A DNA stretch of 64,000 nucleotides from contig NZ_JACBFP010000002.1 of assembly GCF_021401085.1 (NCBI RefSeq), positions 62,001-126,000 on the forward strand, in the 5' to 3' direction. The stretch is from Chryseobacterium sp. R2A-55 (lineage in GTDB: Bacteria; Bacteroidota; Bacteroidia; Flavobacteriales; Weeksellaceae). A model generated the notes under the pieces. It saw only the letters and a list, made by a program, of their open reading frames with translations. It ran no database searches and was not told the origin of the DNA. Of the stretch, positions 1 to 64,000 are shown piece after piece (position 1 is the first letter of the stretch; each line of letters opens with the position of its first letter). Both the position numbers and the translations under genes were made by a program.

Positions 1-2
1 AA

Positions 3-209
3 CTGTTTCCAAGCTCTGAAATAAAGATCCAACTGCCTGAACACCAACAAACCATACTAAATTGCCTCCATAGGGAAAAACCATTATCACTGGATGAACT
101 GGCTGAAAATTTAGAAATCCCCACTTTCAAGATCCTTCCCGATCTACTCCAACTTGAACTTTTGGGACTGGTCAAAGCACTTTCGGGGAGACAATATCTC
201 GCCATGTGA
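3..209 (+). CDS. dprA: DNA-processing protein DprA, C-terminal end (partial)
   Basis: The reading frame is open from the left edge and stops at TGA 207-209, leaving 68 codons. The translated tail contains a short winged-helix-like segment (LDELAENL, then LLQLELLGLVKALSGRQY) that resembles the C-terminal DprA domain, which assists RecA loading on single-stranded DNA during natural transformation. The Rossmann core lies outside the window, so the assignment rests on the tail alone. About 130 bases of AT-rich DNA separate it from the gdhA promoter. Confidence 0.7.
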   Translation: MFPSSEIKIQLPEHQQTILNCLHREKPLSLDELAENLEIPTFKILPDLLQLELLGLVKALSGRQYLAM

Positions 210-341
210 TTTTAAACAATTTTTAATAATTCATTGATATTTGGTTAATCTTTAAAATTCCACATTTTTAATTGCGTTATTATCACATTAATAAACATAA
301 TTATTAAAATTGTTGATATTTATTCAAATTGAAAAAAAATC

Positions 342-371
342 TTGTACAATTCATAAAAAAATCTAAATTTG
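342..371 (+). promoter_or_regulatory. Bacteroidota-type promoter of gdhA
   Basis: TTG at 342-344 and TAAATTTG at 364-371 are separated by exactly 19 bases, which matches the flavobacterial -33/-7 consensus (TTG-N19-TAnnTTTG). Transcription would begin near 376, giving a leader of about 18 bases before the gdhA ATG. The best-formed promoter in the window. Confidence 0.75.
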
Positions 372-393
372 TTATTAATAATTCTCACCTTCT

Positions 394-1752
394 ATGGAAC
401 AGTACAATATAGAGCAAAAAATTCAAGAATTTATCGCCAAAATTGAGGCAAAAAACCCAAATGAACCCGAATTTATTCAAGCCGTAAAAGAAGTTGCCAT
501 AACGGTAATTCCATTTATAGCAACGCGAAAGGAATACAACGGGATGAAACTTTTGGAAAGAATGTCTGAACCTGAAAGAACCATCATTTTCAGAGTTCCG
601 TGGGTGGATGACCGTGGTGAAATCCAGGTCAACCGCGGGTTCAGGATTCAAATGAACTCGGCGATTGGTCCATACAAAGGGGGAATTCGGTTCCACCCTA
701 CCGTGAATCTTTCCGTTTTGAAATTTCTGGCATTTGAGCAGACTTTTAAAAATTCCTTGACTACGCTTCCAATGGGAGGCGGAAAAGGAGGTTCCGATTT
801 TGATCCGCAAGGAAAATCTGATATGGAGATCATGAGGTTCTGCCAAGCTTTTATGACTGAGCTTTGCAAACATATTGGTCCAGAAACCGACGTTCCGGCA
901 GGCGATATTGGGGTAGGTGCGCGAGAAATCGGATATTTATTCGGTCAGTATAAAAAAATCAGAAATGAATTCACCGGTGTACTTACCGGAAAAGGATTAG
1001 CCTATGGTGGTTCATTGATCCGTCCGGAAGCAACCGGTTACGGTGTGGTTTATTTCGCTGAACAAATGCTGAAAACGATTGGACATGATTTCGTGGGTAA
1101 AACAGTATGTGTTTCTGGTTTCGGAAACGTAGCTTGGGGAGTGGTGAAAAAAGCCACTGAACTTGGCGCAAAGGTGGTAACAATCTCCGGACCAGATGGT
1201 TACATTTATGATAAAGACGGAATCAAAGGCGAGAAAATCGACTATCTATTACAACTGAGAGCAAGCGGGAACAACCGTGCAGAAGATTATAAAACCAGAT
1301 TCCCAGAAGCAGAATTCCATGCCGGAAAACGTCCATGGGAAGTAAAATGTGATGTGGCAATTCCTGCTGCAACTCAAAACGAACTGGATCTAAACGATGC
1401 TAAAAACCTGGTTGCAAATGGAATCATTTGTTTGACAGAAGCCGCAAACATGCCGTGTAACCTGGATGCGATCAATTATTTCCTTGATCATAAAGTACTC
1501 TTTTCTCCAGGAAAAGCTTCTAATGCAGGAGGTGTTGCAACATCAGGTCTGGAAATGACCCAGAATTCAATTCGTTTGAACTGGAGTTCTGAAGAAGTTG
1601 ACGCACGGTTGAAAGAAATCATGATCGGAATCCACAAAGCTTGTAAAGACTACGGAACCGAAGAAGATGGTTACGTGAATTATGTAAAAGGCGCAAACAT
1701 TGCCGGTTTCGTGAAAGTTGCCGAAGCCATGTTGGCTCAAGGAGTGGTATAA
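394..1752 (+). CDS. gdhA: NADP-specific glutamate dehydrogenase
   Basis: The 452-residue product has the normal length of hexameric bacterial GdhA, which aminates 2-oxoglutarate to glutamate in the cytoplasm and so assimilates ammonium. The substrate-binding segment KGGIRFHP is followed by PMGGGKGG, whose lysine (about residue 131) is the expected catalytic lysine. A Rossmann fold is marked by GFGNVA near residue 242. Cofactor preference for NADP is inferred from overall similarity to anabolic enzymes, not from a decisive residue. The start follows a well-formed promoter by about 20 bases. The gene stands alone and is followed by two hairpins. Confidence 0.95.
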   Translation: MEQYNIEQKIQEFIAKIEAKNPNEPEFIQAVKEVAITVIPFIATRKEYNGMKLLERMSEPERTIIFRVPWVDDRGEIQVNRGFRIQMNSAIGPYKGGIRFHPTVNLSVLKFLAFEQTFKNSLTTLPMGGGKGGSDFDPQGKSDMEIMRFCQAFMTELCKHIGPETDVPAGDIGVGAREIGYLFGQYKKIRNEFTGVLTGKGLAYGGSLIRPEATGYGVVYFAEQMLKTIGHDFVGKTVCVSGFGNVAWGVVKKATELGAKVVTISGPDGYIYDKDGIKGEKIDYLLQLRASGNNRAEDYKTRFPEAEFHAGKRPWEVKCDVAIPAATQNELDLNDAKNLVANGIICLTEAANMPCNLDAINYFLDHKVLFSPGKASNAGGVATSGLEMTQNSIRLNWSSEEVDARLKEIMIGIHKACKDYGTEEDGYVNYVKGANIAGFVKVAEAMLAQGVV

Positions 1753-1755
1753 AAT

Positions 1756-1781
1756 AAAGTCGGATTATCTTCCGACTTTTT
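1756..1781 (+). terminator. Hairpin terminator after gdhA
   Basis: AAAGTCGGA (1756-1764) pairs with TCCGACTTT (1771-1779) around a 6-base loop and runs into a short T tract. It begins four bases after the gdhA stop codon. Confidence 0.7.
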
Positions 1782-1830
1782 GGTTATATTCCTGTCCCGG
1801 GAAAATGGGAAAAGTAAAATGAAAGATGAA

Positions 1831-1862
1831 AAGCACTGGCAAACAGTGCTTTTTATTTTTTT
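1831..1862. terminator. Second hairpin with long T tract
   Basis: AAGCACTG (1831-1838) and CAGTGCTT (1844-1851) form a perfect stem with a 5-base loop, followed by a T-rich tract. Genes converge here, so it may end transcripts from gdhA and, through the A-rich 5' flank, from the minus-strand YkgJ-type gene. Confidence 0.6.
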
Positions 1863-1992
1863 TTAGCACCGCAAAAGCGAAGAAGAATTGCAGTGTTTCA
1901 GGAGATTGTGTACTATCATTTGAATCTTAAATGAAATTAACAAAATAAACTTGACCTCCGGGAAATTGCTCTTAAGATCAAGGGGATTCCTA

Positions 1993-2484
1993 TTACATTT
2001 GGTCTAAATTCTTCTGAAGTTCTTGTACAAATTCAAAAGCAGCCGGACAAATCACCGTATTTTTCAAAGTGAGATGGTTGATCTGATAGATTTTTTTCCG
2101 GTCGGTATGCGGAAATTCTCGACACGCTTTTGGGCGGACTTCATAAATAGAGCAAGTATGATCTTCATGGAGAAAATGGCAAGGAAGATTTTTTAAGACT
2201 TTGTCCCGGTCTTCGTCCACCTTTAGGAATTTATCTTCAAAATCCGAAGGTTTCATCCTCAGATGTTTGGAAATCCTTTCGATGTCTTTTTCTGTGAAAA
2301 GTGGTCCGGTTGTTTTGCAGCAATTGGCGCACTTCAGGCAATCTATTCTCTCAAAAACAGCTTCATGCGTTTCCTGAACGAGGTAATCGAGATTTTTCGG
2401 TGGTTTTTTCTTCAGGTTTTCGAGGAATTTTTTATGTTCCTTTTGTTTCAGAAGCGCCTGATTTTGATAAAATTCCAGATCCAT
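1993..2484 (-). CDS. YkgJ family cysteine-cluster protein
   Basis: The 163-residue product carries the cysteine pattern of the YkgJ/Fe-S-oxidoreductase-like family (zinc- or iron-chelating CxxCxxCC proteins): C49, C52, C55 and C56 in CLKCANCC, then C102, C111 and C121, the last two in the CSIYEVRPKAC motif. The N-terminal 45 residues are Lys/Glu-rich and probably helical. The biochemical role of the family is not settled; metal or Fe-S cluster binding is likely. It is transcribed alone and converges on gdhA. Confidence 0.8.
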   Translation of the reverse strand: MDLEFYQNQALLKQKEHKKFLENLKKKPPKNLDYLVQETHEAVFERIDCLKCANCCKTTGPLFTEKDIERISKHLRMKPSDFEDKFLKVDEDRDKVLKNLPCHFLHEDHTCSIYEVRPKACREFPHTDRKKIYQINHLTLKNTVICPAAFEFVQELQKNLDQM

Positions 2485-2532
2485 TCTGCAAATTTAAAAG
2501 ATATTTGGATGATTATGACGAAATGTGGAAAA

Positions 2533-2643
2533 ATGACAGACTTGCGGCCGCGATAGTAGCGGTTACCCCGGAGTGAGGCGGCGGAGCGGAGTGGAGCCGC
2601 CGAATGAGGAGTATGAGCGGATAGCGCGAATTGTCCGCCCAAA
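2533..2643. repeat. GC-rich intergenic island with hairpins (candidate dispersed repeat)
   Basis: This stretch is strikingly GC-rich against its AT-rich surroundings and contains no credible gene. GGCGGC (2577-2582) faces GCCGCC (2596-2601), and GCGGA (2617-2621) faces TCCGC (2634-2638), so two adjacent stem-loops are possible. Such GC islands between genes look like dispersed repetitive elements in related genomes, but no second full copy lies in this window, so the repeat status is inference. Confidence 0.4.
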
Positions 2644-2677
2644 ATCATTGCTGAATCCCCATTGGTTTAAAATTCTG

Positions 2678-2685
2678 TAATTTTG
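2678..2685 (+). promoter_or_regulatory. -7 element of the truncated haemoglobin gene
   Basis: TAATTTTG fits TAnnTTTG and ends only four bases before the ATG at 2690, so transcription would start at or next to the start codon. No TTG lies at the ideal -33 distance. Confidence 0.45.
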
Positions 2686-2689
2686 AAAT

Positions 2690-3070
2690 ATGAAAAAACT
2701 GGAGACAAGGGAAGATATTGAACTTTTGGTCAACCGTTTCTATACGAAGGTGCAAAAGGATGAAACCATCGGATTTTTCTTTAATGAAGTGGCGAAGACG
2801 GATTGGAGCCATCATTTACCGAAAATGTATGCGTTTTGGGAGACTCTGCTTTTTGGACAGATTTCTTATAAGGGAAATCCGATGGCGGTGCATTTCCCGA
2901 TAAACGCTCAAGTTCCTTTGGAAAAACATCATTTTGCGCACTGGGTTAAACTTTGGACGGAAGTGGTGGAAGAAATCTTTGAGGGTGAAATGGCGGAAAT
3001 GGCCATCTACAAAGCCAGCAATATTGCCACTTTGATGGGACACAAAATGGAAATCGCAAGGAGGATCTGA
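2690..3070 (+). CDS. Group III truncated haemoglobin
   Basis: At 126 residues this has the length and pattern of group III 2-on-2 globins. The HFAHW segment (residues 81-85) carries the probable proximal haem histidine, H81, and FW (residues 49-50) lies in the region that forms the distal pocket. The family binds O2 or NO; roles in NO detoxification or microaerobic respiration have been proposed, and nothing here decides between them. It stands alone between the GC-rich island and the convergent antiporter gene. The ATG follows a -7 promoter motif at four bases, so the mRNA may be leaderless. Confidence 0.88.
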   Translation: MKKLETREDIELLVNRFYTKVQKDETIGFFFNEVAKTDWSHHLPKMYAFWETLLFGQISYKGNPMAVHFPINAQVPLEKHHFAHWVKLWTEVVEEIFEGEMAEMAIYKASNIATLMGHKMEIARRI

Positions 3071-3092
3071 GATATTGGTGAGAAAAATGTAC

Positions 3093-4169
3093 TTAAGGCA
3101 CAATCACTGTGAAAATATATGCCGCCAAATTCACCAGCAAAACAGTTCCGTAAAGGTGATTCGTCTTTCCACGACTGAGCGACAACATCACGATGAATAC
3201 CGAAAGTGCAAGTAAAATAATGGATTTCATATCCAGTCCCAAAACAAAAGGAATATCGTAAACTACACAAACGACTGAAACGGCGGGAATCGTTAACCCC
3301 ACACTGGCCAGAGCAGAACCCAGTCCGAGATTGATTGAAGTTTGAATCTGATTGTTTCTTGCAGCCCGAATTGCCGCCAAACCTTCCGGTAAAAGGACAA
3401 CTGATGCAATGATTACTCCTACCAAAGCTCTTGGTGCACCCATATTTTCCACGAAGTCCTCAATGACTGGCGAAAGTCCTTTTGCCATGAAAATCACCAC
3501 AGCAAGACAAATAATAAGCAGAATGAGACTGACAAATGTCCTTAGGCTAGTGGGAGGATCGGCTTCATGCGTAGTGTGATCCGCTTCTTCCACCACGAAA
3601 TAATTCCGGTGACGAACCGTTTGAAACATCAGGAAACTGCCATAAATCGTGAGACAAGCTAACGAAACGAATACCAACTGTGCATTAGAATAAAACGGTC
3701 CGCGAATGCTTTGAGTATAATTCGGTAAGATCAGGGTAAGAACCAAAATGGCTACAAGACTCACCAAATAAGTGGTAGCCGAACTTGTGATAAAGAACTG
3801 CTCCTTGTATTTTCTACTCCCGAGCCAAATACAGATCCCGAGAATTCCATTGAGAATCAGCATGACGGCCGCAAAAACGGTATCACGAGCATAAGTCATC
3901 GCGCCTTCACTTCCTGAAAGCATAAACGAGATGATTAATCCTACTTCTAAAATAGTAATACAGATGGCTAAAATAATAGTTCCGAATGGCTCACCAACTT
4001 TGTGTGCCACCACTTCCGCATGGTGAACCGCAGCAAACACAGTCCCAAAAAGCAGTATCACTCCTATAATATTTCCACCAACACCACCGTTCAGAAATCC
4101 GCCAAGATAAAAAATTGCCGAAATTACGGGAAGAATAATGGTCCAGTGCAGTAGTTTTTTGAATTTCAT
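3093..4169 (-). CDS. Calcium/proton antiporter of the ChaA (CaCA) family
   Basis: The 358-residue protein is an integral membrane protein with about ten to eleven hydrophobic segments. The conserved CaCA alpha-repeat is visible as PEGLAAIRAARNN followed by a Gly/Ser/Ala-rich stretch, with the related GEPFGTIILAI segment in the N-terminal half. This layout matches ChaA/YfkE-type Ca2+(Na+,K+)/H+ exchangers that expel cations across the inner membrane. A CAAAAATA motif at 4178-4185 (minus-strand TAnnTTTG) lies a few bases upstream of the start. Confidence 0.88.
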   Translation of the reverse strand: MKFKKLLHWTIILPVISAIFYLGGFLNGGVGGNIIGVILLFGTVFAAVHHAEVVAHKVGEPFGTIILAICITILEVGLIISFMLSGSEGAMTYARDTVFAAVMLILNGILGICIWLGSRKYKEQFFITSSATTYLVSLVAILVLTLILPNYTQSIRGPFYSNAQLVFVSLACLTIYGSFLMFQTVRHRNYFVVEEADHTTHEADPPTSLRTFVSLILLIICLAVVIFMAKGLSPVIEDFVENMGAPRALVGVIIASVVLLPEGLAAIRAARNNQIQTSINLGLGSALASVGLTIPAVSVVCVVYDIPFVLGLDMKSIILLALSVFIVMLSLSRGKTNHLYGTVLLVNLAAYIFTVIVP

Positions 4170-4223
4170 CTTTTGTACAAAAATATATAAAATCTATTAA
4201 TAATTTAGAATTAATCGATTTTC

Positions 4224-4574
4224 TTAATAAATATTTAACAGTTTTTTCCAAAGAAAATAGTCTTGAAAATCGGTCACCATGTGGAAGAAAAGACCGACGG
4301 CAATAATTCTGTACTTTCCATGGAGAAAGACGCAACCTAGAAAATATAGTGCAATCATCGGATAAGAGTGCATTGGATGAAAACCAATACTATTGCGATC
4401 TGGATCGAAAATAGGATTTGCAAAAAGATGATCTAAATCCACCAGCATCGTAGCAAGCATGATGAAGTAAGCTTTTCGCCAATCTGGCTTGAAGAAAACT
4501 TTCGCAATGAAAACCGGAAAGACCAAATGCAGAAAATAATGAACCGATTCCCGCAGCATAACAAGATTTTCCAT
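4224..4574 (-). CDS. DUF6122-like small membrane protein
   Basis: The 116-residue product has about four hydrophobic helices and conserved polar residues (VDLDHLFANP, FHPMHSYP, HMVTDFQDY) in a pattern resembling small YdjM-like membrane proteins and DUF6122. Its His and Asp residues could bind a metal; no function is known. Its start codon overlaps the stop codon of the upstream alkD-like gene by one base, so the two are very probably co-transcribed and translationally coupled. Confidence 0.65.
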   Translation of the reverse strand: MENLVMLRESVHYFLHLVFPVFIAKVFFKPDWRKAYFIMLATMLVDLDHLFANPIFDPDRNSIGFHPMHSYPMIALYFLGCVFLHGKYRIIAVGLFFHMVTDFQDYFLWKKLLNIY

Positions 4575-5290
4575 TAAAATTTACCTTTTAAAAATTTTTG
4601 TCTCAAATCTTCGTCCAGTTTTTCGATAGCGTATCGAAGCGAGGTTCTGGGCATTTTGTGATAATTATCTTTTAGGAACGCCAAAAGTTCGTCTTCATTT
4701 TTTTGTCCCATTACGCGCAGAAGCCAACCGTTTGCCTTGTGCATCAAATCGTGTTCGTGAGATAAATTTTTTAAGACCAGTTCTTTCACCAGCTCAAATT
4801 TTCCTTTCTTGACATGAAACATGGTGGACACTACTGCCATTCTCTTTGACCACAAACGATCTTCATTTGCGAGCGCTCTGAGCAATTCATCCTCTTGATT
4901 TTCTAAACAATGCCTGCCCAAAATCTTGTAGCAGGAATTATCTACCAAATCCCAATTGTTGATATGTTTCCTATTCTTTAAATAAAATTTTACGATCTCT
5001 AATTTCTCGTCGGGATCTTTTGATTTTTCATACTTTGAAACGAGCATCAATAGTGCACTATGACGATATTCGTGGATTCTTGAAGAGAGGAGTTCCCGCA
5101 ATTCCTCCAGCGAAATTTTTTGGAAATATGCTTTCACCACTTTCCTTTGATCAGGAACGGTTACTCCGATGAATTTGTCGCCTTCCGCATATTCGCCTTT
5201 TCCCGCTTTGAAAAATCTAGGATAAAAATCTTTCTTTTCCGGCAATGCCAGTTCTTTTAATGCATTTTGAATTTCTTCTACTAAAATCAT
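4574..5290 (-). CDS. DNA alkylation repair protein, AlkD-like
   Basis: The 238-residue product is all-helical and follows the HEAT-like repeat plan of AlkD/AlkC glycosylases, which excise alkylated bases without base flipping. Recognisable blocks are GVTVPDQRKVVK near residue 42, INNWDLVDNSCY near 112, LWSKRMAVVST near 145 and the C-terminal MPRTSLRYAIEKL. These match AlkD-type proteins of Bacteroidota in order and spacing. It overlaps the downstream DUF6122-like gene by one base. A minus-strand -7 motif (CAAAAGTA on plus, 5309-5316) lies upstream. Confidence 0.85.
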   Translation of the reverse strand: MILVEEIQNALKELALPEKKDFYPRFFKAGKGEYAEGDKFIGVTVPDQRKVVKAYFQKISLEELRELLSSRIHEYRHSALLMLVSKYEKSKDPDEKLEIVKFYLKNRKHINNWDLVDNSCYKILGRHCLENQEDELLRALANEDRLWSKRMAVVSTMFHVKKGKFELVKELVLKNLSHEHDLMHKANGWLLRVMGQKNEDELLAFLKDNYHKMPRTSLRYAIEKLDEDLRQKFLKGKF

Positions 5291-5396
5291 GGAACCAAAG
5301 ATTTAAAGCAAAAGTAAACATTCTGGGCAAAATCAGCTTCTTCGCAAAACTTGAATTATAAATAAAATTTTCACGATAGAAAACCGTTATTAGAAT

Positions 5397-6050
5397 ATGT
5401 ATAAGATTTTAGTAATTTTGACGAGCCTTATTTTAGTTTGCTGTAACGGACAGGAAACTGAAAAGCCTATCAAAAAAAATCAAAAAATGGACAATCAAAA
5501 TTTAGAATACATCACGTTTGGTGGCGGATGTTTTTGGTGTGTAGAAGGTGTTTTTGAAAACCTGAAGGGAGTGGAATCAGTCGTTTCCGGATATTCCGGC
5601 GGACACAAAGCGAATCCTACTTATCAGGAAGTGTGCACCGGCGAAACCGGACATGCCGAAGTGGTTCAGGTGGGTTATGACCCTGCTGTTATTTCTTATG
5701 AACAAATGATGGACGTGTTTTTCTTTCTGCATGATCCTACACAACTGAACAGACAGGGAGACGATATCGGGACTCAGTACCGGTCAGTGATTTTTTATAA
5801 AGACGATGCGGAAAAATCAAGAGCCGAACAAGCCCTGAAGACCTCTGAAGCAAGTGGAAGATGGCATGGAAAGTATGTTACCCAAATCGTGAAATTTGAA
5901 AAATTCTGGCCTGCCGAAGATTATCATCAAGGGTATTTTGACGCCAATCCCAACCAACCTTATTGCAGCGCCGTGGTGGCTCCGAAAGTGGCCAAGTTCA
6001 AAAAACATTATGGCGAATTGGGAATGTTGAAACCCGAAGCAGTAAAATAA
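5397..6050 (+). CDS. msrA: Peptide-methionine (S)-S-oxide reductase MsrA, lipoprotein form
   Basis: MsrA reduces methionine-S-sulfoxide in damaged proteins. The catalytic motif GCFWC is present with C45 as the nucleophile, followed by the family blocks SGYSGGHKANPTYQEVC and GHAEVVQVGYDP and a C-terminal region with YHQGYF and PYCSAVVAPK. The N-terminus is a lipoprotein signal (hydrophobic stretch ending LVCC), so the enzyme probably sits in an envelope membrane facing the periplasm rather than in the cytoplasm. At 217 residues it is slightly longer than cytoplasmic MsrA because of that leader. A terminator follows directly. Confidence 0.95.
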   Translation: MYKILVILTSLILVCCNGQETEKPIKKNQKMDNQNLEYITFGGGCFWCVEGVFENLKGVESVVSGYSGGHKANPTYQEVCTGETGHAEVVQVGYDPAVISYEQMMDVFFFLHDPTQLNRQGDDIGTQYRSVIFYKDDAEKSRAEQALKTSEASGRWHGKYVTQIVKFEKFWPAEDYHQGYFDANPNQPYCSAVVAPKVAKFKKHYGELGMLKPEAVK

Positions 6051-6052
6051 TT

Positions 6053-6079
6053 AAGTGGAGCATGAGTCTCCACTTTTTT
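6053..6079 (+). terminator. Terminator after msrA
   Basis: AAGTGGAG (6053-6060) and CTCCACTT (6068-6075) form an 8-bp stem with a 7-base loop and continue into a run of T, three bases after the msrA stop. Confidence 0.8.
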
Positions 6080-6173
6080 AATGAAAAGTCTTAATTTTTT
6101 TCATTTGATTACTTGTTGCCCCGAAATTCTATTTTGAAGAACCTTCCGTTACGGAGCTGTTTCTGAAAAGCCC

Positions 6174-6181
6174 TATCTTTG
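6174..6181 (+). promoter_or_regulatory. Candidate -7 element upstream of the unknown gene at 6211
   Basis: TATCTTTG matches TAnnTTTG, placing a transcription start near 6186 and a leader of about 25 bases. A well-spaced -33 TTG is not seen. Confidence 0.45.
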
Positions 6182-6210
6182 CACTTTCAAAATCAGCAAA
6201 CCAGATACTC

Positions 6211-7194
6211 ATGGCATTAGAGCTTTACAACCCGTTCGATGAATTAATTTTTGATGAAAGTTTCTGTTTCCTCACCGGGAAGCTGAGTCTGGAATCAATA
6301 TCGGTTTTCCCGGAATGGTTGCTTGAGCATTTTAGAATTGGCGACGACCCGTTTGAAATGATGGAAAAGGAGAAAATATTCCGCTACCGGGATTTAAAGC
6401 TTCCGTGCACGCCGGAAGTGAAAAGTGCTTTCGACGAATTGGAAGAAAAAATCCAGAAAGCGTACCGGCAGGGATATGAAGGAATGGCGGCTTTGGATGA
6501 AGAATTGATTTTTCAGTGGTCGGCAAAAATCGTTTACGGAATCATGCACCACGAATTTCAGCACCAAAAGAAAAGGATGGCGAAAATAGGCGAAGAATTC
6601 CAGATTTCAAAAGACTTGAAAGAACGATTCGGATTGTTTCATTTGATGATCCAGTCCGTGATAAAACCGGTAAAATTCATCGGAAGAAAACCTTGGTCTT
6701 TAGTGGTTTTTCCCTTAAAATATTCGGCAGACATTTTCAGCTACCGCGATGACATGATCAACTTACTATTCACAATGGGCGTTGATAAGTTCGGGTTCAT
6801 CATCCACATGCAGGATAACGGCGCAATTGCCGAAAAGGAGCAGGAACTTCTGGCAAAAATGAACGGTCATGTTTTACATCCGGTTCAGTACGAAGAACTG
6901 TACGCAAAGTTTCACTATTCAGATTATCTTCTGCAGTACAAACCAAACTACAATATTGAATACACTGATAACGAGGCAATTATCGAGTCACTTCCTATTC
7001 TTGCTGACCAGAACCGACCTCTTTTTGGTTTTTGGGACCAAAAAGTATATGCGCAATTACTGGCCAATTATTGGGAAGTTTACGGGATTCGGCAGGAACA
7101 TATCATCCGGCATCAAAGACCGATGCTCAGTTATCTCCTGGATCCTTATTCCAATGAATTTATTGATCCTGAAAAAATCGATCTACCTTTCTAG
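6211..7194 (+). CDS. Conserved hypothetical protein, 327 residues
   Basis: A long open frame with normal codon use, a plausible promoter and a terminator on each side supports a real gene. I do not recognise the family. The protein is soluble, without signal peptide or membrane segments. It is rich in aromatic residues, has a His cluster MHHEFQHQKK near residue 111, a mixed alpha/beta middle (PWSLVVFPLKY, FGFIIHMQDNG) and ends with a Tyr- and Pro-rich region. The His cluster could bind a metal but is not a canonical HExxH. It is transcribed alone and converges on the S46 peptidase gene. Confidence 0.75.
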   Translation: MALELYNPFDELIFDESFCFLTGKLSLESISVFPEWLLEHFRIGDDPFEMMEKEKIFRYRDLKLPCTPEVKSAFDELEEKIQKAYRQGYEGMAALDEELIFQWSAKIVYGIMHHEFQHQKKRMAKIGEEFQISKDLKERFGLFHLMIQSVIKPVKFIGRKPWSLVVFPLKYSADIFSYRDDMINLLFTMGVDKFGFIIHMQDNGAIAEKEQELLAKMNGHVLHPVQYEELYAKFHYSDYLLQYKPNYNIEYTDNEAIIESLPILADQNRPLFGFWDQKVYAQLLANYWEVYGIRQEHIIRHQRPMLSYLLDPYSNEFIDPEKIDLPF

Positions 7195-7255
7195 AATTTT
7201 TTTTCATTCAATTTTGTTTATCGGTGATTCTAAAACAGGATTCTAAAAACACAAA

Positions 7256-7281
7256 AAAGCCGCAACTCAAATTGCGGCTTT
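7256..7281. terminator. Bidirectional terminator between convergent genes
   Basis: AAAGCCGCAA (7256-7265) pairs perfectly with TTGCGGCTTT (7272-7281) around a 6-base loop, with an A run before it and T residues after it. It can serve both the 6211 gene and the minus-strand peptidase gene. Confidence 0.8.
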
Positions 7282-7303
7282 CGTATGATTTATGATAAGA
7301 TTT

Positions 7304-9442
7304 CTATTTCACCAAAGTCATTTCACTGATTAAGTGACCTGCTTTTCCGTAAATGTCAATCGTCCAAAGTACCATTCTGACGTCCACGTTAATGGTTTTT
7401 TGCCATTTTTTGTCAAAGATAATGTCACCACTCAAAGCTTCACTGTTTCCGTCAAAAGCCAGACCCAGTAGATTTCCATGAGCATCCAGAATTGGTGATC
7501 CTGAGTTCCCACCGGTAATGTCATTATTGGAAAGGAAGTTTACAGGCATAAATCCTTTTTTGTCTTTGTATTGTCCGAAATTTTTCTTCTTCACCAGTTC
7601 CAGGAATCTTTGCGGCAAGTCGAACTCCTCATCACCTTTCTTGTATTTGGCGACCATTCCTCTGGTATCAGTGTAATAGTTATCTTTTTCACTGATTCCG
7701 TAATAATTTCTGTCTGCTCTTTCTGGCAAGGTGTTCACAGAACCGTAAGTCAATCTCATCGTAGAATTTGCATCTGGATAGAAAGAGTGATTTGGCTGTG
7801 ATTTTCTAAGTCCATCCAAAAATATTCTGCTGTTTTTTGCAAATGCGTCATCAACTTTTGAATATTTTTCAGCCAATAATTTTTGGTCTTCACTAAAGCC
7901 ATTGGCAATTTTCAACAATGGGTCTGAATCAAGTTTTAATTTGTCTGGGTTATTCAAAAAGTTGGTTGCAGATTCCTTAGTTGCGAAAATTGAAGAAAAA
8001 GCAACTGTGGAAAGCTTGTCTGCATCTACTGACAGCAGCGTTGGGGAAGCAACATCTTTGCTTACTTTCTGTTGATAAAGCCCAACCATTGAATTGATCA
8101 TTTCACCCTCCAATTCCGTGTTCAATCCATCATACATTCTTGCAATTCCGTCGGTAACTTTTGTTTTCATCGCTGCTTTTCCGGCATCGTCCTGATCCAC
8201 ATAAGTTTTCAGCAAAGATCCCAACTGGTAGGCAATTCCCAGATATTTTGCATTACGCTGCAACTGAGAGGCATAGTTTCGCTCCACATTTCTGCTGGAG
8301 AACTGCTTGTAATTGGATTGGATTTCTGCTAGAACATTCCCGTAAACAGGCTCATTTTCTGGAAGCAGCGCCCAAGTCTGAAATTTTTCTTCCAGTGCTC
8401 TCTTATCGGCAACCGTTCCATTTTTTTCCACCGCATCAATTGTTCCCTGTCGGTTTTTCCAGTAGTTTGCAACTGAGGCATATTGGGAAGCGTAATGAAG
8501 TTTGGTCGCCTGATCTTTGTCCATGTACTTTTTCATCACATCCATTGCCAACTTAGATGACTGAACCCAAGCTGGATAATCTTTATTGACCATTTGCTCA
8601 ATTCCAAACGAAGTCAAGTAGCGGTTTGTTCTTCCCGGATACCCCACAATCATTGTGAAATCGCCAGGTTTGTAGCCTTTAAGTGAAATTGGAAGTGCAT
8701 GTTTAGGCTTCATCGGCACGTTGCTCGGCGAATATTCGGCAGGATTACCATTGGCATCCGCATAAACTCTGAAGACAGAAAAATCCACGGTATGTCTTGG
8801 CCACTCCCAGTTATCAGTGTCACCACCATATTTTCCCAATGAATTTGGTGGAGTCCCCACCAATCTTACATCCTTAAAATCTTGGTAAACGAAATAGTAA
8901 AACTCATTTCCATTAAAGAAATCTCTTACGACCACCGTATATTTTCCGTTTTGGGAATTTTCATTCTGAATGGCTTTATATTCTGCATCGATGATGTTTT
9001 TTCTTTCTTCGGCTGACAGGTTATTATTTAATTTAGAATTAATTTTTGCCGAAACATCATCCATTCTAACCAAAAACCTTACAGAAAGTCCCTTTGCAGG
9101 AATTTCCTCAGATTTTTTCATGGCCCAGAATCCATTGGTCAAATAATCTTTTTCCGGAGTTGAAAGTGCTGCAATCTGTCCATAACCACAGTGGTGATTA
9201 GTAAAAAGCAAACCTTCTTTGGAAACGATCTCAGCGGTACATCCGCCGCCAAACTGCACGATGGCATCTTTCAGGCTGGAGTTATTTACCGAATAAATTT
9301 CTTCGGGGGTTAGTTTTAGACCTTCTTTCTGCATATCAACTCCATTGAGACGCTTGATCATGGACAAAAGCCACATTCCTTCATCTGCTCTGATTTGTAA
9401 AAAGCTCAGCATAAAGGTGAGCAGTAATAATATTCGCTTCAT
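7304..9442 (-). CDS. S46 family dipeptidyl-peptidase, DPP7-like
   Basis: S46 enzymes are periplasmic chymotrypsin-fold exopeptidases that release dipeptides from oligopeptides, feeding amino-acid-using Bacteroidota. The 712-residue product has a signal peptide (residues 1-19), the family N-terminus DEGMWL, the catalytic-His segment NHHCGYG (residues 82-88) and the serine motif GNSGSP near the C-terminus. Eighteen residues after the catalytic Ser comes Gly in GLAFDGN; by established knowledge of the family this position is Gly in DPP7 (hydrophobic P1) and Arg in DPP11 (acidic P1), so a DPP7-like specificity is inferred. It is transcribed alone. Confidence 0.92.
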   Translation of the reverse strand: MKRILLLLTFMLSFLQIRADEGMWLLSMIKRLNGVDMQKEGLKLTPEEIYSVNNSSLKDAIVQFGGGCTAEIVSKEGLLFTNHHCGYGQIAALSTPEKDYLTNGFWAMKKSEEIPAKGLSVRFLVRMDDVSAKINSKLNNNLSAEERKNIIDAEYKAIQNENSQNGKYTVVVRDFFNGNEFYYFVYQDFKDVRLVGTPPNSLGKYGGDTDNWEWPRHTVDFSVFRVYADANGNPAEYSPSNVPMKPKHALPISLKGYKPGDFTMIVGYPGRTNRYLTSFGIEQMVNKDYPAWVQSSKLAMDVMKKYMDKDQATKLHYASQYASVANYWKNRQGTIDAVEKNGTVADKRALEEKFQTWALLPENEPVYGNVLAEIQSNYKQFSSRNVERNYASQLQRNAKYLGIAYQLGSLLKTYVDQDDAGKAAMKTKVTDGIARMYDGLNTELEGEMINSMVGLYQQKVSKDVASPTLLSVDADKLSTVAFSSIFATKESATNFLNNPDKLKLDSDPLLKIANGFSEDQKLLAEKYSKVDDAFAKNSRIFLDGLRKSQPNHSFYPDANSTMRLTYGSVNTLPERADRNYYGISEKDNYYTDTRGMVAKYKKGDEEFDLPQRFLELVKKKNFGQYKDKKGFMPVNFLSNNDITGGNSGSPILDAHGNLLGLAFDGNSEALSGDIIFDKKWQKTINVDVRMVLWTIDIYGKAGHLISEMTLVK

Positions 9443-9516
9443 AAGTAAAATTTTAATTGCGCTAATTTAAGCAAATCATTTCAAATTCTGAAAGGCAAAA
9501 GTCAGCCAGAAAAAGC

Positions 9517-9544
9517 AAAAGGGTCTGATTTCTCAGACCCTTTT
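9517..9544 (-). terminator. Terminator of the T9SS-sorted protein gene
   Basis: AAAAGGGTCTGA (9517-9528) and TCAGACCCTTTT (9533-9544) form a perfect 12-bp stem with a 4-base loop. On the minus strand it follows the stop codon at 9568 and ends in T residues. Confidence 0.8.
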
Positions 9545-9567
9545 GAACAATTATGATTTAGAAAAAA

Positions 9568-10923
9568 TTATTTCTTGATCAATTTTGTGTTTTCCACTGC
9601 ACCTCCGCCGTAATTCACCTGAAGGATGTATGTTCCTTTAGCTAAATTAGAAACGTTGATTTGGCTTCCTTTTGCACCATCAACTCTTTTTCCGGAAAGA
9701 TCGATAATGTTCACATATTCAATTTTTTTGTTTGAAGTTACATTCACCACGTCTGTTGCTGGGTTAGGATAAACTTTCAAAGCGGATTTCACTGCGGTTT
9801 CAGAAGTAGCCAACGCTAAGTTACCGGAAAACTTCATGATACCTCTAGTTCCTGCAGGTCCATCACTGAACTGTCCAGCCCAACCAGTAGTAGGATTAAG
9901 GAATTGAACCTTTGTTCTTTGTTCATCCGTATCAATAGAAGTCCAGGTATGACCACCGTCAGTACTATATGCCGAACCCATCCATCCTGTAACCTGGAAA
10001 TTAGAACCGGTTGTAACATAGGTATTCGCGGTTCCAGGCACATAGGAAATACCTGCAGAATAGAAAGTTCCCGTAGGCGTGATTAGATCCCAATTTGCAC
10101 CACCATCTGAAGATTCATAAAGTGAAGCTGTTGCTGTAGCCGGTGATCCAGCTCCGTCAACTGCGATCAAAAGACCCTTTGATGCAGAACTAAACGCCAT
10201 TTCTCCAGAAGAACCGGTAGTTATTACCCCACCAAAATCAAGTACCGGTGAATAAGCTGCAGTCCAAGTTGCACCACGGTCTGGTGAGTGCAGAATTCGT
10301 CCTTGGCTTGTTCCTACCCAGATATGGTCACCCAAAACTTTTTTAATTCCCACATAGGTAAATTCATCAGTACTTATCGCTGTCGGTGCTGTGGTTATCG
10401 CTGTCCAAGAAGTTCCACCGTTTGAAGTTTTGTACATTTCAAACTTTGAACCGGCGGGAGTTGGGTCCCCGGAAGTCCAACCGTTATTTGCATCCCAGAA
10501 ATACACGTGGTTAGCAAAGGAAGCCGAAGTATATCCCGGTAATTGTTGGGTCCAAGAAGTCCCGCCATTTGTAGTTTTCCAAACTCTGTTTGCATTCGTT
10601 CCCGCAGCAAAAGGAGCAGTTACAATCCAAGCCGTGTTTGCATCAATCGCAGCAATATCAGAGAACAAAGCATTTGAACCTGGGCCGGAAACGGCACTTG
10701 CAGTCCAAGTGGCACCACCATTAGTAGTTCTTCCAATCATTTTAGGATAGCTATTTGCAGTTCCGCTTCCGTCATAAGGGAAAGTCCAAACGGTATTGGC
10801 GTCGATAATTACCATTTCATCGATACCGTAATTTGCAGGGAAATTAGTAGGCTGTGCTATCCAACTTTGTGCCTGAGTCATCATTGCAGACACAGCAAAA
10901 ACTGAAAGTAAAAGTTTTTTCAT
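9568..10923 (-). CDS. Secreted beta-propeller (BNR/YCF48-like) protein with T9SS type A sorting domain
   Basis: The 451-residue protein begins with a signal peptide (residues 1-18, ending AQA). Its body has repeated TNGGATW, TNGGTSW, SDGGANW and TDGGHTW motifs, the pattern of BNR/sialidase-like or YCF48 beta-propellers. The last 75 or so residues (from LKVYPNPATD to LIKK) form the Por secretion system sorting domain, so the protein is exported to the periplasm by Sec and across the outer membrane by the type IX system. No catalytic residues can be assigned; a binding or structural role is as likely as an enzymatic one. Confidence 0.88.
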   Translation of the reverse strand: MKKLLLSVFAVSAMMTQAQSWIAQPTNFPANYGIDEMVIIDANTVWTFPYDGSGTANSYPKMIGRTTNGGATWTASAVSGPGSNALFSDIAAIDANTAWIVTAPFAAGTNANRVWKTTNGGTSWTQQLPGYTSASFANHVYFWDANNGWTSGDPTPAGSKFEMYKTSNGGTSWTAITTAPTAISTDEFTYVGIKKVLGDHIWVGTSQGRILHSPDRGATWTAAYSPVLDFGGVITTGSSGEMAFSSASKGLLIAVDGAGSPATATASLYESSDGGANWDLITPTGTFYSAGISYVPGTANTYVTTGSNFQVTGWMGSAYSTDGGHTWTSIDTDEQRTKVQFLNPTTGWAGQFSDGPAGTRGIMKFSGNLALATSETAVKSALKVYPNPATDVVNVTSNKKIEYVNIIDLSGKRVDGAKGSQINVSNLAKGTYILQVNYGGGAVENTKLIKK

Positions 10924-11075
10924 AATCTTATAAGTTTAATGATTTTTTGTAAAAGTATATAATTCGGAATTAATATGCAAATAAAGTTGTGATAAATTTG
11001 ATGTTTAGGCAAAATCCTAACAAATTTGTTGAATTGAAAAAAAACAAAAAATCAACTTTCAACCTCCAGGTAATT

Positions 11076-11534
11076 TTATGGATGAAATGGAATTTTTACC
11101 ATTTCAGTATGGGGAATGTCATCTTCCAAATATTTCTTGCCGGTATCTCTAAATCCAAATCCAGTGTAAAATCTAAGGAGATAATCCTGCGCAGAAATCC
11201 TGATTTCGTGGGTCCGAAATCTGTTTTCAATGGCATTTATTGCGAATGTCATCACCGTTTTTCCGAGGTTCAAATTCCGATATTTTAGAGCAGTAAGCAC
11301 TCTTCCAACTGATGCTTCGCGATATTTAACACCGCGGTCAAAAATCCTGCAATAGGCGACCAACTCATCTTGTAGTTCGCCCCAAATGTGAACCGCTTTC
11401 CCATCAAATCCGTCAAGTTCCGGATACGGGCAGTTTTGTTCCACCACGAAAACTTCGATCCTCGCTTTCATGATTTTATAAAGTTCTTCGGTGGTCAATT
11501 GTTCGAAGGATTTTATTTTCCAAAGAATATCCAT
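11076..11534 (-). CDS. GNAT family N-acetyltransferase, ElaA-like
   Basis: The 152-residue product opens with the ELYKIMKARIEVFVVEQNCPYPELDG block typical of ElaA-type GNAT proteins, followed by VGRVLTALKYRNLNLGKTVM, which occupies the place of the acetyl-CoA pyrophosphate-binding motif A, and the C-terminal YTGFGF segment. The substrate is unknown. It lies 40 bases downstream of engB on the same strand and may be in one transcript with it. The 150-base gap to the next gene is AT-rich with no clear element. Confidence 0.85.
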   Translation of the reverse strand: MDILWKIKSFEQLTTEELYKIMKARIEVFVVEQNCPYPELDGFDGKAVHIWGELQDELVAYCRIFDRGVKYREASVGRVLTALKYRNLNLGKTVMTFAINAIENRFRTHEIRISAQDYLLRFYTGFGFRDTGKKYLEDDIPHTEMVKIPFHP

Positions 11535-11574
11535 ATCTAATTAATTATCCAGAATCATGATCTAAAGAAAAAGA

Positions 11575-12195
11575 TCAAACAAAATTGACATGATTGTTTT
11601 CCAGGAAGGCATTAGTTTTCGCGATGAAATTCAAGATTTCCTCACCGCCGGTTTTCTTTTCTGCCGAAGTGAGATAAGTCTCGGGCAAATCTTCCCAGGT
11701 TTTCAGCAGTTCAGCTTTATAATGCTCCACTTTCAATTCGGATTCCTTGGGTTTCAGTTTATCTGATTTGGTGAAAACAATGGAAAAGGGAATGGAGTTT
11801 TCTCCGCACCATTCAATGAATTCCAGATCAATTTTTTGTGGTGAATGCCTGGAGTCTACCAAGATAAAAAGATTCACCAGGTTTTTTCGGTTCAGGATAT
11901 AATTAGTGATCAGCTTCTCAAAATCTTTCCGGCTGCTTTTCGAAACTTTGGCATAGCCATATCCCGGCAAGTCTGTCAAATACCAGTTGTCATTCACCAG
12001 AAAATGATTGATCAACTGGGTCTTTCCTGGAGTTTGAGAGGTCTTCGCCAAATCTTTACGGTTCATCAGCGCATTGATCAGTGATGATTTTCCCACATTT
12101 GATCTTCCAATAAAGGCATATTCCGGCAGGTTCGGTTCTGGGCAGTTTTGCCACTTCTCACTGCTTTTCACAAATTCAGCTGTCTTGATAACCAT
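11575..12195 (-). CDS. engB: Ribosome biogenesis GTP-binding protein EngB (YihA/YsxC)
   Basis: A TRAFAC-class GTPase that assists assembly of the large ribosomal subunit. The 206-residue length is normal. The G1 motif GRSNVGKSS is near residue 30, G3 is DLPGYGYAKVS near 75, and G4 is TKSDK near 142. The minus-strand -7 motif (CAAATTTA on the plus strand, 12209-12216) lies 13 bases upstream of the start. It is followed by the GNAT gene. Confidence 0.95.
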   Translation of the reverse strand: MVIKTAEFVKSSEKWQNCPEPNLPEYAFIGRSNVGKSSLINALMNRKDLAKTSQTPGKTQLINHFLVNDNWYLTDLPGYGYAKVSKSSRKDFEKLITNYILNRKNLVNLFILVDSRHSPQKIDLEFIEWCGENSIPFSIVFTKSDKLKPKESELKVEHYKAELLKTWEDLPETYLTSAEKKTGGEEILNFIAKTNAFLENNHVNFV

Positions 12196-12252
12196 CTCTA
12201 TTTTTATTCAAATTTAGTGAAATAAAAAATGGAAGTTAAACTTCCACCTCGT

Positions 12253-13017
12253 CTATTTTTTTCGATTTTCCAACCAGTTGAATAGGATTTCATTGAATTC
12301 ATCAGGTTTTTCCATCATTGCTGCATGTCCGCACTTATCCAGCCAAAACAGGTGAGAGTCTGGAATCAGCCTATCCATTTCGATGGCTACTTCTGGCGGG
12401 GTTACATTATCCTGTTTTCCCCAAATTAGGCAGGTAGGAACCGGTATTTTATGCAACTCTTTTTCCATATTATGCTTAATGGCGCTTCTTGCAAGCATCA
12501 CGGTTTTGATCCCCTTTCCCCGGTCATTCACAATTGAAAAAACCTCATCCACCAATTCTTCGGTGGCAATTTCGGGGTCATAAAAAACCTCTTCAGCCTT
12601 CTTCTTGATATAGTCTCGGTCACTTTTTCGCGGAAAACTGTCTCCAAATGAACGTTCATACAATCCCGAACTCCCTGTCAGCACCAAATGCGTCACCACA
12701 TCCGGACGAGCCAAGGTCAAAATCAAACCGACATGTCCTCCCATTGAATTTCCCACTACAATTGCGGGTTCACCCACTTCTTCTTCTATAAACCTCGCCA
12801 CAAACTTCGCGATGGAGGTGAGATTGGTATTGAGTACAGGCAAATCGTAAATGGGTAAATCAGGAAAATATACACGGTATCCCCTCGCCGAAAAATAAGA
12901 AATCAGTTTGGTGAAATTACTCAGACCACCCATCAATCCCTGCAAAAGAACGATCGGACGACCTTCACCTTCCGCTAGATATTTGAATTGTTTGGTTTTT
13001 TTCTTTTTAAATAACAT
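12253..13017 (-). CDS. Alpha/beta hydrolase
   Basis: The 254-residue soluble protein has the alpha/beta-hydrolase order of motifs: an oxyanion region LLQGLMGG near residue 27, the nucleophile elbow GNSMGG near residue 93, the acid in WGKQDNVTPP near 199 and the catalytic His in CGHAAMMEKP near 230. This matches broad esterase/lyase-type hydrolases (MhpC-like); the substrate cannot be inferred. A CAAATTTA motif at 13049-13056 provides a minus-strand -7 element. It diverges from the mraZ cluster. Confidence 0.88.
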   Translation of the reverse strand: MLFKKKKTKQFKYLAEGEGRPIVLLQGLMGGLSNFTKLISYFSARGYRVYFPDLPIYDLPVLNTNLTSIAKFVARFIEEEVGEPAIVVGNSMGGHVGLILTLARPDVVTHLVLTGSSGLYERSFGDSFPRKSDRDYIKKKAEEVFYDPEIATEELVDEVFSIVNDRGKGIKTVMLARSAIKHNMEKELHKIPVPTCLIWGKQDNVTPPEVAIEMDRLIPDSHLFWLDKCGHAAMMEKPDEFNEILFNWLENRKK

Positions 13018-13226
13018 AAATTTTCCTCAATAGGCGATTGCAAAAATACAAATTTAACCTCAAAATTAATTTTTTTCACATCAAAAGTATTGGTTAATGT
13101 GACAATATTCAACAAATATGATGTTTTTCACCTCCATTTGTTTTTCAAAAACCAGACCATCGCTAACTTATTTTTTATCAATAGATTACCCGATGATTTC
13201 AAAACTTATTAACATTAAGTCAAAAA

Positions 13227-13241
13227 GTGGGAAAAAGTGGG
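13227..13241 (+). promoter_or_regulatory. Tandem MraZ-box-like operator
   Basis: GTGGG at 13227-13231 is repeated at 13237-13241 with a period of exactly 10 bases, in the context AAAAAGTGGGAAAAAGTGGG. MraZ of other bacteria binds short direct TGGGN repeats with this helical spacing upstream of its own operon, so autoregulation of the dcw cluster is inferred. Confidence 0.7.
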
Positions 13242-13261
13242 AAAATTTCAAAATTATTATA

Positions 13262-13269
13262 TAAATTTG
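13262..13269 (+). promoter_or_regulatory. Candidate -7 element of mraZ
   Basis: TAAATTTG fits TAnnTTTG and ends six bases before the ATG at 13276, just downstream of the GTGGG boxes. If used, the mraZ message would be nearly leaderless and a protein on the boxes would sit in the -45 to -30 region. Confidence 0.45.
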
Positions 13270-13275
13270 TCCCAA

Positions 13276-13749
13276 ATGATTAATTTCTACGAGACATACG
13301 AGTGCAAAATCGATGATAAAGGCCGACTGAAACTGCCTTCATCAGCGGTAAAGCATCTGGAAGATCTCGGTGGGGAATTTGTAGTGAAACGTTCGGTTTT
13401 CAACAGCTGCCTTGAAGTATATCCGATGAAATCCTGGAACCAAAGGATGGAAACTATTGGAAGACTGAACCGGTTTGTGAAAAAAAACCTGGAATTCATC
13501 CGCAAATATACCGCCGGACTAAAAACTGTGGAAATTGACAGAGCCGAAAGAATCCTTATTGCCAAAGATTTAAAATCGTTTGCAAATCTCGAAAAAGAAA
13601 TTGTAATCGCCGGCATGATCGATTATTTCGAAGTCTGGGATAAAACCAGCTATGAAGAAAACGTCAAAACTGATGAATACGATTTTGCCCAATTGACGGA
13701 AGACGTAATGGGAAATTTTGATGCAACCGGTGAATTTACCCCGGATTGA
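13276..13749 (+). CDS. mraZ: Transcriptional regulator MraZ
   Basis: MraZ is an AbrB-fold, ring-forming DNA-binding protein that controls the dcw cluster. The N-terminal half shows the first AbrB-like motif YECKIDDKGRLKLPS; the second swapped-hairpin repeat lies near residues 75-110 (VEIDRAERILI). I chose the ATG at 13276 (157 residues): a GTG at 13237 is in frame, but it lies inside the operator boxes and adds residues absent from the family. The acidic C-terminal tail (from about residue 130) is longer than in E. coli. It is the first gene of the cluster, 88 bases before rsmH. Confidence 0.93.
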   Translation: MINFYETYECKIDDKGRLKLPSSAVKHLEDLGGEFVVKRSVFNSCLEVYPMKSWNQRMETIGRLNRFVKKNLEFIRKYTAGLKTVEIDRAERILIAKDLKSFANLEKEIVIAGMIDYFEVWDKTSYEENVKTDEYDFAQLTEDVMGNFDATGEFTPD

Positions 13750-13837
13750 ATGATGCGTTTTTCATCAAGAAATAATAATACTTAACTTAAAAATTGCCAA
13801 TGCAGTGGATTACCGATCACTGCTAAGCAGATGAACA

Positions 13838-14734
13838 ATGAGTTATCACAACCCCGTATTGCTGAAGAAAAGTGTTGATGATTTGGTCACAAATCCAGAC
13901 GGAATCTATGTGGACGTGACTTTCGGTGGAGGTGGCCACTCAAGGGAAATCCTGAAAAGGCTTTCTGACAAGGGAAAACTCTTCAGTTTCGACCAAGATT
14001 TAGACGCTCTTGAAAACACCATCCGGGATGACCGGTTTACACTGATCAACCAAAATTTCAGGTTTCTGGAAAACTCACTGTTGATGTACGGAATTTCTGC
14101 TGTGGATGGAATTCTCGCCGATCTGGGAGTTTCTTCCCACCAATTTGATGCGGCGGAACGAGGATTTTCGACCAGAAGTAACGCTCCACTAGATATGAGG
14201 ATGAACGTGATGCAGGGTTTGGATGCCAGGAAAGTGATCAATGATTATGAGGAGGAACATTTGGCTGACATTTTTTACCATTACGGCGAACTTCGCGAAG
14301 CAAGAAAATTGGCAAGAGAAATCGTTCATCACAGAAAAACAAAGGCGATTGAAACCACGGAAGATCTTAAAAAACTCTTCAGCTATATTCCACCTCACAA
14401 ACAAAATAAATTTTTTGCACAGGTTTTTCAGGCCGTTAGAATTGAGGTGAATCAGGAACTGGAGGCTTTAAAAGAAATGCTGCTTCAGTCCTACAAGATC
14501 TTGAAACCGGGTGGAAGATTGGTAGTCATTTCTTATCACTCGCTCGAAGACCGTTTGGTAAAGAGATTCTTAAAAAACGGAATGTTCGAAGGTGAACCGA
14601 AAAGAGATATCTACGGCAATTATGACAAAGCATTTGAGCTTCTGCAAACCAAGGCAACCGTTCCCCATGAAGCAGAAATTGAAGAAAACTCCAGAGCCAG
14701 AAGTGCAAAACTGAGAACGGGAATAAAGTTGTGA
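13838..14734 (+). CDS. rsmH: 16S rRNA (cytosine1402-N4)-methyltransferase RsmH (MraW)
   Basis: RsmH uses S-adenosylmethionine to methylate C1402 of 16S rRNA in the ribosomal P site. The product begins YHNPVLL, then has the SAM-binding motif DVTFGGGGHSR near residue 26, the family blocks DGILADLGVSSHQFD and GFSTRSNAPLDMRM, and a C-terminal SYHSLEDRLVKRF. Its 298 residues are the usual length. It follows mraZ, as in most dcw clusters. Confidence 0.96.
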   Translation: MSYHNPVLLKKSVDDLVTNPDGIYVDVTFGGGGHSREILKRLSDKGKLFSFDQDLDALENTIRDDRFTLINQNFRFLENSLLMYGISAVDGILADLGVSSHQFDAAERGFSTRSNAPLDMRMNVMQGLDARKVINDYEEEHLADIFYHYGELREARKLAREIVHHRKTKAIETTEDLKKLFSYIPPHKQNKFFAQVFQAVRIEVNQELEALKEMLLQSYKILKPGGRLVVISYHSLEDRLVKRFLKNGMFEGEPKRDIYGNYDKAFELLQTKATVPHEAEIEENSRARSAKLRTGIKL

Positions 14735-14791
14735 ATTGGCTTCCCCATTCATTCATCAAGGTTGAATGGTGAATTTTAATAGGAACAGAAC

Positions 14792-15160
14792 GTGGCAATC
14801 AAAAAGAGGACATATCGCCCACAGAAAAAACTCACTTTTATTGATATCATAAAAGGGAATTTTCTGAACCGTGATGAAGTGAAAATTCATTACAAATATT
14901 TCCTGTTGGTCTTCGTGTTGCTGATGATTATGATTTACAGCAATCACTTGGTGAGCAAAAAAATCGAGCATGTCAATGATTTAAAAGAACAGACTGAAGA
15001 ATATAAATCCAGAAACGCATATGCACAGAGCAGGTTGATCAAAGTGAAACTGGAATCCGAACTCGGTAAAGAAATGGTTCAGGATTCACTTTTGTCGCTA
15101 GAAAATCACCCGCATAAACTTTTAATAAAACTAGACAGTACTGATGGCGGTGCAAAATGA
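14792..15160 (+). CDS. FtsL-like cell division protein
   Basis: The 122-residue product has a basic cytoplasmic head, one membrane helix (about residues 38-56, LLVFVLLMIMIYS) and a periplasmic coiled coil (residues 58-90), the bitopic layout of FtsL, which links FtsQ and FtsB-like partners to FtsW/FtsI. Position between rsmH and ftsI supports this; sequence conservation with proteobacterial FtsL is low, as is usual. The start is a GTG at 14792, since no in-frame ATG precedes the membrane helix. Its 3' end overlaps ftsI by 17 bases, indicating translational coupling. Confidence 0.8.
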   Translation: MAIKKRTYRPQKKLTFIDIIKGNFLNRDEVKIHYKYFLLVFVLLMIMIYSNHLVSKKIEHVNDLKEQTEEYKSRNAYAQSRLIKVKLESELGKEMVQDSLLSLENHPHKLLIKLDSTDGGAK

Positions 15161-17132
15161 ATTTGAAAAAAAACGCTCAAGGACATTGAGGTGGGGCTAT
15201 CTTTTCGCAGGATCAGCCTTCATCCTGTTTTTAGTGTTTCTCGGCAAGATTCTCTTTCTGCAAAACACCAACGTACAAGAAATTAAAGACGACTACATCA
15301 ACAAAAATTATCGAGAAGCCACCCTGAATGCCGCCCGCGGAAATCTCTTCGCAGCGGATGGATCCATTTTGGCAACCACCGTGATGCGGTATGATGTTTA
15401 TCTGGATTTTAAAGTAATCAAGGACTCGGTTTACAACAATAATATAGGAGCTTTGACGGATTCTTTGTCAGCAATGTTCGGTAAACCAAGGAGTTATTTC
15501 CGGGACCGGCTCGATCAGCAGAAAAAGGCAAAAAACCAATATTACGCTTTGGTTAAAGGGCTCGATTTTGACGAGTATGACCGAATCCGGAATTTCCCCA
15601 TCTTCAAGAAAGGAAAAAATAAGGGCGGTTTCATCATCGACAGAAATTTCAAAAGAGAACTGGCAACTACCCAGATCGGAGCCGGAACCATCGGAATGGA
15701 CAACGGCATTACAAAATCTGGATTAGAAGGGGCATTTTCGAAATATCTGACCGGAACAAACGGAACCCGCCTGGAACAAAGAGTAAACTCAAGTCAATGG
15801 AAACCAATCGATTACTGGAAGGTAAAAGAACCGATCGACGGACAAGATGTTTACACCACAATCGATTTACGAATCCAGGATATCGCCCATTCTGCGTTGG
15901 AAAAACAACTCGTAAAATTTGATGCAGACCACGGCTGTGTGTTGGTGATGGAAGTGGAAACCGGAAAAGTGAAAGCCATGGTCAACCTCCGAAGAACCGA
16001 ACCCGGAATTTATGTGGATGCCTATAATTACGCCCTGAAAGATGCTACCGAACCGGGATCCACCTTCAAAACGGTGTCACTTTTGGCGGCAATGGACGAT
16101 GGATTCATTGATGAAGAAACAAAAGTGGATGTGGGAAATGGTATTTGGACTTACGCAAAACAGAGAATTACAGATGGTCATGGAGGCGGAGTTTATGAGA
16201 TTTCAGACGTCTTGGCAAAATCAAGCAACGTGGGTTCCGCCAAACTGATCACCAAATTCTATGCGGATAAACCCAAAGTTTTCCTGGACCACCTGCGAAG
16301 ATGGAAAATGTTCGACAAAATGGAAATCGAGATTCCTGGAATTACAAAACCCTACATTGTGACACCAAAGGATAAAAGATGGAATGCGGCTACCTTGGCT
16401 TCACTTGCTTACGGCTATTCGTCAAGGTTTAACTTACTGCAAATGACCACCTTTTACAATGGAATCGCCAATAAGGGAAAGATGCTGAAACCACTCTTCA
16501 TTGAAAAAATAATGAAAGATGGAAAAGTTCTGTATGAAGCAAAACCGCAAGTGATGGTCAACAAAATGGCATCAGCCAAAGCAATTCAACTCATGACTTC
16601 ATCGCTCACAAAAGCGGTAGAAAAGGGAACGGCAAAAAGCATTTTCACCCCGAATCTGAAAATGGCCGGAAAAACCGGAACCGCCAGATTTGAATACTGG
16701 AAAACTGGTCCAGCAAAATATCAAGCAAGTTTTGCAGGTTTTTATCCCAGTGACCACCCGAAATACACCTGTTTCGTGATGATCAACCAGCCGGATAATT
16801 CTAAAGGTTTTTACGGCGCCACCGTCGCCGCACCGGTCTTTAAAGAAATTGCCGGAAAAACTTTCCTGAAAACGCCACAAAACGTGGAACAGGAAATGTT
16901 GGTGGACAAAAAAGTGGACTTAAGCAAAATGATAGAACCAAATGCCACTTTGGCCATGAACGAAAACCAAATGCCTAATGTGGTAGGAATGATCGGCAAA
17001 AACATTATTCCACAATTGGAAAACGCTGGCTACCGTGTTGATTTTAAGGGCGTTGGGAGAATCAAGGAACAGTTTCCTTTAGAAGGAACCACCATTAATA
17101 AAAACCAGAGAATTTATCTGCAGTTACAATAG
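15144..17132 (+). CDS. ftsI: Penicillin-binding protein FtsI/PBP3-type with PASTA domain
   Basis: This class B transpeptidase cross-links septal peptidoglycan. The 662 residues comprise a membrane anchor (about residues 19-37), the PBP dimerisation domain, a transpeptidase domain with the catalytic S306-T-F-K motif, S360-S-N and K510-T-G-T, and a C-terminal PASTA-like domain from about residue 604 (MPNVVGMIGKN onward). The PASTA tail is common in the Bacteroidota enzyme and absent in E. coli FtsI. It overlaps ftsL and precedes murE by 33 bases. Confidence 0.94.
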   Translation: MAVQNEFEKKRSRTLRWGYLFAGSAFILFLVFLGKILFLQNTNVQEIKDDYINKNYREATLNAARGNLFAADGSILATTVMRYDVYLDFKVIKDSVYNNNIGALTDSLSAMFGKPRSYFRDRLDQQKKAKNQYYALVKGLDFDEYDRIRNFPIFKKGKNKGGFIIDRNFKRELATTQIGAGTIGMDNGITKSGLEGAFSKYLTGTNGTRLEQRVNSSQWKPIDYWKVKEPIDGQDVYTTIDLRIQDIAHSALEKQLVKFDADHGCVLVMEVETGKVKAMVNLRRTEPGIYVDAYNYALKDATEPGSTFKTVSLLAAMDDGFIDEETKVDVGNGIWTYAKQRITDGHGGGVYEISDVLAKSSNVGSAKLITKFYADKPKVFLDHLRRWKMFDKMEIEIPGITKPYIVTPKDKRWNAATLASLAYGYSSRFNLLQMTTFYNGIANKGKMLKPLFIEKIMKDGKVLYEAKPQVMVNKMASAKAIQLMTSSLTKAVEKGTAKSIFTPNLKMAGKTGTARFEYWKTGPAKYQASFAGFYPSDHPKYTCFVMINQPDNSKGFYGATVAAPVFKEIAGKTFLKTPQNVEQEMLVDKKVDLSKMIEPNATLAMNENQMPNVVGMIGKNIIPQLENAGYRVDFKGVGRIKEQFPLEGTTINKNQRIYLQLQ

Positions 17133-17165
17133 GACAAAACGTAATTTGTCTAAACCACATAGAAA

Positions 17166-18626
17166 ATGAACCTAAAAGAAATACTCCACAGAATCCCCAT
17201 TTTGGAACTTCACGGAAATGAAAATCCGGAAGTTTCCGAAATCGTTTCCGACAGCCGAAAAGCGGTCGAAAACTCGCTGTATGTTGCAGTGAAAGGCACG
17301 GTTTCTGATGGTCATTCCTTTATAAATTCTGCCATTGATAAAGGTTCAACGGTCATCGTTTGCGAAGATTTACCCAAAAATTTAGATGAAAAAACCACCT
17401 ATTTGAAAGTGAAAAATTCGTCAAAAACTTTGGGACAAATGGCTTCCAATTTTTATGGAAATCCATCAGAAAAGCTAAACTTAATAGGAATTACGGGAAC
17501 CAATGGCAAAACTTCAGTAACTACTTTGCTTTTTGATATTTTCAAACATCTTGGATTTAAAACCGCATTGATTTCTACGGTGGAATATAGAATTGATGAC
17601 GAAGTTTTCCCTTCCACCCACACCACGCCAGATGTTTTGACTTTAAATAAGATTTTAAGTAAAGCGGTGGAAACCCGCTGTGAATACGTATTCATGGAAG
17701 TTTCCTCGCACGGAATCCATCAGGACAGAATTGAAGGGCTGCATTTCAAAATTGCGGGCTTTACCAATATTACCCACGATCATTTGGATTACCACAAAAC
17801 TTTCGATGAGTACCTGAAAGTGAAAAAACGATTCTTTGACGAACTGAATCCGGATGCAACCGCAATTACCAACATCGATGACAAAAATGGTTTGGTGATG
17901 CTTCAAAACACGAAAGCGTTAAAGAAAACTTACGCCTTGAAAACAATGGCGGATTTCCACGGAAAGATTTTGGAAGTTGATTTTAATGGAATGTTATTGA
18001 ACTTCAACGGAAGAGAATTCTGGACTACCCTGACCGGAAAATTCAACGCTTACAATTTGCTTCTGGCATTTGCGGTTGCGGTGGAAAGTGGTTTTCATGA
18101 AGATGATATCTTACAGGCGATTTCAAAACTTCAACGGGTAAAAGGAAGATTTGAAACCCTGAAATCCGATGGCGGCATTTTCTTCATCGTGGATTATGCA
18201 CACACTCCAGATGCATTGGAAAAAGTATTGGATTCCATCAATGAAATCCGAACAAAAAATGAACGATTAATCACCGTTTTCGGTTGTGGCGGCGATCGGG
18301 ATCATGCAAAACGCCCCGAAATGGGAAAAATTGCCACCCGGAAATCCACTTTGACCATCATTACTTCAGACAATCCGCGCACAGAAAATCCTAATGAGAT
18401 CATCAAAGAAATCGAAGCTGGAATAGAACCACAGAATTTCAGCAAATACACTTCAATTCCCGACAGAAAAGAAGCGATAAAAATGGCAATCAAATTTGCT
18501 GAACCGAAAGACATCATCCTCATCGCAGGAAAAGGACACGAGAATTATCAGGAAATTAATGGGGAACGAATTCATTTTGATGATAAAGAATTGGTCATGG
18601 AACTTTCAAAGTTAATGTCGAAATAA
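17166..18626 (+). CDS. murE: UDP-N-acetylmuramoyl-L-alanyl-D-glutamate--2,6-diaminopimelate ligase MurE
   Basis: MurE adds the third amino acid to the peptidoglycan stem peptide in the cytoplasm. The Mur-ligase ATP motif GITGTNGKTSVT lies near residue 107, the central HxxH-like STHTTPD near 147 and the C-terminal VDYAHTPDALEKVL near 345. The DNPR motif near residue 402 is the signature of enzymes that use meso-diaminopimelate rather than lysine. The 486-residue length is normal. Next in the cluster is mraY, 78 bases later. Confidence 0.96.
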   Translation: MNLKEILHRIPILELHGNENPEVSEIVSDSRKAVENSLYVAVKGTVSDGHSFINSAIDKGSTVIVCEDLPKNLDEKTTYLKVKNSSKTLGQMASNFYGNPSEKLNLIGITGTNGKTSVTTLLFDIFKHLGFKTALISTVEYRIDDEVFPSTHTTPDVLTLNKILSKAVETRCEYVFMEVSSHGIHQDRIEGLHFKIAGFTNITHDHLDYHKTFDEYLKVKKRFFDELNPDATAITNIDDKNGLVMLQNTKALKKTYALKTMADFHGKILEVDFNGMLLNFNGREFWTTLTGKFNAYNLLLAFAVAVESGFHEDDILQAISKLQRVKGRFETLKSDGGIFFIVDYAHTPDALEKVLDSINEIRTKNERLITVFGCGGDRDHAKRPEMGKIATRKSTLTIITSDNPRTENPNEIIKEIEAGIEPQNFSKYTSIPDRKEAIKMAIKFAEPKDIILIAGKGHENYQEINGERIHFDDKELVMELSKLMSK

Positions 18627-18704
18627 TGCAAAAAGGTAACCAGGTGAAAATCAAAAGTAATACATGAAGAACCTAAAACTTTAAACCTAAAATCCACAAT
18701 AAAG

Positions 18705-19946
18705 ATGCTATACTATCTCTATGAATATTTAACCGCAAACGGAATCCACATTCCAGGACTTCGGATGTTCAGATTTATCTCCTTCCGAGCGGGAATGGCA
18801 GTTCTATTGTCACTGGTTATCGCACTAATTTATGGCAAAACAATCATCAACTATCTCAGAAACAAACAGATGGGCGAATTGGTGAGAGATTTGGGTTTGG
18901 AAGGTCAGAAGCAGAAAGAAGGAACCCCCACGATGGGCGGCTTGATCATCATTCTCGCCACTTTGATCCCGGTTTTGCTTTTTACCAGAATCTTCAACAT
19001 CTACATTGTGTTGCTGATCATTTCTGTGCTTTGGATGGGAGCTATTGGATTTCTGGACGATTACTTAAAGAAAATCAAAAAAAATAAAGAAGGTTTAAGC
19101 GGAAAATTCAAGGTCATCGGACAGGTTGGGTTGGGTTTGATCGTGGGAATCACCATGTATTTCCATTCAGATATTACCGTGAAAAGGAAATATGCGGATG
19201 CCCAAGTGGTGAACAGAAACAATGTGGAAAAAAACTTTATGCCGACCGAAAAATCAACGGTTTCCACCGTTCCATTTGTGAAAAACAATGAGTTCGATTA
19301 CAGTGGAATGCTCTTTTGGATGTCGCCGGAGAAAGCTCATGAATGGTCGTGGGTTGTTTTTATCCCGATGGTTATTTTCATTGTAACCGCAGTTTCAAAT
19401 GGAGCCAATATTACCGACGGAATTGATGGTCTGGCTGCTGGAACCAGTGTGGTCATTCTGCTCACTTTGGCACTTTTTGCCTACCTGTCCGGGAACATCA
19501 TTTTCGCAGACTATCTGAACATCATGTTCCTCCCGAATATGGGTGAAACCACCATTTTTGCACTTGCTTTGGTGGGTGCGGTCATCGGCTTTTTCTGGTA
19601 CAATACTTATCCGGCACAAGTGTTTATGGGCGATACCGGAAGTCTGATGTTGGGCGGTGTCATAGCGGTCTTGGCGATTATTTTAAGAAAAGAACTGATG
19701 ATTCCTGTCCTTTGCGGAATTTTCTTGGTGGAAAACATTTCCGTGATGTTGCAGGTAGCAGTCTTTAAATATAGAAAAAGAAAATATGGGTTGGAATATG
19801 CTCAAAATAATAGGTTCTTCAAAATGTCGCCGCTTCACCATCATTATCAAAAAGTAGGTTATCACGAAAGCAAAATCGTTAACCGGATGATTATCATTGG
19901 AGTAATGCTCGCGATCATTTGTGTAATCACATTAAAAATTAGATAA
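18705..19946 (+). CDS. mraY: Phospho-N-acetylmuramoyl-pentapeptide-transferase MraY
   Basis: MraY makes lipid I by moving phospho-MurNAc-pentapeptide to undecaprenyl phosphate at the inner membrane. The 413-residue protein has about ten membrane helices. Family motifs are [41 protein letters not shown] and the C-terminal MSPLHHHYQ loop. A periplasmic or cytoplasmic loop of roughly 50 residues (about 155-205) is longer than in E. coli MraY, which has 360 residues; such an insert is usual in Bacteroidota. Confidence 0.96.
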
Positions 19947-20001
19947 TTGGCACGGATAATCAACTTGTAATTTATCCTTAGCATCACCATTGGAAAAAAT
20001 A

Positions 20002-21351
20002 ATGAAAATAGTAATCTTAGGCGCCGGCGAAAGCGGAGTGGGTGCAGCCATTCTTGCGAAAAAGAAAGGGATGGAGGTTTTCCTTTCCGACAAAGGCACG
20101 ATCAAAGACGAATACAGAAAGATCCTGGACGAATCCGGAATTGAATATGAAGAAGGAAAACATGACGAAGCACAAATTCTGGGTGCAGACTGGATCGTGA
20201 AATCACCGGGAGTCCCAAAAAAGGTGGAAATCATCCAAAAAATCCATCAAAAGGGAATCCGGCTCTCCTCTGAAATTGAATTTGCTTCGGAATTTACGAA
20301 CGCAAAAATCATCGCAATCACCGGAAGCAATGGCAAAACCACCACCACCTCTCTGATCTACCATATCTTGAAAAATGATGGTTTCAATGTGGGTTTAGGA
20401 GGAAACATTGGAAAAAGTTTTGCAAGACAAGTTGCAGAAGAAAATTTCGATTATTATGTTTTAGAAGTGAGCTCATTCCAATTAGATGATATTCAAAATT
20501 TTAGACCTTACATTTCATTGTTGTTGAATCTGAGTAAAGACCATCTTGATCAGTACAATTACAACTACGAGGAATATGCGTTGGCAAAATTCCGGATTGC
20601 AGAAAACCAGGAAAATGACAATTTCTTCATTTACAACAAGGATGATGAAATGAGCATGAACCTGCTGGAAAAACTCGAAATCAAAGCGAAAATGATTCCA
20701 TTTTCTACAAAAATAAAACTAAATGAAGGGGGTTTTGTCGAGGGTGAAAGTATCGACGTGAAATGGGAGGACGAATTCATCATGAAGATTGATGAACTTT
20801 CTCTGGTGGGAAATCATAATGTTGCAAACAGTTTGGCAGCTTCCATTGCAGGTAAACTATTGAATATCAGCAATGAAAGCATTCGACATTCACTGATGAA
20901 TTTCCATGCAGTAGAACACAGACTGGAAAAGGTGGCGACCATCGGCGGGGTAAACTTCATCAATGACAGCAAGGCAACCAACGTTAATGCGTGCTACTAT
21001 GCCCTGGAAAGCATGAAACAGCCAACAATTTGGATTGTGGGCGGAACTGATAAAGGAAACGATTACACAGAAATTGAAGATTTAGTTAAGAAAAAAGTAA
21101 AGGCAATTGTTTGCTTGGGTATTGATAACCAAAAGATTATCGATTTTTTCAAAGATAAAAAAGAGTTGATTTACAGCACATCCAGCATGGAACAGGCGGT
21201 GCGCGTTTCCAAATCACTGGCAGAAAGTGGCGACACCGTTTTGCTCTCCCCATGTTGTGCTAGTTTTGATCTTTTTAAAAATTATGAAGACCGGGGAAGA
21301 CAATTCAAAGAAGAAGTTTTAAAGTCAGCGGACCCAAAAATTATCAATTAA
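20002..21351 (+). CDS. murD: UDP-N-acetylmuramoyl-L-alanine--D-glutamate ligase MurD
   Basis: MurD adds D-glutamate to UDP-MurNAc-L-Ala. The N-terminal UDP-binding Rossmann motif is ILGAGESGVGAA, the ATP motif is ITGSNGKTTTTS near residue 107, and the C-terminal part has NDSKATNVNA and WIVGGTDKGNDY. I start at the ATG at 20002 (449 residues), which places the Rossmann strand at the N-terminus; a TTG at 19990 would add four residues. It lies 55 bases after mraY and 23 bases before ftsW. Confidence 0.95.
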   Translation: MKIVILGAGESGVGAAILAKKKGMEVFLSDKGTIKDEYRKILDESGIEYEEGKHDEAQILGADWIVKSPGVPKKVEIIQKIHQKGIRLSSEIEFASEFTNAKIIAITGSNGKTTTTSLIYHILKNDGFNVGLGGNIGKSFARQVAEENFDYYVLEVSSFQLDDIQNFRPYISLLLNLSKDHLDQYNYNYEEYALAKFRIAENQENDNFFIYNKDDEMSMNLLEKLEIKAKMIPFSTKIKLNEGGFVEGESIDVKWEDEFIMKIDELSLVGNHNVANSLAASIAGKLLNISNESIRHSLMNFHAVEHRLEKVATIGGVNFINDSKATNVNACYYALESMKQPTIWIVGGTDKGNDYTEIEDLVKKKVKAIVCLGIDNQKIIDFFKDKKELIYSTSSMEQAVRVSKSLAESGDTVLLSPCCASFDLFKNYEDRGRQFKEEVLKSADPKIIN

Positions 21352-21374
21352 CCACCCCCATTTTGGGACAAAAT

Positions 21375-22604
21375 ATGAACGAAACAGAAAGCAAATTCGA
21401 ACTTTTGAAAGGCGACAAAGTGCTTTGGAGCGTGATTTTATTGATCTCGTTCTTTTCCGTGTTTCCGGTGTATTCCGCCAGTTCCAACCTGGAATATATT
21501 GTGAATAACGGAACCACCACTTCGCATTTGATCAAGCATCTGTTCTTTGTGGTTCTTGGTTTGGCAATTATGCGTGGAGTCGGGGTCTTCAAATACGAGT
21601 ATATCGGCAAACTCAGTGCAATTCTTCTCGGGTTCATGATTATTCTTTTAGGCTTAACCATGTTTACCGGACAAAAAATCGATGGAGCTTCCGCTTCCCG
21701 TTGGCTTAAAATTCCCGGTACACCAATCTCTTTCCAGCCGTCTTCATTCGCCTATTTGATGCTGGTCATCTATTTGTGCAGGTATTTAACCAAAAGAATC
21801 AAGCGGGAACGGCTTCCTATTGAAAACATTTTGTACATATTTGGTCCGGTTCTTTTGGTCTTTGGATTAGTTGCGAAAGACAACGGTTCCACAGCACTGA
21901 TGATTCTGATGGTTTCATTGGCAGTGATGCTTGTCGGGCAATTGAATAAGAGATATATTTTCGGTTTTGTAGGACTTTCCGGTGTGGCAATCGGCATCTT
22001 CTTATTTTTAGCTTTAAAGACCGACCTGATTGGAAGCAACCGTGTCCACACTTGGATGAGCCGCATCGAAACCTTTACAAATTCCAAAAAAACAACCGAT
22101 TTAGAAGACGAAAGTCTAAAGGCCAAAAACTATCAGGTAATGCAGGCAAGAGCAGCCATCGTGCACGGCGGAATTACCGGCATGGGACCTGGGAAAAGCG
22201 CACTGAAACAAATGCTGCCGCAATCTGCCTCCGATTTCATCTTTGCGATCATCGTAGAAGAGTATGGATTTATAGGAGCTGCGGTTTTGATTGCGCTGTA
22301 CCTCATCATGATTATAAGGATTGTGATGATTGCCAGCAAAATGCCAGCGTTTTTCGGCAGTTTGCTCGTCATCAGTTTAGGCATCATGATTTTCGTGCAG
22401 CTCTCTGTCAATATTGCGGTCGCCGTAAATCTCATTCCGGTTACAGGGCAGCCATTGCCGTTAATCAGTTATGGCGGAACTTCCATGCTCGTTACGTATC
22501 TGCAATTAGGAATTATTCTGAATGTCAGTTCCCGAATCCAGGTTTATGATGAAGAAGGAATGGGCAAAAAACAGAGTATAGAGGAAATCAACGATATCGC
22601 ATAA
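21375..22604 (+). CDS. ftsW: FtsW/SEDS-family septal peptidoglycan glycosyltransferase
   Basis: FtsW polymerises lipid II at the septum with FtsI. The 409-residue product has about ten membrane helices and SEDS blocks: GASASRWLKIPG with the FQPSSFAYL segment, KDNGSTALMI, a GPGKSALKQMLPQSASDFIFAIIVEEYG stretch (split here: GPGKSALK, then SDFIFAIIVEEYG) and the C-terminal PLISYGGTSML. The ATG at 21375 is preferred over a TTG at 21363. It sits between murD and murG, the normal dcw position. Confidence 0.94.
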   Translation: MNETESKFELLKGDKVLWSVILLISFFSVFPVYSASSNLEYIVNNGTTTSHLIKHLFFVVLGLAIMRGVGVFKYEYIGKLSAILLGFMIILLGLTMFTGQKIDGASASRWLKIPGTPISFQPSSFAYLMLVIYLCRYLTKRIKRERLPIENILYIFGPVLLVFGLVAKDNGSTALMILMVSLAVMLVGQLNKRYIFGFVGLSGVAIGIFLFLALKTDLIGSNRVHTWMSRIETFTNSKKTTDLEDESLKAKNYQVMQARAAIVHGGITGMGPGKSALKQMLPQSASDFIFAIIVEEYGFIGAAVLIALYLIMIIRIVMIASKMPAFFGSLLVISLGIMIFVQLSVNIAVAVNLIPVTGQPLPLISYGGTSMLVTYLQLGIILNVSSRIQVYDEEGMGKKQSIEEINDIA

Positions 22605-22629
22605 GCACCTAAATCCGAACAACAGAAAA

Positions 22630-23790
22630 ATGAGTACTAACGAAAACATACAATCAAAGGCTTTCATCCCCCGTGATGAAAAGAGTGCGTTTCGCGTTCT
22701 CATGAGCGGAGGCGGAACGGGAGGACACATCTTCCCGGCAATCGCCATCGCAGATGAAATCAAAAAAAGGCTTCCCAATGCTGAATTCCTCTTCATTGGA
22801 GCATACGGAAAAATGGAAATGGAAAAGGTGCCACAAGCGGGATATCAAATCGTGGGATTAAACATTGCCGGATTTGACCGTGGAAATTTGCTGAGCAATT
22901 TCAAACTCCCCTTTAAAGTCATTTCAAGTTTGATCAAGGCCAGGAAAACCATCAGGAATTTCAAACCCGACTTTGCGGTTGGAACCGGTGGATTTGCAAG
23001 CGGACCAGCGTTATTTATGGCTTCCAGATTAGGCATTCCGATTTTTGTGCAGGAACAAAATTCCTTACCCGGAAAAACCAATATTTTCCTCTCCAAAAAA
23101 GCAAAAGCTGTTTTCACGGCGTATCCAGCAATGGATAAATTTTTCCAGGGAACCAAAACTTTGTTTTTAGGAAATCCGATTCGCCAAAATATCATCGCCG
23201 ACTTAGTTGACCGCAAATTGGCTAAAGAAAAGCTAGGTTTAGATCAAAATAAGTTGACGATACTTTCCGTTGGCGGTTCTTTAGGTTCTAGAACTTTAAA
23301 TAACGGCTGGAAAGAAAATCTGGACCAAATTATAGCGAAAGATTTTCAGCTGATCTGGCAAACGGGAAAAACCGATTTTAAAACCATTCAGCAGGAAACC
23401 CAAACAAAACTGCATAGAAACATCCAAATAGTGGAGTTTATCAAAAATATGGAAATGGCGTATTCCGCAGCTGATGTGATTGTTTCCAGAGCCGGTGCAA
23501 TCGCAATTTCGGAATTGGCAGTAGCACAGAAACCTGTTCTGTTGGTTCCGTTTCCATTTGCCGCAGAAGACCATCAAACCAAAAACGCGATGACTTTGGT
23601 TGAAAAAAATGCAGCACGAATGGTGAAAGATTCCGAAATGAAGGAAAAATTTCTTCCTACACTGATGGAAATCTGCCAGAATGAACACTTGAGAAAAGAA
23701 ATGAGCGAAAACCTGAAATTCTTTGCCAAACCAAAAGCAGCAGAGGAAATTGTGGATGAAATAATAAAGAGCATAACTATAAAAAAATAA
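22630..23790 (+). CDS. murG: UDP-N-acetylglucosamine--MurNAc-(pentapeptide) transferase MurG
   Basis: MurG converts lipid I to lipid II on the cytoplasmic face of the membrane. The 386-residue GT-B protein shows the signature SGGGTGGHIFPAIAIADEI near residue 25, GTGGFASGPAL, QEQNSLPGKTN and, in the C-terminal half, GGSLGSRTLN and the donor-binding VSRAGAIAISELA. The N-terminal extension of about 20 residues before the Rossmann fold is slightly longer than in E. coli. Confidence 0.96.
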   Translation: MSTNENIQSKAFIPRDEKSAFRVLMSGGGTGGHIFPAIAIADEIKKRLPNAEFLFIGAYGKMEMEKVPQAGYQIVGLNIAGFDRGNLLSNFKLPFKVISSLIKARKTIRNFKPDFAVGTGGFASGPALFMASRLGIPIFVQEQNSLPGKTNIFLSKKAKAVFTAYPAMDKFFQGTKTLFLGNPIRQNIIADLVDRKLAKEKLGLDQNKLTILSVGGSLGSRTLNNGWKENLDQIIAKDFQLIWQTGKTDFKTIQQETQTKLHRNIQIVEFIKNMEMAYSAADVIVSRAGAIAISELAVAQKPVLLVPFPFAAEDHQTKNAMTLVEKNAARMVKDSEMKEKFLPTLMEICQNEHLRKEMSENLKFFAKPKAAEEIVDEIIKSITIKK

Positions 23791-23844
23791 ATCAGAGCTG
23801 CGAAATCTAACAAAACGTCAGACAAGCAGGAAATAAGATAAAAA

Positions 23845-25215
23845 ATGAAACCTTTAAATACTTATCAAAACTTCTACTTCATCGGAATCGGCGGAATTGG
23901 AATGTCGGCAATCGCCAGATATTTCAAATCCATCGGAGGAAATGTTTTGGGTTATGATAAAACCGAGACAAAACTCACTTCCGCACTGATCTCGGAAGGA
24001 ATTGATATTGTTTTTAAAGACGAAATCACTCCAAAAATAAAGAGTCTAGATCCGGAAAATACGCTGGTTATTTATACACCCGCCATCAAAAAACTGGATA
24101 TCCTCAACTATTTTGACGAAAATGGTTTCATGGTTTTGAAAAGAGCAAAAGTTCTCGGAATGATTACTGAAAACACCAATTGTATTGCAGTTGCAGGAAC
24201 CCACGGAAAAACCACTACTTCGTCTTTGGTGGCGCATTTGTGTAAAGAGGCGAATCTTCCGTTTTCTTGCTTTTTGGGTGGGATCGCCGAAAATTTCAAA
24301 TCTAATTTTCATTTCAATGGAAGTGAGATTTCCGTTGTAGAAGCCGATGAATACGACCGAAGCTTCCTAAACCTTTCACCAGATTGGGCAATCGTGACTT
24401 CGATTGATGCAGACCATCTGGATATTTATGGCGACAAGGCAACCATCGAAAAAGGATTTCGGGATTTTGCCAATCTGGTTCCTGAAAACAACCACCTTTT
24501 CATCCGAAAGGGAATTGAAATAGGACGAAATGCAAAAACCTACGCGGTGAATGAAGAAGCCGATTTCTACTCCAACAACATCCGGGAAATGGGCGATAAA
24601 ATCTATTTCGATTTTCATTCAGCAAACGCAGTTGCACTGGATTTTGTGTGGGAAATTCCAGGAATCCACAATGTGGAAAACGCTACTGCAGCAATTGCAC
24701 TGCTGAATTCAATGGGAGTTGGTTTTGAAACTTTGAAACGGGGAATTGCGGATTTTAAAGGCATCAAAAGAAGATATACCAAACACCATTTTGAAAACGG
24801 AAAAATATATATCGACGATTATGCACATCACCCGACAGAGTTGAACGCGGTGATAGGTTCGATCAAACATTTTTATCCGGAAAAAAAATTGCTGGTCGCT
24901 TTTCAGCCTCATCTTTTCAGCAGAACCCGGGATTTCGCTGAAGGTTTCGCAGAAAGTCTGGAACAAGCCGATGAACTGATTTTGCTCGACATCTATCCGG
25001 CAAGAGAATTACAGGAAAATTTTGAAGGAATTACCTCAAAATGGCTTTTAGATCAAGTAAAATCAGCGAAAAAGGAAGTTTCCACATTGGAAGATGCCTT
25101 TGACAAAATACAAGAAAAAGATTTTGATGTTTTATTGACGGTGGGAGCCGGAAATATTGACACTTTATATGATGAAATCGTTAAGTGGCTTTCATCTTCG
25201 ATGATTAAGAAATAA
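23845..25215 (+). CDS. murC: UDP-N-acetylmuramate--L-alanine ligase MurC
   Basis: MurC attaches L-alanine to UDP-MurNAc, the first stem-peptide step. Motifs: FIGIGGIGMSAIA near residue 12 (UDP site), VAGTHGKTTTSSL near 115 (ATP site), EADEYDRSFL near 172, and YIDDYAHHPTELNA in the C-terminal domain. The 456-residue length is normal. It is placed after murG and 39 bases before ftsQ. Confidence 0.96.
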   Translation: MKPLNTYQNFYFIGIGGIGMSAIARYFKSIGGNVLGYDKTETKLTSALISEGIDIVFKDEITPKIKSLDPENTLVIYTPAIKKLDILNYFDENGFMVLKRAKVLGMITENTNCIAVAGTHGKTTTSSLVAHLCKEANLPFSCFLGGIAENFKSNFHFNGSEISVVEADEYDRSFLNLSPDWAIVTSIDADHLDIYGDKATIEKGFRDFANLVPENNHLFIRKGIEIGRNAKTYAVNEEADFYSNNIREMGDKIYFDFHSANAVALDFVWEIPGIHNVENATAAIALLNSMGVGFETLKRGIADFKGIKRRYTKHHFENGKIYIDDYAHHPTELNAVIGSIKHFYPEKKLLVAFQPHLFSRTRDFAEGFAESLEQADELILLDIYPARELQENFEGITSKWLLDQVKSAKKEVSTLEDAFDKIQEKDFDVLLTVGAGNIDTLYDEIVKWLSSSMIKK

Positions 25216-25254
25216 TAATGAGAATTAACAATTAGGGACTTTGATTAAAACCAA

Positions 25255-26340
25255 ATGAAAAACAAATACAGAATACTGAAAATTGCCGTCACGGTAATCA
25301 TCCTCGGATTTCTATTGAGCTTCTCTTTGAAAAGGTTCAATGACAAATCCATGGAGAAAGTTTCTGTAAACATGGTGAAAACGAAAACTCCTGTATATTT
25401 CGTGGATGAAAAGGACATCCTGGAAATTGTGAACAAATCAAATCCCAGTAAAAGGATCGGCGACATCAACATTCCGGAACTAGAGAAAAAACTGAACCAA
25501 CTGCCTGCAGTGGACAGCGCAAACGTTTATCTGAACCTAAACGGAAATCTGAATCTGGACATCAAACAAAGAGTTCCGGCTTTCAGGTTAAATAACAACG
25601 GTAAAGACTTCTATGTGGACGAAAAAGGAACAGAATTCCCGATCTCCAGAAATTATTCTTTCCCATGCATGTTGGTCACCGGAAATGTGAAAAAATCAGA
25701 ATATCCCAAACTGGCAGAATTGGTCAGTAAAATCAACAGTGACGAGTTTAGCAAAAAGTACTTCATCGGCATTGTAAAGGAAGGCGAGAATTATGAACTG
25801 TTGACCAGCGAAGGGAATTACAAGGTAGAGATTGGGGATTTAGACCATATTGACTTTAAGGTGAAAGGTTTTAAAACCTTTGTTGAAAAATACCTTGTTT
25901 ACCAACAACCGGAAAAATACCGGAAAATATCGATGAAATATGACAACCAGATTGTCACCACCCTAAATCCCAACTTTAAAGAAAATGACAGTGCCATTGC
26001 AATAGGGAAAAAAGAATTGGCCAAACTGCCCGTCATTAACCAAAAAAAGGAAGAAGCCGAGAAAAAGCTGAATCTTCCGATCATCAAAAAAGAAGAAAAG
26101 TCTGCAGAAAAAAAACCAGAATTAAAAACTGCGGCAAAACCAAATAACACAGAACCAGAAAAGAAAAAAGCAGCAGTTCCTATAAAACCGGTAATTAAGA
26201 AAGAAACCGCAGCAACAAAACCAAGAAAGGAAATTACAGAAAAAGGAACTTCAAAACCGGCAGAAAAACCAAAAACCGCGGCGAAAAATTCCGAGAAAAA
26301 ACCGGAAACCAAGCCGAAAGCAAAAATAAAAATAGAATAA
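25255..26340 (+). CDS. ftsQ: Cell division protein FtsQ with Lys/Pro-rich C-terminal tail
   Basis: FtsQ is a bitopic divisome scaffold. The product has a short basic cytoplasmic N-terminus, a membrane helix (about residues 8-24), a POTRA-like domain (about residues 40-110) and the FtsQ beta domain up to about residue 245. The remaining 110 or so residues are a low-complexity tail rich in Lys, Pro, Glu and Ala. Typical FtsQ has 250-290 residues, so the 361-residue length comes from this tail, which would be periplasmic. The assignment rests on position before ftsA and layout more than on strong sequence motifs. Confidence 0.88.
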   Translation: MKNKYRILKIAVTVIILGFLLSFSLKRFNDKSMEKVSVNMVKTKTPVYFVDEKDILEIVNKSNPSKRIGDINIPELEKKLNQLPAVDSANVYLNLNGNLNLDIKQRVPAFRLNNNGKDFYVDEKGTEFPISRNYSFPCMLVTGNVKKSEYPKLAELVSKINSDEFSKKYFIGIVKEGENYELLTSEGNYKVEIGDLDHIDFKVKGFKTFVEKYLVYQQPEKYRKISMKYDNQIVTTLNPNFKENDSAIAIGKKELAKLPVINQKKEEAEKKLNLPIIKKEEKSAEKKPELKTAAKPNNTEPEKKKAAVPIKPVIKKETAATKPRKEITEKGTSKPAEKPKTAAKNSEKKPETKPKAKIKIE

Positions 26341-26356
26341 ATCAAATCGACATACA

Positions 26357-27721
26357 ATGGAAAATCACGAGTATTCAGTAGGCCTCGACATCGGTACCAC
26401 AAAGATTGTGGCGATCGTCGGCAGAAGAAACGCCCACGGAAAAATTGAAGTTCTCGGCGTTGGAAAAGCAAAAAGTTTGGGGGTTCACAAAGGGATCGTG
26501 AACAATATTTCCCAAACCATCCAGTCCATCAAATCCGCCGTGGCCGAAGCACAATCCAGTTCTGGCGTTCCCATTCACAAAGTTACGGTGGGAATCGCCG
26601 GAAAACACATCCGTTCGCTTCAACATTCGGACTATATCATGCGGGAAAATCCCGACCAATACATTACCGAAGAAGATATCGAAATTCTAAAAGAGCAGGT
26701 GAAAAAGTTGGTAATGCTTCCGGGTGAAGAAATCATCCACGTTCTTCCGCAGGAATATAAAATTGATTCTGAAGGCGAAATCCAAGAACCCATCGGAATG
26801 CACGGAAAACGATTGGAAGCCAACTTTCACGTAGTAGTGGGACAAATGGGAAGCATCCGAAATATTGCAAGATGTGTTCACGAAGCAGGTCTGGAAATGG
26901 AAGCCCTCACTTTGGAGCCACTCGCCTCTTCGGAAGCTGTTTTAACCAAAGAGGAAAAAGAAGCGGGCGTTGCAATTGTGGATATCGGAGGAGGAACCAC
27001 GGATATCGCAATTTTCAAGGACAATATCATCCGTCACACTTGCGTAATTCCTTATGGAGGCGGAATCATCACCGATGACATTAAGGAAGGATGCTCCATC
27101 ATTGAAAAACATGCGGAGCAGCTGAAAGTGAAATTCGGTTCAGCCGTTCCCGATCTTGAAAAAGACAGCACTTTCGTTACAATTCCTGGACTGCACGGAA
27201 GACCTGATAAAGAGATTTCCTTGAAAACTTTAGCCCAAGTTGTAAACGCAAGAGTGGAGGAAATATTAGAAATGGTCAACACCGAGTTGAAAGCATACGG
27301 AGCTTTTGAGCAAAAGAAAAAACTGATTGCCGGAATCGTTTTGACCGGTGGCGGTTCCAACCTTCGAAACCTTCGTCAGCTAGCAAATTACACCACCGGT
27401 TTCGATAGCCGAATCGGTTTTGCCAATGAATATGTGGTCAATGATAAAAACCAGTTGCTAAAAGGTCCTGAATTCGCGACCGCAATTGGTCTTTTAATGG
27501 AAAGTTTGAAAATTCGCGATAGAAAAAACGGAACAGAAAAGCCGGAAGAAATAGTGGAAATAGTGGAAACTATGCCAGAAAATGCAGTGGTAGATGAACA
27601 ACCGGAATTCAGAACTGAAGAACAACCGGAAATTCAGCCGGCAAAAAGAAAACCGAACCGACTCACCATTGGCGAAAAAATCATGGCCAGCGTAAAAAAG
27701 TTTTTCGAAGAAGTAGAATAA
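26357..27721 (+). CDS. ftsA: Cell division protein FtsA
   Basis: FtsA is an actin-fold ATPase that tethers FtsZ to the membrane. The 454-residue product opens with VGLDIGTTKIVAIVG (phosphate 1), has GIAGKHI and the SHS2/1C region, VDIGGGTTDIAIF (phosphate 2) near residue 204 and LTGGGSNLR (adenosine) near residue 329. The C-terminus ends in a predicted amphipathic helix (IMASVKKFFEEVE), the membrane-targeting sequence. It begins 16 bases after ftsQ. Confidence 0.96.
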   Translation: MENHEYSVGLDIGTTKIVAIVGRRNAHGKIEVLGVGKAKSLGVHKGIVNNISQTIQSIKSAVAEAQSSSGVPIHKVTVGIAGKHIRSLQHSDYIMRENPDQYITEEDIEILKEQVKKLVMLPGEEIIHVLPQEYKIDSEGEIQEPIGMHGKRLEANFHVVVGQMGSIRNIARCVHEAGLEMEALTLEPLASSEAVLTKEEKEAGVAIVDIGGGTTDIAIFKDNIIRHTCVIPYGGGIITDDIKEGCSIIEKHAEQLKVKFGSAVPDLEKDSTFVTIPGLHGRPDKEISLKTLAQVVNARVEEILEMVNTELKAYGAFEQKKKLIAGIVLTGGGSNLRNLRQLANYTTGFDSRIGFANEYVVNDKNQLLKGPEFATAIGLLMESLKIRDRKNGTEKPEEIVEIVETMPENAVVDEQPEFRTEEQPEIQPAKRKPNRLTIGEKIMASVKKFFEEVE

Positions 27722-27827
27722 GAATCAATGATACATGATAATTGATGATTGGTAGCTCAACCATAGATTATCATTGCAAAAGAAAATCAATTATCATTCA
27801 GCAAACAGTCAAAAAAAAACAAAGGAA

Positions 27828-29723
27828 ATGGAAAATACTACAAACACCGGATTTCAATTTGATTTGCCAAAAGGAAATTCATCCATCATTAAAGTAATTG
27901 GTGTTGGCGGAGGCGGTAACAACGCTTTGAAGCACATGTATGAAAGGGGAATCCACGGCGTGGATTTCGTAATTTGCAATACCGATGCTCAAACACTGGA
28001 CAATAACCCGGTTTCCAACAAAGTGCAGCTGGGAATGTCCACTACAGAAGGACTTGGAGCCGGAGCTGACCCGGAAGTGGGCGAAAAAGCAGCCATTGAA
28101 AGCATCGAAGAAATTAAAACCGCGATGGGACAAAACACCAAAATGGTCTTCATCACCGCGGGAATGGGAGGTGGAACCGGAACCGGAGCCGCGCCGGTCA
28201 TCGCCAAAACCGCGAAGGACATGGGAATCCTTACTGTGGGAATCGTGACGGTTCCTTTTAGTTTCGAAGGAAAACGGCGTCTGGAGCAAGCAGAACTAGG
28301 ACTTGAAAAACTAAGAAATAATGTGGATTCGCTCATCGTCATTAACAATGATAAACTCCGTCAACAGTTTGGAAACCTGGGTTTTAAATCCGGATTTTCA
28401 AAAGCTGATGAAGTATTGACCAATGCCGCAAAAGGAATGGCAGAAGTGATTACCGGTTATTTCGATGTCAATATCGATTTCCGGGATGCGAAAACCGTTC
28501 TGCAAAATTCCGGAACCGCTTTGATGTCCACCGGAATCGCTTCAGGCGAAAACAAAGCGGAAGACGCGGTGAGAAAAGCACTGGATTCCCCATTGCTGAA
28601 TGACAACAAAATTACCGGTGCCAAAAATGTACTGCTCCTGATCAGAAGTGGTTCCGAAGAAGTGACCATGGATGAAATCGGCGTCATCATGGACCACATC
28701 CAAAAAGAAGCAGGGCACACCGCAGAAATTATTTTCGGGGTTGGTTCCGATGAGGAATTAGGCGATTCGGTGAGTGTTTTGGTGATTGCGACAGGTTTCG
28801 CAAAAGATAACATGAAACATTCCGGAACTACCGAAACCATCAAATTTTCATTATCCGACTCCTTAGAAAAACCCGTTAAAAAGGAATCTCCCTTCAAACC
28901 GAGAGCTGAAAAAGAAGAAATCACAAGAGAAGATTTCGCCACCAGAAGCTTATTTGTGCTGGATGAAGAAGATGAAATGCATACTCCTGATTTTAAGGTA
29001 AAATCGGTTGAAAAGAAGCCGGTAATCGAAAGAGAGCACCCTGCAGAAATTCGGTTTTTTGATTTGGAGGAGCCGAAAGCTCAAGAACAACCTGTTCAGC
29101 AATTCGAAATCCAAGAAGAGATCCCTTCCCAAAAATTAGTGATCAGTGAAGAAGAAACCACTGCAGAACTGGACCTGTTTTCCTACGAAGATGACCTTTA
29201 TGAAGAACCCGCTTCACAATCTTTCAGTTTCGAAGTGGAAGACCGCAGAGATGAAGAAAAACCAGCAGAAAGCATAAAATCTTCTTTCACCGAAGAAAAG
29301 CCAATAGAATTCAGTTTTTTCGTAAACGAACCGATTGAGGAGCCGAAAGTTGAAACACCGCAACCAACGGCAGAAATCAAGCAGCAACCGGTTCAGCGAA
29401 TTGTGGAAAAGGTGGTAGAAGATCCGGTAACAGAAACTGAAGCATTAAAGAAATTTGAGATTGAAGACGAATTCACTTTCATTACCAAGAAAACACCGAA
29501 TGAAAAAGTTTTGGAACGAAGAAACAAGTTGAAAGAATTCAATTCCAGATACCAAAACCTGGACGAGGAAAGTGATTTCGAGTCGGTTCCCGCATTCCGA
29601 AGAAAAAACATATCACTCGGAAATGAAAATGCTTCCCAGCAGAGAATCAGCAATTTCCTTTCTGAAAACGACGGGAAAATGCAGGTGCGGGAAAACCGTT
29701 TTTTAAATAAGGATGTGGATTAA
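27828..29723 (+). CDS. ftsZ: Cell division protein FtsZ with extended C-terminal region
   Basis: FtsZ is the tubulin-like GTPase that forms the division ring. The globular domain (about residues 15-330) has VGGGGNNA, the tubulin signature GGGTGTGAAP and the T7-loop NVDINFRDA-type segment (here NIDFRDAKTVLQNSG). I use the ATG at 27828 (631 residues), preceded by AAAGGA; a TTG at 27774 would add 18 residues not expected in the family. Residues about 340-590 form an acidic, Glu/Pro-rich linker. A SVPAFRRKN motif near residue 585 resembles the conserved FtsA-binding peptide but is followed by about 40 more residues, which is unusual. Confidence 0.95.
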   Translation: MENTTNTGFQFDLPKGNSSIIKVIGVGGGGNNALKHMYERGIHGVDFVICNTDAQTLDNNPVSNKVQLGMSTTEGLGAGADPEVGEKAAIESIEEIKTAMGQNTKMVFITAGMGGGTGTGAAPVIAKTAKDMGILTVGIVTVPFSFEGKRRLEQAELGLEKLRNNVDSLIVINNDKLRQQFGNLGFKSGFSKADEVLTNAAKGMAEVITGYFDVNIDFRDAKTVLQNSGTALMSTGIASGENKAEDAVRKALDSPLLNDNKITGAKNVLLLIRSGSEEVTMDEIGVIMDHIQKEAGHTAEIIFGVGSDEELGDSVSVLVIATGFAKDNMKHSGTTETIKFSLSDSLEKPVKKESPFKPRAEKEEITREDFATRSLFVLDEEDEMHTPDFKVKSVEKKPVIEREHPAEIRFFDLEEPKAQEQPVQQFEIQEEIPSQKLVISEEETTAELDLFSYEDDLYEEPASQSFSFEVEDRRDEEKPAESIKSSFTEEKPIEFSFFVNEPIEEPKVETPQPTAEIKQQPVQRIVEKVVEDPVTETEALKKFEIEDEFTFITKKTPNEKVLERRNKLKEFNSRYQNLDEESDFESVPAFRRKNISLGNENASQQRISNFLSENDGKMQVRENRFLNKDVD

Positions 29724-29768
29724 TGGCTTTCGGCATTCCGCAATCCGTTTTCGGCAACATGCCATTAA
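29720..29768 (+). repeat. Inverted repeat at the end of ftsZ
   Basis: TTAATGGC (29720-29727, covering the ftsZ stop codon) faces GCCATTAA (29761-29768) across a 33-base interior that itself has two TTCGGCA copies. It could be a weak transcript-processing or attenuation structure; function is not supported by anything else. Confidence 0.3.
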
Positions 29769-29810
29769 AAAATGTTGATTACGGAAGGCTTTGAGCAAAA
29801 GAAAAAAATT

Positions 29811-30257
29811 ATGAGTCTAGAAAATACCATCAACGAGGCGATAAAAACCGCCATGAAAGAGAAGGACAAAGTTGCTTTGGATGCTCTGAGGGCCGTGAAA
29901 TCGCAGATTTTATTGTTAAAGACCGAAGCAAAAGGCGCAGAAGTTTCCGCGGAACAGGAAATCGCCATTTTGCAACGGATGATCAAGCAACGAAAAGATT
30001 CGCTTGAACAGTTCGCCGCACAGGGAAGAAATGACTTGGCAGAAGTGGAAGAAGCGCAAATGAAGGTGATCGAAAAATACCTTCCCGCACAACTTTCCAA
30101 CGAAGAACTGGAAGCAGAAATCAGAAAAATCATCGCAGAAACCGGTGCGGAAACCATCAAAGATTTAGGAAAAGTGATGGGAACCGCAAGCAAACTCCTC
30201 GCTGGAAAAAGCGACGGGAAAAGCATTTCGGAAATGGCGAAGAAACTGCTTTCCTAA
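29811..30257 (+). CDS. GatB/YqeY domain-containing protein
   Basis: The 148-residue product is almost entirely the YqeY domain: MSLENTINEAIKTAMKEKDK at the start, KRKDS-type RKDSLEQF in the middle and LGKVMGTASKLLAGKSDGK near the end. The domain resembles the tRNA-binding tail of GatB, suggesting a role with tRNA or aminoacyl-tRNA, though this is not established. The ATG at 29811 begins the domain; an upstream ATG at 29772 would add 13 unrelated residues. It follows ftsZ by 87 bases and probably ends the dcw transcript. Confidence 0.9.
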   Translation: MSLENTINEAIKTAMKEKDKVALDALRAVKSQILLLKTEAKGAEVSAEQEIAILQRMIKQRKDSLEQFAAQGRNDLAEVEEAQMKVIEKYLPAQLSNEELEAEIRKIIAETGAETIKDLGKVMGTASKLLAGKSDGKSISEMAKKLLS

Positions 30258-30390
30258 GTACAAATCCTGTCTGCCGACAGATAGATACGAAAGCGAAAAT
30301 ACGAAGGCGGAACTTATTGTTTCGCACCGCTCACCGCGCACTTCGTAGTTCAATTGGGATATCCAACCTTTGCATATCGATTTGATTGTT

Positions 30391-30427
30391 GAAGCCCGGA
30401 GCAAATTTGTTCCGGGCTTCTGTTTTT
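30391..30427 (+). terminator. Strong terminator downstream of the dcw cluster
   Basis: GAAGCCCGGA (30391-30400) and TCCGGGCTTC (30411-30420) form a perfect 10-bp stem around GCAAATTTGT, followed by TGTTTTTT. Together with its position about 130 bases after yqeY it is the likely end of the dcw transcript. Confidence 0.85.
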
Positions 30428-30652
30428 TGGGTTTATAATTAATTAATTTTTGACAAATATCTGCGGAAATCGCCAATAATAATGATATTGAATACATCTA
30501 TTTGCCTTTATGATTTTCATTTCACGGAATATGCTTATTCATTATATTTCCGAAAGCCGGCTTGCGATTTTAAAATCTGTCAAAATGTCCATCCGGAAGA
30601 TTTGGAATGATTTTAATCAAATTTATAACATCGTTTTCATTTTTATAATCAT

Positions 30653-30660
30653 TAAATTTG
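30653..30660 (+). promoter_or_regulatory. -7 element of the bacilliredoxin gene
   Basis: TAAATTTG matches TAnnTTTG and would start transcription near 30665, leaving a leader of about 45 bases. Confidence 0.5.
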
Positions 30661-30709
30661 CAAAACAAAAATTGAACTGATTTTTTTAACTTTAAAACAA
30701 GATAAAGAT

Positions 30710-31120
30710 ATGTACCCAGAAGATTTAGTAATGCCGATGAAGCATGAACTTACCGATAAAGGATTCCAGGATTTAACCACGCCTGAAGAAGTGGACAACG
30801 CGATTAAAAGAGAAGGAACTACCTTGGTGATGGTTAATTCTGTTTGTGGATGTGCAGCAGGAGCAGCGAGACCTGGAGTTATTTTCTCATTGACCGGCGA
30901 TAAAAAGCCAGATCATTTGGTAACCGTTTTTGCAGGTTATGATAAGGAAGCGGTTGCAGAAGCAAGAAAATTTATGGCACCAATTCCCCCAAGTTCACCA
31001 AGTGTGGCACTTTTCAAAGATGGAGAGTTGGTTCACATGTTGGAAAGACACCACATTGAAGGAAATCCTGCAGGTGCAATTGCAGCGAATTTGCAAGCGG
31101 CTTATGATGAATTTTGCTAA
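30710..31120 (+). CDS. BrxA/BrxB (YphP/YqiW) family bacilliredoxin
   Basis: The 136-residue thioredoxin-fold protein carries the family active site CGC within VNSVCGCAAGAARPG (near residue 45) and the conserved MYPEDLVMPM start and PPSSPSVALF segment. In Firmicutes these proteins remove bacillithiol from S-thiolated proteins. Some Bacteroidota make bacillithiol, so the same role is plausible but inferred. It is a single-gene transcript with its own promoter and a hairpin at its end. Confidence 0.92.
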   Translation: MYPEDLVMPMKHELTDKGFQDLTTPEEVDNAIKREGTTLVMVNSVCGCAAGAARPGVIFSLTGDKKPDHLVTVFAGYDKEAVAEARKFMAPIPPSSPSVALFKDGELVHMLERHHIEGNPAGAIAANLQAAYDEFC

Positions 31121-31143
31121 AACTAAAATTTTAGTTGAGATAG

Positions 31144-31172
31144 AAATTCCGCTTTGTTGAGCGGAATTTTTT
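31144..31172. terminator. Terminator between bacilliredoxin and the XRE regulator
   Basis: AAATTCCGCT (31144-31153) pairs with AGCGGAATTT (31160-31169) with a 6-base loop and a T tract after it. The flanking genes converge here. Confidence 0.8.
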
Positions 31173-31178
31173 GTAATC

Positions 31179-31520
31179 TTACAGAGAATCTTTTAATTTT
31201 TGGATTTCCTGTTCGAGTTTTTCGATATATTTCTTTTGCGTCTCCCACATAGAAAGAGGAACATTATAATTGATTATGGAATTAACATTTCCAGTTGCGC
31301 TATCATTGAAAATAAAAACTTGTGATTCTTCTGGTTCATAGATTTCTTCTAAAGGAACCTCTAGCGCATTTGCCAATTTTTGCCATTCATCGCGAGAAAT
31401 TTTAGTCTGTCCTCTTTCTCTACGATTATAGTTGGAAACGGTCACACAAAGTTTTTCGGCTAAGAAACTTTGTGACAACCCCTTCAATTTTCGAGTTTCA
31501 ATTAGTTTAGTTTTCTCCAA
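31179..31520 (-). CDS. XRE-family regulator, RiPP module 1
   Basis: The 113-residue product has an N-terminal helix-turn-helix of the XRE/Cro type (residues about 5-62: KGLSQSFLAEKL, then VSNYNRRERGQTKIS, then WQKLANALEVPLEEIYE), a short linker and a C-terminal coiled coil (KKYIEKLEQEIQKLK). It is a paralogue of the regulator at 34624. The start is TTG at 31520; no in-frame ATG exists nearby. It is divergent from the 7-Cys peptide gene, and regulation of that gene is inferred from this arrangement. Confidence 0.88.
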   Translation of the reverse strand: MEKTKLIETRKLKGLSQSFLAEKLCVTVSNYNRRERGQTKISRDEWQKLANALEVPLEEIYEPEESQVFIFNDSATGNVNSIINYNVPLSMWETQKKYIEKLEQEIQKLKDSL

Positions 31521-31629
31521 GCGGGAATGTTTTTACGAAAATAAGAAATAATAATTTATGGCTTAAAAAAAACATCATGCATGCCAAGTAATTATTACTA
31601 CACTAAAAGAATATTTATGTTTTGCAGTA

Positions 31630-31664
31630 TTTTGCAAACAATTCGCAAAATAATTATATATTTG
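31630..31664 (+). promoter_or_regulatory. Promoter and candidate operator of the module 1 peptide
   Basis: TATATTTG (31657-31664) is a -7 element. Immediately upstream an inverted repeat, TTTTGC (31630-31635) and GCAAAA (31645-31650), overlaps the -33 region. The 10-mer ATTCGCAAAA (31641-31650) recurs at the module 2 promoter (35258-35267), so it may be the site of the paired XRE regulators. Confidence 0.5.
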
Positions 31665-31729
31665 ATATGATAATTAGCTTTAAGTTTGAAATGTTAATAA
31701 TGACACAGAACAATTTAAAAATTTTTATT

Positions 31730-31906
31730 ATGAAAAATCTTAAAAAACTTTCGAGAAAAGAAATGAAAACATTAAATGGTGGAGCAGCGGGATGTAAAGA
31801 GCCAAATTGTCATTGTGGAGGAAATGGTATTAAACCACCAGCTAGTTTTTGCGCTAGTAGTCCAGCTGCATGCGGTGGTATATGCTACCAGTATGCAGGA
31901 TGTTGA
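31730..31906 (+). CDS. Seven-cysteine double-glycine leader peptide (bacteriocin-like precursor)
   Basis: The 58-residue product starts MKNLKKLSRKEMKTLNGG, a leader of the double-glycine type cut by C39 peptidases of ABC exporters. Cleavage after G18 would leave a 40-residue core with seven cysteines (C22, C27, C29, C41, C48, C52, C58) plus Gly and Pro. The ATG at 31730 is preferred because longer in-frame starts add a non-leader sequence. Downstream are a C39-like/VKOR/thioredoxin fusion, which fits disulphide formation in the core. The biological activity (bacteriocin or signal) is inferred from family context only. Confidence 0.8.
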   Translation: MKNLKKLSRKEMKTLNGGAAGCKEPNCHCGGNGIKPPASFCASSPAACGGICYQYAGC

Positions 31907-31937
31907 TTTGTTTTTTGACTAAAATTTCTTTGGTAAT

Positions 31938-31969
31938 AAAAAAGAGGAATTACAAAATTCCCCTTTTTT
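31938..31969 (+). terminator. Hairpin between peptide 1 and its processing genes
   Basis: An A-rich/GAGGAATT arm (31938-31951) faces AATTCCCC/T-rich arm (31956-31969) with one mismatch and ends in T residues. It probably limits read-through so that the precursor outnumbers the downstream enzymes. Confidence 0.6.
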
Positions 31970-32005
31970 ATTATTGAAGAAAATTAAGAAATTAATCCAT
32001 ATAAA

Positions 32006-32806
32006 ATGCACAATAATTTTTTTTTAATAATCTTATTATTTCTAGGATCTCTATTTTATTCCCAAGATTATGAAATTTTGTATAAGGTAGATTTCAGACC
32101 GCAAAAGAGCTCCTTAACTTCTTTTAAGACCGAATACATGGTTTTGCAAAGCAAACAAACAGCAAGTTTTTTTTTCAATCCTAACCTATTAAAAAAAGAC
32201 AATTTTAAAAATAATGAGACTTCTGAAAAACCGTATTTAAAGTTTTCTATTTTAAAAAGCGGTCAAAGCTCAACTTATATTGGAAGTTTTAACGGCCTTA
32301 ATTTCAAATTAAAAGAAACAATCCCATTAAAATGGAAAATTACGGATTATACAACAACATATAAAAATTATAAAGTACAGAAAGCTTATATAGAATTTGA
32401 AAATAGAAAATGGTATGCCTATTTTGCTCCAGAAGTTCCAATTTTTAATGGACCTTACAAATTTTATGGACTTCCTGGTTTGATTTTGCTGGTATGTTCT
32501 GATGACGGTGATTACAGTTTTGAAATGGTAGAGATTTCAAAACAAAAAAAATATGATGCTTCTAAAATTTTAAATTCTCAATCTGCATTAATCAAAAGAA
32601 ATGATTTAGATAAAATGATTTCTGAATTTGTAAAAGATCCTGGTTCTCACAATTTTCGAATTATGATAAATGAAAATGATAGTTTCGATTACCAATTTGA
32701 TGGTGAGAAAGGTGACGCATATAAAGATATGAATAAATATGTGAACGATTTGTTATCAAGATATGACAATCCAATCGATAAAAAAACATTTATATTAGTT
32801 TATTAA
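32006..32806 (+). CDS. GLPGLI family protein
   Basis: The 266-residue product has a signal peptide (residues 1-19, ending LFYSQ) and is otherwise a secreted beta-rich protein. The family motif YGLPGLI is at residues 154-160, preceded by WYAYFAPEVPIFNGPYKF. GLPGLI proteins are restricted mostly to Bacteroidota and are often found beside double-glycine peptides and their transporters; their function is unknown. Its stop codon abuts the ATG of the next gene, so the two are translationally linked. Confidence 0.9.
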   Translation: MHNNFFLIILLFLGSLFYSQDYEILYKVDFRPQKSSLTSFKTEYMVLQSKQTASFFFNPNLLKKDNFKNNETSEKPYLKFSILKSGQSSTYIGSFNGLNFKLKETIPLKWKITDYTTTYKNYKVQKAYIEFENRKWYAYFAPEVPIFNGPYKFYGLPGLILLVCSDDGDYSFEMVEISKQKKYDASKILNSQSALIKRNDLDKMISEFVKDPGSHNFRIMINENDSFDYQFDGEKGDAYKDMNKYVNDLLSRYDNPIDKKTFILVY

Positions 32807-34348
32807 ATGAAATCTTTAAACTTATTTATAGATTCAATAAATTTAGATTCTCAAGAATTCCTCTTCCAATTCCAATCCCATCCCAACTATCCTTCCGCAT
32901 TGGCGTTTAGTGACACGCTTAATTTTTTGGGCGTAAAGAATGAAGCGTACAATCTGGAAAAAGAATATTGGGAGGAATTACCGGAAGAATTTATCACAAT
33001 CCATAAAAATGAGTTCGCGCTGATTCATAGAATTGGCGATCAGGCAAAAATATTTAGCGATAAAGAAGAAATGGTCTCTTTTGAAGATGTGAAAAAATAT
33101 TCGGAAAACTTCATACTTCTTTTCGAGAAAAAGTATATTGAAAAAACTATTACTACTAAAAACACATTTTATTATTTCGCTTTATTTTTTGGCACTGCAA
33201 TTTTGCTTACAAACAACCTGATCCATTGGGATATTTGGAGTTTTGTATTTCAAATTCTTTCATTTTTAGGGGTTTATATCTTTTCGGAGATTTTCAAGGA
33301 AAAGTTTGGTTCAGAATCAGTCGTTCTGCAATCCTTCTGCGGAGCGGGAACAAAACAAAACACTTCAGAAGATGGGTGCAAAAAAATAATTCAATCCAAT
33401 GATTTCGAACTTTTCGGGCTGAAGTTTTCTGACTTTGGGTTTATTTATTTTGTTGCATTAGCAATATTACCATTATTCATAGCAAAAGAAAGCCTTTTGT
33501 TTATTGGGATTACTTCTTTGTCGTTATTGGGTGTTATTTATTCCGTTTACTACCAAATAAGGCAAAATATTTTTTGCAAGGTCTGTGGTTTGGTAATCGG
33601 TATTTTGGTTTTGCAATTTGTGATTTCATTTTTCAATTTTCGAGAAAACTTCTCAATTACAGAATTGTTATTAACATTATTCATAATTTTGTGCACCTTT
33701 TTTCTTATTCATTATATTTCAAAAACAATTGAAGAAAAAGAACAATACAAAACAGAAAATATAAAGAACCTACGATTCAAAAGAAATTATGAAATCTTTA
33801 GAAGAGAACTTTTAGACACTGAACAAGTTGACTTCAAGAACCCGAAAGCAAGATTTTTCTTTGGAAATAAAAAATCAAAACTGCATATCACATTAATTTC
33901 CAATCCGTTCTGCGGATATTGTAAGGATGCCCACAAAATATTAGAGAATATCTTACAAAAATATCCCGAAGAAATTTCTGCTCAAGTTCGTTTTAATTAT
34001 TTAACTGAAAATCAAGATGAAAAACTGGAAAACATCATAGGCTCATTAAATAACACTTACTCTGCTCAAGGTGAATTAGGCTTTTTAAAAGCAGTCCATT
34101 TTTGGTTTGAGAAGAAAGATGAAAACAATTTTTTAAAGAAATACCCGGTTTCTGCAACAGGAAGTCTTAAAGATTTAGAAGAAATTGGTTCAGAAAATTT
34201 GAGAAAGGGTCTAAGCTTCACGCCCATTTTTTTAATCAATGGAAACCGGTTCCCCGACAAATATGACCGTGAAGATATTTTCTATTTCCTTGATGATTTG
34301 TTGGAAGATGAAGAAATAATTAATGAAAAGCATCAAGAGTTTTCCTAA
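32807..34348 (+). CDS. Fusion of degenerate C39-like, VKOR and thioredoxin domains
   Basis: The 513-residue protein has three parts. Residues 1-105 resemble a C39 peptidase domain (HPNYPSALAFSDTLNFLG) but lack the catalytic Cys motif. Residues about 115-310 form a five-helix vitamin K epoxide reductase domain with loop cysteines C178 and C191 and the CKVC active site C257/C260. Residues about 350-500 are a thioredoxin-like domain with CGYC at C369/C372. VKOR-thioredoxin pairs make disulphides, and the C39-like domain may bind the double-glycine leader. The natural substrate would be the 7-Cys peptide two genes upstream; this is inference. Its end overlaps the truncated exporter gene by 26 bases. 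Confidence 0.88.
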   Translation: MKSLNLFIDSINLDSQEFLFQFQSHPNYPSALAFSDTLNFLGVKNEAYNLEKEYWEELPEEFITIHKNEFALIHRIGDQAKIFSDKEEMVSFEDVKKYSENFILLFEKKYIEKTITTKNTFYYFALFFGTAILLTNNLIHWDIWSFVFQILSFLGVYIFSEIFKEKFGSESVVLQSFCGAGTKQNTSEDGCKKIIQSNDFELFGLKFSDFGFIYFVALAILPLFIAKESLLFIGITSLSLLGVIYSVYYQIRQNIFCKVCGLVIGILVLQFVISFFNFRENFSITELLLTLFIILCTFFLIHYISKTIEEKEQYKTENIKNLRFKRNYEIFRRELLDTEQVDFKNPKARFFFGNKKSKLHITLISNPFCGYCKDAHKILENILQKYPEEISAQVRFNYLTENQDEKLENIIGSLNNTYSAQGELGFLKAVHFWFEKKDENNFLKKYPVSATGSLKDLEEIGSENLRKGLSFTPIFLINGNRFPDKYDREDIFYFLDDLLEDEEIINEKHQEFS

Positions 34349-34523
34349 TTACATCCAACCCGACTCCAAAGACTGCGGACCAACCTGCCTTAGAATAATT
34401 TCCAAATTCTATGGCAAAATCATTCCCCTACAACAAATCCGCAATCTCTCAGAAACGACAAGAGAAGGGAGCTTGTTACTAGGGCTGAGCGATGCGGCAG
34501 AAAATTTGGGCTTTAAAACTTAG
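34323..34523 (+). pseudogene. Truncated C39 domain of a peptidase-containing ABC exporter (module 1)
   Basis: The 66-codon frame begins at ATG 34323 and has the C39 start QPDSKDCGPTCLRIISKFYG, with the nucleophile Cys but not the catalytic His and Asp. It stops at TAG right after a block that is near-identical to the start of the exporter at 38687. The rest of the gene is missing, so this is a broken 5' fragment. It retains translational coupling to the upstream fusion gene. A small protein could still be made but could not cleave peptides. Confidence 0.88.
34356..34518 (+). repeat. Direct repeat, copy 1 (exporter 5' end)
   Basis: This 163-base block matches 38720-38882 without gaps and with five mismatches by my count (97% identity). 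It lies inside the truncated exporter fragment. The two copies are 4.36 kb apart and bracket the whole module 2. Confidence 0.9.
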
Positions 34524-34623
34524 GGGGTTCACATTGTTTTATCGAACATAATAAAAGCTATGAGTCTAATAAAGCTAAAACGTTAGTCCAAATGAATTCC
34601 ATTTGATTGGATTTTTTTTAAAT

Positions 34624-34974
34624 TTATAGGAAATCTTTTAGTCGCTGGATTTCTTGTTCGAGTTTTTCATTTTGTTTCTGTAGAAGCTCAATATAATTCA
34701 AAATAAAATCCGGAATCGTAATATTAATAATACCTGAATTAAAACTATTCCCTTTAATATTCGCATCAATAATGGTTGTTTTAGGTTCTTCTTCATAAAT
34801 ATCTTCTAGAATAACATCTAATTTTTTTGTAAGCAATTCCCATTCTGGTTTAGAAATTTTGGTGAGACCATTTTCCTTCCTACTATAATTTGGCTGGGTC
34901 ATTCCAACCAAATTCGCAACATCTTCTTGAGATAAACCCTTGCTGATGCGAATTTCTTGTAATTTTGTTTTCAT
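34624..34974 (-). CDS. XRE-family regulator, RiPP module 2
   Basis: The 116-residue product (ATG at 34974) has an N-terminal helix-turn-helix (MKTKLQEIRISKGLSQEDVANLVG, split: KGLSQEDVA, then QPNYSRKENGLTKIS) and a C-terminal coiled coil ending NEKLEQEIQRLKDFL. It is clearly a paralogue of the regulator at 31179; the tail coding sequences are similar even at DNA level. It is divergent from the module 2 precursor gene, about 370 bases away. Confidence 0.88.
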   Translation of the reverse strand: MKTKLQEIRISKGLSQEDVANLVGMTQPNYSRKENGLTKISKPEWELLTKKLDVILEDIYEEEPKTTIIDANIKGNSFNSGIINITIPDFILNYIELLQKQNEKLEQEIQRLKDFL

Positions 34975-35344
34975 AGTAAAAAAAATATTGATTAACAAAA
35001 ATAGATAATATAATTTTATGCACATGTTATTTGTATCAAATATGCATATTAATTATATAACACGGAGCTCATAAATTATTAATTTAGCAATTAAAAGCTG
35101 AAAAACAAAACTATTTCAAACCGTACATTCGCTTTTATTATTTGCTTGCTATCCATTATTGCATTTTATTCAAAAACAATAAAAGGAGATAATTTGAGTT
35201 TTTTAGAAATAAGAATTTTAACAAAGTAATTAAAACGTGTGACTTAAGATACTTTTGATTCGCAAAAAGTCTAAATATGGATACAGAAATTTAATTACGA
35301 TAACGTCGATAAATTATTTAATATCAACCGATAAATTATTTATT
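34975..35344. other. AT-rich divergent region of module 2
   Basis: No annotated-type gene lies here. A 43-codon frame without ATG or TTG/GTG start (35095-35226, stop 35227-35229) reads as a single membrane helix (TFAFIICLLSIIAFYSKT) and may be a gene remnant or a CTG-initiated small membrane peptide. The module 2 peptide promoter is near 35250. The rest is strongly AT-rich. Confidence 0.5.
35250..35267 (+). promoter_or_regulatory. Promoter and candidate operator of the module 2 peptide
   Basis: TACTTTTG (35250-35257) matches TAnnTTTG and is directly followed by ATTCGCAAAA (35258-35267), the same 10-mer found upstream of the module 1 peptide. The leader would be about 80 bases. Confidence 0.5.
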
Positions 35345-35515
35345 ATGAAAAAGTTAGAAAAATTAGAAAAGAAAAAATTTAAGAAAGAAATCATGGGAAA
35401 TGTTTTTGGTGGAGCTTCGCCAGGAGACACCTACCGAAACGAGGTAACTCAAGTTGGAAATAACCTCTACAGTATAGATAGAGTGAGGTATGACTGGATT
35501 GCTCCTATGGTTTAA
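35345..35515 (+). CDS. Double-glycine leader peptide of a grasp-with-spasm system
   Basis: The 56-residue product has a Lys/Glu-rich leader ending in FGG (residues 21-23). The 33-residue core has no cysteine but several Thr/Ser and Glu/Asp residues (D28, T29, E33, T35, S43, D45, D50), the kind used by ATP-grasp enzymes to make ester or amide macrocycles. Position directly before the ATP-grasp gene supports a precursor role. The ATG at 35345 is chosen because upstream in-frame starts (35255) would add a sequence that overlaps the promoter. Confidence 0.78.
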   Translation: MKKLEKLEKKKFKKEIMGNVFGGASPGDTYRNEVTQVGNNLYSIDRVRYDWIAPMV

Positions 35516-35534
35516 TTAAGAGATTTTCACTAAT

Positions 35535-35566
35535 AAAACACACAATAAATATTTGTGTGTTTTTTA
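35535..35566 (+). terminator. Hairpin between peptide 2 and gwsG
   Basis: AAAACACACAA (35535-35545) and TTGTGTGTTTT (35553-35563) form a perfect 11-bp stem with a 7-base loop, then T residues. It is placed like the hairpin after peptide 1 and probably attenuates the downstream operon. Confidence 0.75.
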
Positions 35567-35581
35567 ATTAATCTAAACTTA

Positions 35582-36553
35582 ATGAGTATTATTATTTTTA
35601 GTAAAGATAATGGAGAAACCACAACTGATAAAGTTATGGATTGGCTATTTACATCTGGAAAAAAAGATATTCTCAGAATTAATGGTAAAGATTTAATATC
35701 TTCAGATTTTTCTTTAGAAATAAATAGCAATTGTTTTGAGTTTAAAAGTCAAATTATAGATCACACTAAAATAAAAACTATTTGGTTTAGGAGAACCTAT
35801 GATGAAAACGTTTTTGATATTTTACCTTTTTTCAAGAATTATGAAAGTGACAAAAATTTAGAACTTCACTTAATGGGAGAACTAGGCGGCATCTATCGAT
35901 ATTTTGAATATTTTTTCTCAAAATCGCATTGGATTAACAAATATTCACAAAGATTAGATAAACTTAATAATATTTGCATAGCAAAAAAACATGGTTTAAA
36001 AATTCCTTTCACGCTTGTAACAAATTCAAAAGAAAGTATCCAAAAAAAGTCAGGCTTTAAAAAATTAGTAACAAAAGCAATAGGAGAAGCAACAACATAT
36101 TCTGATGACAAAGAAATATTTGCTTTATTTACAAGTAAAATCAAATTTTCAAATACTGACAAAAATTATTTTTTTCCTTCCAAGGTTCAAGAAGAAATAG
36201 AAAAGAAATTTGAGTTGAGAATATTTTATTGTGATGAAAAATTTTACTCAATGGCAATCTTTTCTCAAAATGATAAGCAAACACAATTAGATTTTAGAAA
36301 TTATAATCATCAAAAACCAAATCGTTTCGTTCCCTACAAACTTCCAGTTAATATTGAAAAAAAATTAAGAAAAATGATTATAGAGCTAGAATTAGCTACA
36401 TGTTCTATTGATATGATTGTGGATAAAGATTGGGAATATTACTTTTTGGAGATTAATCCCGTTGGTCAGTTTGGTATGGTTTCCAGTCCTTGTAATTATT
36501 TTTTAGAGAAGAAATTAGCGAAATTATTATTGAAAAACTGTCATGAAAAATAG
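35582..36553 (+). CDS. gwsG: Grasp-with-spasm system ATP-grasp peptide maturase
   Basis: The 323-residue product (ATG at 35582; a start at 35555 would overlap the hairpin) begins with the pre-ATP-grasp segment SIIIFSKDNGETTTDKVMDWL and continues through an ATP-grasp fold: IWFRRTY near residue 63, KLVTKAIGEATTY near 160, the ELRIFYCDEKFYSMAIFSQ strands near 213 and the metal-binding EINPVGQFGMV near 298. These follow the microviridin/graspetide ligase layout and the grasp-with-spasm subfamily. It would activate acidic side chains of the precursor with ATP and join them to Ser, Thr or Lys. Confidence 0.85.
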   Translation: MSIIIFSKDNGETTTDKVMDWLFTSGKKDILRINGKDLISSDFSLEINSNCFEFKSQIIDHTKIKTIWFRRTYDENVFDILPFFKNYESDKNLELHLMGELGGIYRYFEYFFSKSHWINKYSQRLDKLNNICIAKKHGLKIPFTLVTNSKESIQKKSGFKKLVTKAIGEATTYSDDKEIFALFTSKIKFSNTDKNYFFPSKVQEEIEKKFELRIFYCDEKFYSMAIFSQNDKQTQLDFRNYNHQKPNRFVPYKLPVNIEKKLRKMIIELELATCSIDMIVDKDWEYYFLEINPVGQFGMVSSPCNYFLEKKLAKLLLKNCHEK

Positions 36554-36740
36554 ACTAAACTTTAAAAGATCTTCTTTGCCTTTGTCTCATTGGTTTGTAA
36601 GAAGAATAAAAACATCGAAATCGGCTGTTCAAACCTTATACATCGGTAGCAATTCGAAAATTTTTCAAACAAATGGATATGAAGTACTTCCGCCAACTTC
36701 TCCAATTTCTAAAATTATTAACTTTGATGAAATTATTTAG
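36543..36740 (+). CDS. Small conserved-looking protein between gwsG and the lipoprotein gene
   Basis: The 65-residue frame overlaps the end of gwsG by 11 bases and the start of the next gene by 14, the tight packing of an operon in which every neighbour also overlaps. The product is basic at the N-terminus (KRSSLPLSHWFVRRIKTSK), contains YIGSNSKIFQTNGYEVLPP and ends acidic. There is no signal peptide, membrane helix or double-glycine motif. I do not recognise it; a chaperone, leader-binding or immunity role is possible but unsupported. Confidence 0.55.
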   Translation: MKNRLNFKRSSLPLSHWFVRRIKTSKSAVQTLYIGSNSKIFQTNGYEVLPPTSPISKIINFDEII

Positions 36741-37608
36741 TGTTTTGTTGGTCTTTCTGATCTTGGTAAATTGTACAAGTTTTCATAGCACAAACAATAA
36801 TTTGCGTGAATATTTCAAAATAGCAGATAATTTGTTAATGAATGGTGAGAAAAAAGAGTTATCCGATTTTACTTATCAAAATTTATTTCCAAATGTAAAG
36901 CACCTCGATAAAAATAAGAAAGCAAGGGTTTTAAACTACCTGCAAATTTCTCAAGATTCTGTCTATCTATCAATTGCCAAGAGATACATTAAAAATAACA
37001 CATCCAAAATCAGTAAATGTACTCTAGATTCTTCATCTATATCTTATTATAATGAATTAACTTCTTGTAAATCTTCTGATTATGATAGCCTTAGAAACAA
37101 CTTTAGAGAAATAATGTATAGAGATCAGTATTATAGACAATTACCTGACAAATATTTCACAGGAACAAAAGCAGCGATAGATAGTATAATGAGTGTGATA
37201 ATAGATAATGATAATCAAAACAGAGAAAGCATAAAAAAAGCACTATCAAAATATAGTTTCAAAAAAATAGCAGAAAATGATTGTGATTGCTCTTTATTGA
37301 AAACTGTTTGGTTCGTTGCACAGCATAGCGACTCTGACGTGCCTTTTCAAAAAGAAATTTTAGAAATGTTTTCTCGTCCATACCCCAATATTAAACCTCA
37401 GTATTATACATATCTTACAGATAGAATAAATATGAATGAGGGAAAGAAGCAAATTTATGGGACACAAATGCGTTTGAATCCGAAAACAAAAAAAATGGAA
37501 ATAAGTCCGGTGAAAAATCCTAAAAAAATTGATCAACTCCGCTTTCGAAACAATTTAATCGACTTACAAGTATATTTGAATTTTACAAATAAGCCTGACC
37601 AAAAATGA
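36727..37608 (+). CDS. DUF6624-like lipoprotein
   Basis: The 293-residue product has a lipoprotein signal (MKLFSVLLVFLILVNC, Cys at 16). Its C-terminal half has the DUF6624 pattern WFVAQHSDSDVPFQKE, YLTDRINMNEGKKQIYGTQ, then ISPVKNPKKIDQLR. Proteins of that group are of unknown function. Inside a RiPP operon a surface lipoprotein could serve as immunity, but that is inference. I start at the ATG at 36727 because the signal begins there; the frame is open from 36673. It overlaps gwsS by an ATGA junction. Confidence 0.75.
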   Translation: MKLFSVLLVFLILVNCTSFHSTNNNLREYFKIADNLLMNGEKKELSDFTYQNLFPNVKHLDKNKKARVLNYLQISQDSVYLSIAKRYIKNNTSKISKCTLDSSSISYYNELTSCKSSDYDSLRNNFREIMYRDQYYRQLPDKYFTGTKAAIDSIMSVIIDNDNQNRESIKKALSKYSFKKIAENDCDCSLLKTVWFVAQHSDSDVPFQKEILEMFSRPYPNIKPQYYTYLTDRINMNEGKKQIYGTQMRLNPKTKKMEISPVKNPKKIDQLRFRNNLIDLQVYLNFTNKPDQK

Positions 37609-38690
37609 AATTTCTCAATATATTTGAATGTTGTCTATTAGTAAGTGGGGCTTATAGAAGCTTAATATGTGACACACAGAGAGGACAATATTATTACATT
37701 CCAAATGATCTTTATGAATTACTTAAAAATGATTTCAAAAGATATGATATAGAAAAGATTAGAGCAATCTTTGGTACAGAAAACCATTCTACCATTGACA
37801 AATATGTTACTTTTTTAATAAAAAATGAAATAGGCTTCTTAGATAATAAAATAATTGAAGAATTAATACCAATAGATTTAAGATATGAAGTTCCAGAAGC
37901 AATAACTAGTTGCATTATTGATTTCTCGAAAAATTCTAATTATTACACAGAAAATCTGTCTTATTATATAGATAACTTAAGAATTAAATACTTGCAAATA
38001 AGATGTTTTGACTTTTCTGCAAGTTATTTGCAAAAATTCATCAAGTCTTTGCAAGACTCGACTTTACGTAGTATTGAGTTAATAATTCCTTTTGAAGAAA
38101 AATTAAAAATCACTTTAAAGAATATGATTTTGAGTTGTCCAAAAATATTCAGAGTTAATGTTTATAATTCAAAAGAAAGTAAAATAGATAAAGTACTAAG
38201 TAGAGATATAGTTTACTTAAAACAAAATATATCATCTGAAAAACATTGTGGAATAGTTCAGAAATCTTATTTTTCCAAAAATTTAGAAACATTTACGCTT
38301 TCCAAAAATCATAATTCCTGTCTCCACAAAAAAATTGCAATAGACATCAATGGCGATATCAGGAACTGCCCCGCAATGCCGCAAAGTTTCGGCAATATTA
38401 GGGACACTACATTAGAAGAAGCACTTGGTCACAAGGATTTTAAAAAATACTGGAACCTTACCAAAGACCAAATAGAAGTCTGTAAAGATTGTGAGTTTCG
38501 CTATATCTGTACAGACTGTCGAGCATACACAGAACGCACACACTCTAGCGCAGAAGGATTAGACACATCCAAGCCACTCAAATGTGGGTATGATCCCTAC
38601 ACAGGAGAATGGGCAGAATGGAGCACCAATCCATTAAAAGAAAAAGCCATCAACTTTTATGGGATGCAGGATTTGGTCAAGAAAAAATGA
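37605..38690 (+). CDS. gwsS: Grasp-with-spasm system SPASM-domain peptide maturase
   Basis: The 361-residue product has a clear SPASM domain: C239-x10-G-x4-C255, then C293-x2-C296-x5-C302-x2-C305 and C327, the Cys set that binds auxiliary Fe-S clusters. Upstream, no CxxxCxxC radical-SAM motif is visible; other cysteines (9, 10, 22) are not in that spacing. The N-terminal 90 residues look like a leader-binding (RRE-type) or adaptor region (YYYIPNDLYELLKND). Its function with GwsG is unknown. ATGA junctions link it to both neighbours. Confidence 0.82.
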   Translation: MKFLNIFECCLLVSGAYRSLICDTQRGQYYYIPNDLYELLKNDFKRYDIEKIRAIFGTENHSTIDKYVTFLIKNEIGFLDNKIIEELIPIDLRYEVPEAITSCIIDFSKNSNYYTENLSYYIDNLRIKYLQIRCFDFSASYLQKFIKSLQDSTLRSIELIIPFEEKLKITLKNMILSCPKIFRVNVYNSKESKIDKVLSRDIVYLKQNISSEKHCGIVQKSYFSKNLETFTLSKNHNSCLHKKIAIDINGDIRNCPAMPQSFGNIRDTTLEEALGHKDFKKYWNLTKDQIEVCKDCEFRYICTDCRAYTERTHSSAEGLDTSKPLKCGYDPYTGEWAEWSTNPLKEKAINFYGMQDLVKKK

Positions 38691-40911
38691 GAATAAAAAA
38701 AGTTTTTCCTTTCTATAAACAACCCGACGCCAAAGACTGCGGACCAACCTGCCTTAGAATAATTTCCAAATTCTATGGCAAAACCATTCCCCTACAACAA
38801 ATCCGCAATCTTTCAGAAACGACAAGAGAAGGGAGCTCGTTACTCGGGCTGAGCGATGCGGCAGAAAATTTGGGCTTTAAAAGTCTAGGCGTGCTAATTA
38901 ATTTCAAAACTTTGATTGAGGAAGTTCCGCTTCCATGCATCGTCCATTGGAACAAGCAGCATTTTGTGGTGGTATATGAAATCAGACGTAAAAAGACAGT
39001 AGATAAGGGACATGAGACTACAATTAGAGTCAGTGATCCAAGTTATGGTTTAATCGAATATTCTCAAGAAGAATTCATCAAAATGTGGATTGGCGAAAAT
39101 GCCAACGAAAACACCGAGGAAGGAATTGCTCTCATTTTAGAAACCTCTCCCGCTTTTTACCAAAACGAATTTGATGAGAAAGAAAACAAGGCGAGTTTCC
39201 GTTTCTTATCAAAATATCTGTTGAAGTACAAATCTCTTGTTTTCCAACTTGCAGTAGGTTTGTTGGCGGGGAGTTTACTCTCCTTAATTTTTCCGTTCCT
39301 TACCCAAAGTATCGTGGATGTAGGAATTCAAAATCAAGACCTGAACTTTATTTACCTTGTACTTCTCGCCCAAATCATGCTTTTCATCGGCAGAATGGGA
39401 ATCGAGGTAATTAGAAGTTGGATTTTGCTCCATCTTTCTACAAGAATTAATATCTCGATTATTTCCGATTTCTTTATTAAACTGATGAAGCTTCCTATCG
39501 GTTTTTTTGATACCAGAATGACCGGCGATATTTTACAAAGAATAAACGATCATCATAGAATCGAGCAACTATTGACCAATTCCACGCTCAACACATTGTT
39601 TTCATTGGTCAACCTTATTGTTTTCAGCATCGTTTTACTATTATATGATTATCGTTTGTTTTTAGTATATTTAGTGGGCGCCATTTGTTATGTAGTATGG
39701 ATTCTATTCTTCCTCAAAAAAAGAAAAGAACTGGATTATAAAAGATTTTCTCAAGTTTCTCAAGAACAGAGCAGCGTTATCGAAATCGTGAATGGGATGC
39801 AGGAAATAAAGATGCATAACGCAGAAAAACAAAAACGTTGGGGTTGGGAATTTCTACAAGTCAAGCTTTTTAAAATTCAAATCAAGTCACTTTCGTTAGA
39901 ACAATGGCAATCAGTGGGTGGAAATTTCATCAATCAGATGAAAGATATTTTGGTGAGTTTTCTTTCTGCAAAATTGGTTTTGACCGGAAATTTGACTTTA
40001 GGAATGATGCTTTCAGTACAATATATTATCGGGCAATTGAATAGTCCTTTAATCCAGCTTATCGATTTTATCAAGCAAACCCAAGACGCGAGTATTTCTT
40101 TGGAAAGATTGAAAGAAATCCACGATAAAGAAGACGAAGAAAATACTGACGAACAATACGTTTCAGAAATCCCTAAAAAAGACATCCTAATAAACGGCGT
40201 TTCTTTCCGATATACAGGTTCTGACCAATTTGTATTTGAAAATCTCAATCTTGCCATTCCTCATCAGAAAACAACGGCAATCGTTGGAGCAAGCGGAAGT
40301 GGAAAAACGACCCTATTGAAGCTGCTCATGAAATTTTATGAACCCAATAAAGGAGAAATAAAACTCGGAAATTCAAATCTGAAAAATATTTCTCCCAAAA
40401 TTTGGCGAGACCATTGTGGTGTCGTCATGCAGGAAGGCTATGTCTTCAACGACACCATTGCACAAAACGTTGCGATCGGCGAAGATTATATCGATAAAAA
40501 AAATTAAGAAAAGCCGTTGAAATCGCTAACATAAAGGATTTCGTAGAAGAGTTACCCCTAAGTTACAACACCAAAATCGGAAATGAGGGAATCGGAATCA
40601 GCGGTGGACAAAAACAAAGGCTGTTTATTGCGCGAGCAGTTTATAAATCGCCCGACTTTATTTTTTTCGATGAAGCCACAAGCTCTTTGGATGCAAACAA
40701 TGAAAAAGTCATCATGGAAAACCTCGAACAATTTTTTGAGGGAAAAACGGCTGTCGTAATTGCCCATCGCTTATCAACTGTAAAACATGCCGATAAGATC
40801 ATTGTTTTGGATAAAGGAAAAGTCGTTGAAGAAGGAAACCATGCAGAATTGGTCGCTTTAAAGGGAGAATATTACCGATTGGTGAAAAATCAATTGGAAT
40901 TGGGGAATTAA
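38687..40911 (+). pseudogene. Peptidase-containing ABC exporter (PCAT) with frameshift at an A8 tract
   Basis: The gene encodes a C39 peptidase domain (C18 in DCGPTC, H92 in HWNKQHF, D118), a six-helix membrane domain and an ABC domain. It cuts double-glycine leaders and exports the core. The first frame ends at TAA 40505-40507, just after A8 (40496-40503). One extra A would restore the frame into the rest of the ABC domain, which holds the ISGGQKQR signature, FIFFDEATSSLD Walker B and the H-loop IAHRLST. Walker A (GASGSGKT, near residue 534) lies before the break. Full length would be 741 residues; the unshifted product has 606 and would be inactive. Sequencing error, decay, phase variation or slippage are all possible. 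Confidence 0.88.
38720..38882 (+). repeat. Direct repeat, copy 2 (exporter 5' end)
   Basis: Partner of 34356-34518, five mismatches in 163 bases, no gaps. It covers the catalytic-Cys region of the C39 domain. Confidence 0.9.
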
Positions 40912-40914
40912 TTT

Positions 40915-40948
40915 ACTTTGTCAAAGTTGAAATCTTTGACAAAGTTTT
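40915..40948 (+). terminator. Perfect hairpin between exporter and hlyD-like gene
   Basis: ACTTTGTCAAAG (40915-40926) and CTTTGACAAAGT (40934-40945) form a 12-bp perfect stem with a 7-base loop and three following T residues. It lies inside an apparent operon, so it may act as an attenuator or mRNA stabiliser rather than a full terminator. Confidence 0.55.
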
Positions 40949-40963
40949 AAAAATGTAGAAAAA

Positions 40964-42268
40964 TTGGAAGAAAGAAAGAACATTTTGGATCATATCGAAC
41001 TTCGCTCCGAAAGCGTGCAAGACATTCTCACGCGACCGCCCCATTGGATGATTAGGTGGGGAAACTCCATTGTTTTTGCCATTCTACTCATGATTTTATT
41101 GATGAGCTGGTTCATCAAATATCCCGAGTTTATTCCCGCACCAATTATTGTCACCTCACAAAATCCGCCGGAGAAACTAGAAGCAAGAACCAATTCCAAA
41201 ATTGAAAAAATATTGATTAAAGATCATCAAGAAGTAAAGAAAGATGATATTTTAATGGTATTACAATCTACGGCAAACTTCAAAGATGTATTGAAATTAA
41301 AGAAAATCATCGATTCCATCTCTCCGAAAATGATTTTTACTTTTCCACTCAATGAGGCTTCTAAATTCAAATTAGGTGAATTGCAGGGAGACTACAACAA
41401 TTTTGCAAAGGCTTTTCAAGATGAAAAATTATTTACTAGGCTTCAACCATACGCTCCTGAAAATTTAGCGACAAGTCAAAGCTTAACAGAATATAATTCC
41501 AGAATCGCAACATTAAAACAACAACTTCACTTGGAGAATGCAAAATATGACTTAAGCAAAAAGAATTTTCAACGTTCACAAACGCTTTTTGAACAAGGCG
41601 TAATTTCTAAAATGGAGGTTGAAAATGAAAAAATTAAATTTCTTCAAGCGGAACAAAATCTAAAGAATATTAATATTTCCCTATCGCAACTGCAGGAAGG
41701 AATTTCTAATCTTCGTAAAACAAAAAGCGGTGTAGCAATTAATACAGAAAAAGATAAGATAAGTTATTCTTCACAGACTCTGCAACTTTTTGAACAGCTG
41801 CGTAAATCCTTAAAACAATGGGAGCAAAATTACCTCTTAACCTCTTCAACCAATGGAACAGTAAGTTTCACGCAATTTTGGGGTGAAAACCAATTTGTAA
41901 AAAGTGGAGAAATCATTCTTTCCGTTTTACCACAAAATAAAGAAGCAATTGTAGGAAGAATGTTGGTGCCTGCAACAAATTCCGGAAAAATTGTGACTGG
42001 ACAAAAAGTATTGATCAAACTGGACAACTACCGCTATCAAGAATATGGTATCGTACAAGGAAAGGTTCAAAACATTTCGTTAACTCCGGATGAGAAAGGG
42101 AATTATTATGTGGACATCATTTTGTCGAATGGTTTAAAGACATCATATAATAAAACGCTTCCATTCGATAAAGAATTGAAAGGAAATGCAGAAATCGTCA
42201 CGCAAGATTTAAGATTGATCGAAAGATTCTTCTACCAGACAAGAAAGCTATTGGGTTATCAAACCTAA
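40964..42268 (+). CDS. HlyD family secretion (membrane fusion) protein
   Basis: The 434-residue periplasmic adaptor links the PCAT exporter to an outer-membrane TolC-like channel. It has a cytoplasmic N-terminus (residues 1-27), one membrane helix (about 28-48, IVFAILLMILLMSWF), a biotinyl/lipoyl-like half (IEKILIKDHQEVKKDDILMVLQ), a long coiled coil (about residues 175-250) and beta-barrel segments near the C-terminus. The start is TTG at 40964; no ATG occurs upstream of the membrane helix. It ends the RiPP operon. A TolC homologue is encoded at 53110, not adjacent. Confidence 0.88.
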   Translation: MEERKNILDHIELRSESVQDILTRPPHWMIRWGNSIVFAILLMILLMSWFIKYPEFIPAPIIVTSQNPPEKLEARTNSKIEKILIKDHQEVKKDDILMVLQSTANFKDVLKLKKIIDSISPKMIFTFPLNEASKFKLGELQGDYNNFAKAFQDEKLFTRLQPYAPENLATSQSLTEYNSRIATLKQQLHLENAKYDLSKKNFQRSQTLFEQGVISKMEVENEKIKFLQAEQNLKNINISLSQLQEGISNLRKTKSGVAINTEKDKISYSSQTLQLFEQLRKSLKQWEQNYLLTSSTNGTVSFTQFWGENQFVKSGEIILSVLPQNKEAIVGRMLVPATNSGKIVTGQKVLIKLDNYRYQEYGIVQGKVQNISLTPDEKGNYYVDIILSNGLKTSYNKTLPFDKELKGNAEIVTQDLRLIERFFYQTRKLLGYQT

Positions 42269-42310
42269 AATCGTTTTGAAAGTTCGGAAAACGAAAGTTT
42301 TAGTTTAGAT

Positions 42311-42342
42311 AAAATTCCCTTCGATTGAGCGGAATTTTTATT
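42311..42342 (+). terminator. Terminator at the end of the RiPP locus
   Basis: AAAATTCC (42311-42318) and GGAATTTT (42331-42338) form a stem around a 12-base loop, followed by T/A-rich DNA. It closes the hlyD transcript before the GH3-family gene. Confidence 0.65.
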
Positions 42343-42375
42343 TAAAGTCAACTGGAAAATCTAATCAAAAAGCAT

Positions 42376-42383
42376 TATATTTG
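42376..42383 (+). promoter_or_regulatory. -7 element of the GH3-family gene
   Basis: TATATTTG matches TAnnTTTG and ends six bases before ATG 42390, so transcription would begin close to the start codon. Confidence 0.45.
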
Positions 42384-42389
42384 CTAACG

Positions 42390-43904
42390 ATGGCAACAAA
42401 GGCTCTTTTCAATACGGTGGTCAATTGGTTTATCCGGCAAAGGATCGACCAGATTCAGAACTTTATGAAACACCCGATTGAAACGCAAAACGGCGTGCTT
42501 TTTTCCCAACTCTATTTCGCCGAAAACACCGATTATGGAAAGATTTATGGATTCAGCTCCATTTCCAATTATGACGATTTTGTGCGAAATGTGCCTATCG
42601 TAACTTACGAAGATTTTGAACCATTCATCGAAAAAGCAAGACAGGGAAATCCCGACATTTTTTGGCCGGGAAATATCAGAAAGTTCGCAAAATCGTCGGG
42701 AACCACCAACGCAAAAAGCAAGTTCATTCCGATTTCTGATGAATGTTTGGAAGATTGCCATTTTAAGGCGGGAAAAGATTTGCTTTCGATTTATGCGAAT
42801 AACCATCCGGAAAATAATTTATTTTCCAACAAGAACCTGAGACTTGGCGGAAGTTCAGAACTGTATGAAAACTTCAACACGAAATTTGGCGACTTGTCTG
42901 CCATCATGATTGAAAATCTGCCTTTTTGGGTAGAAATTACGACGACTCCAAGCAAGAAAGTTTCCTTAATGTCTGAATGGGAAAGCAAACTGAAAGCCAT
43001 TATTTCTGAAGTAAAAAACGAAGACGTGGGAAGTTTGACCGGCGTTCCGAGTTGGATGATGGTTTTACTTCAACGAACTTTGGCTGAAACCGGTTACGCT
43101 ACGATTTCGGAATTATGGCCTAATTTAGAAGTCTTTTTCCACGGCGGGATCAGTTTCAAACCCTATCGTGAACAGTACCGGAAAATTATCGGTAAAGACA
43201 TCAATTATTACGAAATCTACAATGCTTCAGAAGGATTTTTTGGCATCCAGGACGTTTCCGGAAGTGATGAAATGCTCTTAATGCTCGATTACGGGATCTT
43301 CTATGAGTTTATCCCGATGGACCAATTTGAACTCAACAATCTGCATGCGATTCCTCTGGAAGAAGTGGAAGTGGGTAAAAACTACGCAATGGTGATTACC
43401 ACAAACAGCGGACTTTGGCGATACCTGATCGGTGACACCGTTCGGTTTACCTCTGTTCATCCGTACCGAATCCGAATTTCTGGCCGCACCAAACATTATA
43501 TCAATGCTTTCGGCGAAGAACTGATGATCGACAATGTGGAAACCGCTTTGACGAAAGCCTGTGAAGCCACTGATTCCGCAATTACCGATTTCACGGGAGC
43601 TCCCGTTTTTATGCAAAATGGCGAAAGTGGAGCCCATGAATGGATTTTTGAATTCAGTAAAAATCCCGCGGATCTGGAATATTTCACCCAGGTTTTCGAT
43701 CATCACCTGAAATCGCTCAATTCCGATTACGAAGCGAAAAGATATAACAACATGACTTTAAAAAAACCGGTAGTTCACGTTGCAAAACCTCAGCTGTTCT
43801 ACCAGTGGATGTCTGAACGTGGGAAACTTGGCGGTCAAAATAAAGTTCCCAGATTGAGCAATGACCGGGAATATATCGAGCCGCTGCTAAAAATGAATCA
43901 ATAA
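42390..43904 (+). CDS. GH3 (auxin-responsive promoter) family acyl-adenylating protein
   Basis: The 504-residue product belongs to the GH3 branch of the adenylate-forming superfamily: the ATP-binding RKFAKSSGTTNAKSKFIPIS near residue 100, FFHGGISFKPY near 250, YNASEGFFGIQ near 278, GLWRYLIGDTVRF near 340 and SGRTKHYINAFGEEL near 363. Plant members conjugate amino acids to acyl hormones; the bacterial substrate is unknown, most likely a carboxylic acid activated with ATP. I start at ATG 42390 (an upstream TTG would add three residues). Confidence 0.9.
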   Translation: MATKALFNTVVNWFIRQRIDQIQNFMKHPIETQNGVLFSQLYFAENTDYGKIYGFSSISNYDDFVRNVPIVTYEDFEPFIEKARQGNPDIFWPGNIRKFAKSSGTTNAKSKFIPISDECLEDCHFKAGKDLLSIYANNHPENNLFSNKNLRLGGSSELYENFNTKFGDLSAIMIENLPFWVEITTTPSKKVSLMSEWESKLKAIISEVKNEDVGSLTGVPSWMMVLLQRTLAETGYATISELWPNLEVFFHGGISFKPYREQYRKIIGKDINYYEIYNASEGFFGIQDVSGSDEMLLMLDYGIFYEFIPMDQFELNNLHAIPLEEVEVGKNYAMVITTNSGLWRYLIGDTVRFTSVHPYRIRISGRTKHYINAFGEELMIDNVETALTKACEATDSAITDFTGAPVFMQNGESGAHEWIFEFSKNPADLEYFTQVFDHHLKSLNSDYEAKRYNNMTLKKPVVHVAKPQLFYQWMSERGKLGGQNKVPRLSNDREYIEPLLKMNQ

Positions 43905-43935
43905 AAAATCCGCTGAAAGATCAACGGAATCAAAT

Positions 43936-44280
43936 CTATTTCTTCTTCAGGTCTTCCTTGACCTTTTCAGCGCTTTTTTCCACTTTTTCTGCCCCTTTTG
44001 CGGCGGCATCTTTCACGTCTTCGCCGGCTTTCTTCAGTTTTTCACCGGTTTTTTTAGTCGCTTCGTCGATTTTTTTTCCCGCTTCGTTCAGTTTTTCTTT
44101 TGCCTGGTCCACAGTGGCGTTGATTTTCGCGGTATCCACCATTGTGGTCTTTTCTGTTTCAATAGTTGTGGTGGTTACACTGCCATCAGGATTTTCCGTG
44201 GTCTGGATTTTAGTTTCGGATTTTTTGCAGGCGATCACGCTGAGAGCAATCAGTCCTGCTGTTAAAAAGAAAGTTTTCAT
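43936..44280 (-). CDS. Small Lys-rich helical lipoprotein
   Basis: The 114-residue product (ATG at 44280; the frame is open to a TTG at 44304) has a lipobox (LIALSVIAC, Cys at 18) and then an amphipathic, coiled-coil-like region of Ala/Lys/Glu repeats (DQAKEKLNEAGKKIDEATKK, AAAKGAEKVEKSAEKV). The pattern resembles envelope-stress, LEA-like or YtxH-like proteins. No function can be assigned. The next minus-strand gene upstream is another small lipoprotein, 25 bases away. Confidence 0.75.
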   Translation of the reverse strand: MKTFFLTAGLIALSVIACKKSETKIQTTENPDGSVTTTTIETEKTTMVDTAKINATVDQAKEKLNEAGKKIDEATKKTGEKLKKAGEDVKDAAAKGAEKVEKSAEKVKEDLKKK

Positions 44281-44305
44281 AACATTGTATTTGGTGTTTC
44301 TCAAT

Positions 44306-44686
44306 TTAAGGGTTTGTTGTGTTTTCCGGCACGCCTGCTTCAGCTTTTTGCTTTTCCTTCTTTAATCTGGCCTCTTCATCAGCTTTTTTTCTTTCTTCGT
44401 TCAATTTTTTATCTGCCTTATCTTGCTCTTCCTTCAATTTATTTGCCAGTTTTTCCTCCTCTAATTTTCTTTTATTCTCCTTTAGTGAATCCTGATATTT
44501 TTGAGATGACATTCTGATCCGTTTCGCCACATCCACGGAAACCGCACCCGCCGAAAAGGAATCTTTTGCTATAGTATCATAAGGCGGCACCGCACTTTCC
44601 TGATTAACGATCACAGCATGCTCAGAATGGTTTTTCCCGCATGAAAAAAACAATAAAAACAGGGTAAAAAATAGTAGGTTCTTCAT
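44306..44686 (-). CDS. Small lipoprotein with charged coiled-coil tail
   Basis: The 126-residue product has a lipoprotein signal (LLFFTLFLLFFSC, Cys at 16) and a long Lys/Glu-rich helix from about residue 60 to 115 (KENKRKLEEEKLANKLKEE). I do not recognise the family. It sits between the EEP-family gene (2-base gap) and another lipoprotein, so the three probably share a transcript. Confidence 0.75.
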   Translation of the reverse strand: MKNLLFFTLFLLFFSCGKNHSEHAVIVNQESAVPPYDTIAKDSFSAGAVSVDVAKRIRMSSQKYQDSLKENKRKLEEEKLANKLKEEQDKADKKLNEERKKADEEARLKKEKQKAEAGVPENTTNP

Positions 44687-44688
44687 TT

Positions 44689-45666
44689 TTAATCAATTTT
44701 AAATTCAGCGATGACAGGGAAATGGTCCGAAATCTTCACCGAACGGTCCACTTTGTAACTTATGGGCTTGATTTCCCTGGAACAAAAAACATAGTCAATC
44801 CGGATAGGAAATTTGTAATCATGAAAACTGGTCGAGCTACCGTTCCCAACTTCCATAAAGACATCTTTCAAACCCTTTCCCAAATGATAATATTCATAGG
44901 AATTGGGTACCGCATTGAAATCACCTGCCAAAATAACTGGATATGGCGATTCATTCAAAAACTTCTTAATGATAGCAACTTGCCCTTGATGAACTAAGAA
45001 AATATTTTCAAATGTATTCAAATGCTGACCGAAAGTGGAAATCGTAACATTCGACTTAAACATCTTTTTATTGAATCGGAATGGCTCTAGGTACACATTG
45101 ACCAACCGGATTTTCCGGTCACTAATCTTAATATCCGCATAAAATGAACTGCCTTGAAGCGGATTATCCAAAATTGATCCAGCTTCTAAAATCTCAAACT
45201 TGGAATGTAATTCTACGATGAAACATTTATAACGGTATTTCAAATCTTTCAAGTTCAGGATTTCATGTTTATAAAACCTGGATTCCTGAAAGAAAACCAC
45301 ATCCGGATTTACACTGTTCAAGTAGCTTTGAATTGCTTTTTCACCCATAATCCCGGAATGTCCATTTAAGGTAACTATTTTAAGGTTAGCCGCATCTTTC
45401 GATTTCCCACTAAAATTCACCCACCTTCTTGCAGGGTGAATGAGGAAAAAAGTAAAAAGAATAAATATTAAAGCTGTTTTCTTTTGAACTAAAATCCAAA
45501 AAATAATCATCAAAACATGCATTATTATCAGAACTGGAAAAGCCAGAGAAAGCAGATTCAGCAAGGGAAAACTCGAGGGTTTTACATAATCATTGAGCAG
45601 TGTTCCCAACAAAAAAATGACAATGAAGAAATGGACGACCAATAATATGCGCTGAAATTTCTCCAT
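44689..45666 (-). CDS. Endonuclease/exonuclease/phosphatase family membrane protein
   Basis: The 325-residue product (ATG at 45666) has about three N-terminal membrane helices (to residue 80) and a C-terminal EEP fold: VTLNGHSG, VVFFQESRFY, LVNVYLEPFR, VILAGDFNAVPNS and the terminal KISDHFPVIAEF. These match the metal-dependent DNase I/sphingomyelinase superfamily. The domain would face the periplasm; the substrate (nucleic acid, phospholipid or other phosphodiester) is unknown. Confidence 0.88.
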   Translation of the reverse strand: MEKFQRILLVVHFFIVIFLLGTLLNDYVKPSSFPLLNLLSLAFPVLIIMHVLMIIFWILVQKKTALIFILFTFFLIHPARRWVNFSGKSKDAANLKIVTLNGHSGIMGEKAIQSYLNSVNPDVVFFQESRFYKHEILNLKDLKYRYKCFIVELHSKFEILEAGSILDNPLQGSSFYADIKISDRKIRLVNVYLEPFRFNKKMFKSNVTISTFGQHLNTFENIFLVHQGQVAIIKKFLNESPYPVILAGDFNAVPNSYEYYHLGKGLKDVFMEVGNGSSTSFHDYKFPIRIDYVFCSREIKPISYKVDRSVKISDHFPVIAEFKID

Positions 45667-45678
45667 CAAAAATGAAAT

Positions 45679-46317
45679 TTAATTAATCCTGTATTGATTG
45701 TCCTTCCACAGTTTAGCCAAAATAAATCCCACAATTGCACCCCCGATATGCGCGAAATGCGCAATTCCGCCCATCGTTCCGCTATATCCTAAATACAGCG
45801 AAATGATGATGATTGCCGGCAAAAGGTATTTTGATTTCACCCCGAAAGGAATGAACATGAAGTACAATTTTGCATCCGGAAACATAGTGGAAAATGCGGC
45901 AACAATCCCGAAAATCGCTCCGGAAGCACCCATCATCGGTATGGAATAAATGTCCTGCAAATTGACACCCTGTGAAATCTCGAAAAAATTCCAGCCACAG
46001 TTTAAGAAATATGCTCCAATTCCACTGAGAAAATAAAGAATTACATATTTCTTTTCGCCCAAAACCTGCTCCAAAACCGGTCCGAAACTCGCCAGAGTAA
46101 TCATATTGAATAGGATGTGAGTCAAGCCGATTCCATGGCCAATTGGTGCGTGCATAAACATGTGTGTGATGATTTGCCAAACCCGGAAAAATGGTGATCC
46201 AATATAATATGCGGAAAAAATATCATAAAGTTGTGGCCAAAGGAAATTGGAAACCAGGTAAAATACTACATTTAAGATGATGATATTTTTGGTAATCGGT
46301 GTCAGTCTAGGAAACAT
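45679..46317 (-). CDS. Rhomboid family intramembrane serine protease
   Basis: The 212-residue protein has six membrane helices with the rhomboid elements: HMFMHAPIGHG in the L1 region, NMITLASFGPVLE, the catalytic GASGAIFG (Ser about residue 129) and HFAHIGGAIVGF with the partner His. Rhomboids cut other membrane proteins within the bilayer. It lies six bases after mutL and just ahead of the EEP gene on the same strand. Confidence 0.93.
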   Translation of the reverse strand: MFPRLTPITKNIIILNVVFYLVSNFLWPQLYDIFSAYYIGSPFFRVWQIITHMFMHAPIGHGIGLTHILFNMITLASFGPVLEQVLGEKKYVILYFLSGIGAYFLNCGWNFFEISQGVNLQDIYSIPMMGASGAIFGIVAAFSTMFPDAKLYFMFIPFGVKSKYLLPAIIIISLYLGYSGTMGGIAHFAHIGGAIVGFILAKLWKDNQYRIN

Positions 46318-46323
46318 AATGTT

Positions 46324-48081
46324 CTAAAATTTATTTTTTAATTCTTCTAATGGAATTTCGATAAAACATCTTTTTCCATTGGGTAAATATTCCGGGAAAC
46401 CCAGCTCTGTGAAGTCTTTGATGACTTGTTCGGCATCCATTTTATATAGAAAATCGAAACGGGATTTACTTTGGACTTTATTCCATTGGTTCCGATAAAA
46501 GTTCATGAACTCGTCTTCAGTTTTGTATTCCAAAATTTCAAAAAGGTTTTCCATGAATTTCATGACCTGTGTTTCTTTCAAACCTTCGGGAACCGCATCA
46601 ATCCTCAAAACGTTGTCATTGGCAATCACCATTTCAAAACCCAACTCGGGCAAATATTTTTTGATGGAGCGAAACTTATTCTTTTCGATCTCATTCATAT
46701 GGTATTCCAGCGAAAAAAGCAGTGTGTGCCGTTCATTGCTGATTTTTTTCTTTGCATTTCTTTCGCTCACGATCAGTCGGTGCATTCTTCCCAAATCCAG
46801 CATCAGCGTTTTTCCGCTTCTGTTGAAAAGCCAGTATCCATTGGGAAGCCGCATCAGATCTTCGTCAAAATCCTCGTCTTCGAACAAATTAATTTTTGAG
46901 GGTTCTGCTGAAATATTCTGCTGATAGATTTCGGTCATAGCGATCTTTTCGCCTGCGGAAACTTCTTCCTTAAACGGATTATAATTCCGATCCACCGAAA
47001 TTTCCGGCGCCTTGAAGCTTCCGGCATTGGGTTTTTGCTGCATGAAGACATCAATACTGGAATCCCGGTCAAAATCCAAACTCGGCGCAACATTGTAAAT
47101 CCCAAGGGATTTCTTTATTGTGGAACGGATCAGTGCATAAATCAGATTTTCGTCCTCAAATTTCACTTCCGTCTTTTGTGGGTGAATATTAACATCCACT
47201 TTTTCCGGATCGAGTTCCAGAAAAAGGAAAAAAGTCGGAATATATCCGGGCAAAAGCAAACCCTCAAATGCGTCCTGAACCGCTTTGTTGAAATAGGCAC
47301 TTCTAAAAAACCTGCCATTGATAAAGAAAAACTGCTCACCGCGGACTTTTTTGGCTCCTTCAGGTTTGGCTACAAATCCATTGAGCTTCACCCAACCTAA
47401 ATCTTCTTTGATAGGAACTAAAAGTGGCTGCAGCTTTCGCCCGAAAATCTCAATAATCCGCTGCAACAGACTGGATTTCCTTAATCGAAAGATAATGTCG
47501 TCATTATGGAAAAGTTCAAAATCCAAATTTTCGTGTGCCAATGCAACTCTTTGGAACTCATCAATAATGTGGCGGAGTTCTATATTGTTGTTTTTAAGGA
47601 ATTTCCTTCTCGCCGGAACATTGTAGAATAAATTCTTCACCGAAAAGTTTGATCCTTCCGCTGTTTGAATGGGTTCCTGAAACTGAAAACCACCACCTTC
47701 GATGTAGATATTGGTTCCGGTTTTGGCGTCCTTGGTTTTGGTCTTCAACTCCACTTGTGCCACCGCAGCGATGGAAGCCAATGCTTCGCCGCGGAAACCT
47801 TTGGTCGAAATATGGAAGATGTCTTCCGTGGTGCTGATTTTCGAGGTGGCATGTCTTTCGAAAGCCATTCTCGCATCGGTTTCGCTCATTCCGATTCCAT
47901 TGTCCACAACCTGGATTAGATTTCGGCCCGCTTCACGCACGATGAGTTCAATTTTTGTGGCACCCGCATCTACCGCATTTTCCATCAGTTCCTTCACGAT
48001 GGACGCAGGTCTCTGAACCACTTCACCGGCGGCGATTTGGTTGGCTACATGATCCGGTAAAAGTTTGATGATATCTGACAT
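46324..48081 (-). CDS. mutL: DNA mismatch repair protein MutL
   Basis: MutL couples MutS mismatch recognition to strand incision and excision. The N-terminal GHKL ATPase has ELMENAVDAGATKI, VDNGIGM and TKGFRGEALASIA, followed by the transducer domain up to about residue 330. The C-terminal domain (about residues 400-585) is the dimerisation region. I do not see the DQHAxxE endonuclease motif in it, so it may lack nicking activity. At 585 residues it is close to the usual length. The gene appears to be first of a minus-strand set with the rhomboid gene. Confidence 0.94.
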   Translation of the reverse strand: MSDIIKLLPDHVANQIAAGEVVQRPASIVKELMENAVDAGATKIELIVREAGRNLIQVVDNGIGMSETDARMAFERHATSKISTTEDIFHISTKGFRGEALASIAAVAQVELKTKTKDAKTGTNIYIEGGGFQFQEPIQTAEGSNFSVKNLFYNVPARRKFLKNNNIELRHIIDEFQRVALAHENLDFELFHNDDIIFRLRKSSLLQRIIEIFGRKLQPLLVPIKEDLGWVKLNGFVAKPEGAKKVRGEQFFFINGRFFRSAYFNKAVQDAFEGLLLPGYIPTFFLFLELDPEKVDVNIHPQKTEVKFEDENLIYALIRSTIKKSLGIYNVAPSLDFDRDSSIDVFMQQKPNAGSFKAPEISVDRNYNPFKEEVSAGEKIAMTEIYQQNISAEPSKINLFEDEDFDEDLMRLPNGYWLFNRSGKTLMLDLGRMHRLIVSERNAKKKISNERHTLLFSLEYHMNEIEKNKFRSIKKYLPELGFEMVIANDNVLRIDAVPEGLKETQVMKFMENLFEILEYKTEDEFMNFYRNQWNKVQSKSRFDFLYKMDAEQVIKDFTELGFPEYLPNGKRCFIEIPLEELKNKF

Positions 48082-48117
48082 TTCTTAAACGCACAAAAAT
48101 AATCATTTTAAAACGAA

Positions 48118-48146
48118 AAAACTTCCCGAATTTCTCAGGAAGTTTT
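48118..48146 (-). terminator. Terminator of the prolyl oligopeptidase gene
   Basis: AAAACTTCC (48118-48126) and GGAAGTTTT (48138-48146) form a 9-bp stem. It lies just downstream of the minus-strand S9 peptidase stop and upstream of mutL. Confidence 0.65.
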
Positions 48147-48158
48147 CAACATTTTGCA

Positions 48159-50273
48159 CTATTTCTTCAGACTTTTTAAACCCATTTCGTATAGTGCGAA
48201 ACTCAGCAAATCCGCATTTTCACCAATGACCTGATCGGTACTTCTTCCAGCGCCATGACCCGCATTGGTTTCGATTCTTACCAAAACAGGATTGTTGCAA
48301 CTTTGTTTCTCCTGCAATTCCGCACCGAACTTAAATGAGTGTGCCGGAACCACCCGATCGTCGTGATCACTCGTGATAATCATGGTGGAAGGATAGCAAA
48401 CTCCTTTTCGAACATTGTGAACCGGGGAATAAGATTTCAAGTATTCGAACATTTCTTTGGAATCTTCGGCAGTTCCGTAATCATAACTCCAACCTGCTCC
48501 CGCCGTGAATTTGTTGTAACGGAGCATATCTAAAACTCCCACTCCCGGAAATGCGACTTTCGCCAAATCTGGACGCATCGTCATGGTTGCACCCACCAAA
48601 AGTCCGCCGTTTGATCTTCCGGAAAGTGCCATGTAATCTTTGGAAGTATATCCTTTGTTCTGTAAATATTCGCCTGCAGCGATGAAATCATTGAATACGT
48701 TTTTCTTCTGCATTTTTGTTCCTGCATCGTGCCATTTTTTTCCGTATTCACCACCGCCCCGAATGTTCGGAACGGCATAGATTCCGCCGTTTTCCATCCA
48801 AATAGCGTTTACCACAGAAAAGGCTGGCTGCAAACTGATATTGAATCCGCCATAGGAATAAAGAATCGTGGGGTTTTTCCCGTCGAGTTGTGTTCCTTTT
48901 TTATAGTTGATCATCATCGGGATTTTTGTTCCGTCTTTCGAGGTAAAGAAAACCTGCTCCGAAACAAAATCATCCGGGTTGAATTTTACTTTCGGTTTTT
49001 GGTAAACTTCAGATTTTCCGGTATCTGCATTAAATCTATAAATGGTTCCCGGCGTAATATAATTCGTAAACGAAAAATACAGATCTTTCTCTTTTTCTTT
49101 GCCCCCAAATCCGTTTGCCGTTCCAATTCCGGGCAACTGGATTTCGCGGATCAGTTTTCCATCATAATCAAATTGTTTCACGGAAGTCACAGCGTCTTTC
49201 ATGTACTTCGCAAAAATGTAACCACCTCCGGTTGAAACACTTAACACGTTTTCGGTTTCCGGAATTACGTCGGTCCAAATGCCTGGATTGTTGATGTTGA
49301 ATTTCACCAAACGCATGTTTGGAGCGTTTTTATCGGTCAAAGCATAGATAAAATCGCCTTTTGAATCCACAAAATCAGTATTGAAATCATATCCATTTTG
49401 AACCGGAATAAAATCCGACTTATTCATTAAATCTTTGATGTACAGCTCATTCCCATTGGTCGCTTCTGATGCGCTCAAGATTTCAAAACGTTCGTCGTCT
49501 GAAACACCGATGCTCATATATCGCCTCTTGAAATTTTCTCCTCCAATAATCAACTGATCTTGCGACTGCTTGGTTCCCAATTTATGAAAATACACTTTGT
49601 GGGTATCTGTTTTCGCTGAGAGTTCGCTTCCTTTCGGCTTATCATAACTGGAATAGAAAAAGCCTTCGTCACCCAACCAAGATGCTCCTGAAAATTTCAC
49701 ATCCACTATTGTTTCATCGATCTTTTCTTTGGTTAAAGCATTGATAATGATTATTTTATTCCAGTCACTTCCACCTTCAGAAATAGAATAAGCTACTAAA
49801 GTTCCTTTTTTGTTAAATGAAACTCCGGCTAAAGAAGTGGTTCCTTTTTCAGAGAATTTATTAGGATCGAGGAAAACCTCCGTTTTTCCGTTTTTGTCGG
49901 TTCTGTATAAAACGGATTGTGCCTGAAGTCCGTCATTCTTATAAAAATAGGTAAAATCTCCTTCTTTAAAAGGTGCGCCTATTTTTTCATAATTCCAGAT
50001 ATCTTTCAGCTGTGAACGAATTTCTTCACGGAAGGGAATTTTAGACAGATAATCATTGGTAAAAGTCACTTCCCTTTTTACCCAGTCTTTGGTGTCTTCG
50101 GCGCGGTCGTCTTCGAGCCAGCGATAAGGATCTTCTACTTTGGTGCCGAAATATTCGTCAGTGTGGGAAACTTTCTTGGTTTCCGGATAATGAAAATTGT
50201 TGGTCATTTTTTGAGTTCCGCAAGACGCCAAAAAAACCACGCCTGCAGAAAGAATCATTGCATTAAATCTCAT
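48159..50273 (-). CDS. Prolyl oligopeptidase (S9) family lipoprotein
   Basis: The 704-residue enzyme carries a lipoprotein signal (VVFLASCG, Cys about residue 19). The beta-propeller domain spans about residues 90-430, flanked by the alpha/beta-hydrolase parts. Catalytic motifs are GRSNGG (Ser about residue 555), DHDDRVVPAHS (Asp) and NAGHGAG (His), with YGGFN at the oxyanion region. It cleaves short proline-containing peptides, probably in the periplasm. It diverges from the small membrane protein gene at 50404. Confidence 0.94.
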   Translation of the reverse strand: MRFNAMILSAGVVFLASCGTQKMTNNFHYPETKKVSHTDEYFGTKVEDPYRWLEDDRAEDTKDWVKREVTFTNDYLSKIPFREEIRSQLKDIWNYEKIGAPFKEGDFTYFYKNDGLQAQSVLYRTDKNGKTEVFLDPNKFSEKGTTSLAGVSFNKKGTLVAYSISEGGSDWNKIIIINALTKEKIDETIVDVKFSGASWLGDEGFFYSSYDKPKGSELSAKTDTHKVYFHKLGTKQSQDQLIIGGENFKRRYMSIGVSDDERFEILSASEATNGNELYIKDLMNKSDFIPVQNGYDFNTDFVDSKGDFIYALTDKNAPNMRLVKFNINNPGIWTDVIPETENVLSVSTGGGYIFAKYMKDAVTSVKQFDYDGKLIREIQLPGIGTANGFGGKEKEKDLYFSFTNYITPGTIYRFNADTGKSEVYQKPKVKFNPDDFVSEQVFFTSKDGTKIPMMINYKKGTQLDGKNPTILYSYGGFNISLQPAFSVVNAIWMENGGIYAVPNIRGGGEYGKKWHDAGTKMQKKNVFNDFIAAGEYLQNKGYTSKDYMALSGRSNGGLLVGATMTMRPDLAKVAFPGVGVLDMLRYNKFTAGAGWSYDYGTAEDSKEMFEYLKSYSPVHNVRKGVCYPSTMIITSDHDDRVVPAHSFKFGAELQEKQSCNNPVLVRIETNAGHGAGRSTDQVIGENADLLSFALYEMGLKSLKK

Positions 50274-50403
50274 TTTTAACTTTTTTCAAAAATAGAGATT
50301 TTAATTGATTTTTGCCCACTCGCACAAACATTAACAAACTTTAAAACTTTCCCGAATACTTTGGGAACAAAAATTGCTTAAATTTATCAGCAAAATTTTA
50401 AAT

Positions 50404-50598
50404 ATGAGAAAAGAAACCGGAATATTGTTGGCTGGAAGCTTAGGAGTTATCTTGGGATTGGGATTTTTTGGAATCAGAAAATTTCTGCAAAAAAAGCATA
50501 AAGATTATGAGGATTACTACGCAGATTTCCACCGGCATTTCGATAAGAAGCAGCGTGAAGAAGGTAATCACGGGGTGGAATACTTAGCAATGCAGTAA
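50404..50598 (+). CDS. Small single-pass membrane protein
   Basis: The 64-residue product (ATG at 50404; an upstream TTG at 50374 is less likely) has one membrane helix (residues 6-25, ILLAGSLGVILGLGFFGIRK) and a charged tail rich in His, Lys, Asp and Tyr. The family is unknown to me; Gly-rich helices of this kind occur in YtxH-like proteins. It is a single gene, 173 bases before the SpmA/B-like gene, with an AT-rich gap and no clear element. Confidence 0.65.
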   Translation: MRKETGILLAGSLGVILGLGFFGIRKFLQKKHKDYEDYYADFHRHFDKKQREEGNHGVEYLAMQ

Positions 50599-50770
50599 AA
50601 CAGTTTTAAAAATAAAGACCGTCCTGATTTCCTTGATCTCAGGATTTTTTTTGAAAATCGGTTAAAAAAAAACTCCATTTTTTACCCACAGAATTCATTT
50701 CCGGGTAATTTCTACTGAGTTCCACTTTGCGGCTTCGGACTTTTTATTACATTTACTCAAATTTTTCTCA

Positions 50771-52174
50771 ATGGTTTTAAGCAGAATTTGGAGTGCGTTC
50801 ATTATTGTCGCCATTATTGTTGCAAGTATCAAGTATCTATTTTCTCCCAATTACAAAGCGATTTATAACGATTTAGTCGTTGGAAAAAGCGGTGACACCG
50901 TGCAAATTGCCACCAAAAATTTCAACGAGCTGAATCCGGAAATTAAAAATTCCCTTTTACTAAAACCCAATTTTGAGGAAAACAGGATTCATTATAAAAC
51001 CGATTCCGCAAAATCTGTGGTAAAAATCTACCGGATTCAGGAAACCGACGGAGTCATTGGAACTTCCGAAACCGCCGTGAAAATCTGTCTGGGTTTGATC
51101 GGGATCATGACGCTTTTCATGGGTTTTATGGGAATTGCCGAAAAAGCAGGCGGAATCAATTTGCTTTCGCGGTTTATCCAGCCATTTTTCTCAAAACTCT
51201 TTCCTGAAATTCCGAAAAACCACCCTTCTTTTGGACACATGCTGTTGAATTTTTCTGCCAATCTTTTGGGATTGGATAATGCCGCAACTCCTTTTGGATT
51301 AAAGGCGATGGAAAGTCTGCAAACCTTGAATCCAGACAAAGACCGGGCGAGTAATTCCCAAATCATGTTCCTCTGTCTTCATGCGGGAGGTTTGACCTTA
51401 ATTCCGGTTTCCATCATCGCAATCCGTGCTTCGATGGGTTCTCACACGCCGACCGACATTTTCCTGCCATGTATGATGGCTACTTTTGCAGCCACGATGG
51501 CGGCAATGATTATCGTTTCGCTTTACCAGAAAATCAATCTTTTTCAGCCGGTTGTTTTGGCATATGTGGGGGGAATTTCTGCGATTATAGCTTTACTCGT
51601 GGTTTACCTCGTGAATTTAAGCAAGGAAGGATTAGATGATTTCAGTAAATTGCTGAGCAACGGAATTATCCTCCTGATATTTTTCGCTATTATCTCAGGA
51701 GCAATCTACAAAAAAATAAACGTCTTCGATGCCTTTATCGATGGTGCAAAAGAAGGTTTCTGGACCTGCGTGAAAATCATTCCCTATTTGGTCGGAATGC
51801 TTATTGCGATTTCATTGCTCAGAACTTCCGGTGTTTTTCAGGTGATCATTGACGGGATGAAATGGTTTGCTTCTGTTGTGGGTTTTGACACGAGATTTGT
51901 CGATGGATTACCTACTGCTTTAATCAAACCGCTTTCCGGTTCCGGCGCCAGAGGAATGATGGTGGATACGATGCAGACTTTCGGCGCGGATAGTTTCCAG
52001 GGAAGATTGGCGGCAGTTCTACAGGGCAGTTCGGACACTACTTTCTATGTGATTGCTGTTTATTTCGGTGCAGTAGCAGTAAAAAACACGAGATATACGG
52101 TTACTGCAATGCTGCTCGCTGATTTGGTGGGAATTATAACTTCCGTGGTTTTGGCTTATTTGTTTTTTGCTTAA
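50771..52174 (+). CDS. Nucleoside recognition (Gate) domain membrane protein, SpmA/SpmB-like fusion
   Basis: The 467-residue protein has about nine membrane helices in two Gate-domain halves, fused in one chain as in Bacteroidota 'spore maturation protein' homologues. Recognisable blocks are GIMTLFMGFMGIAEKAGG with NLLGLDNAATPFGLKAM in the SpmA-like half and LKPLSGSGARGMM with GSSDTTFYVIAVYFGA in the SpmB-like half. The function is unknown; the name does not imply sporulation. It begins at ATG 50771. Confidence 0.88.
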   Translation: MVLSRIWSAFIIVAIIVASIKYLFSPNYKAIYNDLVVGKSGDTVQIATKNFNELNPEIKNSLLLKPNFEENRIHYKTDSAKSVVKIYRIQETDGVIGTSETAVKICLGLIGIMTLFMGFMGIAEKAGGINLLSRFIQPFFSKLFPEIPKNHPSFGHMLLNFSANLLGLDNAATPFGLKAMESLQTLNPDKDRASNSQIMFLCLHAGGLTLIPVSIIAIRASMGSHTPTDIFLPCMMATFAATMAAMIIVSLYQKINLFQPVVLAYVGGISAIIALLVVYLVNLSKEGLDDFSKLLSNGIILLIFFAIISGAIYKKINVFDAFIDGAKEGFWTCVKIIPYLVGMLIAISLLRTSGVFQVIIDGMKWFASVVGFDTRFVDGLPTALIKPLSGSGARGMMVDTMQTFGADSFQGRLAAVLQGSSDTTFYVIAVYFGAVAVKNTRYTVTAMLLADLVGIITSVVLAYLFFA

Positions 52175-52247
52175 ATTTTGATGCGTGTTACGAGGTGCAA
52201 GATACATGGTGCGGTTATGTTGATATATGAATTTAATTTAAAAAGTT

Positions 52248-52617
52248 ATGAGTTATACTAAGTTGGATATTTATCATATTTCTTTTGAGTTATTTGCTGA
52301 AATTCATCATATATCTTTTCGGTTGCCAAAGCACGAACTTTACGAATTGGGGCAGCCAAATCAGATGTTCGGCGGATTCTGTAAATTCCAATATAGTAGA
52401 AGGCTATGGCAGAAGAATGTATCAACAAGATTATTTGCGTTTTCTGAGAATTTCACACAGTAACTGCGATGAAACCTCAAACCACATCAAAAAAATTCTG
52501 AGAGTTTAACCCGAAATTAAACCTTAAAAATTCCAATATCTACTTGAAAAATATACGCAATTAGGAGCAAAAATCTACAACTACCTTGAATGGGTGAAAA
52601 ACAACTGGCGAACTTAA
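52248..52617 (+). pseudogene. Four-helix-bundle (23S rRNA intervening-sequence) protein, decayed
   Basis: Three segments of the IVP/four-helix-bundle family are recognisable in different frames: [21 protein letters not shown] from ATG 52248, then [11 protein letters not shown] with [20 protein letters not shown] in the next frame from about 52370, then LEKYTQLGAKIYNYLEWVKNNW up to TAA 52615-52617. A frameshift near 52350 and two in-frame stops (52507, 52525) separate them. Related genes are often intact in flavobacterial genomes, with unknown function. Confidence 0.8.
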
Positions 52618-52676
52618 CATCCAAATAATCTCTAAACCCCGCATCAATTGCAACCTGCAACTTGCACCAAAAAATT

Positions 52677-53069
52677 ATGATCCACGACAAAGACTACATC
52701 ATCCGCATCGTCAAACAGTTCAGCGAAATGTTGGCAACATTGCTTCTGGGAAAAAACGAAGGAATGCTTCCCGAAGAACAGCAAAGAGTTTTCGAAACCA
52801 ATATGAACGACACCTTCAAAATGACTTTTGAGGAACTGGCTTCAAAATCTGCTGAGGAAATCACCGGTTTGATCGATGCGAAGGACACCTCGCATCACAT
52901 TCCGTATTTTGAACTGTTGGGACATCTCTTCTATTTTAAAAACAAGGAAAATCCAAGCCAAGATTTTGCGGAAAAAGCGAAAGTTTTTTACGAAACTTAC
53001 CTTCAAAGAAGTGGAATTTTCTCAATGCCGGTGATGACGAGGATTGGGGAATTGAAAAATTCACTGTAA
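52677..53069 (+). CDS. Hypothetical helical protein, 130 residues
   Basis: The product (ATG at 52677; an upstream TTG is less likely) is soluble and predicted all-helical: IHDKDYIIRIVKQFSEML, ETNMNDTFKMTFEELASKS, then a C-terminal YETYLQRSGIFSMP. It resembles DUF6483-like proteins, which have a similar first helix, but I cannot confirm that. It precedes the TolC-like gene by 40 bases and may be co-transcribed with it. Confidence 0.65.
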   Translation: MIHDKDYIIRIVKQFSEMLATLLLGKNEGMLPEEQQRVFETNMNDTFKMTFEELASKSAEEITGLIDAKDTSHHIPYFELLGHLFYFKNKENPSQDFAEKAKVFYETYLQRSGIFSMPVMTRIGELKNSL

Positions 53070-53109
53070 CAAAATCCGGGTTTTTTCGTCTTATTCATTA
53101 AAATTCCTA

Positions 53110-54459
53110 ATGAAGAAGTCGCTACTTTTCGTTTTAAGTTTCTTTTCCGCATTTGCTTTTTCGCAGAAAAAATGGTCATTGCAGGAATGTGTGAATTATG
53201 CGGTTGAAAATAATCTCCAAGTTATTCAGAATCAGTTTTCGAAAAAGATTTCAGACAACAATCTGGAGATTTCGAAAAAGCAATATCTTCCGTCGGTTTC
53301 CGGAAACATCAATAATAATGTGAATTTCGGGCAAGGTCGGGATGTATTCGGAAACACCAGCCGAAATGACAATTTCACGAACAGTGCGAATGTGGGAGCA
53401 GATATTTTGGTTTTTAATCACGGAAGACTTGAAAAAAATATCCGCAAATCCGAATATGATGTTCAGGCGAGTCAGTTTGATGTGGACCGTATAAAAAACG
53501 ATATCTCATTGCAGATTGCCCAGCAATATTTGTCCGTTCTGCTCAATCGTGAAATTACCAAAATTTCCAACAGCGCACTGGAAAATGCCGACAAACTCTA
53601 CAAAAGAGCGAAAATCACTACCGAAGTTGGAACCACCGCACAAACCGTTTTGGCAGAAGCGGAAGCAGCTCTGGCGCGAGAAAAGCAAAATGTAAAAACT
53701 GCGGAAATCAACACGAATAGAAGTCTTTTTTCATTGGCAATGCTTCTGCAGTTACCGGATTACAAAAATTTCGACATTCAGGATGTTCCTTTAAACTCAG
53801 TTTTAGACGCACCATTATATTCCGCGGAAAACATCATCAGTAAAGCGTATGAAAATCAGCCGCAAATTAAGGCCGCGGAATCCAGAATCAAATCTGCCGA
53901 AGCTCAAACGGAAATTACAAAAACAGCTTTTTGGCCCACTGTCTCTGCAACTGCGGGAATCGGAACTTCCTATTTCAACTCTTTAGTCACGAACACTGCG
54001 GGAATCGACATCAACGGAAATGCAATTAAAGAAAGTGGTTTTTTCAAGCAGTACAAAGACAATTTCGGTCAACAACTGGGTTTGTCAGCAAATATTCCGA
54101 TTTTCAATAAGGGAATTACCCGGCTGAATGTGGAGCAATCGAAAATCAACGAAGAAATTGCGAAAACCACTTTGCAGCAACAGAAGAAAGAAGTTTTGCA
54201 GAATGTACAAAAGGCCCAGTTTGATGCAGAAAGTAATTATGAAGGGTATCTTGCAGCAATGGAAGCAGAACGAAGTTCAAAACTCGCTTTGGAATTTGCC
54301 GAAAAAAGTTACGAGGCAGGACGAACTACTATTTACGATCTCAATATTGCCAGAAACAATTACGCAAACGCCCAAGGATCAGTTGCACAGGCAAAATACA
54401 ACTATCTCTTCAGCATGAAGCTGCTGAATTTCTATGCTGGGATTCCCTTAACTCTTTAA
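53110..54459 (+). CDS. TolC family outer membrane efflux protein
   Basis: The 449-residue product has a signal peptide (residues 1-19, ending AFSQ), the WSLQECVNYAVENN start of the OEP fold and two internally related long helical repeats with beta segments between them (NVGADILVFNHGRLEKNI in repeat 1, LSANIPIFNKGITRLNV in repeat 2). It would form an outer-membrane channel for tripartite efflux or type I secretion. No adaptor or pump is adjacent; the RiPP exporter locus at 38-42 kb has no TolC of its own, so this could serve it. Confidence 0.9.
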   Translation: MKKSLLFVLSFFSAFAFSQKKWSLQECVNYAVENNLQVIQNQFSKKISDNNLEISKKQYLPSVSGNINNNVNFGQGRDVFGNTSRNDNFTNSANVGADILVFNHGRLEKNIRKSEYDVQASQFDVDRIKNDISLQIAQQYLSVLLNREITKISNSALENADKLYKRAKITTEVGTTAQTVLAEAEAALAREKQNVKTAEINTNRSLFSLAMLLQLPDYKNFDIQDVPLNSVLDAPLYSAENIISKAYENQPQIKAAESRIKSAEAQTEITKTAFWPTVSATAGIGTSYFNSLVTNTAGIDINGNAIKESGFFKQYKDNFGQQLGLSANIPIFNKGITRLNVEQSKINEEIAKTTLQQQKKEVLQNVQKAQFDAESNYEGYLAAMEAERSSKLALEFAEKSYEAGRTTIYDLNIARNNYANAQGSVAQAKYNYLFSMKLLNFYAGIPLTL

Positions 54460-54548
54460 GGGAATTTTGTTTTGTAAGGACACCCGATGATTCGATGAAG
54501 TCAATATCCTCAGGTAAATACGGAATGTGAACTTGAAAATTATATCCC

Positions 54549-54556
54549 TATTTTTG
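54549..54556 (+). promoter_or_regulatory. -7 element of the sprT-manC pair
   Basis: TATTTTTG matches TAnnTTTG, placing a transcription start near 54561. Confidence 0.4.
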
Positions 54557-54610
54557 TAATTCGTCCCGATTATCGAGATGGTAACTCATATTTCGCAATT
54601 CATACTTCAA

Positions 54611-55201
54611 ATGTCTGTCTCGTCTTTAGAAAAATATCTGCCAGAAAACTCACTGCCATTTCTCAGGAAGTGGTTTGGCGAATATTATATCCACATTAAG
54701 ATTACGAAAGGGAGAAATTCCAAATTGGGAGACTACCGAAAAATGCCGGACAAATCTCACCAAATAACGATTAATTCCACGCTGCAGCCAGAACTTTTCT
54801 TTTTCGTGCTTACTCATGAATTGGCTCATTTGATAGCATTTGAACAGTTTGGAGGAAGAATTTTGCCGCACGGCACGGAATGGAAGCACACGTTCCGGGA
54901 GATGCTTTTAGAAAGTATTTCGATTTATTCCGAAGACTTAAAACCCATCATCTTCAAGTTTTCCAGATCGCCGAAAGCCAACTTTATGGCAAGTCCTGAT
55001 CTGGTGAAATATTTCCACATTGAAAACTTCCAGGATGAAAGTTCCTATGTCGAAGAACTGAAGATCGGCGAACGATTTCTCTACCGGAAACAACCCTACC
55101 TCATCCAAGAGAAGCGCAAAATTAACTATCTTTGTAAAAACCTTGCTTCTGGAAAAATCTATATTTTCAAACCATTGGCAAGAGTTGAAAAAATAAGCTA
55201 A
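54611..55201 (+). CDS. SprT-like zinc metalloprotease domain protein
   Basis: The 196-residue product contains the zincin motif HELAHLIAFE (near residue 78) and a downstream HGTEWKHTFREML that provides the third ligand, as in SprT/Spartan-like domains. It ends with a small beta-rich domain that lacks the four-Cys zinc ribbon of E. coli SprT. I chose ATG 54611 because the family sequence begins there; an in-frame ATG at 54578 would add 11 residues. It precedes manC by two bases. Confidence 0.85.
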   Translation: MSVSSLEKYLPENSLPFLRKWFGEYYIHIKITKGRNSKLGDYRKMPDKSHQITINSTLQPELFFFVLTHELAHLIAFEQFGGRILPHGTEWKHTFREMLLESISIYSEDLKPIIFKFSRSPKANFMASPDLVKYFHIENFQDESSYVEELKIGERFLYRKQPYLIQEKRKINYLCKNLASGKIYIFKPLARVEKIS

Positions 55202-55203
55202 TT

Positions 55204-56286
55204 ATGACATTATCAAATAATTACTGCGTCATCATGGCAGGAGGAATCGGCAGCAGATTTTGGCCGATGAGCACCCAGAAATATCCAAAACAGTTTCAGG
55301 ACATTTTGGGAATCGGAAGAACGATGATTCAGCAAACCTATGACCGAATCAGCCAAGTGGTTCCAAAAGAAAACATCTTCGTCATTACCAACAGGGAATA
55401 CGTTTCGCTCACCGCGAGTCAGTTGCCGGAATTAAATCCCGAAAACATTGTGGGTGAACCGATGATGAAGAATACCGCTGCCTGCAATATCTATATGGCG
55501 AAAAAAATTGCCGATCTGAATCCGAATGCGAATATGATAGTGCTTCCTGCAGACCATTTAATTTTAAAGGAAAATATATTCCTGAAAAAAGTGGAACTCG
55601 CTTTCAGTCTTGCCGAGAAAAATGATTACCTGATTACTTTGGGAATCAAACCGACGCGTCCTGATACCGGTTACGGCTATATTCAGTTTGTGGAAAAAAA
55701 GGGAGCAGAATATTATAAAGTAAAGACCTTCACCGAAAAACCGGATCTGGAAATTGCGAAAACCTTTTTGGAAAGTGGAGATTTCTTGTGGAATGCAGGG
55801 ATTTTTATTTGGAATGTGACCTCCATTCTTGCGGCTTTCGATGTCTATCTGGAAGAAATGTCTCAGCATTTTCAAAGTTGCGAATACAATGCGAAAGGCG
55901 AATCTGCCTGCATCGATCTGATTTATCCGAAAGTGAACAAGATTTCGATTGACAACGGAATTCTGGAGAAAGCCCAAAATGTATACGTGATTCCTGCCGA
56001 TTTGGGTTGGAGCGATTTGGGAACTTGGACTTCTGTTTATGAAAATGCAGAAAAAGATGATGCCAAAAACGCCATCAAATCAAAACATATCATGACCTAT
56101 AATTCGAAGGGAAATATCATTCGGATTAAAAGTAAGAATAAGGCGGCAATCATTGATGGGTTAAAGAACTACATCATCGTGGACACCGACAAAGCGCTTT
56201 TGATTTGCCCGAGAGACAATGACCAGCTGATCAAGGAGTATGTCCAGGATTTGCGGACTTTGAAAAAAGGCGAAAAATTCATGTAA
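55204..56286 (+). CDS. manC: Mannose-1-phosphate guanylyltransferase
   Basis: The enzyme makes GDP-mannose from mannose-1-phosphate and GTP, a precursor for surface polysaccharide and fucose. The 360-residue product opens with the nucleotidyltransferase signature VIMAGGIGSRFWPMS and has the GEPMMKNTAACN block, the VLPADHLI motif and FTEKPDLEIA, with the C-terminal left-handed beta region (AADLGWSDLGTW type: here PADLGWSDLGTW). The length matches the single-domain form. It is translationally close to sprT, and polysaccharide genes follow on the opposite strand. Confidence 0.94.
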   Translation: MTLSNNYCVIMAGGIGSRFWPMSTQKYPKQFQDILGIGRTMIQQTYDRISQVVPKENIFVITNREYVSLTASQLPELNPENIVGEPMMKNTAACNIYMAKKIADLNPNANMIVLPADHLILKENIFLKKVELAFSLAEKNDYLITLGIKPTRPDTGYGYIQFVEKKGAEYYKVKTFTEKPDLEIAKTFLESGDFLWNAGIFIWNVTSILAAFDVYLEEMSQHFQSCEYNAKGESACIDLIYPKVNKISIDNGILEKAQNVYVIPADLGWSDLGTWTSVYENAEKDDAKNAIKSKHIMTYNSKGNIIRIKSKNKAAIIDGLKNYIIVDTDKALLICPRDNDQLIKEYVQDLRTLKKGEKFM

Positions 56287-56292
56287 AAATCA

Positions 56293-56325
56293 AAAATCCA
56301 TTCAAACGAGAGTGGATTTTTTTAT
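56293..56325. terminator. Terminator between manC and the convergent GT9 gene
   Basis: AAAATCCA (56293-56300) and TGGATTTT (56313-56320) form an 8-bp stem with a 12-base loop and a T run. The two genes converge here. Confidence 0.7.
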
Positions 56326-57287
56326 ATTTTATTGATGATCTGCTGTGCAGAAATTTCGTTTAGGCATGCCCAATCACCGCGGTAACATTCCTTGTCGCCA
56401 AAAACCGAACATGGTCTGCAAGTCAAATCTTTGATCTGAACCACATCTTTCTCACTTTGCCCATAACCGAGAAATCCAGCGAAAGGATGAGTGGAACCCC
56501 AAATTGAAACGCATCTGGTCCCCGCCAAACTCGCCAAATGCATGTTAGCGGAATCCATGGAAATCATCAGATCAAGCTCAGAAATTTTTTCCAATTCTTT
56601 ATTCAGAGTAAGTTTTCCGGCAAGATTTTCGGAATTTGGGATTTGGAGCTGCCAACTGTTTAAGGCTTCCACTTCCTTTTTTCCACCCCCAAAAAAATAA
56701 ATTTTATGGTTCTTTGAAAGGATTTTGGCAACTTCAAAAGTTTTTTCAATAGGCAGCATTTTTCCCTGATGTTGGGCAAAAGGTGCAATCCCAATTCCCG
56801 ATTTCTGAATTTTTTTTGGCTTTAACTGATGTGAAAGTTCAACCTTGAATCCCATCTCTCGAAAAACCTCTGCATAGCGTTCAGTGGTAGGTTTCAGTTT
56901 CACTTTGTCGAGATTCCAGATATCGGTCAATTTTTCTTTTTCATTTTTGCCTTTATTGATTTTGAAGACCTTTTTTCCTTCTAACTTAAAAATCCGATCC
57001 AGAATTTTTGCCCGAATGACATCATGCAAATCCGCAACATAGTCAAACTGAAATTCCTTCTGCAACTCCTTTGAAAGTTTCCACATTCCGAAAATCCCTT
57101 TATAATCCTCCAAATCCACACCTTTGAAAATCAAATTGGGAATTCCTTCAAACAGATCCTGAAAGTTTTTTCGGGAAACCATGATGATCTGCACTTGCGG
57201 ATTCTGGTTTAGAAATTCGGTAATCACGGGAACCGTCATTGCCACATCGCCGAAAGCGGAAAACCGATATGCCAAAATCTGTGTCAT
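56322..57287 (-). CDS. Glycosyltransferase family 9 (heptosyltransferase-like)
   Basis: The 321-residue GT-B enzyme begins RFSAFGDVAMTVPVI and has FGDKECYRGDWAC near the C-terminus, with PFAQHQGKMLPIEKTFEVA and SMDSANMHLASL in between, as in GT9 enzymes (ADP-heptose or related donors) that build the lipopolysaccharide core. The acceptor is not known. Its start overlaps the end of the sufE gene by four bases, so the two are translationally coupled. Confidence 0.88.
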   Translation of the reverse strand: MTQILAYRFSAFGDVAMTVPVITEFLNQNPQVQIIMVSRKNFQDLFEGIPNLIFKGVDLEDYKGIFGMWKLSKELQKEFQFDYVADLHDVIRAKILDRIFKLEGKKVFKINKGKNEKEKLTDIWNLDKVKLKPTTERYAEVFREMGFKVELSHQLKPKKIQKSGIGIAPFAQHQGKMLPIEKTFEVAKILSKNHKIYFFGGGKKEVEALNSWQLQIPNSENLAGKLTLNKELEKISELDLMISMDSANMHLASLAGTRCVSIWGSTHPFAGFLGYGQSEKDVVQIKDLTCRPCSVFGDKECYRGDWACLNEISAQQIINKI

Positions 57288-57703
57288 TTCTTTAGCTGGA
57301 ATGCTACTGCGTAAAATTTGATTTGTTTGGTCATCGCCATCAAACCGTTTGCTCTGGATGGCGAAAGAAACTCCTGCAAACCAATATCCTCTATGAATTT
57401 AAAGTCGGAATCCAGAATTTCGTCGGTAGAATGTCCACTGTAAACCGATATCAAAAGCGAGACGATTCCTTTCGGCAAGATCCCGTCGGAATCGGCATTG
57501 AAAAACAATTTTCCGTCTTTGAAATCGGCATCAATCCAAACCTGCGATTGGCAACCTTTGATCAGGTTTTCCGGCGTCTTTTTTTCTTCCGGAAGTCCCT
57601 TCAGTTCTTTCCCCAAATCGATAATGTATTCGTACTTCTGCTCCCAATCCTCCAGAAAGGCAAATTCGTCAACAAGCTGCTGTTGTTTTTCTTTGATGGT
57701 CAT
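57284..57703 (-). CDS. sufE: SufE family Fe-S cluster assembly protein
   Basis: The 139-residue product has the SufE order of blocks: IKEKQQQLVDEFAFLEDWEQKYEYIIDLGK at the N-terminus (split: VDEFAFLEDWEQ, then YEYIIDLGK), GCQSQVW with the reactive Cys that accepts sulfur from SufS (about residue 51), and LSPSRANGL toward the end. It would stimulate the cysteine desulfurase in the cytoplasm. Its link to glycosyltransferases by overlap is positional only. Confidence 0.92.
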   Translation of the reverse strand: MTIKEKQQQLVDEFAFLEDWEQKYEYIIDLGKELKGLPEEKKTPENLIKGCQSQVWIDADFKDGKLFFNADSDGILPKGIVSLLISVYSGHSTDEILDSDFKFIEDIGLQEFLSPSRANGLMAMTKQIKFYAVAFQLKK

Positions 57704-57755
57704 GTTGCAAAGATAAGGAAATTTGGAGGTTTGAACCCTGAAGAAATGAGAACCT

Positions 57756-58844
57756 TCATTGGGTTATTTTCTTGAAAAGCGAAATGATTTTCGGTTCCTC
57801 CTTTTCCCAGCAGAGTTCCTCGGATGCTTTGTTTAAAGCATCTTCGTAGAATTTTTTGCCATTTTCCAAAACGATATTGATCTTCTCGACAAGTTCATCA
57901 TGATGGTTGATTTTTTCGCCCACCTGAAACCGGTCGACAATTTTTCCCATCTGTGGGAAATTGGAAACCACTACCGGAACTCTGGACTGGATGTAATCCG
58001 AAACCTTATTCGGCATAGAATAAAAGTAGCTGAGTCCGTTGTTTTCTTCAATGCTTAAACCCACATCTGCCTTTTTTGTGATTTCACGAAGTTTTTCCGG
58101 TAAGAGCTTGCCCATGAATTTTACCTTTTCTTCCAGTCCTAAAGATTTACTTAAAGCCAAATATTCGTCTTTTCTGGGTCCATCTCCACAGATCCAAAAT
58201 TCAGCATGCTCCATATCCATCATTGCCGGAATCATTTTGTCCAAACCTCGTGAAGGATTGATAACTCCTTGATAAAGAATGATTTTCTTCTGATTGATCT
58301 CGGAATAATTCTGCGGATTTTCAATTCCAGCCGGGAAATTCTGAACTACAGTGGGTCTTTTGATTCCGTACTTTCTTTCAAACCAATCGGCATAACTTTC
58401 ACTGGCGGTCATCATGAAATCAAGCTTTGGAAGGATGGTTTGTTCCAATGTCCGCCAAATTCTCTGGGTGAAACGCCCATTAATTGCGGGCATTTCTGTG
58501 AAAATCTCATGGCTGTCAAAAACCAGTGGAATCCCTAATCTTTTAGAAACCAGATAATTTGCCAGAAGGGTATCCAAATCATTTGAGAGAAGGATTGTAT
58601 TTTGATCCGCTTTCTGTAAAAGGATTTTGTGAAGTTTCCAGTTAAACTCAGGATAGGCGAGCTTTAATGATTGTGATTTTAGCGGAATTCTGGAGAAATG
58701 GTAAGGTCGCGTCATTTCGGGGAGTCCTCCCCAGTTGTTTCCGATCAGTTCAATCTCATAACCGTTTTCGGATAAAGTTCTGCAAACCTTTTCTACACGC
58801 TGGTCTGTAAAGAGATTATTGAAAACGCTTACCAAAACTTTCAT
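57756..58844 (-). CDS. Glycosyltransferase, GT4-like
   Basis: The 362-residue product has a GT-B plan: an N-terminal acceptor half (FNNLFTDQRVEKVCRTL, VFDSHEIFTEMP) and a donor half with ILYQGVINPSRGLDKMI, GDGPRKDEYLAL, and the EX7E-like SIEENNGLSYFYSMPNKVSDYI. It would transfer a nucleotide-activated sugar to a surface glycan; the sugar is unknown. It is 52 bases upstream of sufE on the same strand, so the three may be one transcript. Confidence 0.88.
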   Translation of the reverse strand: MKVLVSVFNNLFTDQRVEKVCRTLSENGYEIELIGNNWGGLPEMTRPYHFSRIPLKSQSLKLAYPEFNWKLHKILLQKADQNTILLSNDLDTLLANYLVSKRLGIPLVFDSHEIFTEMPAINGRFTQRIWRTLEQTILPKLDFMMTASESYADWFERKYGIKRPTVVQNFPAGIENPQNYSEINQKKIILYQGVINPSRGLDKMIPAMMDMEHAEFWICGDGPRKDEYLALSKSLGLEEKVKFMGKLLPEKLREITKKADVGLSIEENNGLSYFYSMPNKVSDYIQSRVPVVVSNFPQMGKIVDRFQVGEKINHHDELVEKINIVLENGKKFYEDALNKASEELCWEKEEPKIISLFKKITQ

Positions 58845-58951
58845 TGTTGAAATTTAATGAAAAAAAATGAAATGAATATCAATGCAGCTCTCTACGGTCC
58901 TGTAAGGAAAAGTGATGACTTATTTAGAAACTGAGAATTCTTTCAATTCAA

Positions 58952-59176
58952 TTATTCTGATTTTTCCTTCGCCAAATGAAAGACCTGAATCCCGCACAAA
59001 ATAGCATTCGGAATGATAATTGGCCAAAGATAATTGCTGTAAATCCCATATAGGACAAACAGCATACAACCAACGAGATTCACAATTCTAATTTTTCGGA
59101 GATCTTTCAATATGAAACTCAACACCACGAAAAACGATGCGCCATAACCTACAAAATTGGTAATTTCCGGACTCAT
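58952..59176 (-). CDS. YgjV-like small inner membrane protein
   Basis: The 74-residue product has two to three hydrophobic helices and the pattern of the YgjV/PnuC-like small membrane family (FVGYGASFFVVLSFILKDLRKIR, split: GYGASFFVVLSF; then LVGCMLFVLYGIYSNYLWP). The function is unknown. The ATG at 59176 is supported by the hydrophobic start directly after it. It is divergent from clpC. Confidence 0.7.
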   Translation of the reverse strand: MSPEITNFVGYGASFFVVLSFILKDLRKIRIVNLVGCMLFVLYGIYSNYLWPIIIPNAILCGIQVFHLAKEKSE

Positions 59177-59275
59177 AATATCTAAAATTTTGGGGTGACA
59201 AACCTAGTCATTTCCAGTGAAATGAGAAAATATTTTCTGCCATAAAGTCATTATTTATTTTTGGTAAAGTATTTG

Positions 59276-59283
59276 TAACTTTG
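59276..59283 (+). promoter_or_regulatory. Candidate -7 element of clpC
   Basis: TAACTTTG fits TAnnTTTG and gives a leader of about 50 bases. No well-spaced TTG is seen, and no CIRCE or CtsR-type operator is visible, so heat-shock control is not shown by the sequence. Confidence 0.45.
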
Positions 59284-59339
59284 AGATAGACTTAAAGATT
59301 ATTTTTTATCTTTAATAATTAGATTGAGACGATTATATT

Positions 59340-61859
59340 ATGGATCATAAATTTTCCAGCGGTTTGGACCAAGTGTTCAAACTAAGCAAAAACGAGGCAA
59401 GACGTTTGCAGAGCGAGTTTCTGAATACGGAACACTTCCTTTTAGGAATTATCAAAACAGAAAATTCCGCGAAAGATATCTTGCAAAATTTTGGGGCGGA
59501 TTTGACACAGATTAGAAGAAAAATAGAAACGATGGCCATTGCAAGCCTAAATCCTTTTTCCGTGGACAATGACAAAATTTCGTTCACCAAAATGGCGGAT
59601 CAGGCGGTGAAGCGTTCAGAATTGGAATGCAGGCAATACCAGGGAACCGAAATCAATACGGTGCATCTTCTTCTAGGAATCCTGTACAAATCTGAAGACC
59701 CCACTACCAATATTTTAAGCTCTTATGATATCGACTATGAAAGAGTTTCCAGAGAATATCAAACGATGCTTAAAAACTCCGGGCAGAATCCGAAAATGAG
59801 TGCCTATGACGACGATGAAGAAAGAGAAGAATTCGGGCAAATGCGTAAACCAACCGGAAATATCGGTTCGGGAAAAAGCAAGACCCCGACTTTAGATAAC
59901 TTCGGACGTGATCTTACTTCGCTCGCCAGAGACGGAAAACTTGATCCGGTAATCGGGCGTGAAAAGGAAATTGAGCGGGTTTCCCAAATTTTATCCCGAA
60001 GAAAAAAGAATAATCCACTTCTGATTGGTGAACCGGGAGTTGGTAAATCCGCTATTGCAGAAGGTTTGGCGTTAAGGATTCAGCAGAAAAAAGTTTCCCG
60101 CGTTCTTTTTGGAAAACGGGTGATTACGCTAGATTTGGCAAGTTTGGTGGCCGGAACAAAATACCGTGGCCAGTTCGAGGAAAGAATGAAAGCCATCATG
60201 ACAGAATTGGAGAAAAACCGTGACGTGATCCTTTTCATCGACGAGTTACACACCATTGTCGGCGCAGGAAGTTCTACCGGTAGTTTAGATGCTTCCAATA
60301 TGTTCAAACCAGCTTTGGCGAGAGGTGAAATCCAATGCATCGGTGCAACTACTTTAGATGAATACAGACAGTATATAGAAAAAGACGGTGCACTGGAAAG
60401 ACGTTTCCAAAAAGTAATGGTGGAACCGACCACTATTGAGGAAACCGTGCAGATTTTAAATCAAATCAAAGACAAATACGAAGATCATCATAATGTGATT
60501 TACACGGACGAAGCGATTAATGCCTGTGTGAATTTGACCGCGAGATATATTACTGACCGATTTTTGCCGGATAAGGCGATTGATGCTTTGGATGAAGCCG
60601 GTTCCAGAGTTTATATCAAAAACATGAAAGTTCCTACCGTCATCATCGATCATGAAAAAAAGATCGAGGAAATTAAAGAACAGAAACAGAAAGCAGTAAA
60701 AGCACAGGATTATCTGGAGGCCCGTAAACTGAAAGATGAAGAGGAAAGATTGCAGATTGAACTGAATTTGGCTCAGGAAGAATGGGACAAAAACGTGAAA
60801 GAGAAAAAAGAAGTGGTCACCGAAGAAAATGTGGCAGAAGTGGTTTCCATGATGAGTGGAATCCCAGTAACAAAAGTCGGTAAAAACGAACTAGACAAAC
60901 TGGCGCAAATGGACGAAATGCTGAACGGAAAAGTAATCGGACAGGAAGAAGCAGTGAAAAAAGTAGTAAAAGCCATCCAGAGAAACCGAGCCGGATTGAA
61001 AGACCCGAACCGACCAATCGGAACGTTTATTTTCCTTGGAACAACGGGTGTGGGAAAAACCGAACTGGCAAAAGTAATGGCGAGAGAACTTTTTGATTCC
61101 GATGACGCTTTAATCCGAATCGACATGAGCGAATACATGGAGAAATTCGCAGTTTCCAGACTGGTGGGAGCGCCTCCAGGATATGTGGGTTATGAAGAAG
61201 GCGGTCAACTGACGGAAGCTGTTCGCAGAAAACCTTATGCAGTAGTACTTTTAGACGAGATTGAAAAAGCACATCCCGATGTTTTCAATATCCTGTTGCA
61301 GATTTTGGATGAAGGATTTGTGACCGATTCTTTGGGAAGAAAAATCGACTTTAGAAATACGATTGTGATTCTTACTTCCAATATCGGAACCAGAGATTTG
61401 AAGGATTTCGGTGATGGGGTTGGATTTGGCACTTCTGCCAAGAAATCCACTTCTGATGCAAGAGCCAGAAGCACGATTGAAAACGCATTGAAAAAAGCAT
61501 TCGCTCCTGAATTCCTGAACAGAATCGACGATATCGTGATTTTCAACAATTTGGAAAAAGAACATATTTCCAGAATCATCGATTTGGAACTGAACAAACT
61601 GTACAAACGTCTCGAAAAACTGAACTACAAAGTTGAGTTAACCGACGATGCAAAAGCATTTATCGCAGAGAAAGGTTGGGACAAAGATTTTGGAGCAAGA
61701 CCTTTGAAACGTGCCATCCAAAAATATATCGAAGATTTACTGGCAGAAATGTTGGTGAACAAGCAGATTTCAGAAGGAGAAACCATCGTCCTGAAACTGA
61801 ACGACACCAAGGACGCGCTAGAAGGAGAAGGCGTGAAAGAGAAGGAAACCGCGAAATAA
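59340..61859 (+). CDS. clpC: ATP-dependent Clp protease ATP-binding subunit ClpC
   Basis: ClpC is a hexameric AAA+ unfoldase that feeds proteins to ClpP. The 839 residues comprise an N-terminal Clp-N repeat domain (1-145), a first AAA domain with Walker A GEPGVGKS (230-237), a middle region with a UVR-like helix pair (KAVKAQDYLEARKLKDEE, about 440-465) and a second AAA domain with GTTGVGKT (567-574), and DEIEKAHPDVFNI as Walker B. This layout is ClpC rather than ClpB, which has a longer middle domain. It is a single transcript with a terminator. Confidence 0.95.
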   Translation: MDHKFSSGLDQVFKLSKNEARRLQSEFLNTEHFLLGIIKTENSAKDILQNFGADLTQIRRKIETMAIASLNPFSVDNDKISFTKMADQAVKRSELECRQYQGTEINTVHLLLGILYKSEDPTTNILSSYDIDYERVSREYQTMLKNSGQNPKMSAYDDDEEREEFGQMRKPTGNIGSGKSKTPTLDNFGRDLTSLARDGKLDPVIGREKEIERVSQILSRRKKNNPLLIGEPGVGKSAIAEGLALRIQQKKVSRVLFGKRVITLDLASLVAGTKYRGQFEERMKAIMTELEKNRDVILFIDELHTIVGAGSSTGSLDASNMFKPALARGEIQCIGATTLDEYRQYIEKDGALERRFQKVMVEPTTIEETVQILNQIKDKYEDHHNVIYTDEAINACVNLTARYITDRFLPDKAIDALDEAGSRVYIKNMKVPTVIIDHEKKIEEIKEQKQKAVKAQDYLEARKLKDEEERLQIELNLAQEEWDKNVKEKKEVVTEENVAEVVSMMSGIPVTKVGKNELDKLAQMDEMLNGKVIGQEEAVKKVVKAIQRNRAGLKDPNRPIGTFIFLGTTGVGKTELAKVMARELFDSDDALIRIDMSEYMEKFAVSRLVGAPPGYVGYEEGGQLTEAVRRKPYAVVLLDEIEKAHPDVFNILLQILDEGFVTDSLGRKIDFRNTIVILTSNIGTRDLKDFGDGVGFGTSAKKSTSDARARSTIENALKKAFAPEFLNRIDDIVIFNNLEKEHISRIIDLELNKLYKRLEKLNYKVELTDDAKAFIAEKGWDKDFGARPLKRAIQKYIEDLLAEMLVNKQISEGETIVLKLNDTKDALEGEGVKEKETAK

Positions 61860-61877
61860 CCGTCGGGTACAAATAGA

Positions 61878-61912
61878 AAAACACCTTGTCAAATTTGGCA
61901 AGGTGTTTTGAT
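61878..61912. terminator. Terminator between clpC and the superoxide dismutase gene
   Basis: AAAACACCTTG (61878-61888) and CAAGGTGTTTT (61899-61909) form an 11-bp stem with a 10-base loop. The flanking genes converge. Confidence 0.8.
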
Positions 61913-61962
61913 TTGGTTTAAAGTGCTTTCTTAAGATTCCAAAATCTCAACCATTTCCTAAA

Positions 61963-62466
61963 TTACTTAATCTCCACACAACCCACTCTTCCACCGGCAT
62001 TTCCGGTCGGTTGGGTATGGAAATCATCTTCTTTGGCATGGATGATTAAAGTCTTACCGATGATGTTTTTGGATTCATCTTGGCAGCCGATGCACCATTT
62101 GTCAGTTTTGAAAATTTTCCTTGCGGTTCCATCTTTATCTGCATTAATATTTCCGATATCACCCATGTGAAATTCGCCTTGATCCCATCTTCCGTGTTGA
62201 TGGGCGGTTGGATTCCAGTGACCACCTGCGGAACTTCCGTCCGCTGCAGAGCAGTCTCCTTTTTCGTGGATGTGGACCGCATGAATTCCCGGGGTTAATT
62301 TATAGACGTTCAAATCCATTTTCACCATTTTTCCTGTTTGTACAAACTTCACAGTTCCCTGTGTGTCGGTTCCGCTTTTTGCTTGGATGGCATAATTTTT
62401 TGTCGTAGTGCAGGATACAGCCAAAACTGAGCTGAATGCAAGCAAAGATAATTGAGTGGCGTTCAT
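61963..62466 (-). CDS. sodC: Superoxide dismutase, Cu/Zn family, lipoprotein
   Basis: The 167-residue product has a lipoprotein signal (VLAVSC, Cys about residue 19) and the Cu/Zn SOD fold: the Cu ligands HAVHIHE (two His), then SSAGGHWNPTAHQHG with the bridging His and zinc His, GDIGNINAD with the zinc Asp, and near the end IIHAKEDDFHTQPTGNAGGRVGC with the last Cu His and the disulphide Cys. It would remove superoxide in the envelope. It is not in an operon. Confidence 0.93.
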   Translation of the reverse strand: MNATQLSLLAFSSVLAVSCTTTKNYAIQAKSGTDTQGTVKFVQTGKMVKMDLNVYKLTPGIHAVHIHEKGDCSAADGSSAGGHWNPTAHQHGRWDQGEFHMGDIGNINADKDGTARKIFKTDKWCIGCQDESKNIIGKTLIIHAKEDDFHTQPTGNAGGRVGCVEIK

Positions 62467-62586
62467 CGTATTATTTTTTTAATGTTTATAAAGTTTCCAA
62501 TTTACGGAATGTTTCACAAAATAACCCTTCAGGAATCATTTTCGACGATTCAGAAAAAATTACTTTTACAAAAAAATAAATGCCGG

Positions 62587-62594
62587 TACTTTTG
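62587..62594 (+). promoter_or_regulatory. -7 element of the TonB-dependent receptor gene
   Basis: TACTTTTG matches TAnnTTTG; transcription would start near 62600, about 15 bases before the ATG. Confidence 0.45.
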
Positions 62595-62614
62595 AACCGT
62601 AAATTTCAAATCCC

Positions 62615-64000
62615 ATGAAAACCAAAAGCATCAAAAATCTTACCATCCTACTTTTCACCACATTAAGTTTTATTCTTAATGCCCAAATTACTATTTCCGG
62701 AAAAGTGAACTTTAAAAATAAAGGAGTAAAAGATATTTCCGTTACTTTAAAAGACACCTATGACGGCGCCACAACAGATGACAAGGGAAACTATTCCTTT
62801 CAAACCGCTGAAAAAGGAAATCACACCCTCATATTTTCAAACCCTAAATTTGAAGAGGTTGAAAAAGCCATTACGATTGGTGATGTTTCATTGGTTATCA
62901 ATTCAGACCTGAAAGAACAGATTTCCGAAATTGCGGCAGTTACGATTACCGCGGGTTCCATAGAAGCAAGCGATAAAAAAAGGGCGACCGCATTGCTCTC
63001 TCCCATTGATATTTATACCACGGCGGGAGCAGACGGACAAATTTCAGCGGCGCTAAACTATCTTCCGGGCGTGCAAAAAGTAGGCGAAAGCGAAGGACTT
63101 TTCGTTCGCGGTGGAACCGGTGCAGAAACCAAGATCTTCATGGATGGAAGTTTAATCAATAATTATTTTTCTAATTCAGTGCCGGGAATTGCGGGTAGAG
63201 ACCGTTTCAATACCTCCTTGTTCAAGGGAAATATCTTTTCCAGTGGCGGTTATTCCGCGATTTATGGACAAGCGCTTTCTGGGGTTTTGATTTTGGAAAG
63301 CGTGGATTTGCCCTCCACTACTTCTTACGATTTTGGCATTTCACCGCTTTTTGCAAGTGGAAGTTATCAGAAACTTTCCGATCGCAAAACTTATTCTTTC
63401 GGAACGAGTTTAAGTTACTTCAACCTAGATTTGGTACATAAGATGCTCAAGTACAATACCGACTTCACCAAACCCGCTCAGGGATTTGGCGGCGATGCCA
63501 ATTTCAGGATAAAGACCAAATCAGGTGGAATGCTGAAGTATTATGGAAATTTTGACACCAATCAAATGGCAGTAAAATCACCCAGTCTGGAACCGGAATA
63601 TGATCAAACCAAAGTTGATTTAAATGCCGCAAATATGTATCACAACCTTTCATTCAGACAAAAAATCGGCGCATATTTGCTGAGCGTCGGGACATCCTAT
63701 TCATTAAACGACACCCAACTAAATTTTTCCACTTTTAAAAACGATGCAGAAACGCCACAAACGGATTTTAACAATAAGGGAAATTATTTCAATTTCAAAA
63801 CGGTTTTGGAACGAAAAATCAACAGAATCAGTGCGGTTCGAGGTGGCATGGAATTCAATAACACGCACGAAACCAATAATTTAGACAAAAACTACACCGA
63901 TTTGATTTCTTCGGGATTTGCAGAAACTGATTTGGGCTTCAGCAATAATCTTTCGGCAAAAATTGGTTTCAGGGCAGAAAACTCTTCCTATTTAAATAAA
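62615..64000 (+). CDS. TonB-dependent receptor with carboxypeptidase-like N-terminal domain (5' part)
   Basis: The frame runs from ATG 62615 to the right edge (462 codons, no stop). The product has a signal peptide (residues 1-23, ending LNAQ), then a carboxypeptidase-regulatory-like (CarboxypepD_reg) domain of about 80 residues (ITISGKVNFKNKGVKDISVTL, split: GKVNFKNKG; then DDKGNYSF), and a plug domain with PGVQKVGESEGLFVRGGTG and ETKIFMDGSLINNYF. The beta-barrel begins after about residue 210 and continues past the window. The substrate is unknown; no partner gene such as SusD is visible in the window. Confidence 0.9.
   Translation, partial: MKTKSIKNLTILLFTTLSFILNAQITISGKVNFKNKGVKDISVTLKDTYDGATTDDKGNYSFQTAEKGNHTLIFSNPKFEEVEKAITIGDVSLVINSDLKEQISEIAAVTITAGSIEASDKKRATALLSPIDIYTTAGADGQISAALNYLPGVQKVGESEGLFVRGGTGAETKIFMDGSLINNYFSNSVPGIAGRDRFNTSLFKGNIFSSGGYSAIYGQALSGVLILESVDLPSTTSYDFGISPLFASGSYQKLSDRKTYSFGTSLSYFNLDLVHKMLKYNTDFTKPAQGFGGDANFRIKTKSGGMLKYYGNFDTNQMAVKSPSLEPEYDQTKVDLNAANMYHNLSFRQKIGAYLLSVGTSYSLNDTQLNFSTFKNDAETPQTDFNNKGNYFNFKTVLERKINRISAVRGGMEFNNTHETNNLDKNYTDLISSGFAETDLGFSNNLSAKIGFRAENSSYLNK

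Follow-up and report, generated by a model that had tools for sequence, protein, structure and literature searches.

Grasp-with-spasm graspetide loci (branch 5 in the available text of PMC8939145; models TIGR04192 and TIGR04193) combine an ATP-grasp and a SPASM maturase with an upstream double-glycine precursor, an LPL-like open reading frame, a lipoprotein-like neighbour and a PCAT/HlyD exporter. A second described kind of locus encodes "bacteriocin-like" double-glycine peptides (NF047798, leader_Chryseo) with GLPGLI and VKOR-DsbA proteins. The window (the whole stretch of 64,000 nucleotides that was analysed) comes from a relative of Chryseobacterium and carries both of these modified-peptide gene sets in one AT-rich island of about 11 kb, at 31.1-42.3 kb. 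The island bears two XRE-led double-glycine RiPP modules, in the order module 1, a PCAT stub, module 2, and then a single frame-broken PCAT exporter and a single HlyD protein. We consider it probable that the island was acquired horizontally and that two self-contained RiPP modules became stacked on one PCAT-HlyD exporter through recombination at PCAT 5' ends.

Two modules and one exporter set

Module 1 is headed by a minus-strand XRE regulator (31179..31520; PF01381, 55.1 bits) that shares 48% identity with its minus-strand counterpart at the head of module 2 (34624..34974; PF01381, 37 bits). Between this first regulator and precursor 1 lies a palindrome (31628..31652; 11-nt arms, 91% complementary), one among six inverted repeats listed for its region and a candidate operator. 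Precursor 1 (31730..31906, plus strand, as are all genes that follow except the second regulator) has a double-glycine leader and seven Cys residues, and passes the cut-off for the bacteriocin-like peptide leader domain NF047798 (32.4 vs. 23.5 bits); its score against the CCPGW putative bacteriocin family NF047792, 20.7, is under the cut-off of 80. Next come a GLPGLI family protein (32006..32806; TIGR01200, 116.5 bits, cut-off 50) and a fusion of C39-like, VKOR and DsbA-like parts (32807..34348; PF07884, PF13462), in which fold matches cover residues 142-279 and 326-510 and the C39-like part gives a weak match (hhalign, 37%). Cysteines C178, C191, C257, C260, C369 and C372 of the fusion are invariant in 12 of 12 aligned sequences, and the protein likely forms disulphides; a search of genome contigs with it as query returned two loci. 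Module 1 has every component of the "bacteriocin-like" peptide loci, but differs from them in that its PCAT gene is cut to a stub.

In module 2, a candidate operator (35017..35048; 14-nt arms, 79% complementary; one among seven inverted repeats listed for its region) separates the regulator from precursor 2 (35345..35515), recognised from its sequence, with a double-glycine leader and no Cys. Relatives of this precursor (38-52% identity) precede ATP-grasp genes in five of ten loci. It fits no curated precursor family, TIGR04139 and TIGR04149 included, at E 0.1; we do not regard this as disqualifying, because most branch-5 precursor clusters likewise lack a model (8 fit known models and a further 79 have no match, according to the available text of PMC8939145). 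Downstream are the ATP-grasp maturase (35582..36553; TIGR04192, 272.7 bits, cut-off 230), a small LPL-like protein with SLPLSHW (36543..36740; motif found by eye after the available text of PMC8939145, and no match in a Pfam scan), a DUF6624 protein with a lipobox-like LVNC, also found by eye (36727..37608; PF20329, 40 bits, cut-off 27), which sits between the LPL-like frame and the SPASM gene, and the SPASM maturase (37605..38690; TIGR04193, 322.5 bits, cut-off 175). With both maturases above cut-off, the module belongs to the grasp-with-spasm type, and precursor 2 is predicted to be a graspetide carrying ester/amide cross-links.

The PCAT gene that follows (38687..40911) has a complete domain set of C39, ABC membrane and ABC ATPase domains (PF03412, PF00664, PF00005), all above cut-off. 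Its best solved relatives are 4s0f and 4ry2, "ABC-type bacteriocin transporter", with an alignment to 4ry2 over residues 4-604. C18, H92 and D117, which we take to be the catalytic Cys, His and Asp of its C39 domain, are invariant across the eight sequences of alignment A3. The gene is not a single intact reading frame, since the frame is lost at 40496-40507, at a run of A, in the assembly, and in its present form it may export nothing. The HlyD-type adaptor behind it (40964..42268) scores 44.7 bits against PF13437 (cut-off 22.2) and 107.9 bits against TIGR01843, under the cut-off of 208.65. In the host genome a single close full PCAT was found, besides a fragment (aa 3-82), and this makes export of both peptides through one exporter plausible from sequence.

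A preliminary description had called this a composite of two modules sharing one exporter set, a gene content that profile matches across 31.1-42.3 kb confirm. Its further statement that a single frameshifted exporter is present is right for the full-length gene, but overlooked the start of another PCAT gene, left as a 5' stub at 34323-34518.

The exporter stub between the modules

The stub (34323..34523, plus strand; PF03412, 48 bits) overlaps the end of the VKOR gene, and its strong similarity to the full gene stops at 34518, giving a length of 196 nt. Over nt 34-196 it is 97% identical to the full copy, with similarity collapsing on both sides: identities are 24/38 for nt 1-38, 153/158 for nt 39-196 and 24/64 for nt 197-260. 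Within the tract at 39-196, third positions are identical in 51 of 53 codons; no tract of equal strength arose in 20000 shuffles, and the same nucleotides of the host's own full gene show 78-83% identity to four other full genes. Three of the five differences in the tract alter the protein, a number too small for a verdict on selection. A PCAT stub between the modules, together with an abruptly bounded, near-identical tract, supports the earlier proposal that the modules were joined by recombination.

The stub's ATG overlaps the VKOR gene end, and the same PCAT frame arrangement occurs in G135 (L046); the full PCAT overlaps the SPASM gene by ATGA, likewise in G008. Because these overlaps recur, both joints look native. 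Since the 97% tract ends abruptly on both sides, module 2 appears to lie within the 5' end of the PCAT gene of module 1; this stacking behind a disulphide-type module sets it apart from the grasp-with-spasm loci described. The assembly consists of 35 contigs, but we give practically no credence to an assembly error or chance similarity: the pattern recurs in the single-contig genomes G006, G008 and G017, and the stub has an E-value of 1.6e-33 in its own genome.

Might the stub instead be a working small protein, corresponding to the C39 half that binds the leader, or a regulatory element under selection? Open frames are kept in several stubs (67 aa in the window, 149 aa in G006, 77 aa in G017), and one, G006 s1, with 7 of 28 changed codons nonsynonymous, looks nearly as constrained as full genes. 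The window stub, however, is without the His/Asp half of C39 (A3 columns H92 and D117), and 9 of its 13 changed codons relative to the full gene are nonsynonymous, compared with 2-8 of 26-41 in pairs of full genes; in stub-full pairs generally, changed codons are nonsynonymous more often than in full-full pairs. Other stubs contain stops, five in one G008 case. Selection for a working stub is thus very improbable.

Modules, stubs and cassettes in relatives

A search of relatives for either module alone, as the preliminary description had suggested, found the two types apart. Chryseobacterium sp. Leaf404 (L060) has a module-1 type with full PCAT-HlyD, a shortened VKOR gene and an extra GLPGLI gene before PCAT; in many annotated loci, VKOR and/or GLPGLI genes precede a full PCAT. 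In G006 (L042) a module-2 type precedes a full PCAT, but a stub and additional genes lie between the two, and nine Chryseobacterium-like genomes have a module-2 type that lacks a full PCAT within the 14-16 kb examined. The modules at unrelated sites with complete exporters, named earlier as evidence against a joined locus, were thus seen for module 1 (Leaf404) and not for module 2; module 1 elsewhere with its own complete exporter argues for fusion, not against it.

Eleven stubs were counted, in G000 (1), G006 (3), G008 (5, one weak) and G017 (2); among 36 genomes of the genus, these four, own included, are the ones that have a full PCAT of at least 87% identity. Stubs also occur in other genera (G283, G084, G131), and G309 has one of a second PCAT clade (45%). 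All derive from the first ~134 codons of the PCAT gene, with ends between about codon 27 and codon 134. G283 repeats the plan of the window, with a stub, minus-strand HTH regulator, precursor, ATP-grasp and SPASM genes and, further on, a full PCAT; relatives carry longer arrays of such gene sets with stubs. The G008 stubs do not follow a strict age order, as identity to the full gene shows no steady fall with distance from PCAT (77, 72, 76, 66%). Excluded from the count were a G283 C74 stub near a contig end (8066-8497 of 8714), matches in C76, C90, C50 and C77 to other PCAT types (about 41-53% identity) and G024:610593 (38%, open frame of 390 aa).

Among Chryseobacterium-like genomes, surveyed outside G161-G222 and setting aside low-identity short frames (e.g. 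G138, G102, G104, G101; G068, G081), one close stub was found in 111, of which 101 have a full-length match of at least 80%. This scarcity runs against an insertion model. A candidate in G120 proved to be a second PCAT, nearly whole but broken, accompanied by an HlyD that is broken too.

Conceivably two complete loci were adjoined, and a deletion reaching from within the first PCAT through its HlyD left the stub as remnant. Exporters do get lost: HlyD is broken in G009, G022, G025 and G032 of the genus, and the window's own PCAT is broken. Independent deletions would, however, be expected to leave 3' remains of PCAT or HlyD between modules as well, yet lone PCAT fragments of at least 80% identity were found neither with a middle query (8 genomes) nor with a C-terminal query (9 genomes, G131 not among them), and HlyD is single and whole in all four stub genomes of the genus. 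Stub ends also recur between the same codon limits, and the near-identical tract indicates recombination in any case. We regard deletion as unlikely, though the strongest of the competing accounts. Other decay does occur as well, since G283 has two PCAT 3' fragments (106 aa, 71% identical) and G032 an HlyD 3' fragment, observations that also weigh against insertion as a full account.

Direct repeats of 58 bp bracket the whole island (31119..31176 and 42288..42345; 51 of 60 alignment columns identical); the left copy, a terminator belonging to the preceding gene, can be aligned with the empty site in G002. These repeats, the transposase genes (rve domains) within the G008 array and transposase-like genes after the G084 stub (by similarity to those of G008) would suit a transposon or site-specific element that brought module 2 into the PCAT gene. 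But neither the ORF list nor profile scans revealed a transposase or integrase among the island's ORFs, and stub ends and following sequence vary among loci, making such an element improbable. In a tblastn search with PCAT for a plasmid or phage carrier, none of the 154 plasmid and 12 phage records returned reached 60% identity, and no close carrier came to light there.

Our preferred reading is recombination between PCAT 5' ends; exchange of cassettes is suggested by one genome pair, G008 and G017. At the same site these share 3.9 kb, running from the 3' end of SPASM through PCAT-HlyD, at 93.6% identity, and central blocks of an intergenic repeat at 94-100%, while their SPASM genes show 53-81% per 100 nt. 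Of that repeat, only the last ~60 nt are in common before the window's precursors, at precursor 1. No before/after strain pair of the island was found.

Module 1 would first have run directly into its own PCAT gene. A graspetide module with its own XRE gene, and with a PCAT start at its end, may then have entered the first ~200 nt of that gene by recombination, leaving the old start as the 196-nt stub and the rest of PCAT-HlyD behind module 2. The left junction of the stub requires a second event, not reconstructable, and this, with the varying stub ends, counts against the insertion model. Repeated events of the same kind in relatives would give cassette arrays with several stubs, and cassettes would also be swapped within a conserved frame, bounded on the left by the intergenic repeat and on the right by the SPASM 3' end and PCAT. 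In operation, the two modules would each answer to their own XRE protein. Modification by the maturases would take place in the cytoplasm, with PCAT removing the double-glycine leaders and carrying both peptides, presumably bacteriocin-like in function, out of the cell; oxidation of the Cys peptide would fall to the VKOR-DsbA fusion.

Comparison with described export and delivery systems

Both kinds of module are already known, and the suggestion that the system is undescribed applies to the joint, not to its parts. As far as our searches of openly licensed literature go, the joint with an exporter stub appears undescribed: no published description of the architecture was found, and the available texts of PMC8939145 and PMC12715929 make no mention of exporter stubs. 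A broken exporter gene also occurs in pneumococcal blp/com export, where blpA is broken in nearly 70% of strains and ComAB can secrete the blp signal peptide (available text of PMC4739721). That text describes no stub between modules; and where blp has the alternative exporter ComAB, the host genome yielded no second close PCAT.

An exporter stub is a concrete mark of how RiPP pathways of different chemistry become stacked on one exporter, and searches for it could uncover multi-RiPP arrays, as well as orphan modules possibly dependent on an exporter in trans. Tentatively, the first ~200 nt of PCAT and the intergenic repeat could form a docking site, where whole RiPP pathways, of several chemistries, arrive as cassettes, circular or transformed, and push older ones upstream, the array being a record of captures that share one exporter. 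The stubs also lead to an account of peptide-weapon swapping in bacteria that can be put to the test, with a parallel in CDI/Rhs systems. There, displaced orphan toxin-immunity modules retain pieces with homology to the complete delivery gene, and these have been proposed to be a "fossil" record of captures or a recombination reserve (available text of PMC4927057). The island proteins scanned against Pfam include no CdiA/Rhs effector with C-terminal toxin and immunity gene, and the PCAT stubs match such a displaced module with its delivery-gene fragment by analogy only. The polarity is mirrored, a 5' stub of the exporter here and the 3' end of the effector in CDI/Rhs, and the cargo here is a whole RiPP pathway. 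PCAT-stub arrays may thus be regarded as a counterpart of CDI/Rhs orphan-module arrays, apparently working like them although not a member of that class.

The island and the joint between its modules

The host genome (2.9 Mb in 35 contigs) is one of 36 in a genus that we take to be Kaistella-like; a second genus, g6, we take to be Chryseobacterium-like, both names coming in part from kinship. The two-module locus is an island. GC content in 2-kb windows is 0.28-0.29 across 32-38 kb and about 0.36 across both 30-32 kb and 38-42 kb; all remaining windows range from 0.38 to 0.44. The gene preceding the island (PF06491, 30710-31120) and the gene following it (GH3 family, 42390-43904) adjoin each other in other genomes of the genus. 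Of the 36 GH3 loci, 30 were inspected, 29 of them from other genomes, and the PF06491 gene lies beside GH3 in 28 of those 29, at a spacing of about 100-110 bp in 24 loci, 138 bp in one and 0.4-1.0 kb in three; in locus L099 it was not found in the 1.5 kb examined. The island is flanked by a direct repeat of 58 bp with a terminator (31119-31176 and 42288-42345, 51 of 60 columns identical); the empty site in G002 has just one copy, to which both of these align. This repeat may be the trace of a single-crossover integration.

Module 1 consists of the regulator XRE1 (minus strand), a seven-Cys precursor, GLPGLI and a VKOR-DsbA-like fusion of 513 aa. All 12 sequences in the alignment of the fusion conserve C178, C191, C257, C260, C369 and C372. 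Module 2 comprises XRE2 (minus strand), a precursor lacking Cys, ATP-grasp, an ORF that carries an LPL-like motif (SLPLSHW), a DUF6624 protein whose start resembles a lipobox, and SPASM. An LPL family and a lipoprotein-like "cluster 23" are known from branch-5 graspetide loci (PMC8939145); that the DUF6624 protein is cluster 23 is our guess. Downstream of module 2 stand the exporter gene PCAT (38687-40911, plus strand) and then the adaptor gene HlyD (40964-42268, plus strand).

Two modules are found ahead of one exporter, with a 5' piece of PCAT between them. This stub (34323-34523, plus strand, strong similarity ending at 34518) is the 5' part of a second PCAT gene, covering aa 3-82 with one TAG. 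Compared with the full gene of the same genome, it matches at 24 of 38 positions over nt 1-38, 153 of 158 over nt 39-196 and 24 of 64 over nt 197-260; the best tract is nt 34-196, its score equalled by none of 20000 shuffles of the matches. Against four other full genes, nt 39-196 are 78-83% identical for the own full gene and 77-80% for the stub. The two copies in this genome thus have in common a segment of recent origin with sharp bounds. The start of the stub overlaps the VKOR gene, just as the PCAT frame of G135 does with the VKOR gene there (L046), and the full PCAT and SPASM share an ATGA overlap that G008 has too; both thus look like native gene-exporter joints. On the simplest history, recombination would have brought module 2, carrying a PCAT start at its end, into module 1's exporter gene.

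Recurrence and 5' bias of exporter stubs

The 67-aa N-terminus of PCAT, searched against the 36 genomes of the genus, found matches in six and none in 30. Full PCAT of at least 87% identity occurs in the window's own genome (G000), G006, G008 and G017, and these four carry 11 stubs: nine found with the 67-aa query and two more in G008, one of them weak (37-42% identity), found by tblastn with the intact G008 PCAT. G009 (75%) and G024 (46%) yielded no countable stub. Four stubs, three in G008 and one in G017, have a common junction to an intergenic repeat of about 220 bp ahead of precursors; the others have differing junctions, with up to eight in the genus overall.

Outside the genus, sets of 100 and 61 genomes were examined for stubs. 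Among the 111 Chryseobacterium-like genomes examined, a full-length PCAT match of at least 80% was present in 101 and a close stub in one (G084). Locus L081 of G283 repeats the window's plan, in the order stub, HTH regulator (minus strand), precursor, ATP-grasp, SPASM, VKOR pieces, GLPGLI and full PCAT; a second G283 stub follows a lantibiotic dehydratase gene (L085). G309 (L088) has two radical-SAM modules, a stub after the first and, one gene on, a full PCAT after the second, its stub belonging to a different PCAT clade (45% identical). Lantibiotic dehydratase genes (PF04738/PF14028) lie near PCAT stubs in L080 and L085, and may mark a third chemistry formerly on the same exporter.

Control queries, run on genomes other than G131, covered the rest of the exporter set. 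The middle of PCAT (250 aa, eight genomes) gave seven matches of at least 70%, all within whole genes or the window's broken gene. The last 134 aa (nine genomes) gave nine of at least 80%, none of them a lone fragment; the weaker matches listed include two fragments of 106 aa in G283, with 71% identity. Across the 36 genomes, HlyD is a single whole copy each in G000, G006, G008 and G017, and broken in G009, G022, G025 and G032, the last also having a 3' fragment. Of the codons changed between a stub and its own or nearest full gene, those nonsynonymous number 9 of 13 in the window (about six of the nine in the divergent first 38 nt), 24 of 41 for G008 b1, 7 of 28 for G006 s1, 22 of 66 for G006 s2 and 12 of 34 for G017. 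Pairs of full genes show a lower share, only 2-8 of 26-41, a range that includes G006 s1. With that exception, the higher share would fit pieces freed from full constraint. Taken together, the near-identical tract, the repeated occurrence of stubs and their bias to the 5' end make it probable that module 2 was placed by recombination between PCAT 5' ends.

Modules apart and probable exchange of cassettes

Each module type also occurs apart from the other. Chryseobacterium sp. Leaf404 (L060) has a module-1 type with full PCAT-HlyD, a shortened VKOR gene (61% identical over residues 1-376) and an extra GLPGLI ahead of PCAT. In G006 (L042), a module-2 type (ATP-grasp 53%, DUF6624 35%, SPASM 58%) is separated from a full PCAT downstream by a stub and three more ORFs. 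The decayed module-2 type of G032 (L138) has an XRE 68% identical to XRE1, a precursor (52%), ATP-grasp (63%, eight stops) and DUF6624 (65%, two stops), then a 3' piece of HlyD; since an XRE1-like regulator heads this set, reshuffling may also affect regulators and modules. XRE, ATP-grasp and SPASM are present in nine Chryseobacterium-like genomes, of which four gave a match to the precursor and none to DUF6624, with no full PCAT within the 14-16 kb examined; in one, G131, a decayed stub (aa 3-58, two stops) directly follows the stand-alone module. These loci come from a family search of 316 genomes that matched 17, five weaker ones (43-45%) being left out. Chryseobacterium-like G120 (L091) has a second, broken PCAT-HlyD copy after a precursor-ATP-grasp-SPASM-GLPGLI cassette.

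G008 and G017 carry an array at the same site. The downstream stretch is 88.9% identical; identity is 93.6% in a block of 3.9 kb reaching from the 3' end of SPASM across PCAT-HlyD, and 94-100% in central blocks of the intergenic repeat; SPASM genes vary from 53 to 81% per 100 nt and PCAT 5' blocks from 74 to 96% per 50 nt, and the precursors differ. G017 runs from SPASM to full PCAT, and G008 from SPASM through a stub and an extra precursor-ATP-grasp-SPASM cassette to full PCAT. As the first SPASM genes are just 59-81% identical per block, the two illustrate before and after but are not a clean pair. The repeat precedes many precursors (L041, 9051-9310; copies in L078, L040, L079 and L044). 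Transposase genes (rve domains) lie inside the G008 array (L040, reverse complement, 1177-2351 and 4524-5710), the second pair having one part of an ATP-grasp gene on either side.

Predicted export and a published parallel

The window PCAT has all three expected domains, and its nearest solved structures are bacteriocin transporters. Its reading frame breaks at eight consecutive A (40496-40503; break region 40496-40507), and close full copies in congeners have an open frame. The break may be a real pseudogene, a slippage tract or a sequencing error, and may block export in this strain. Given GG leaders and a single exporter, both peptides would be exported through this PCAT; family names suggest a possible killing or signalling role.

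We found no publication in the open-licence literature on exporter stubs between RiPP modules. The nearest published parallel to the stub arrays, as described in PMC4927057, is the orphan modules of CDI/Rhs systems, in which the acquisition of new modules has been proposed to displace older ones and leave homologous fragments.
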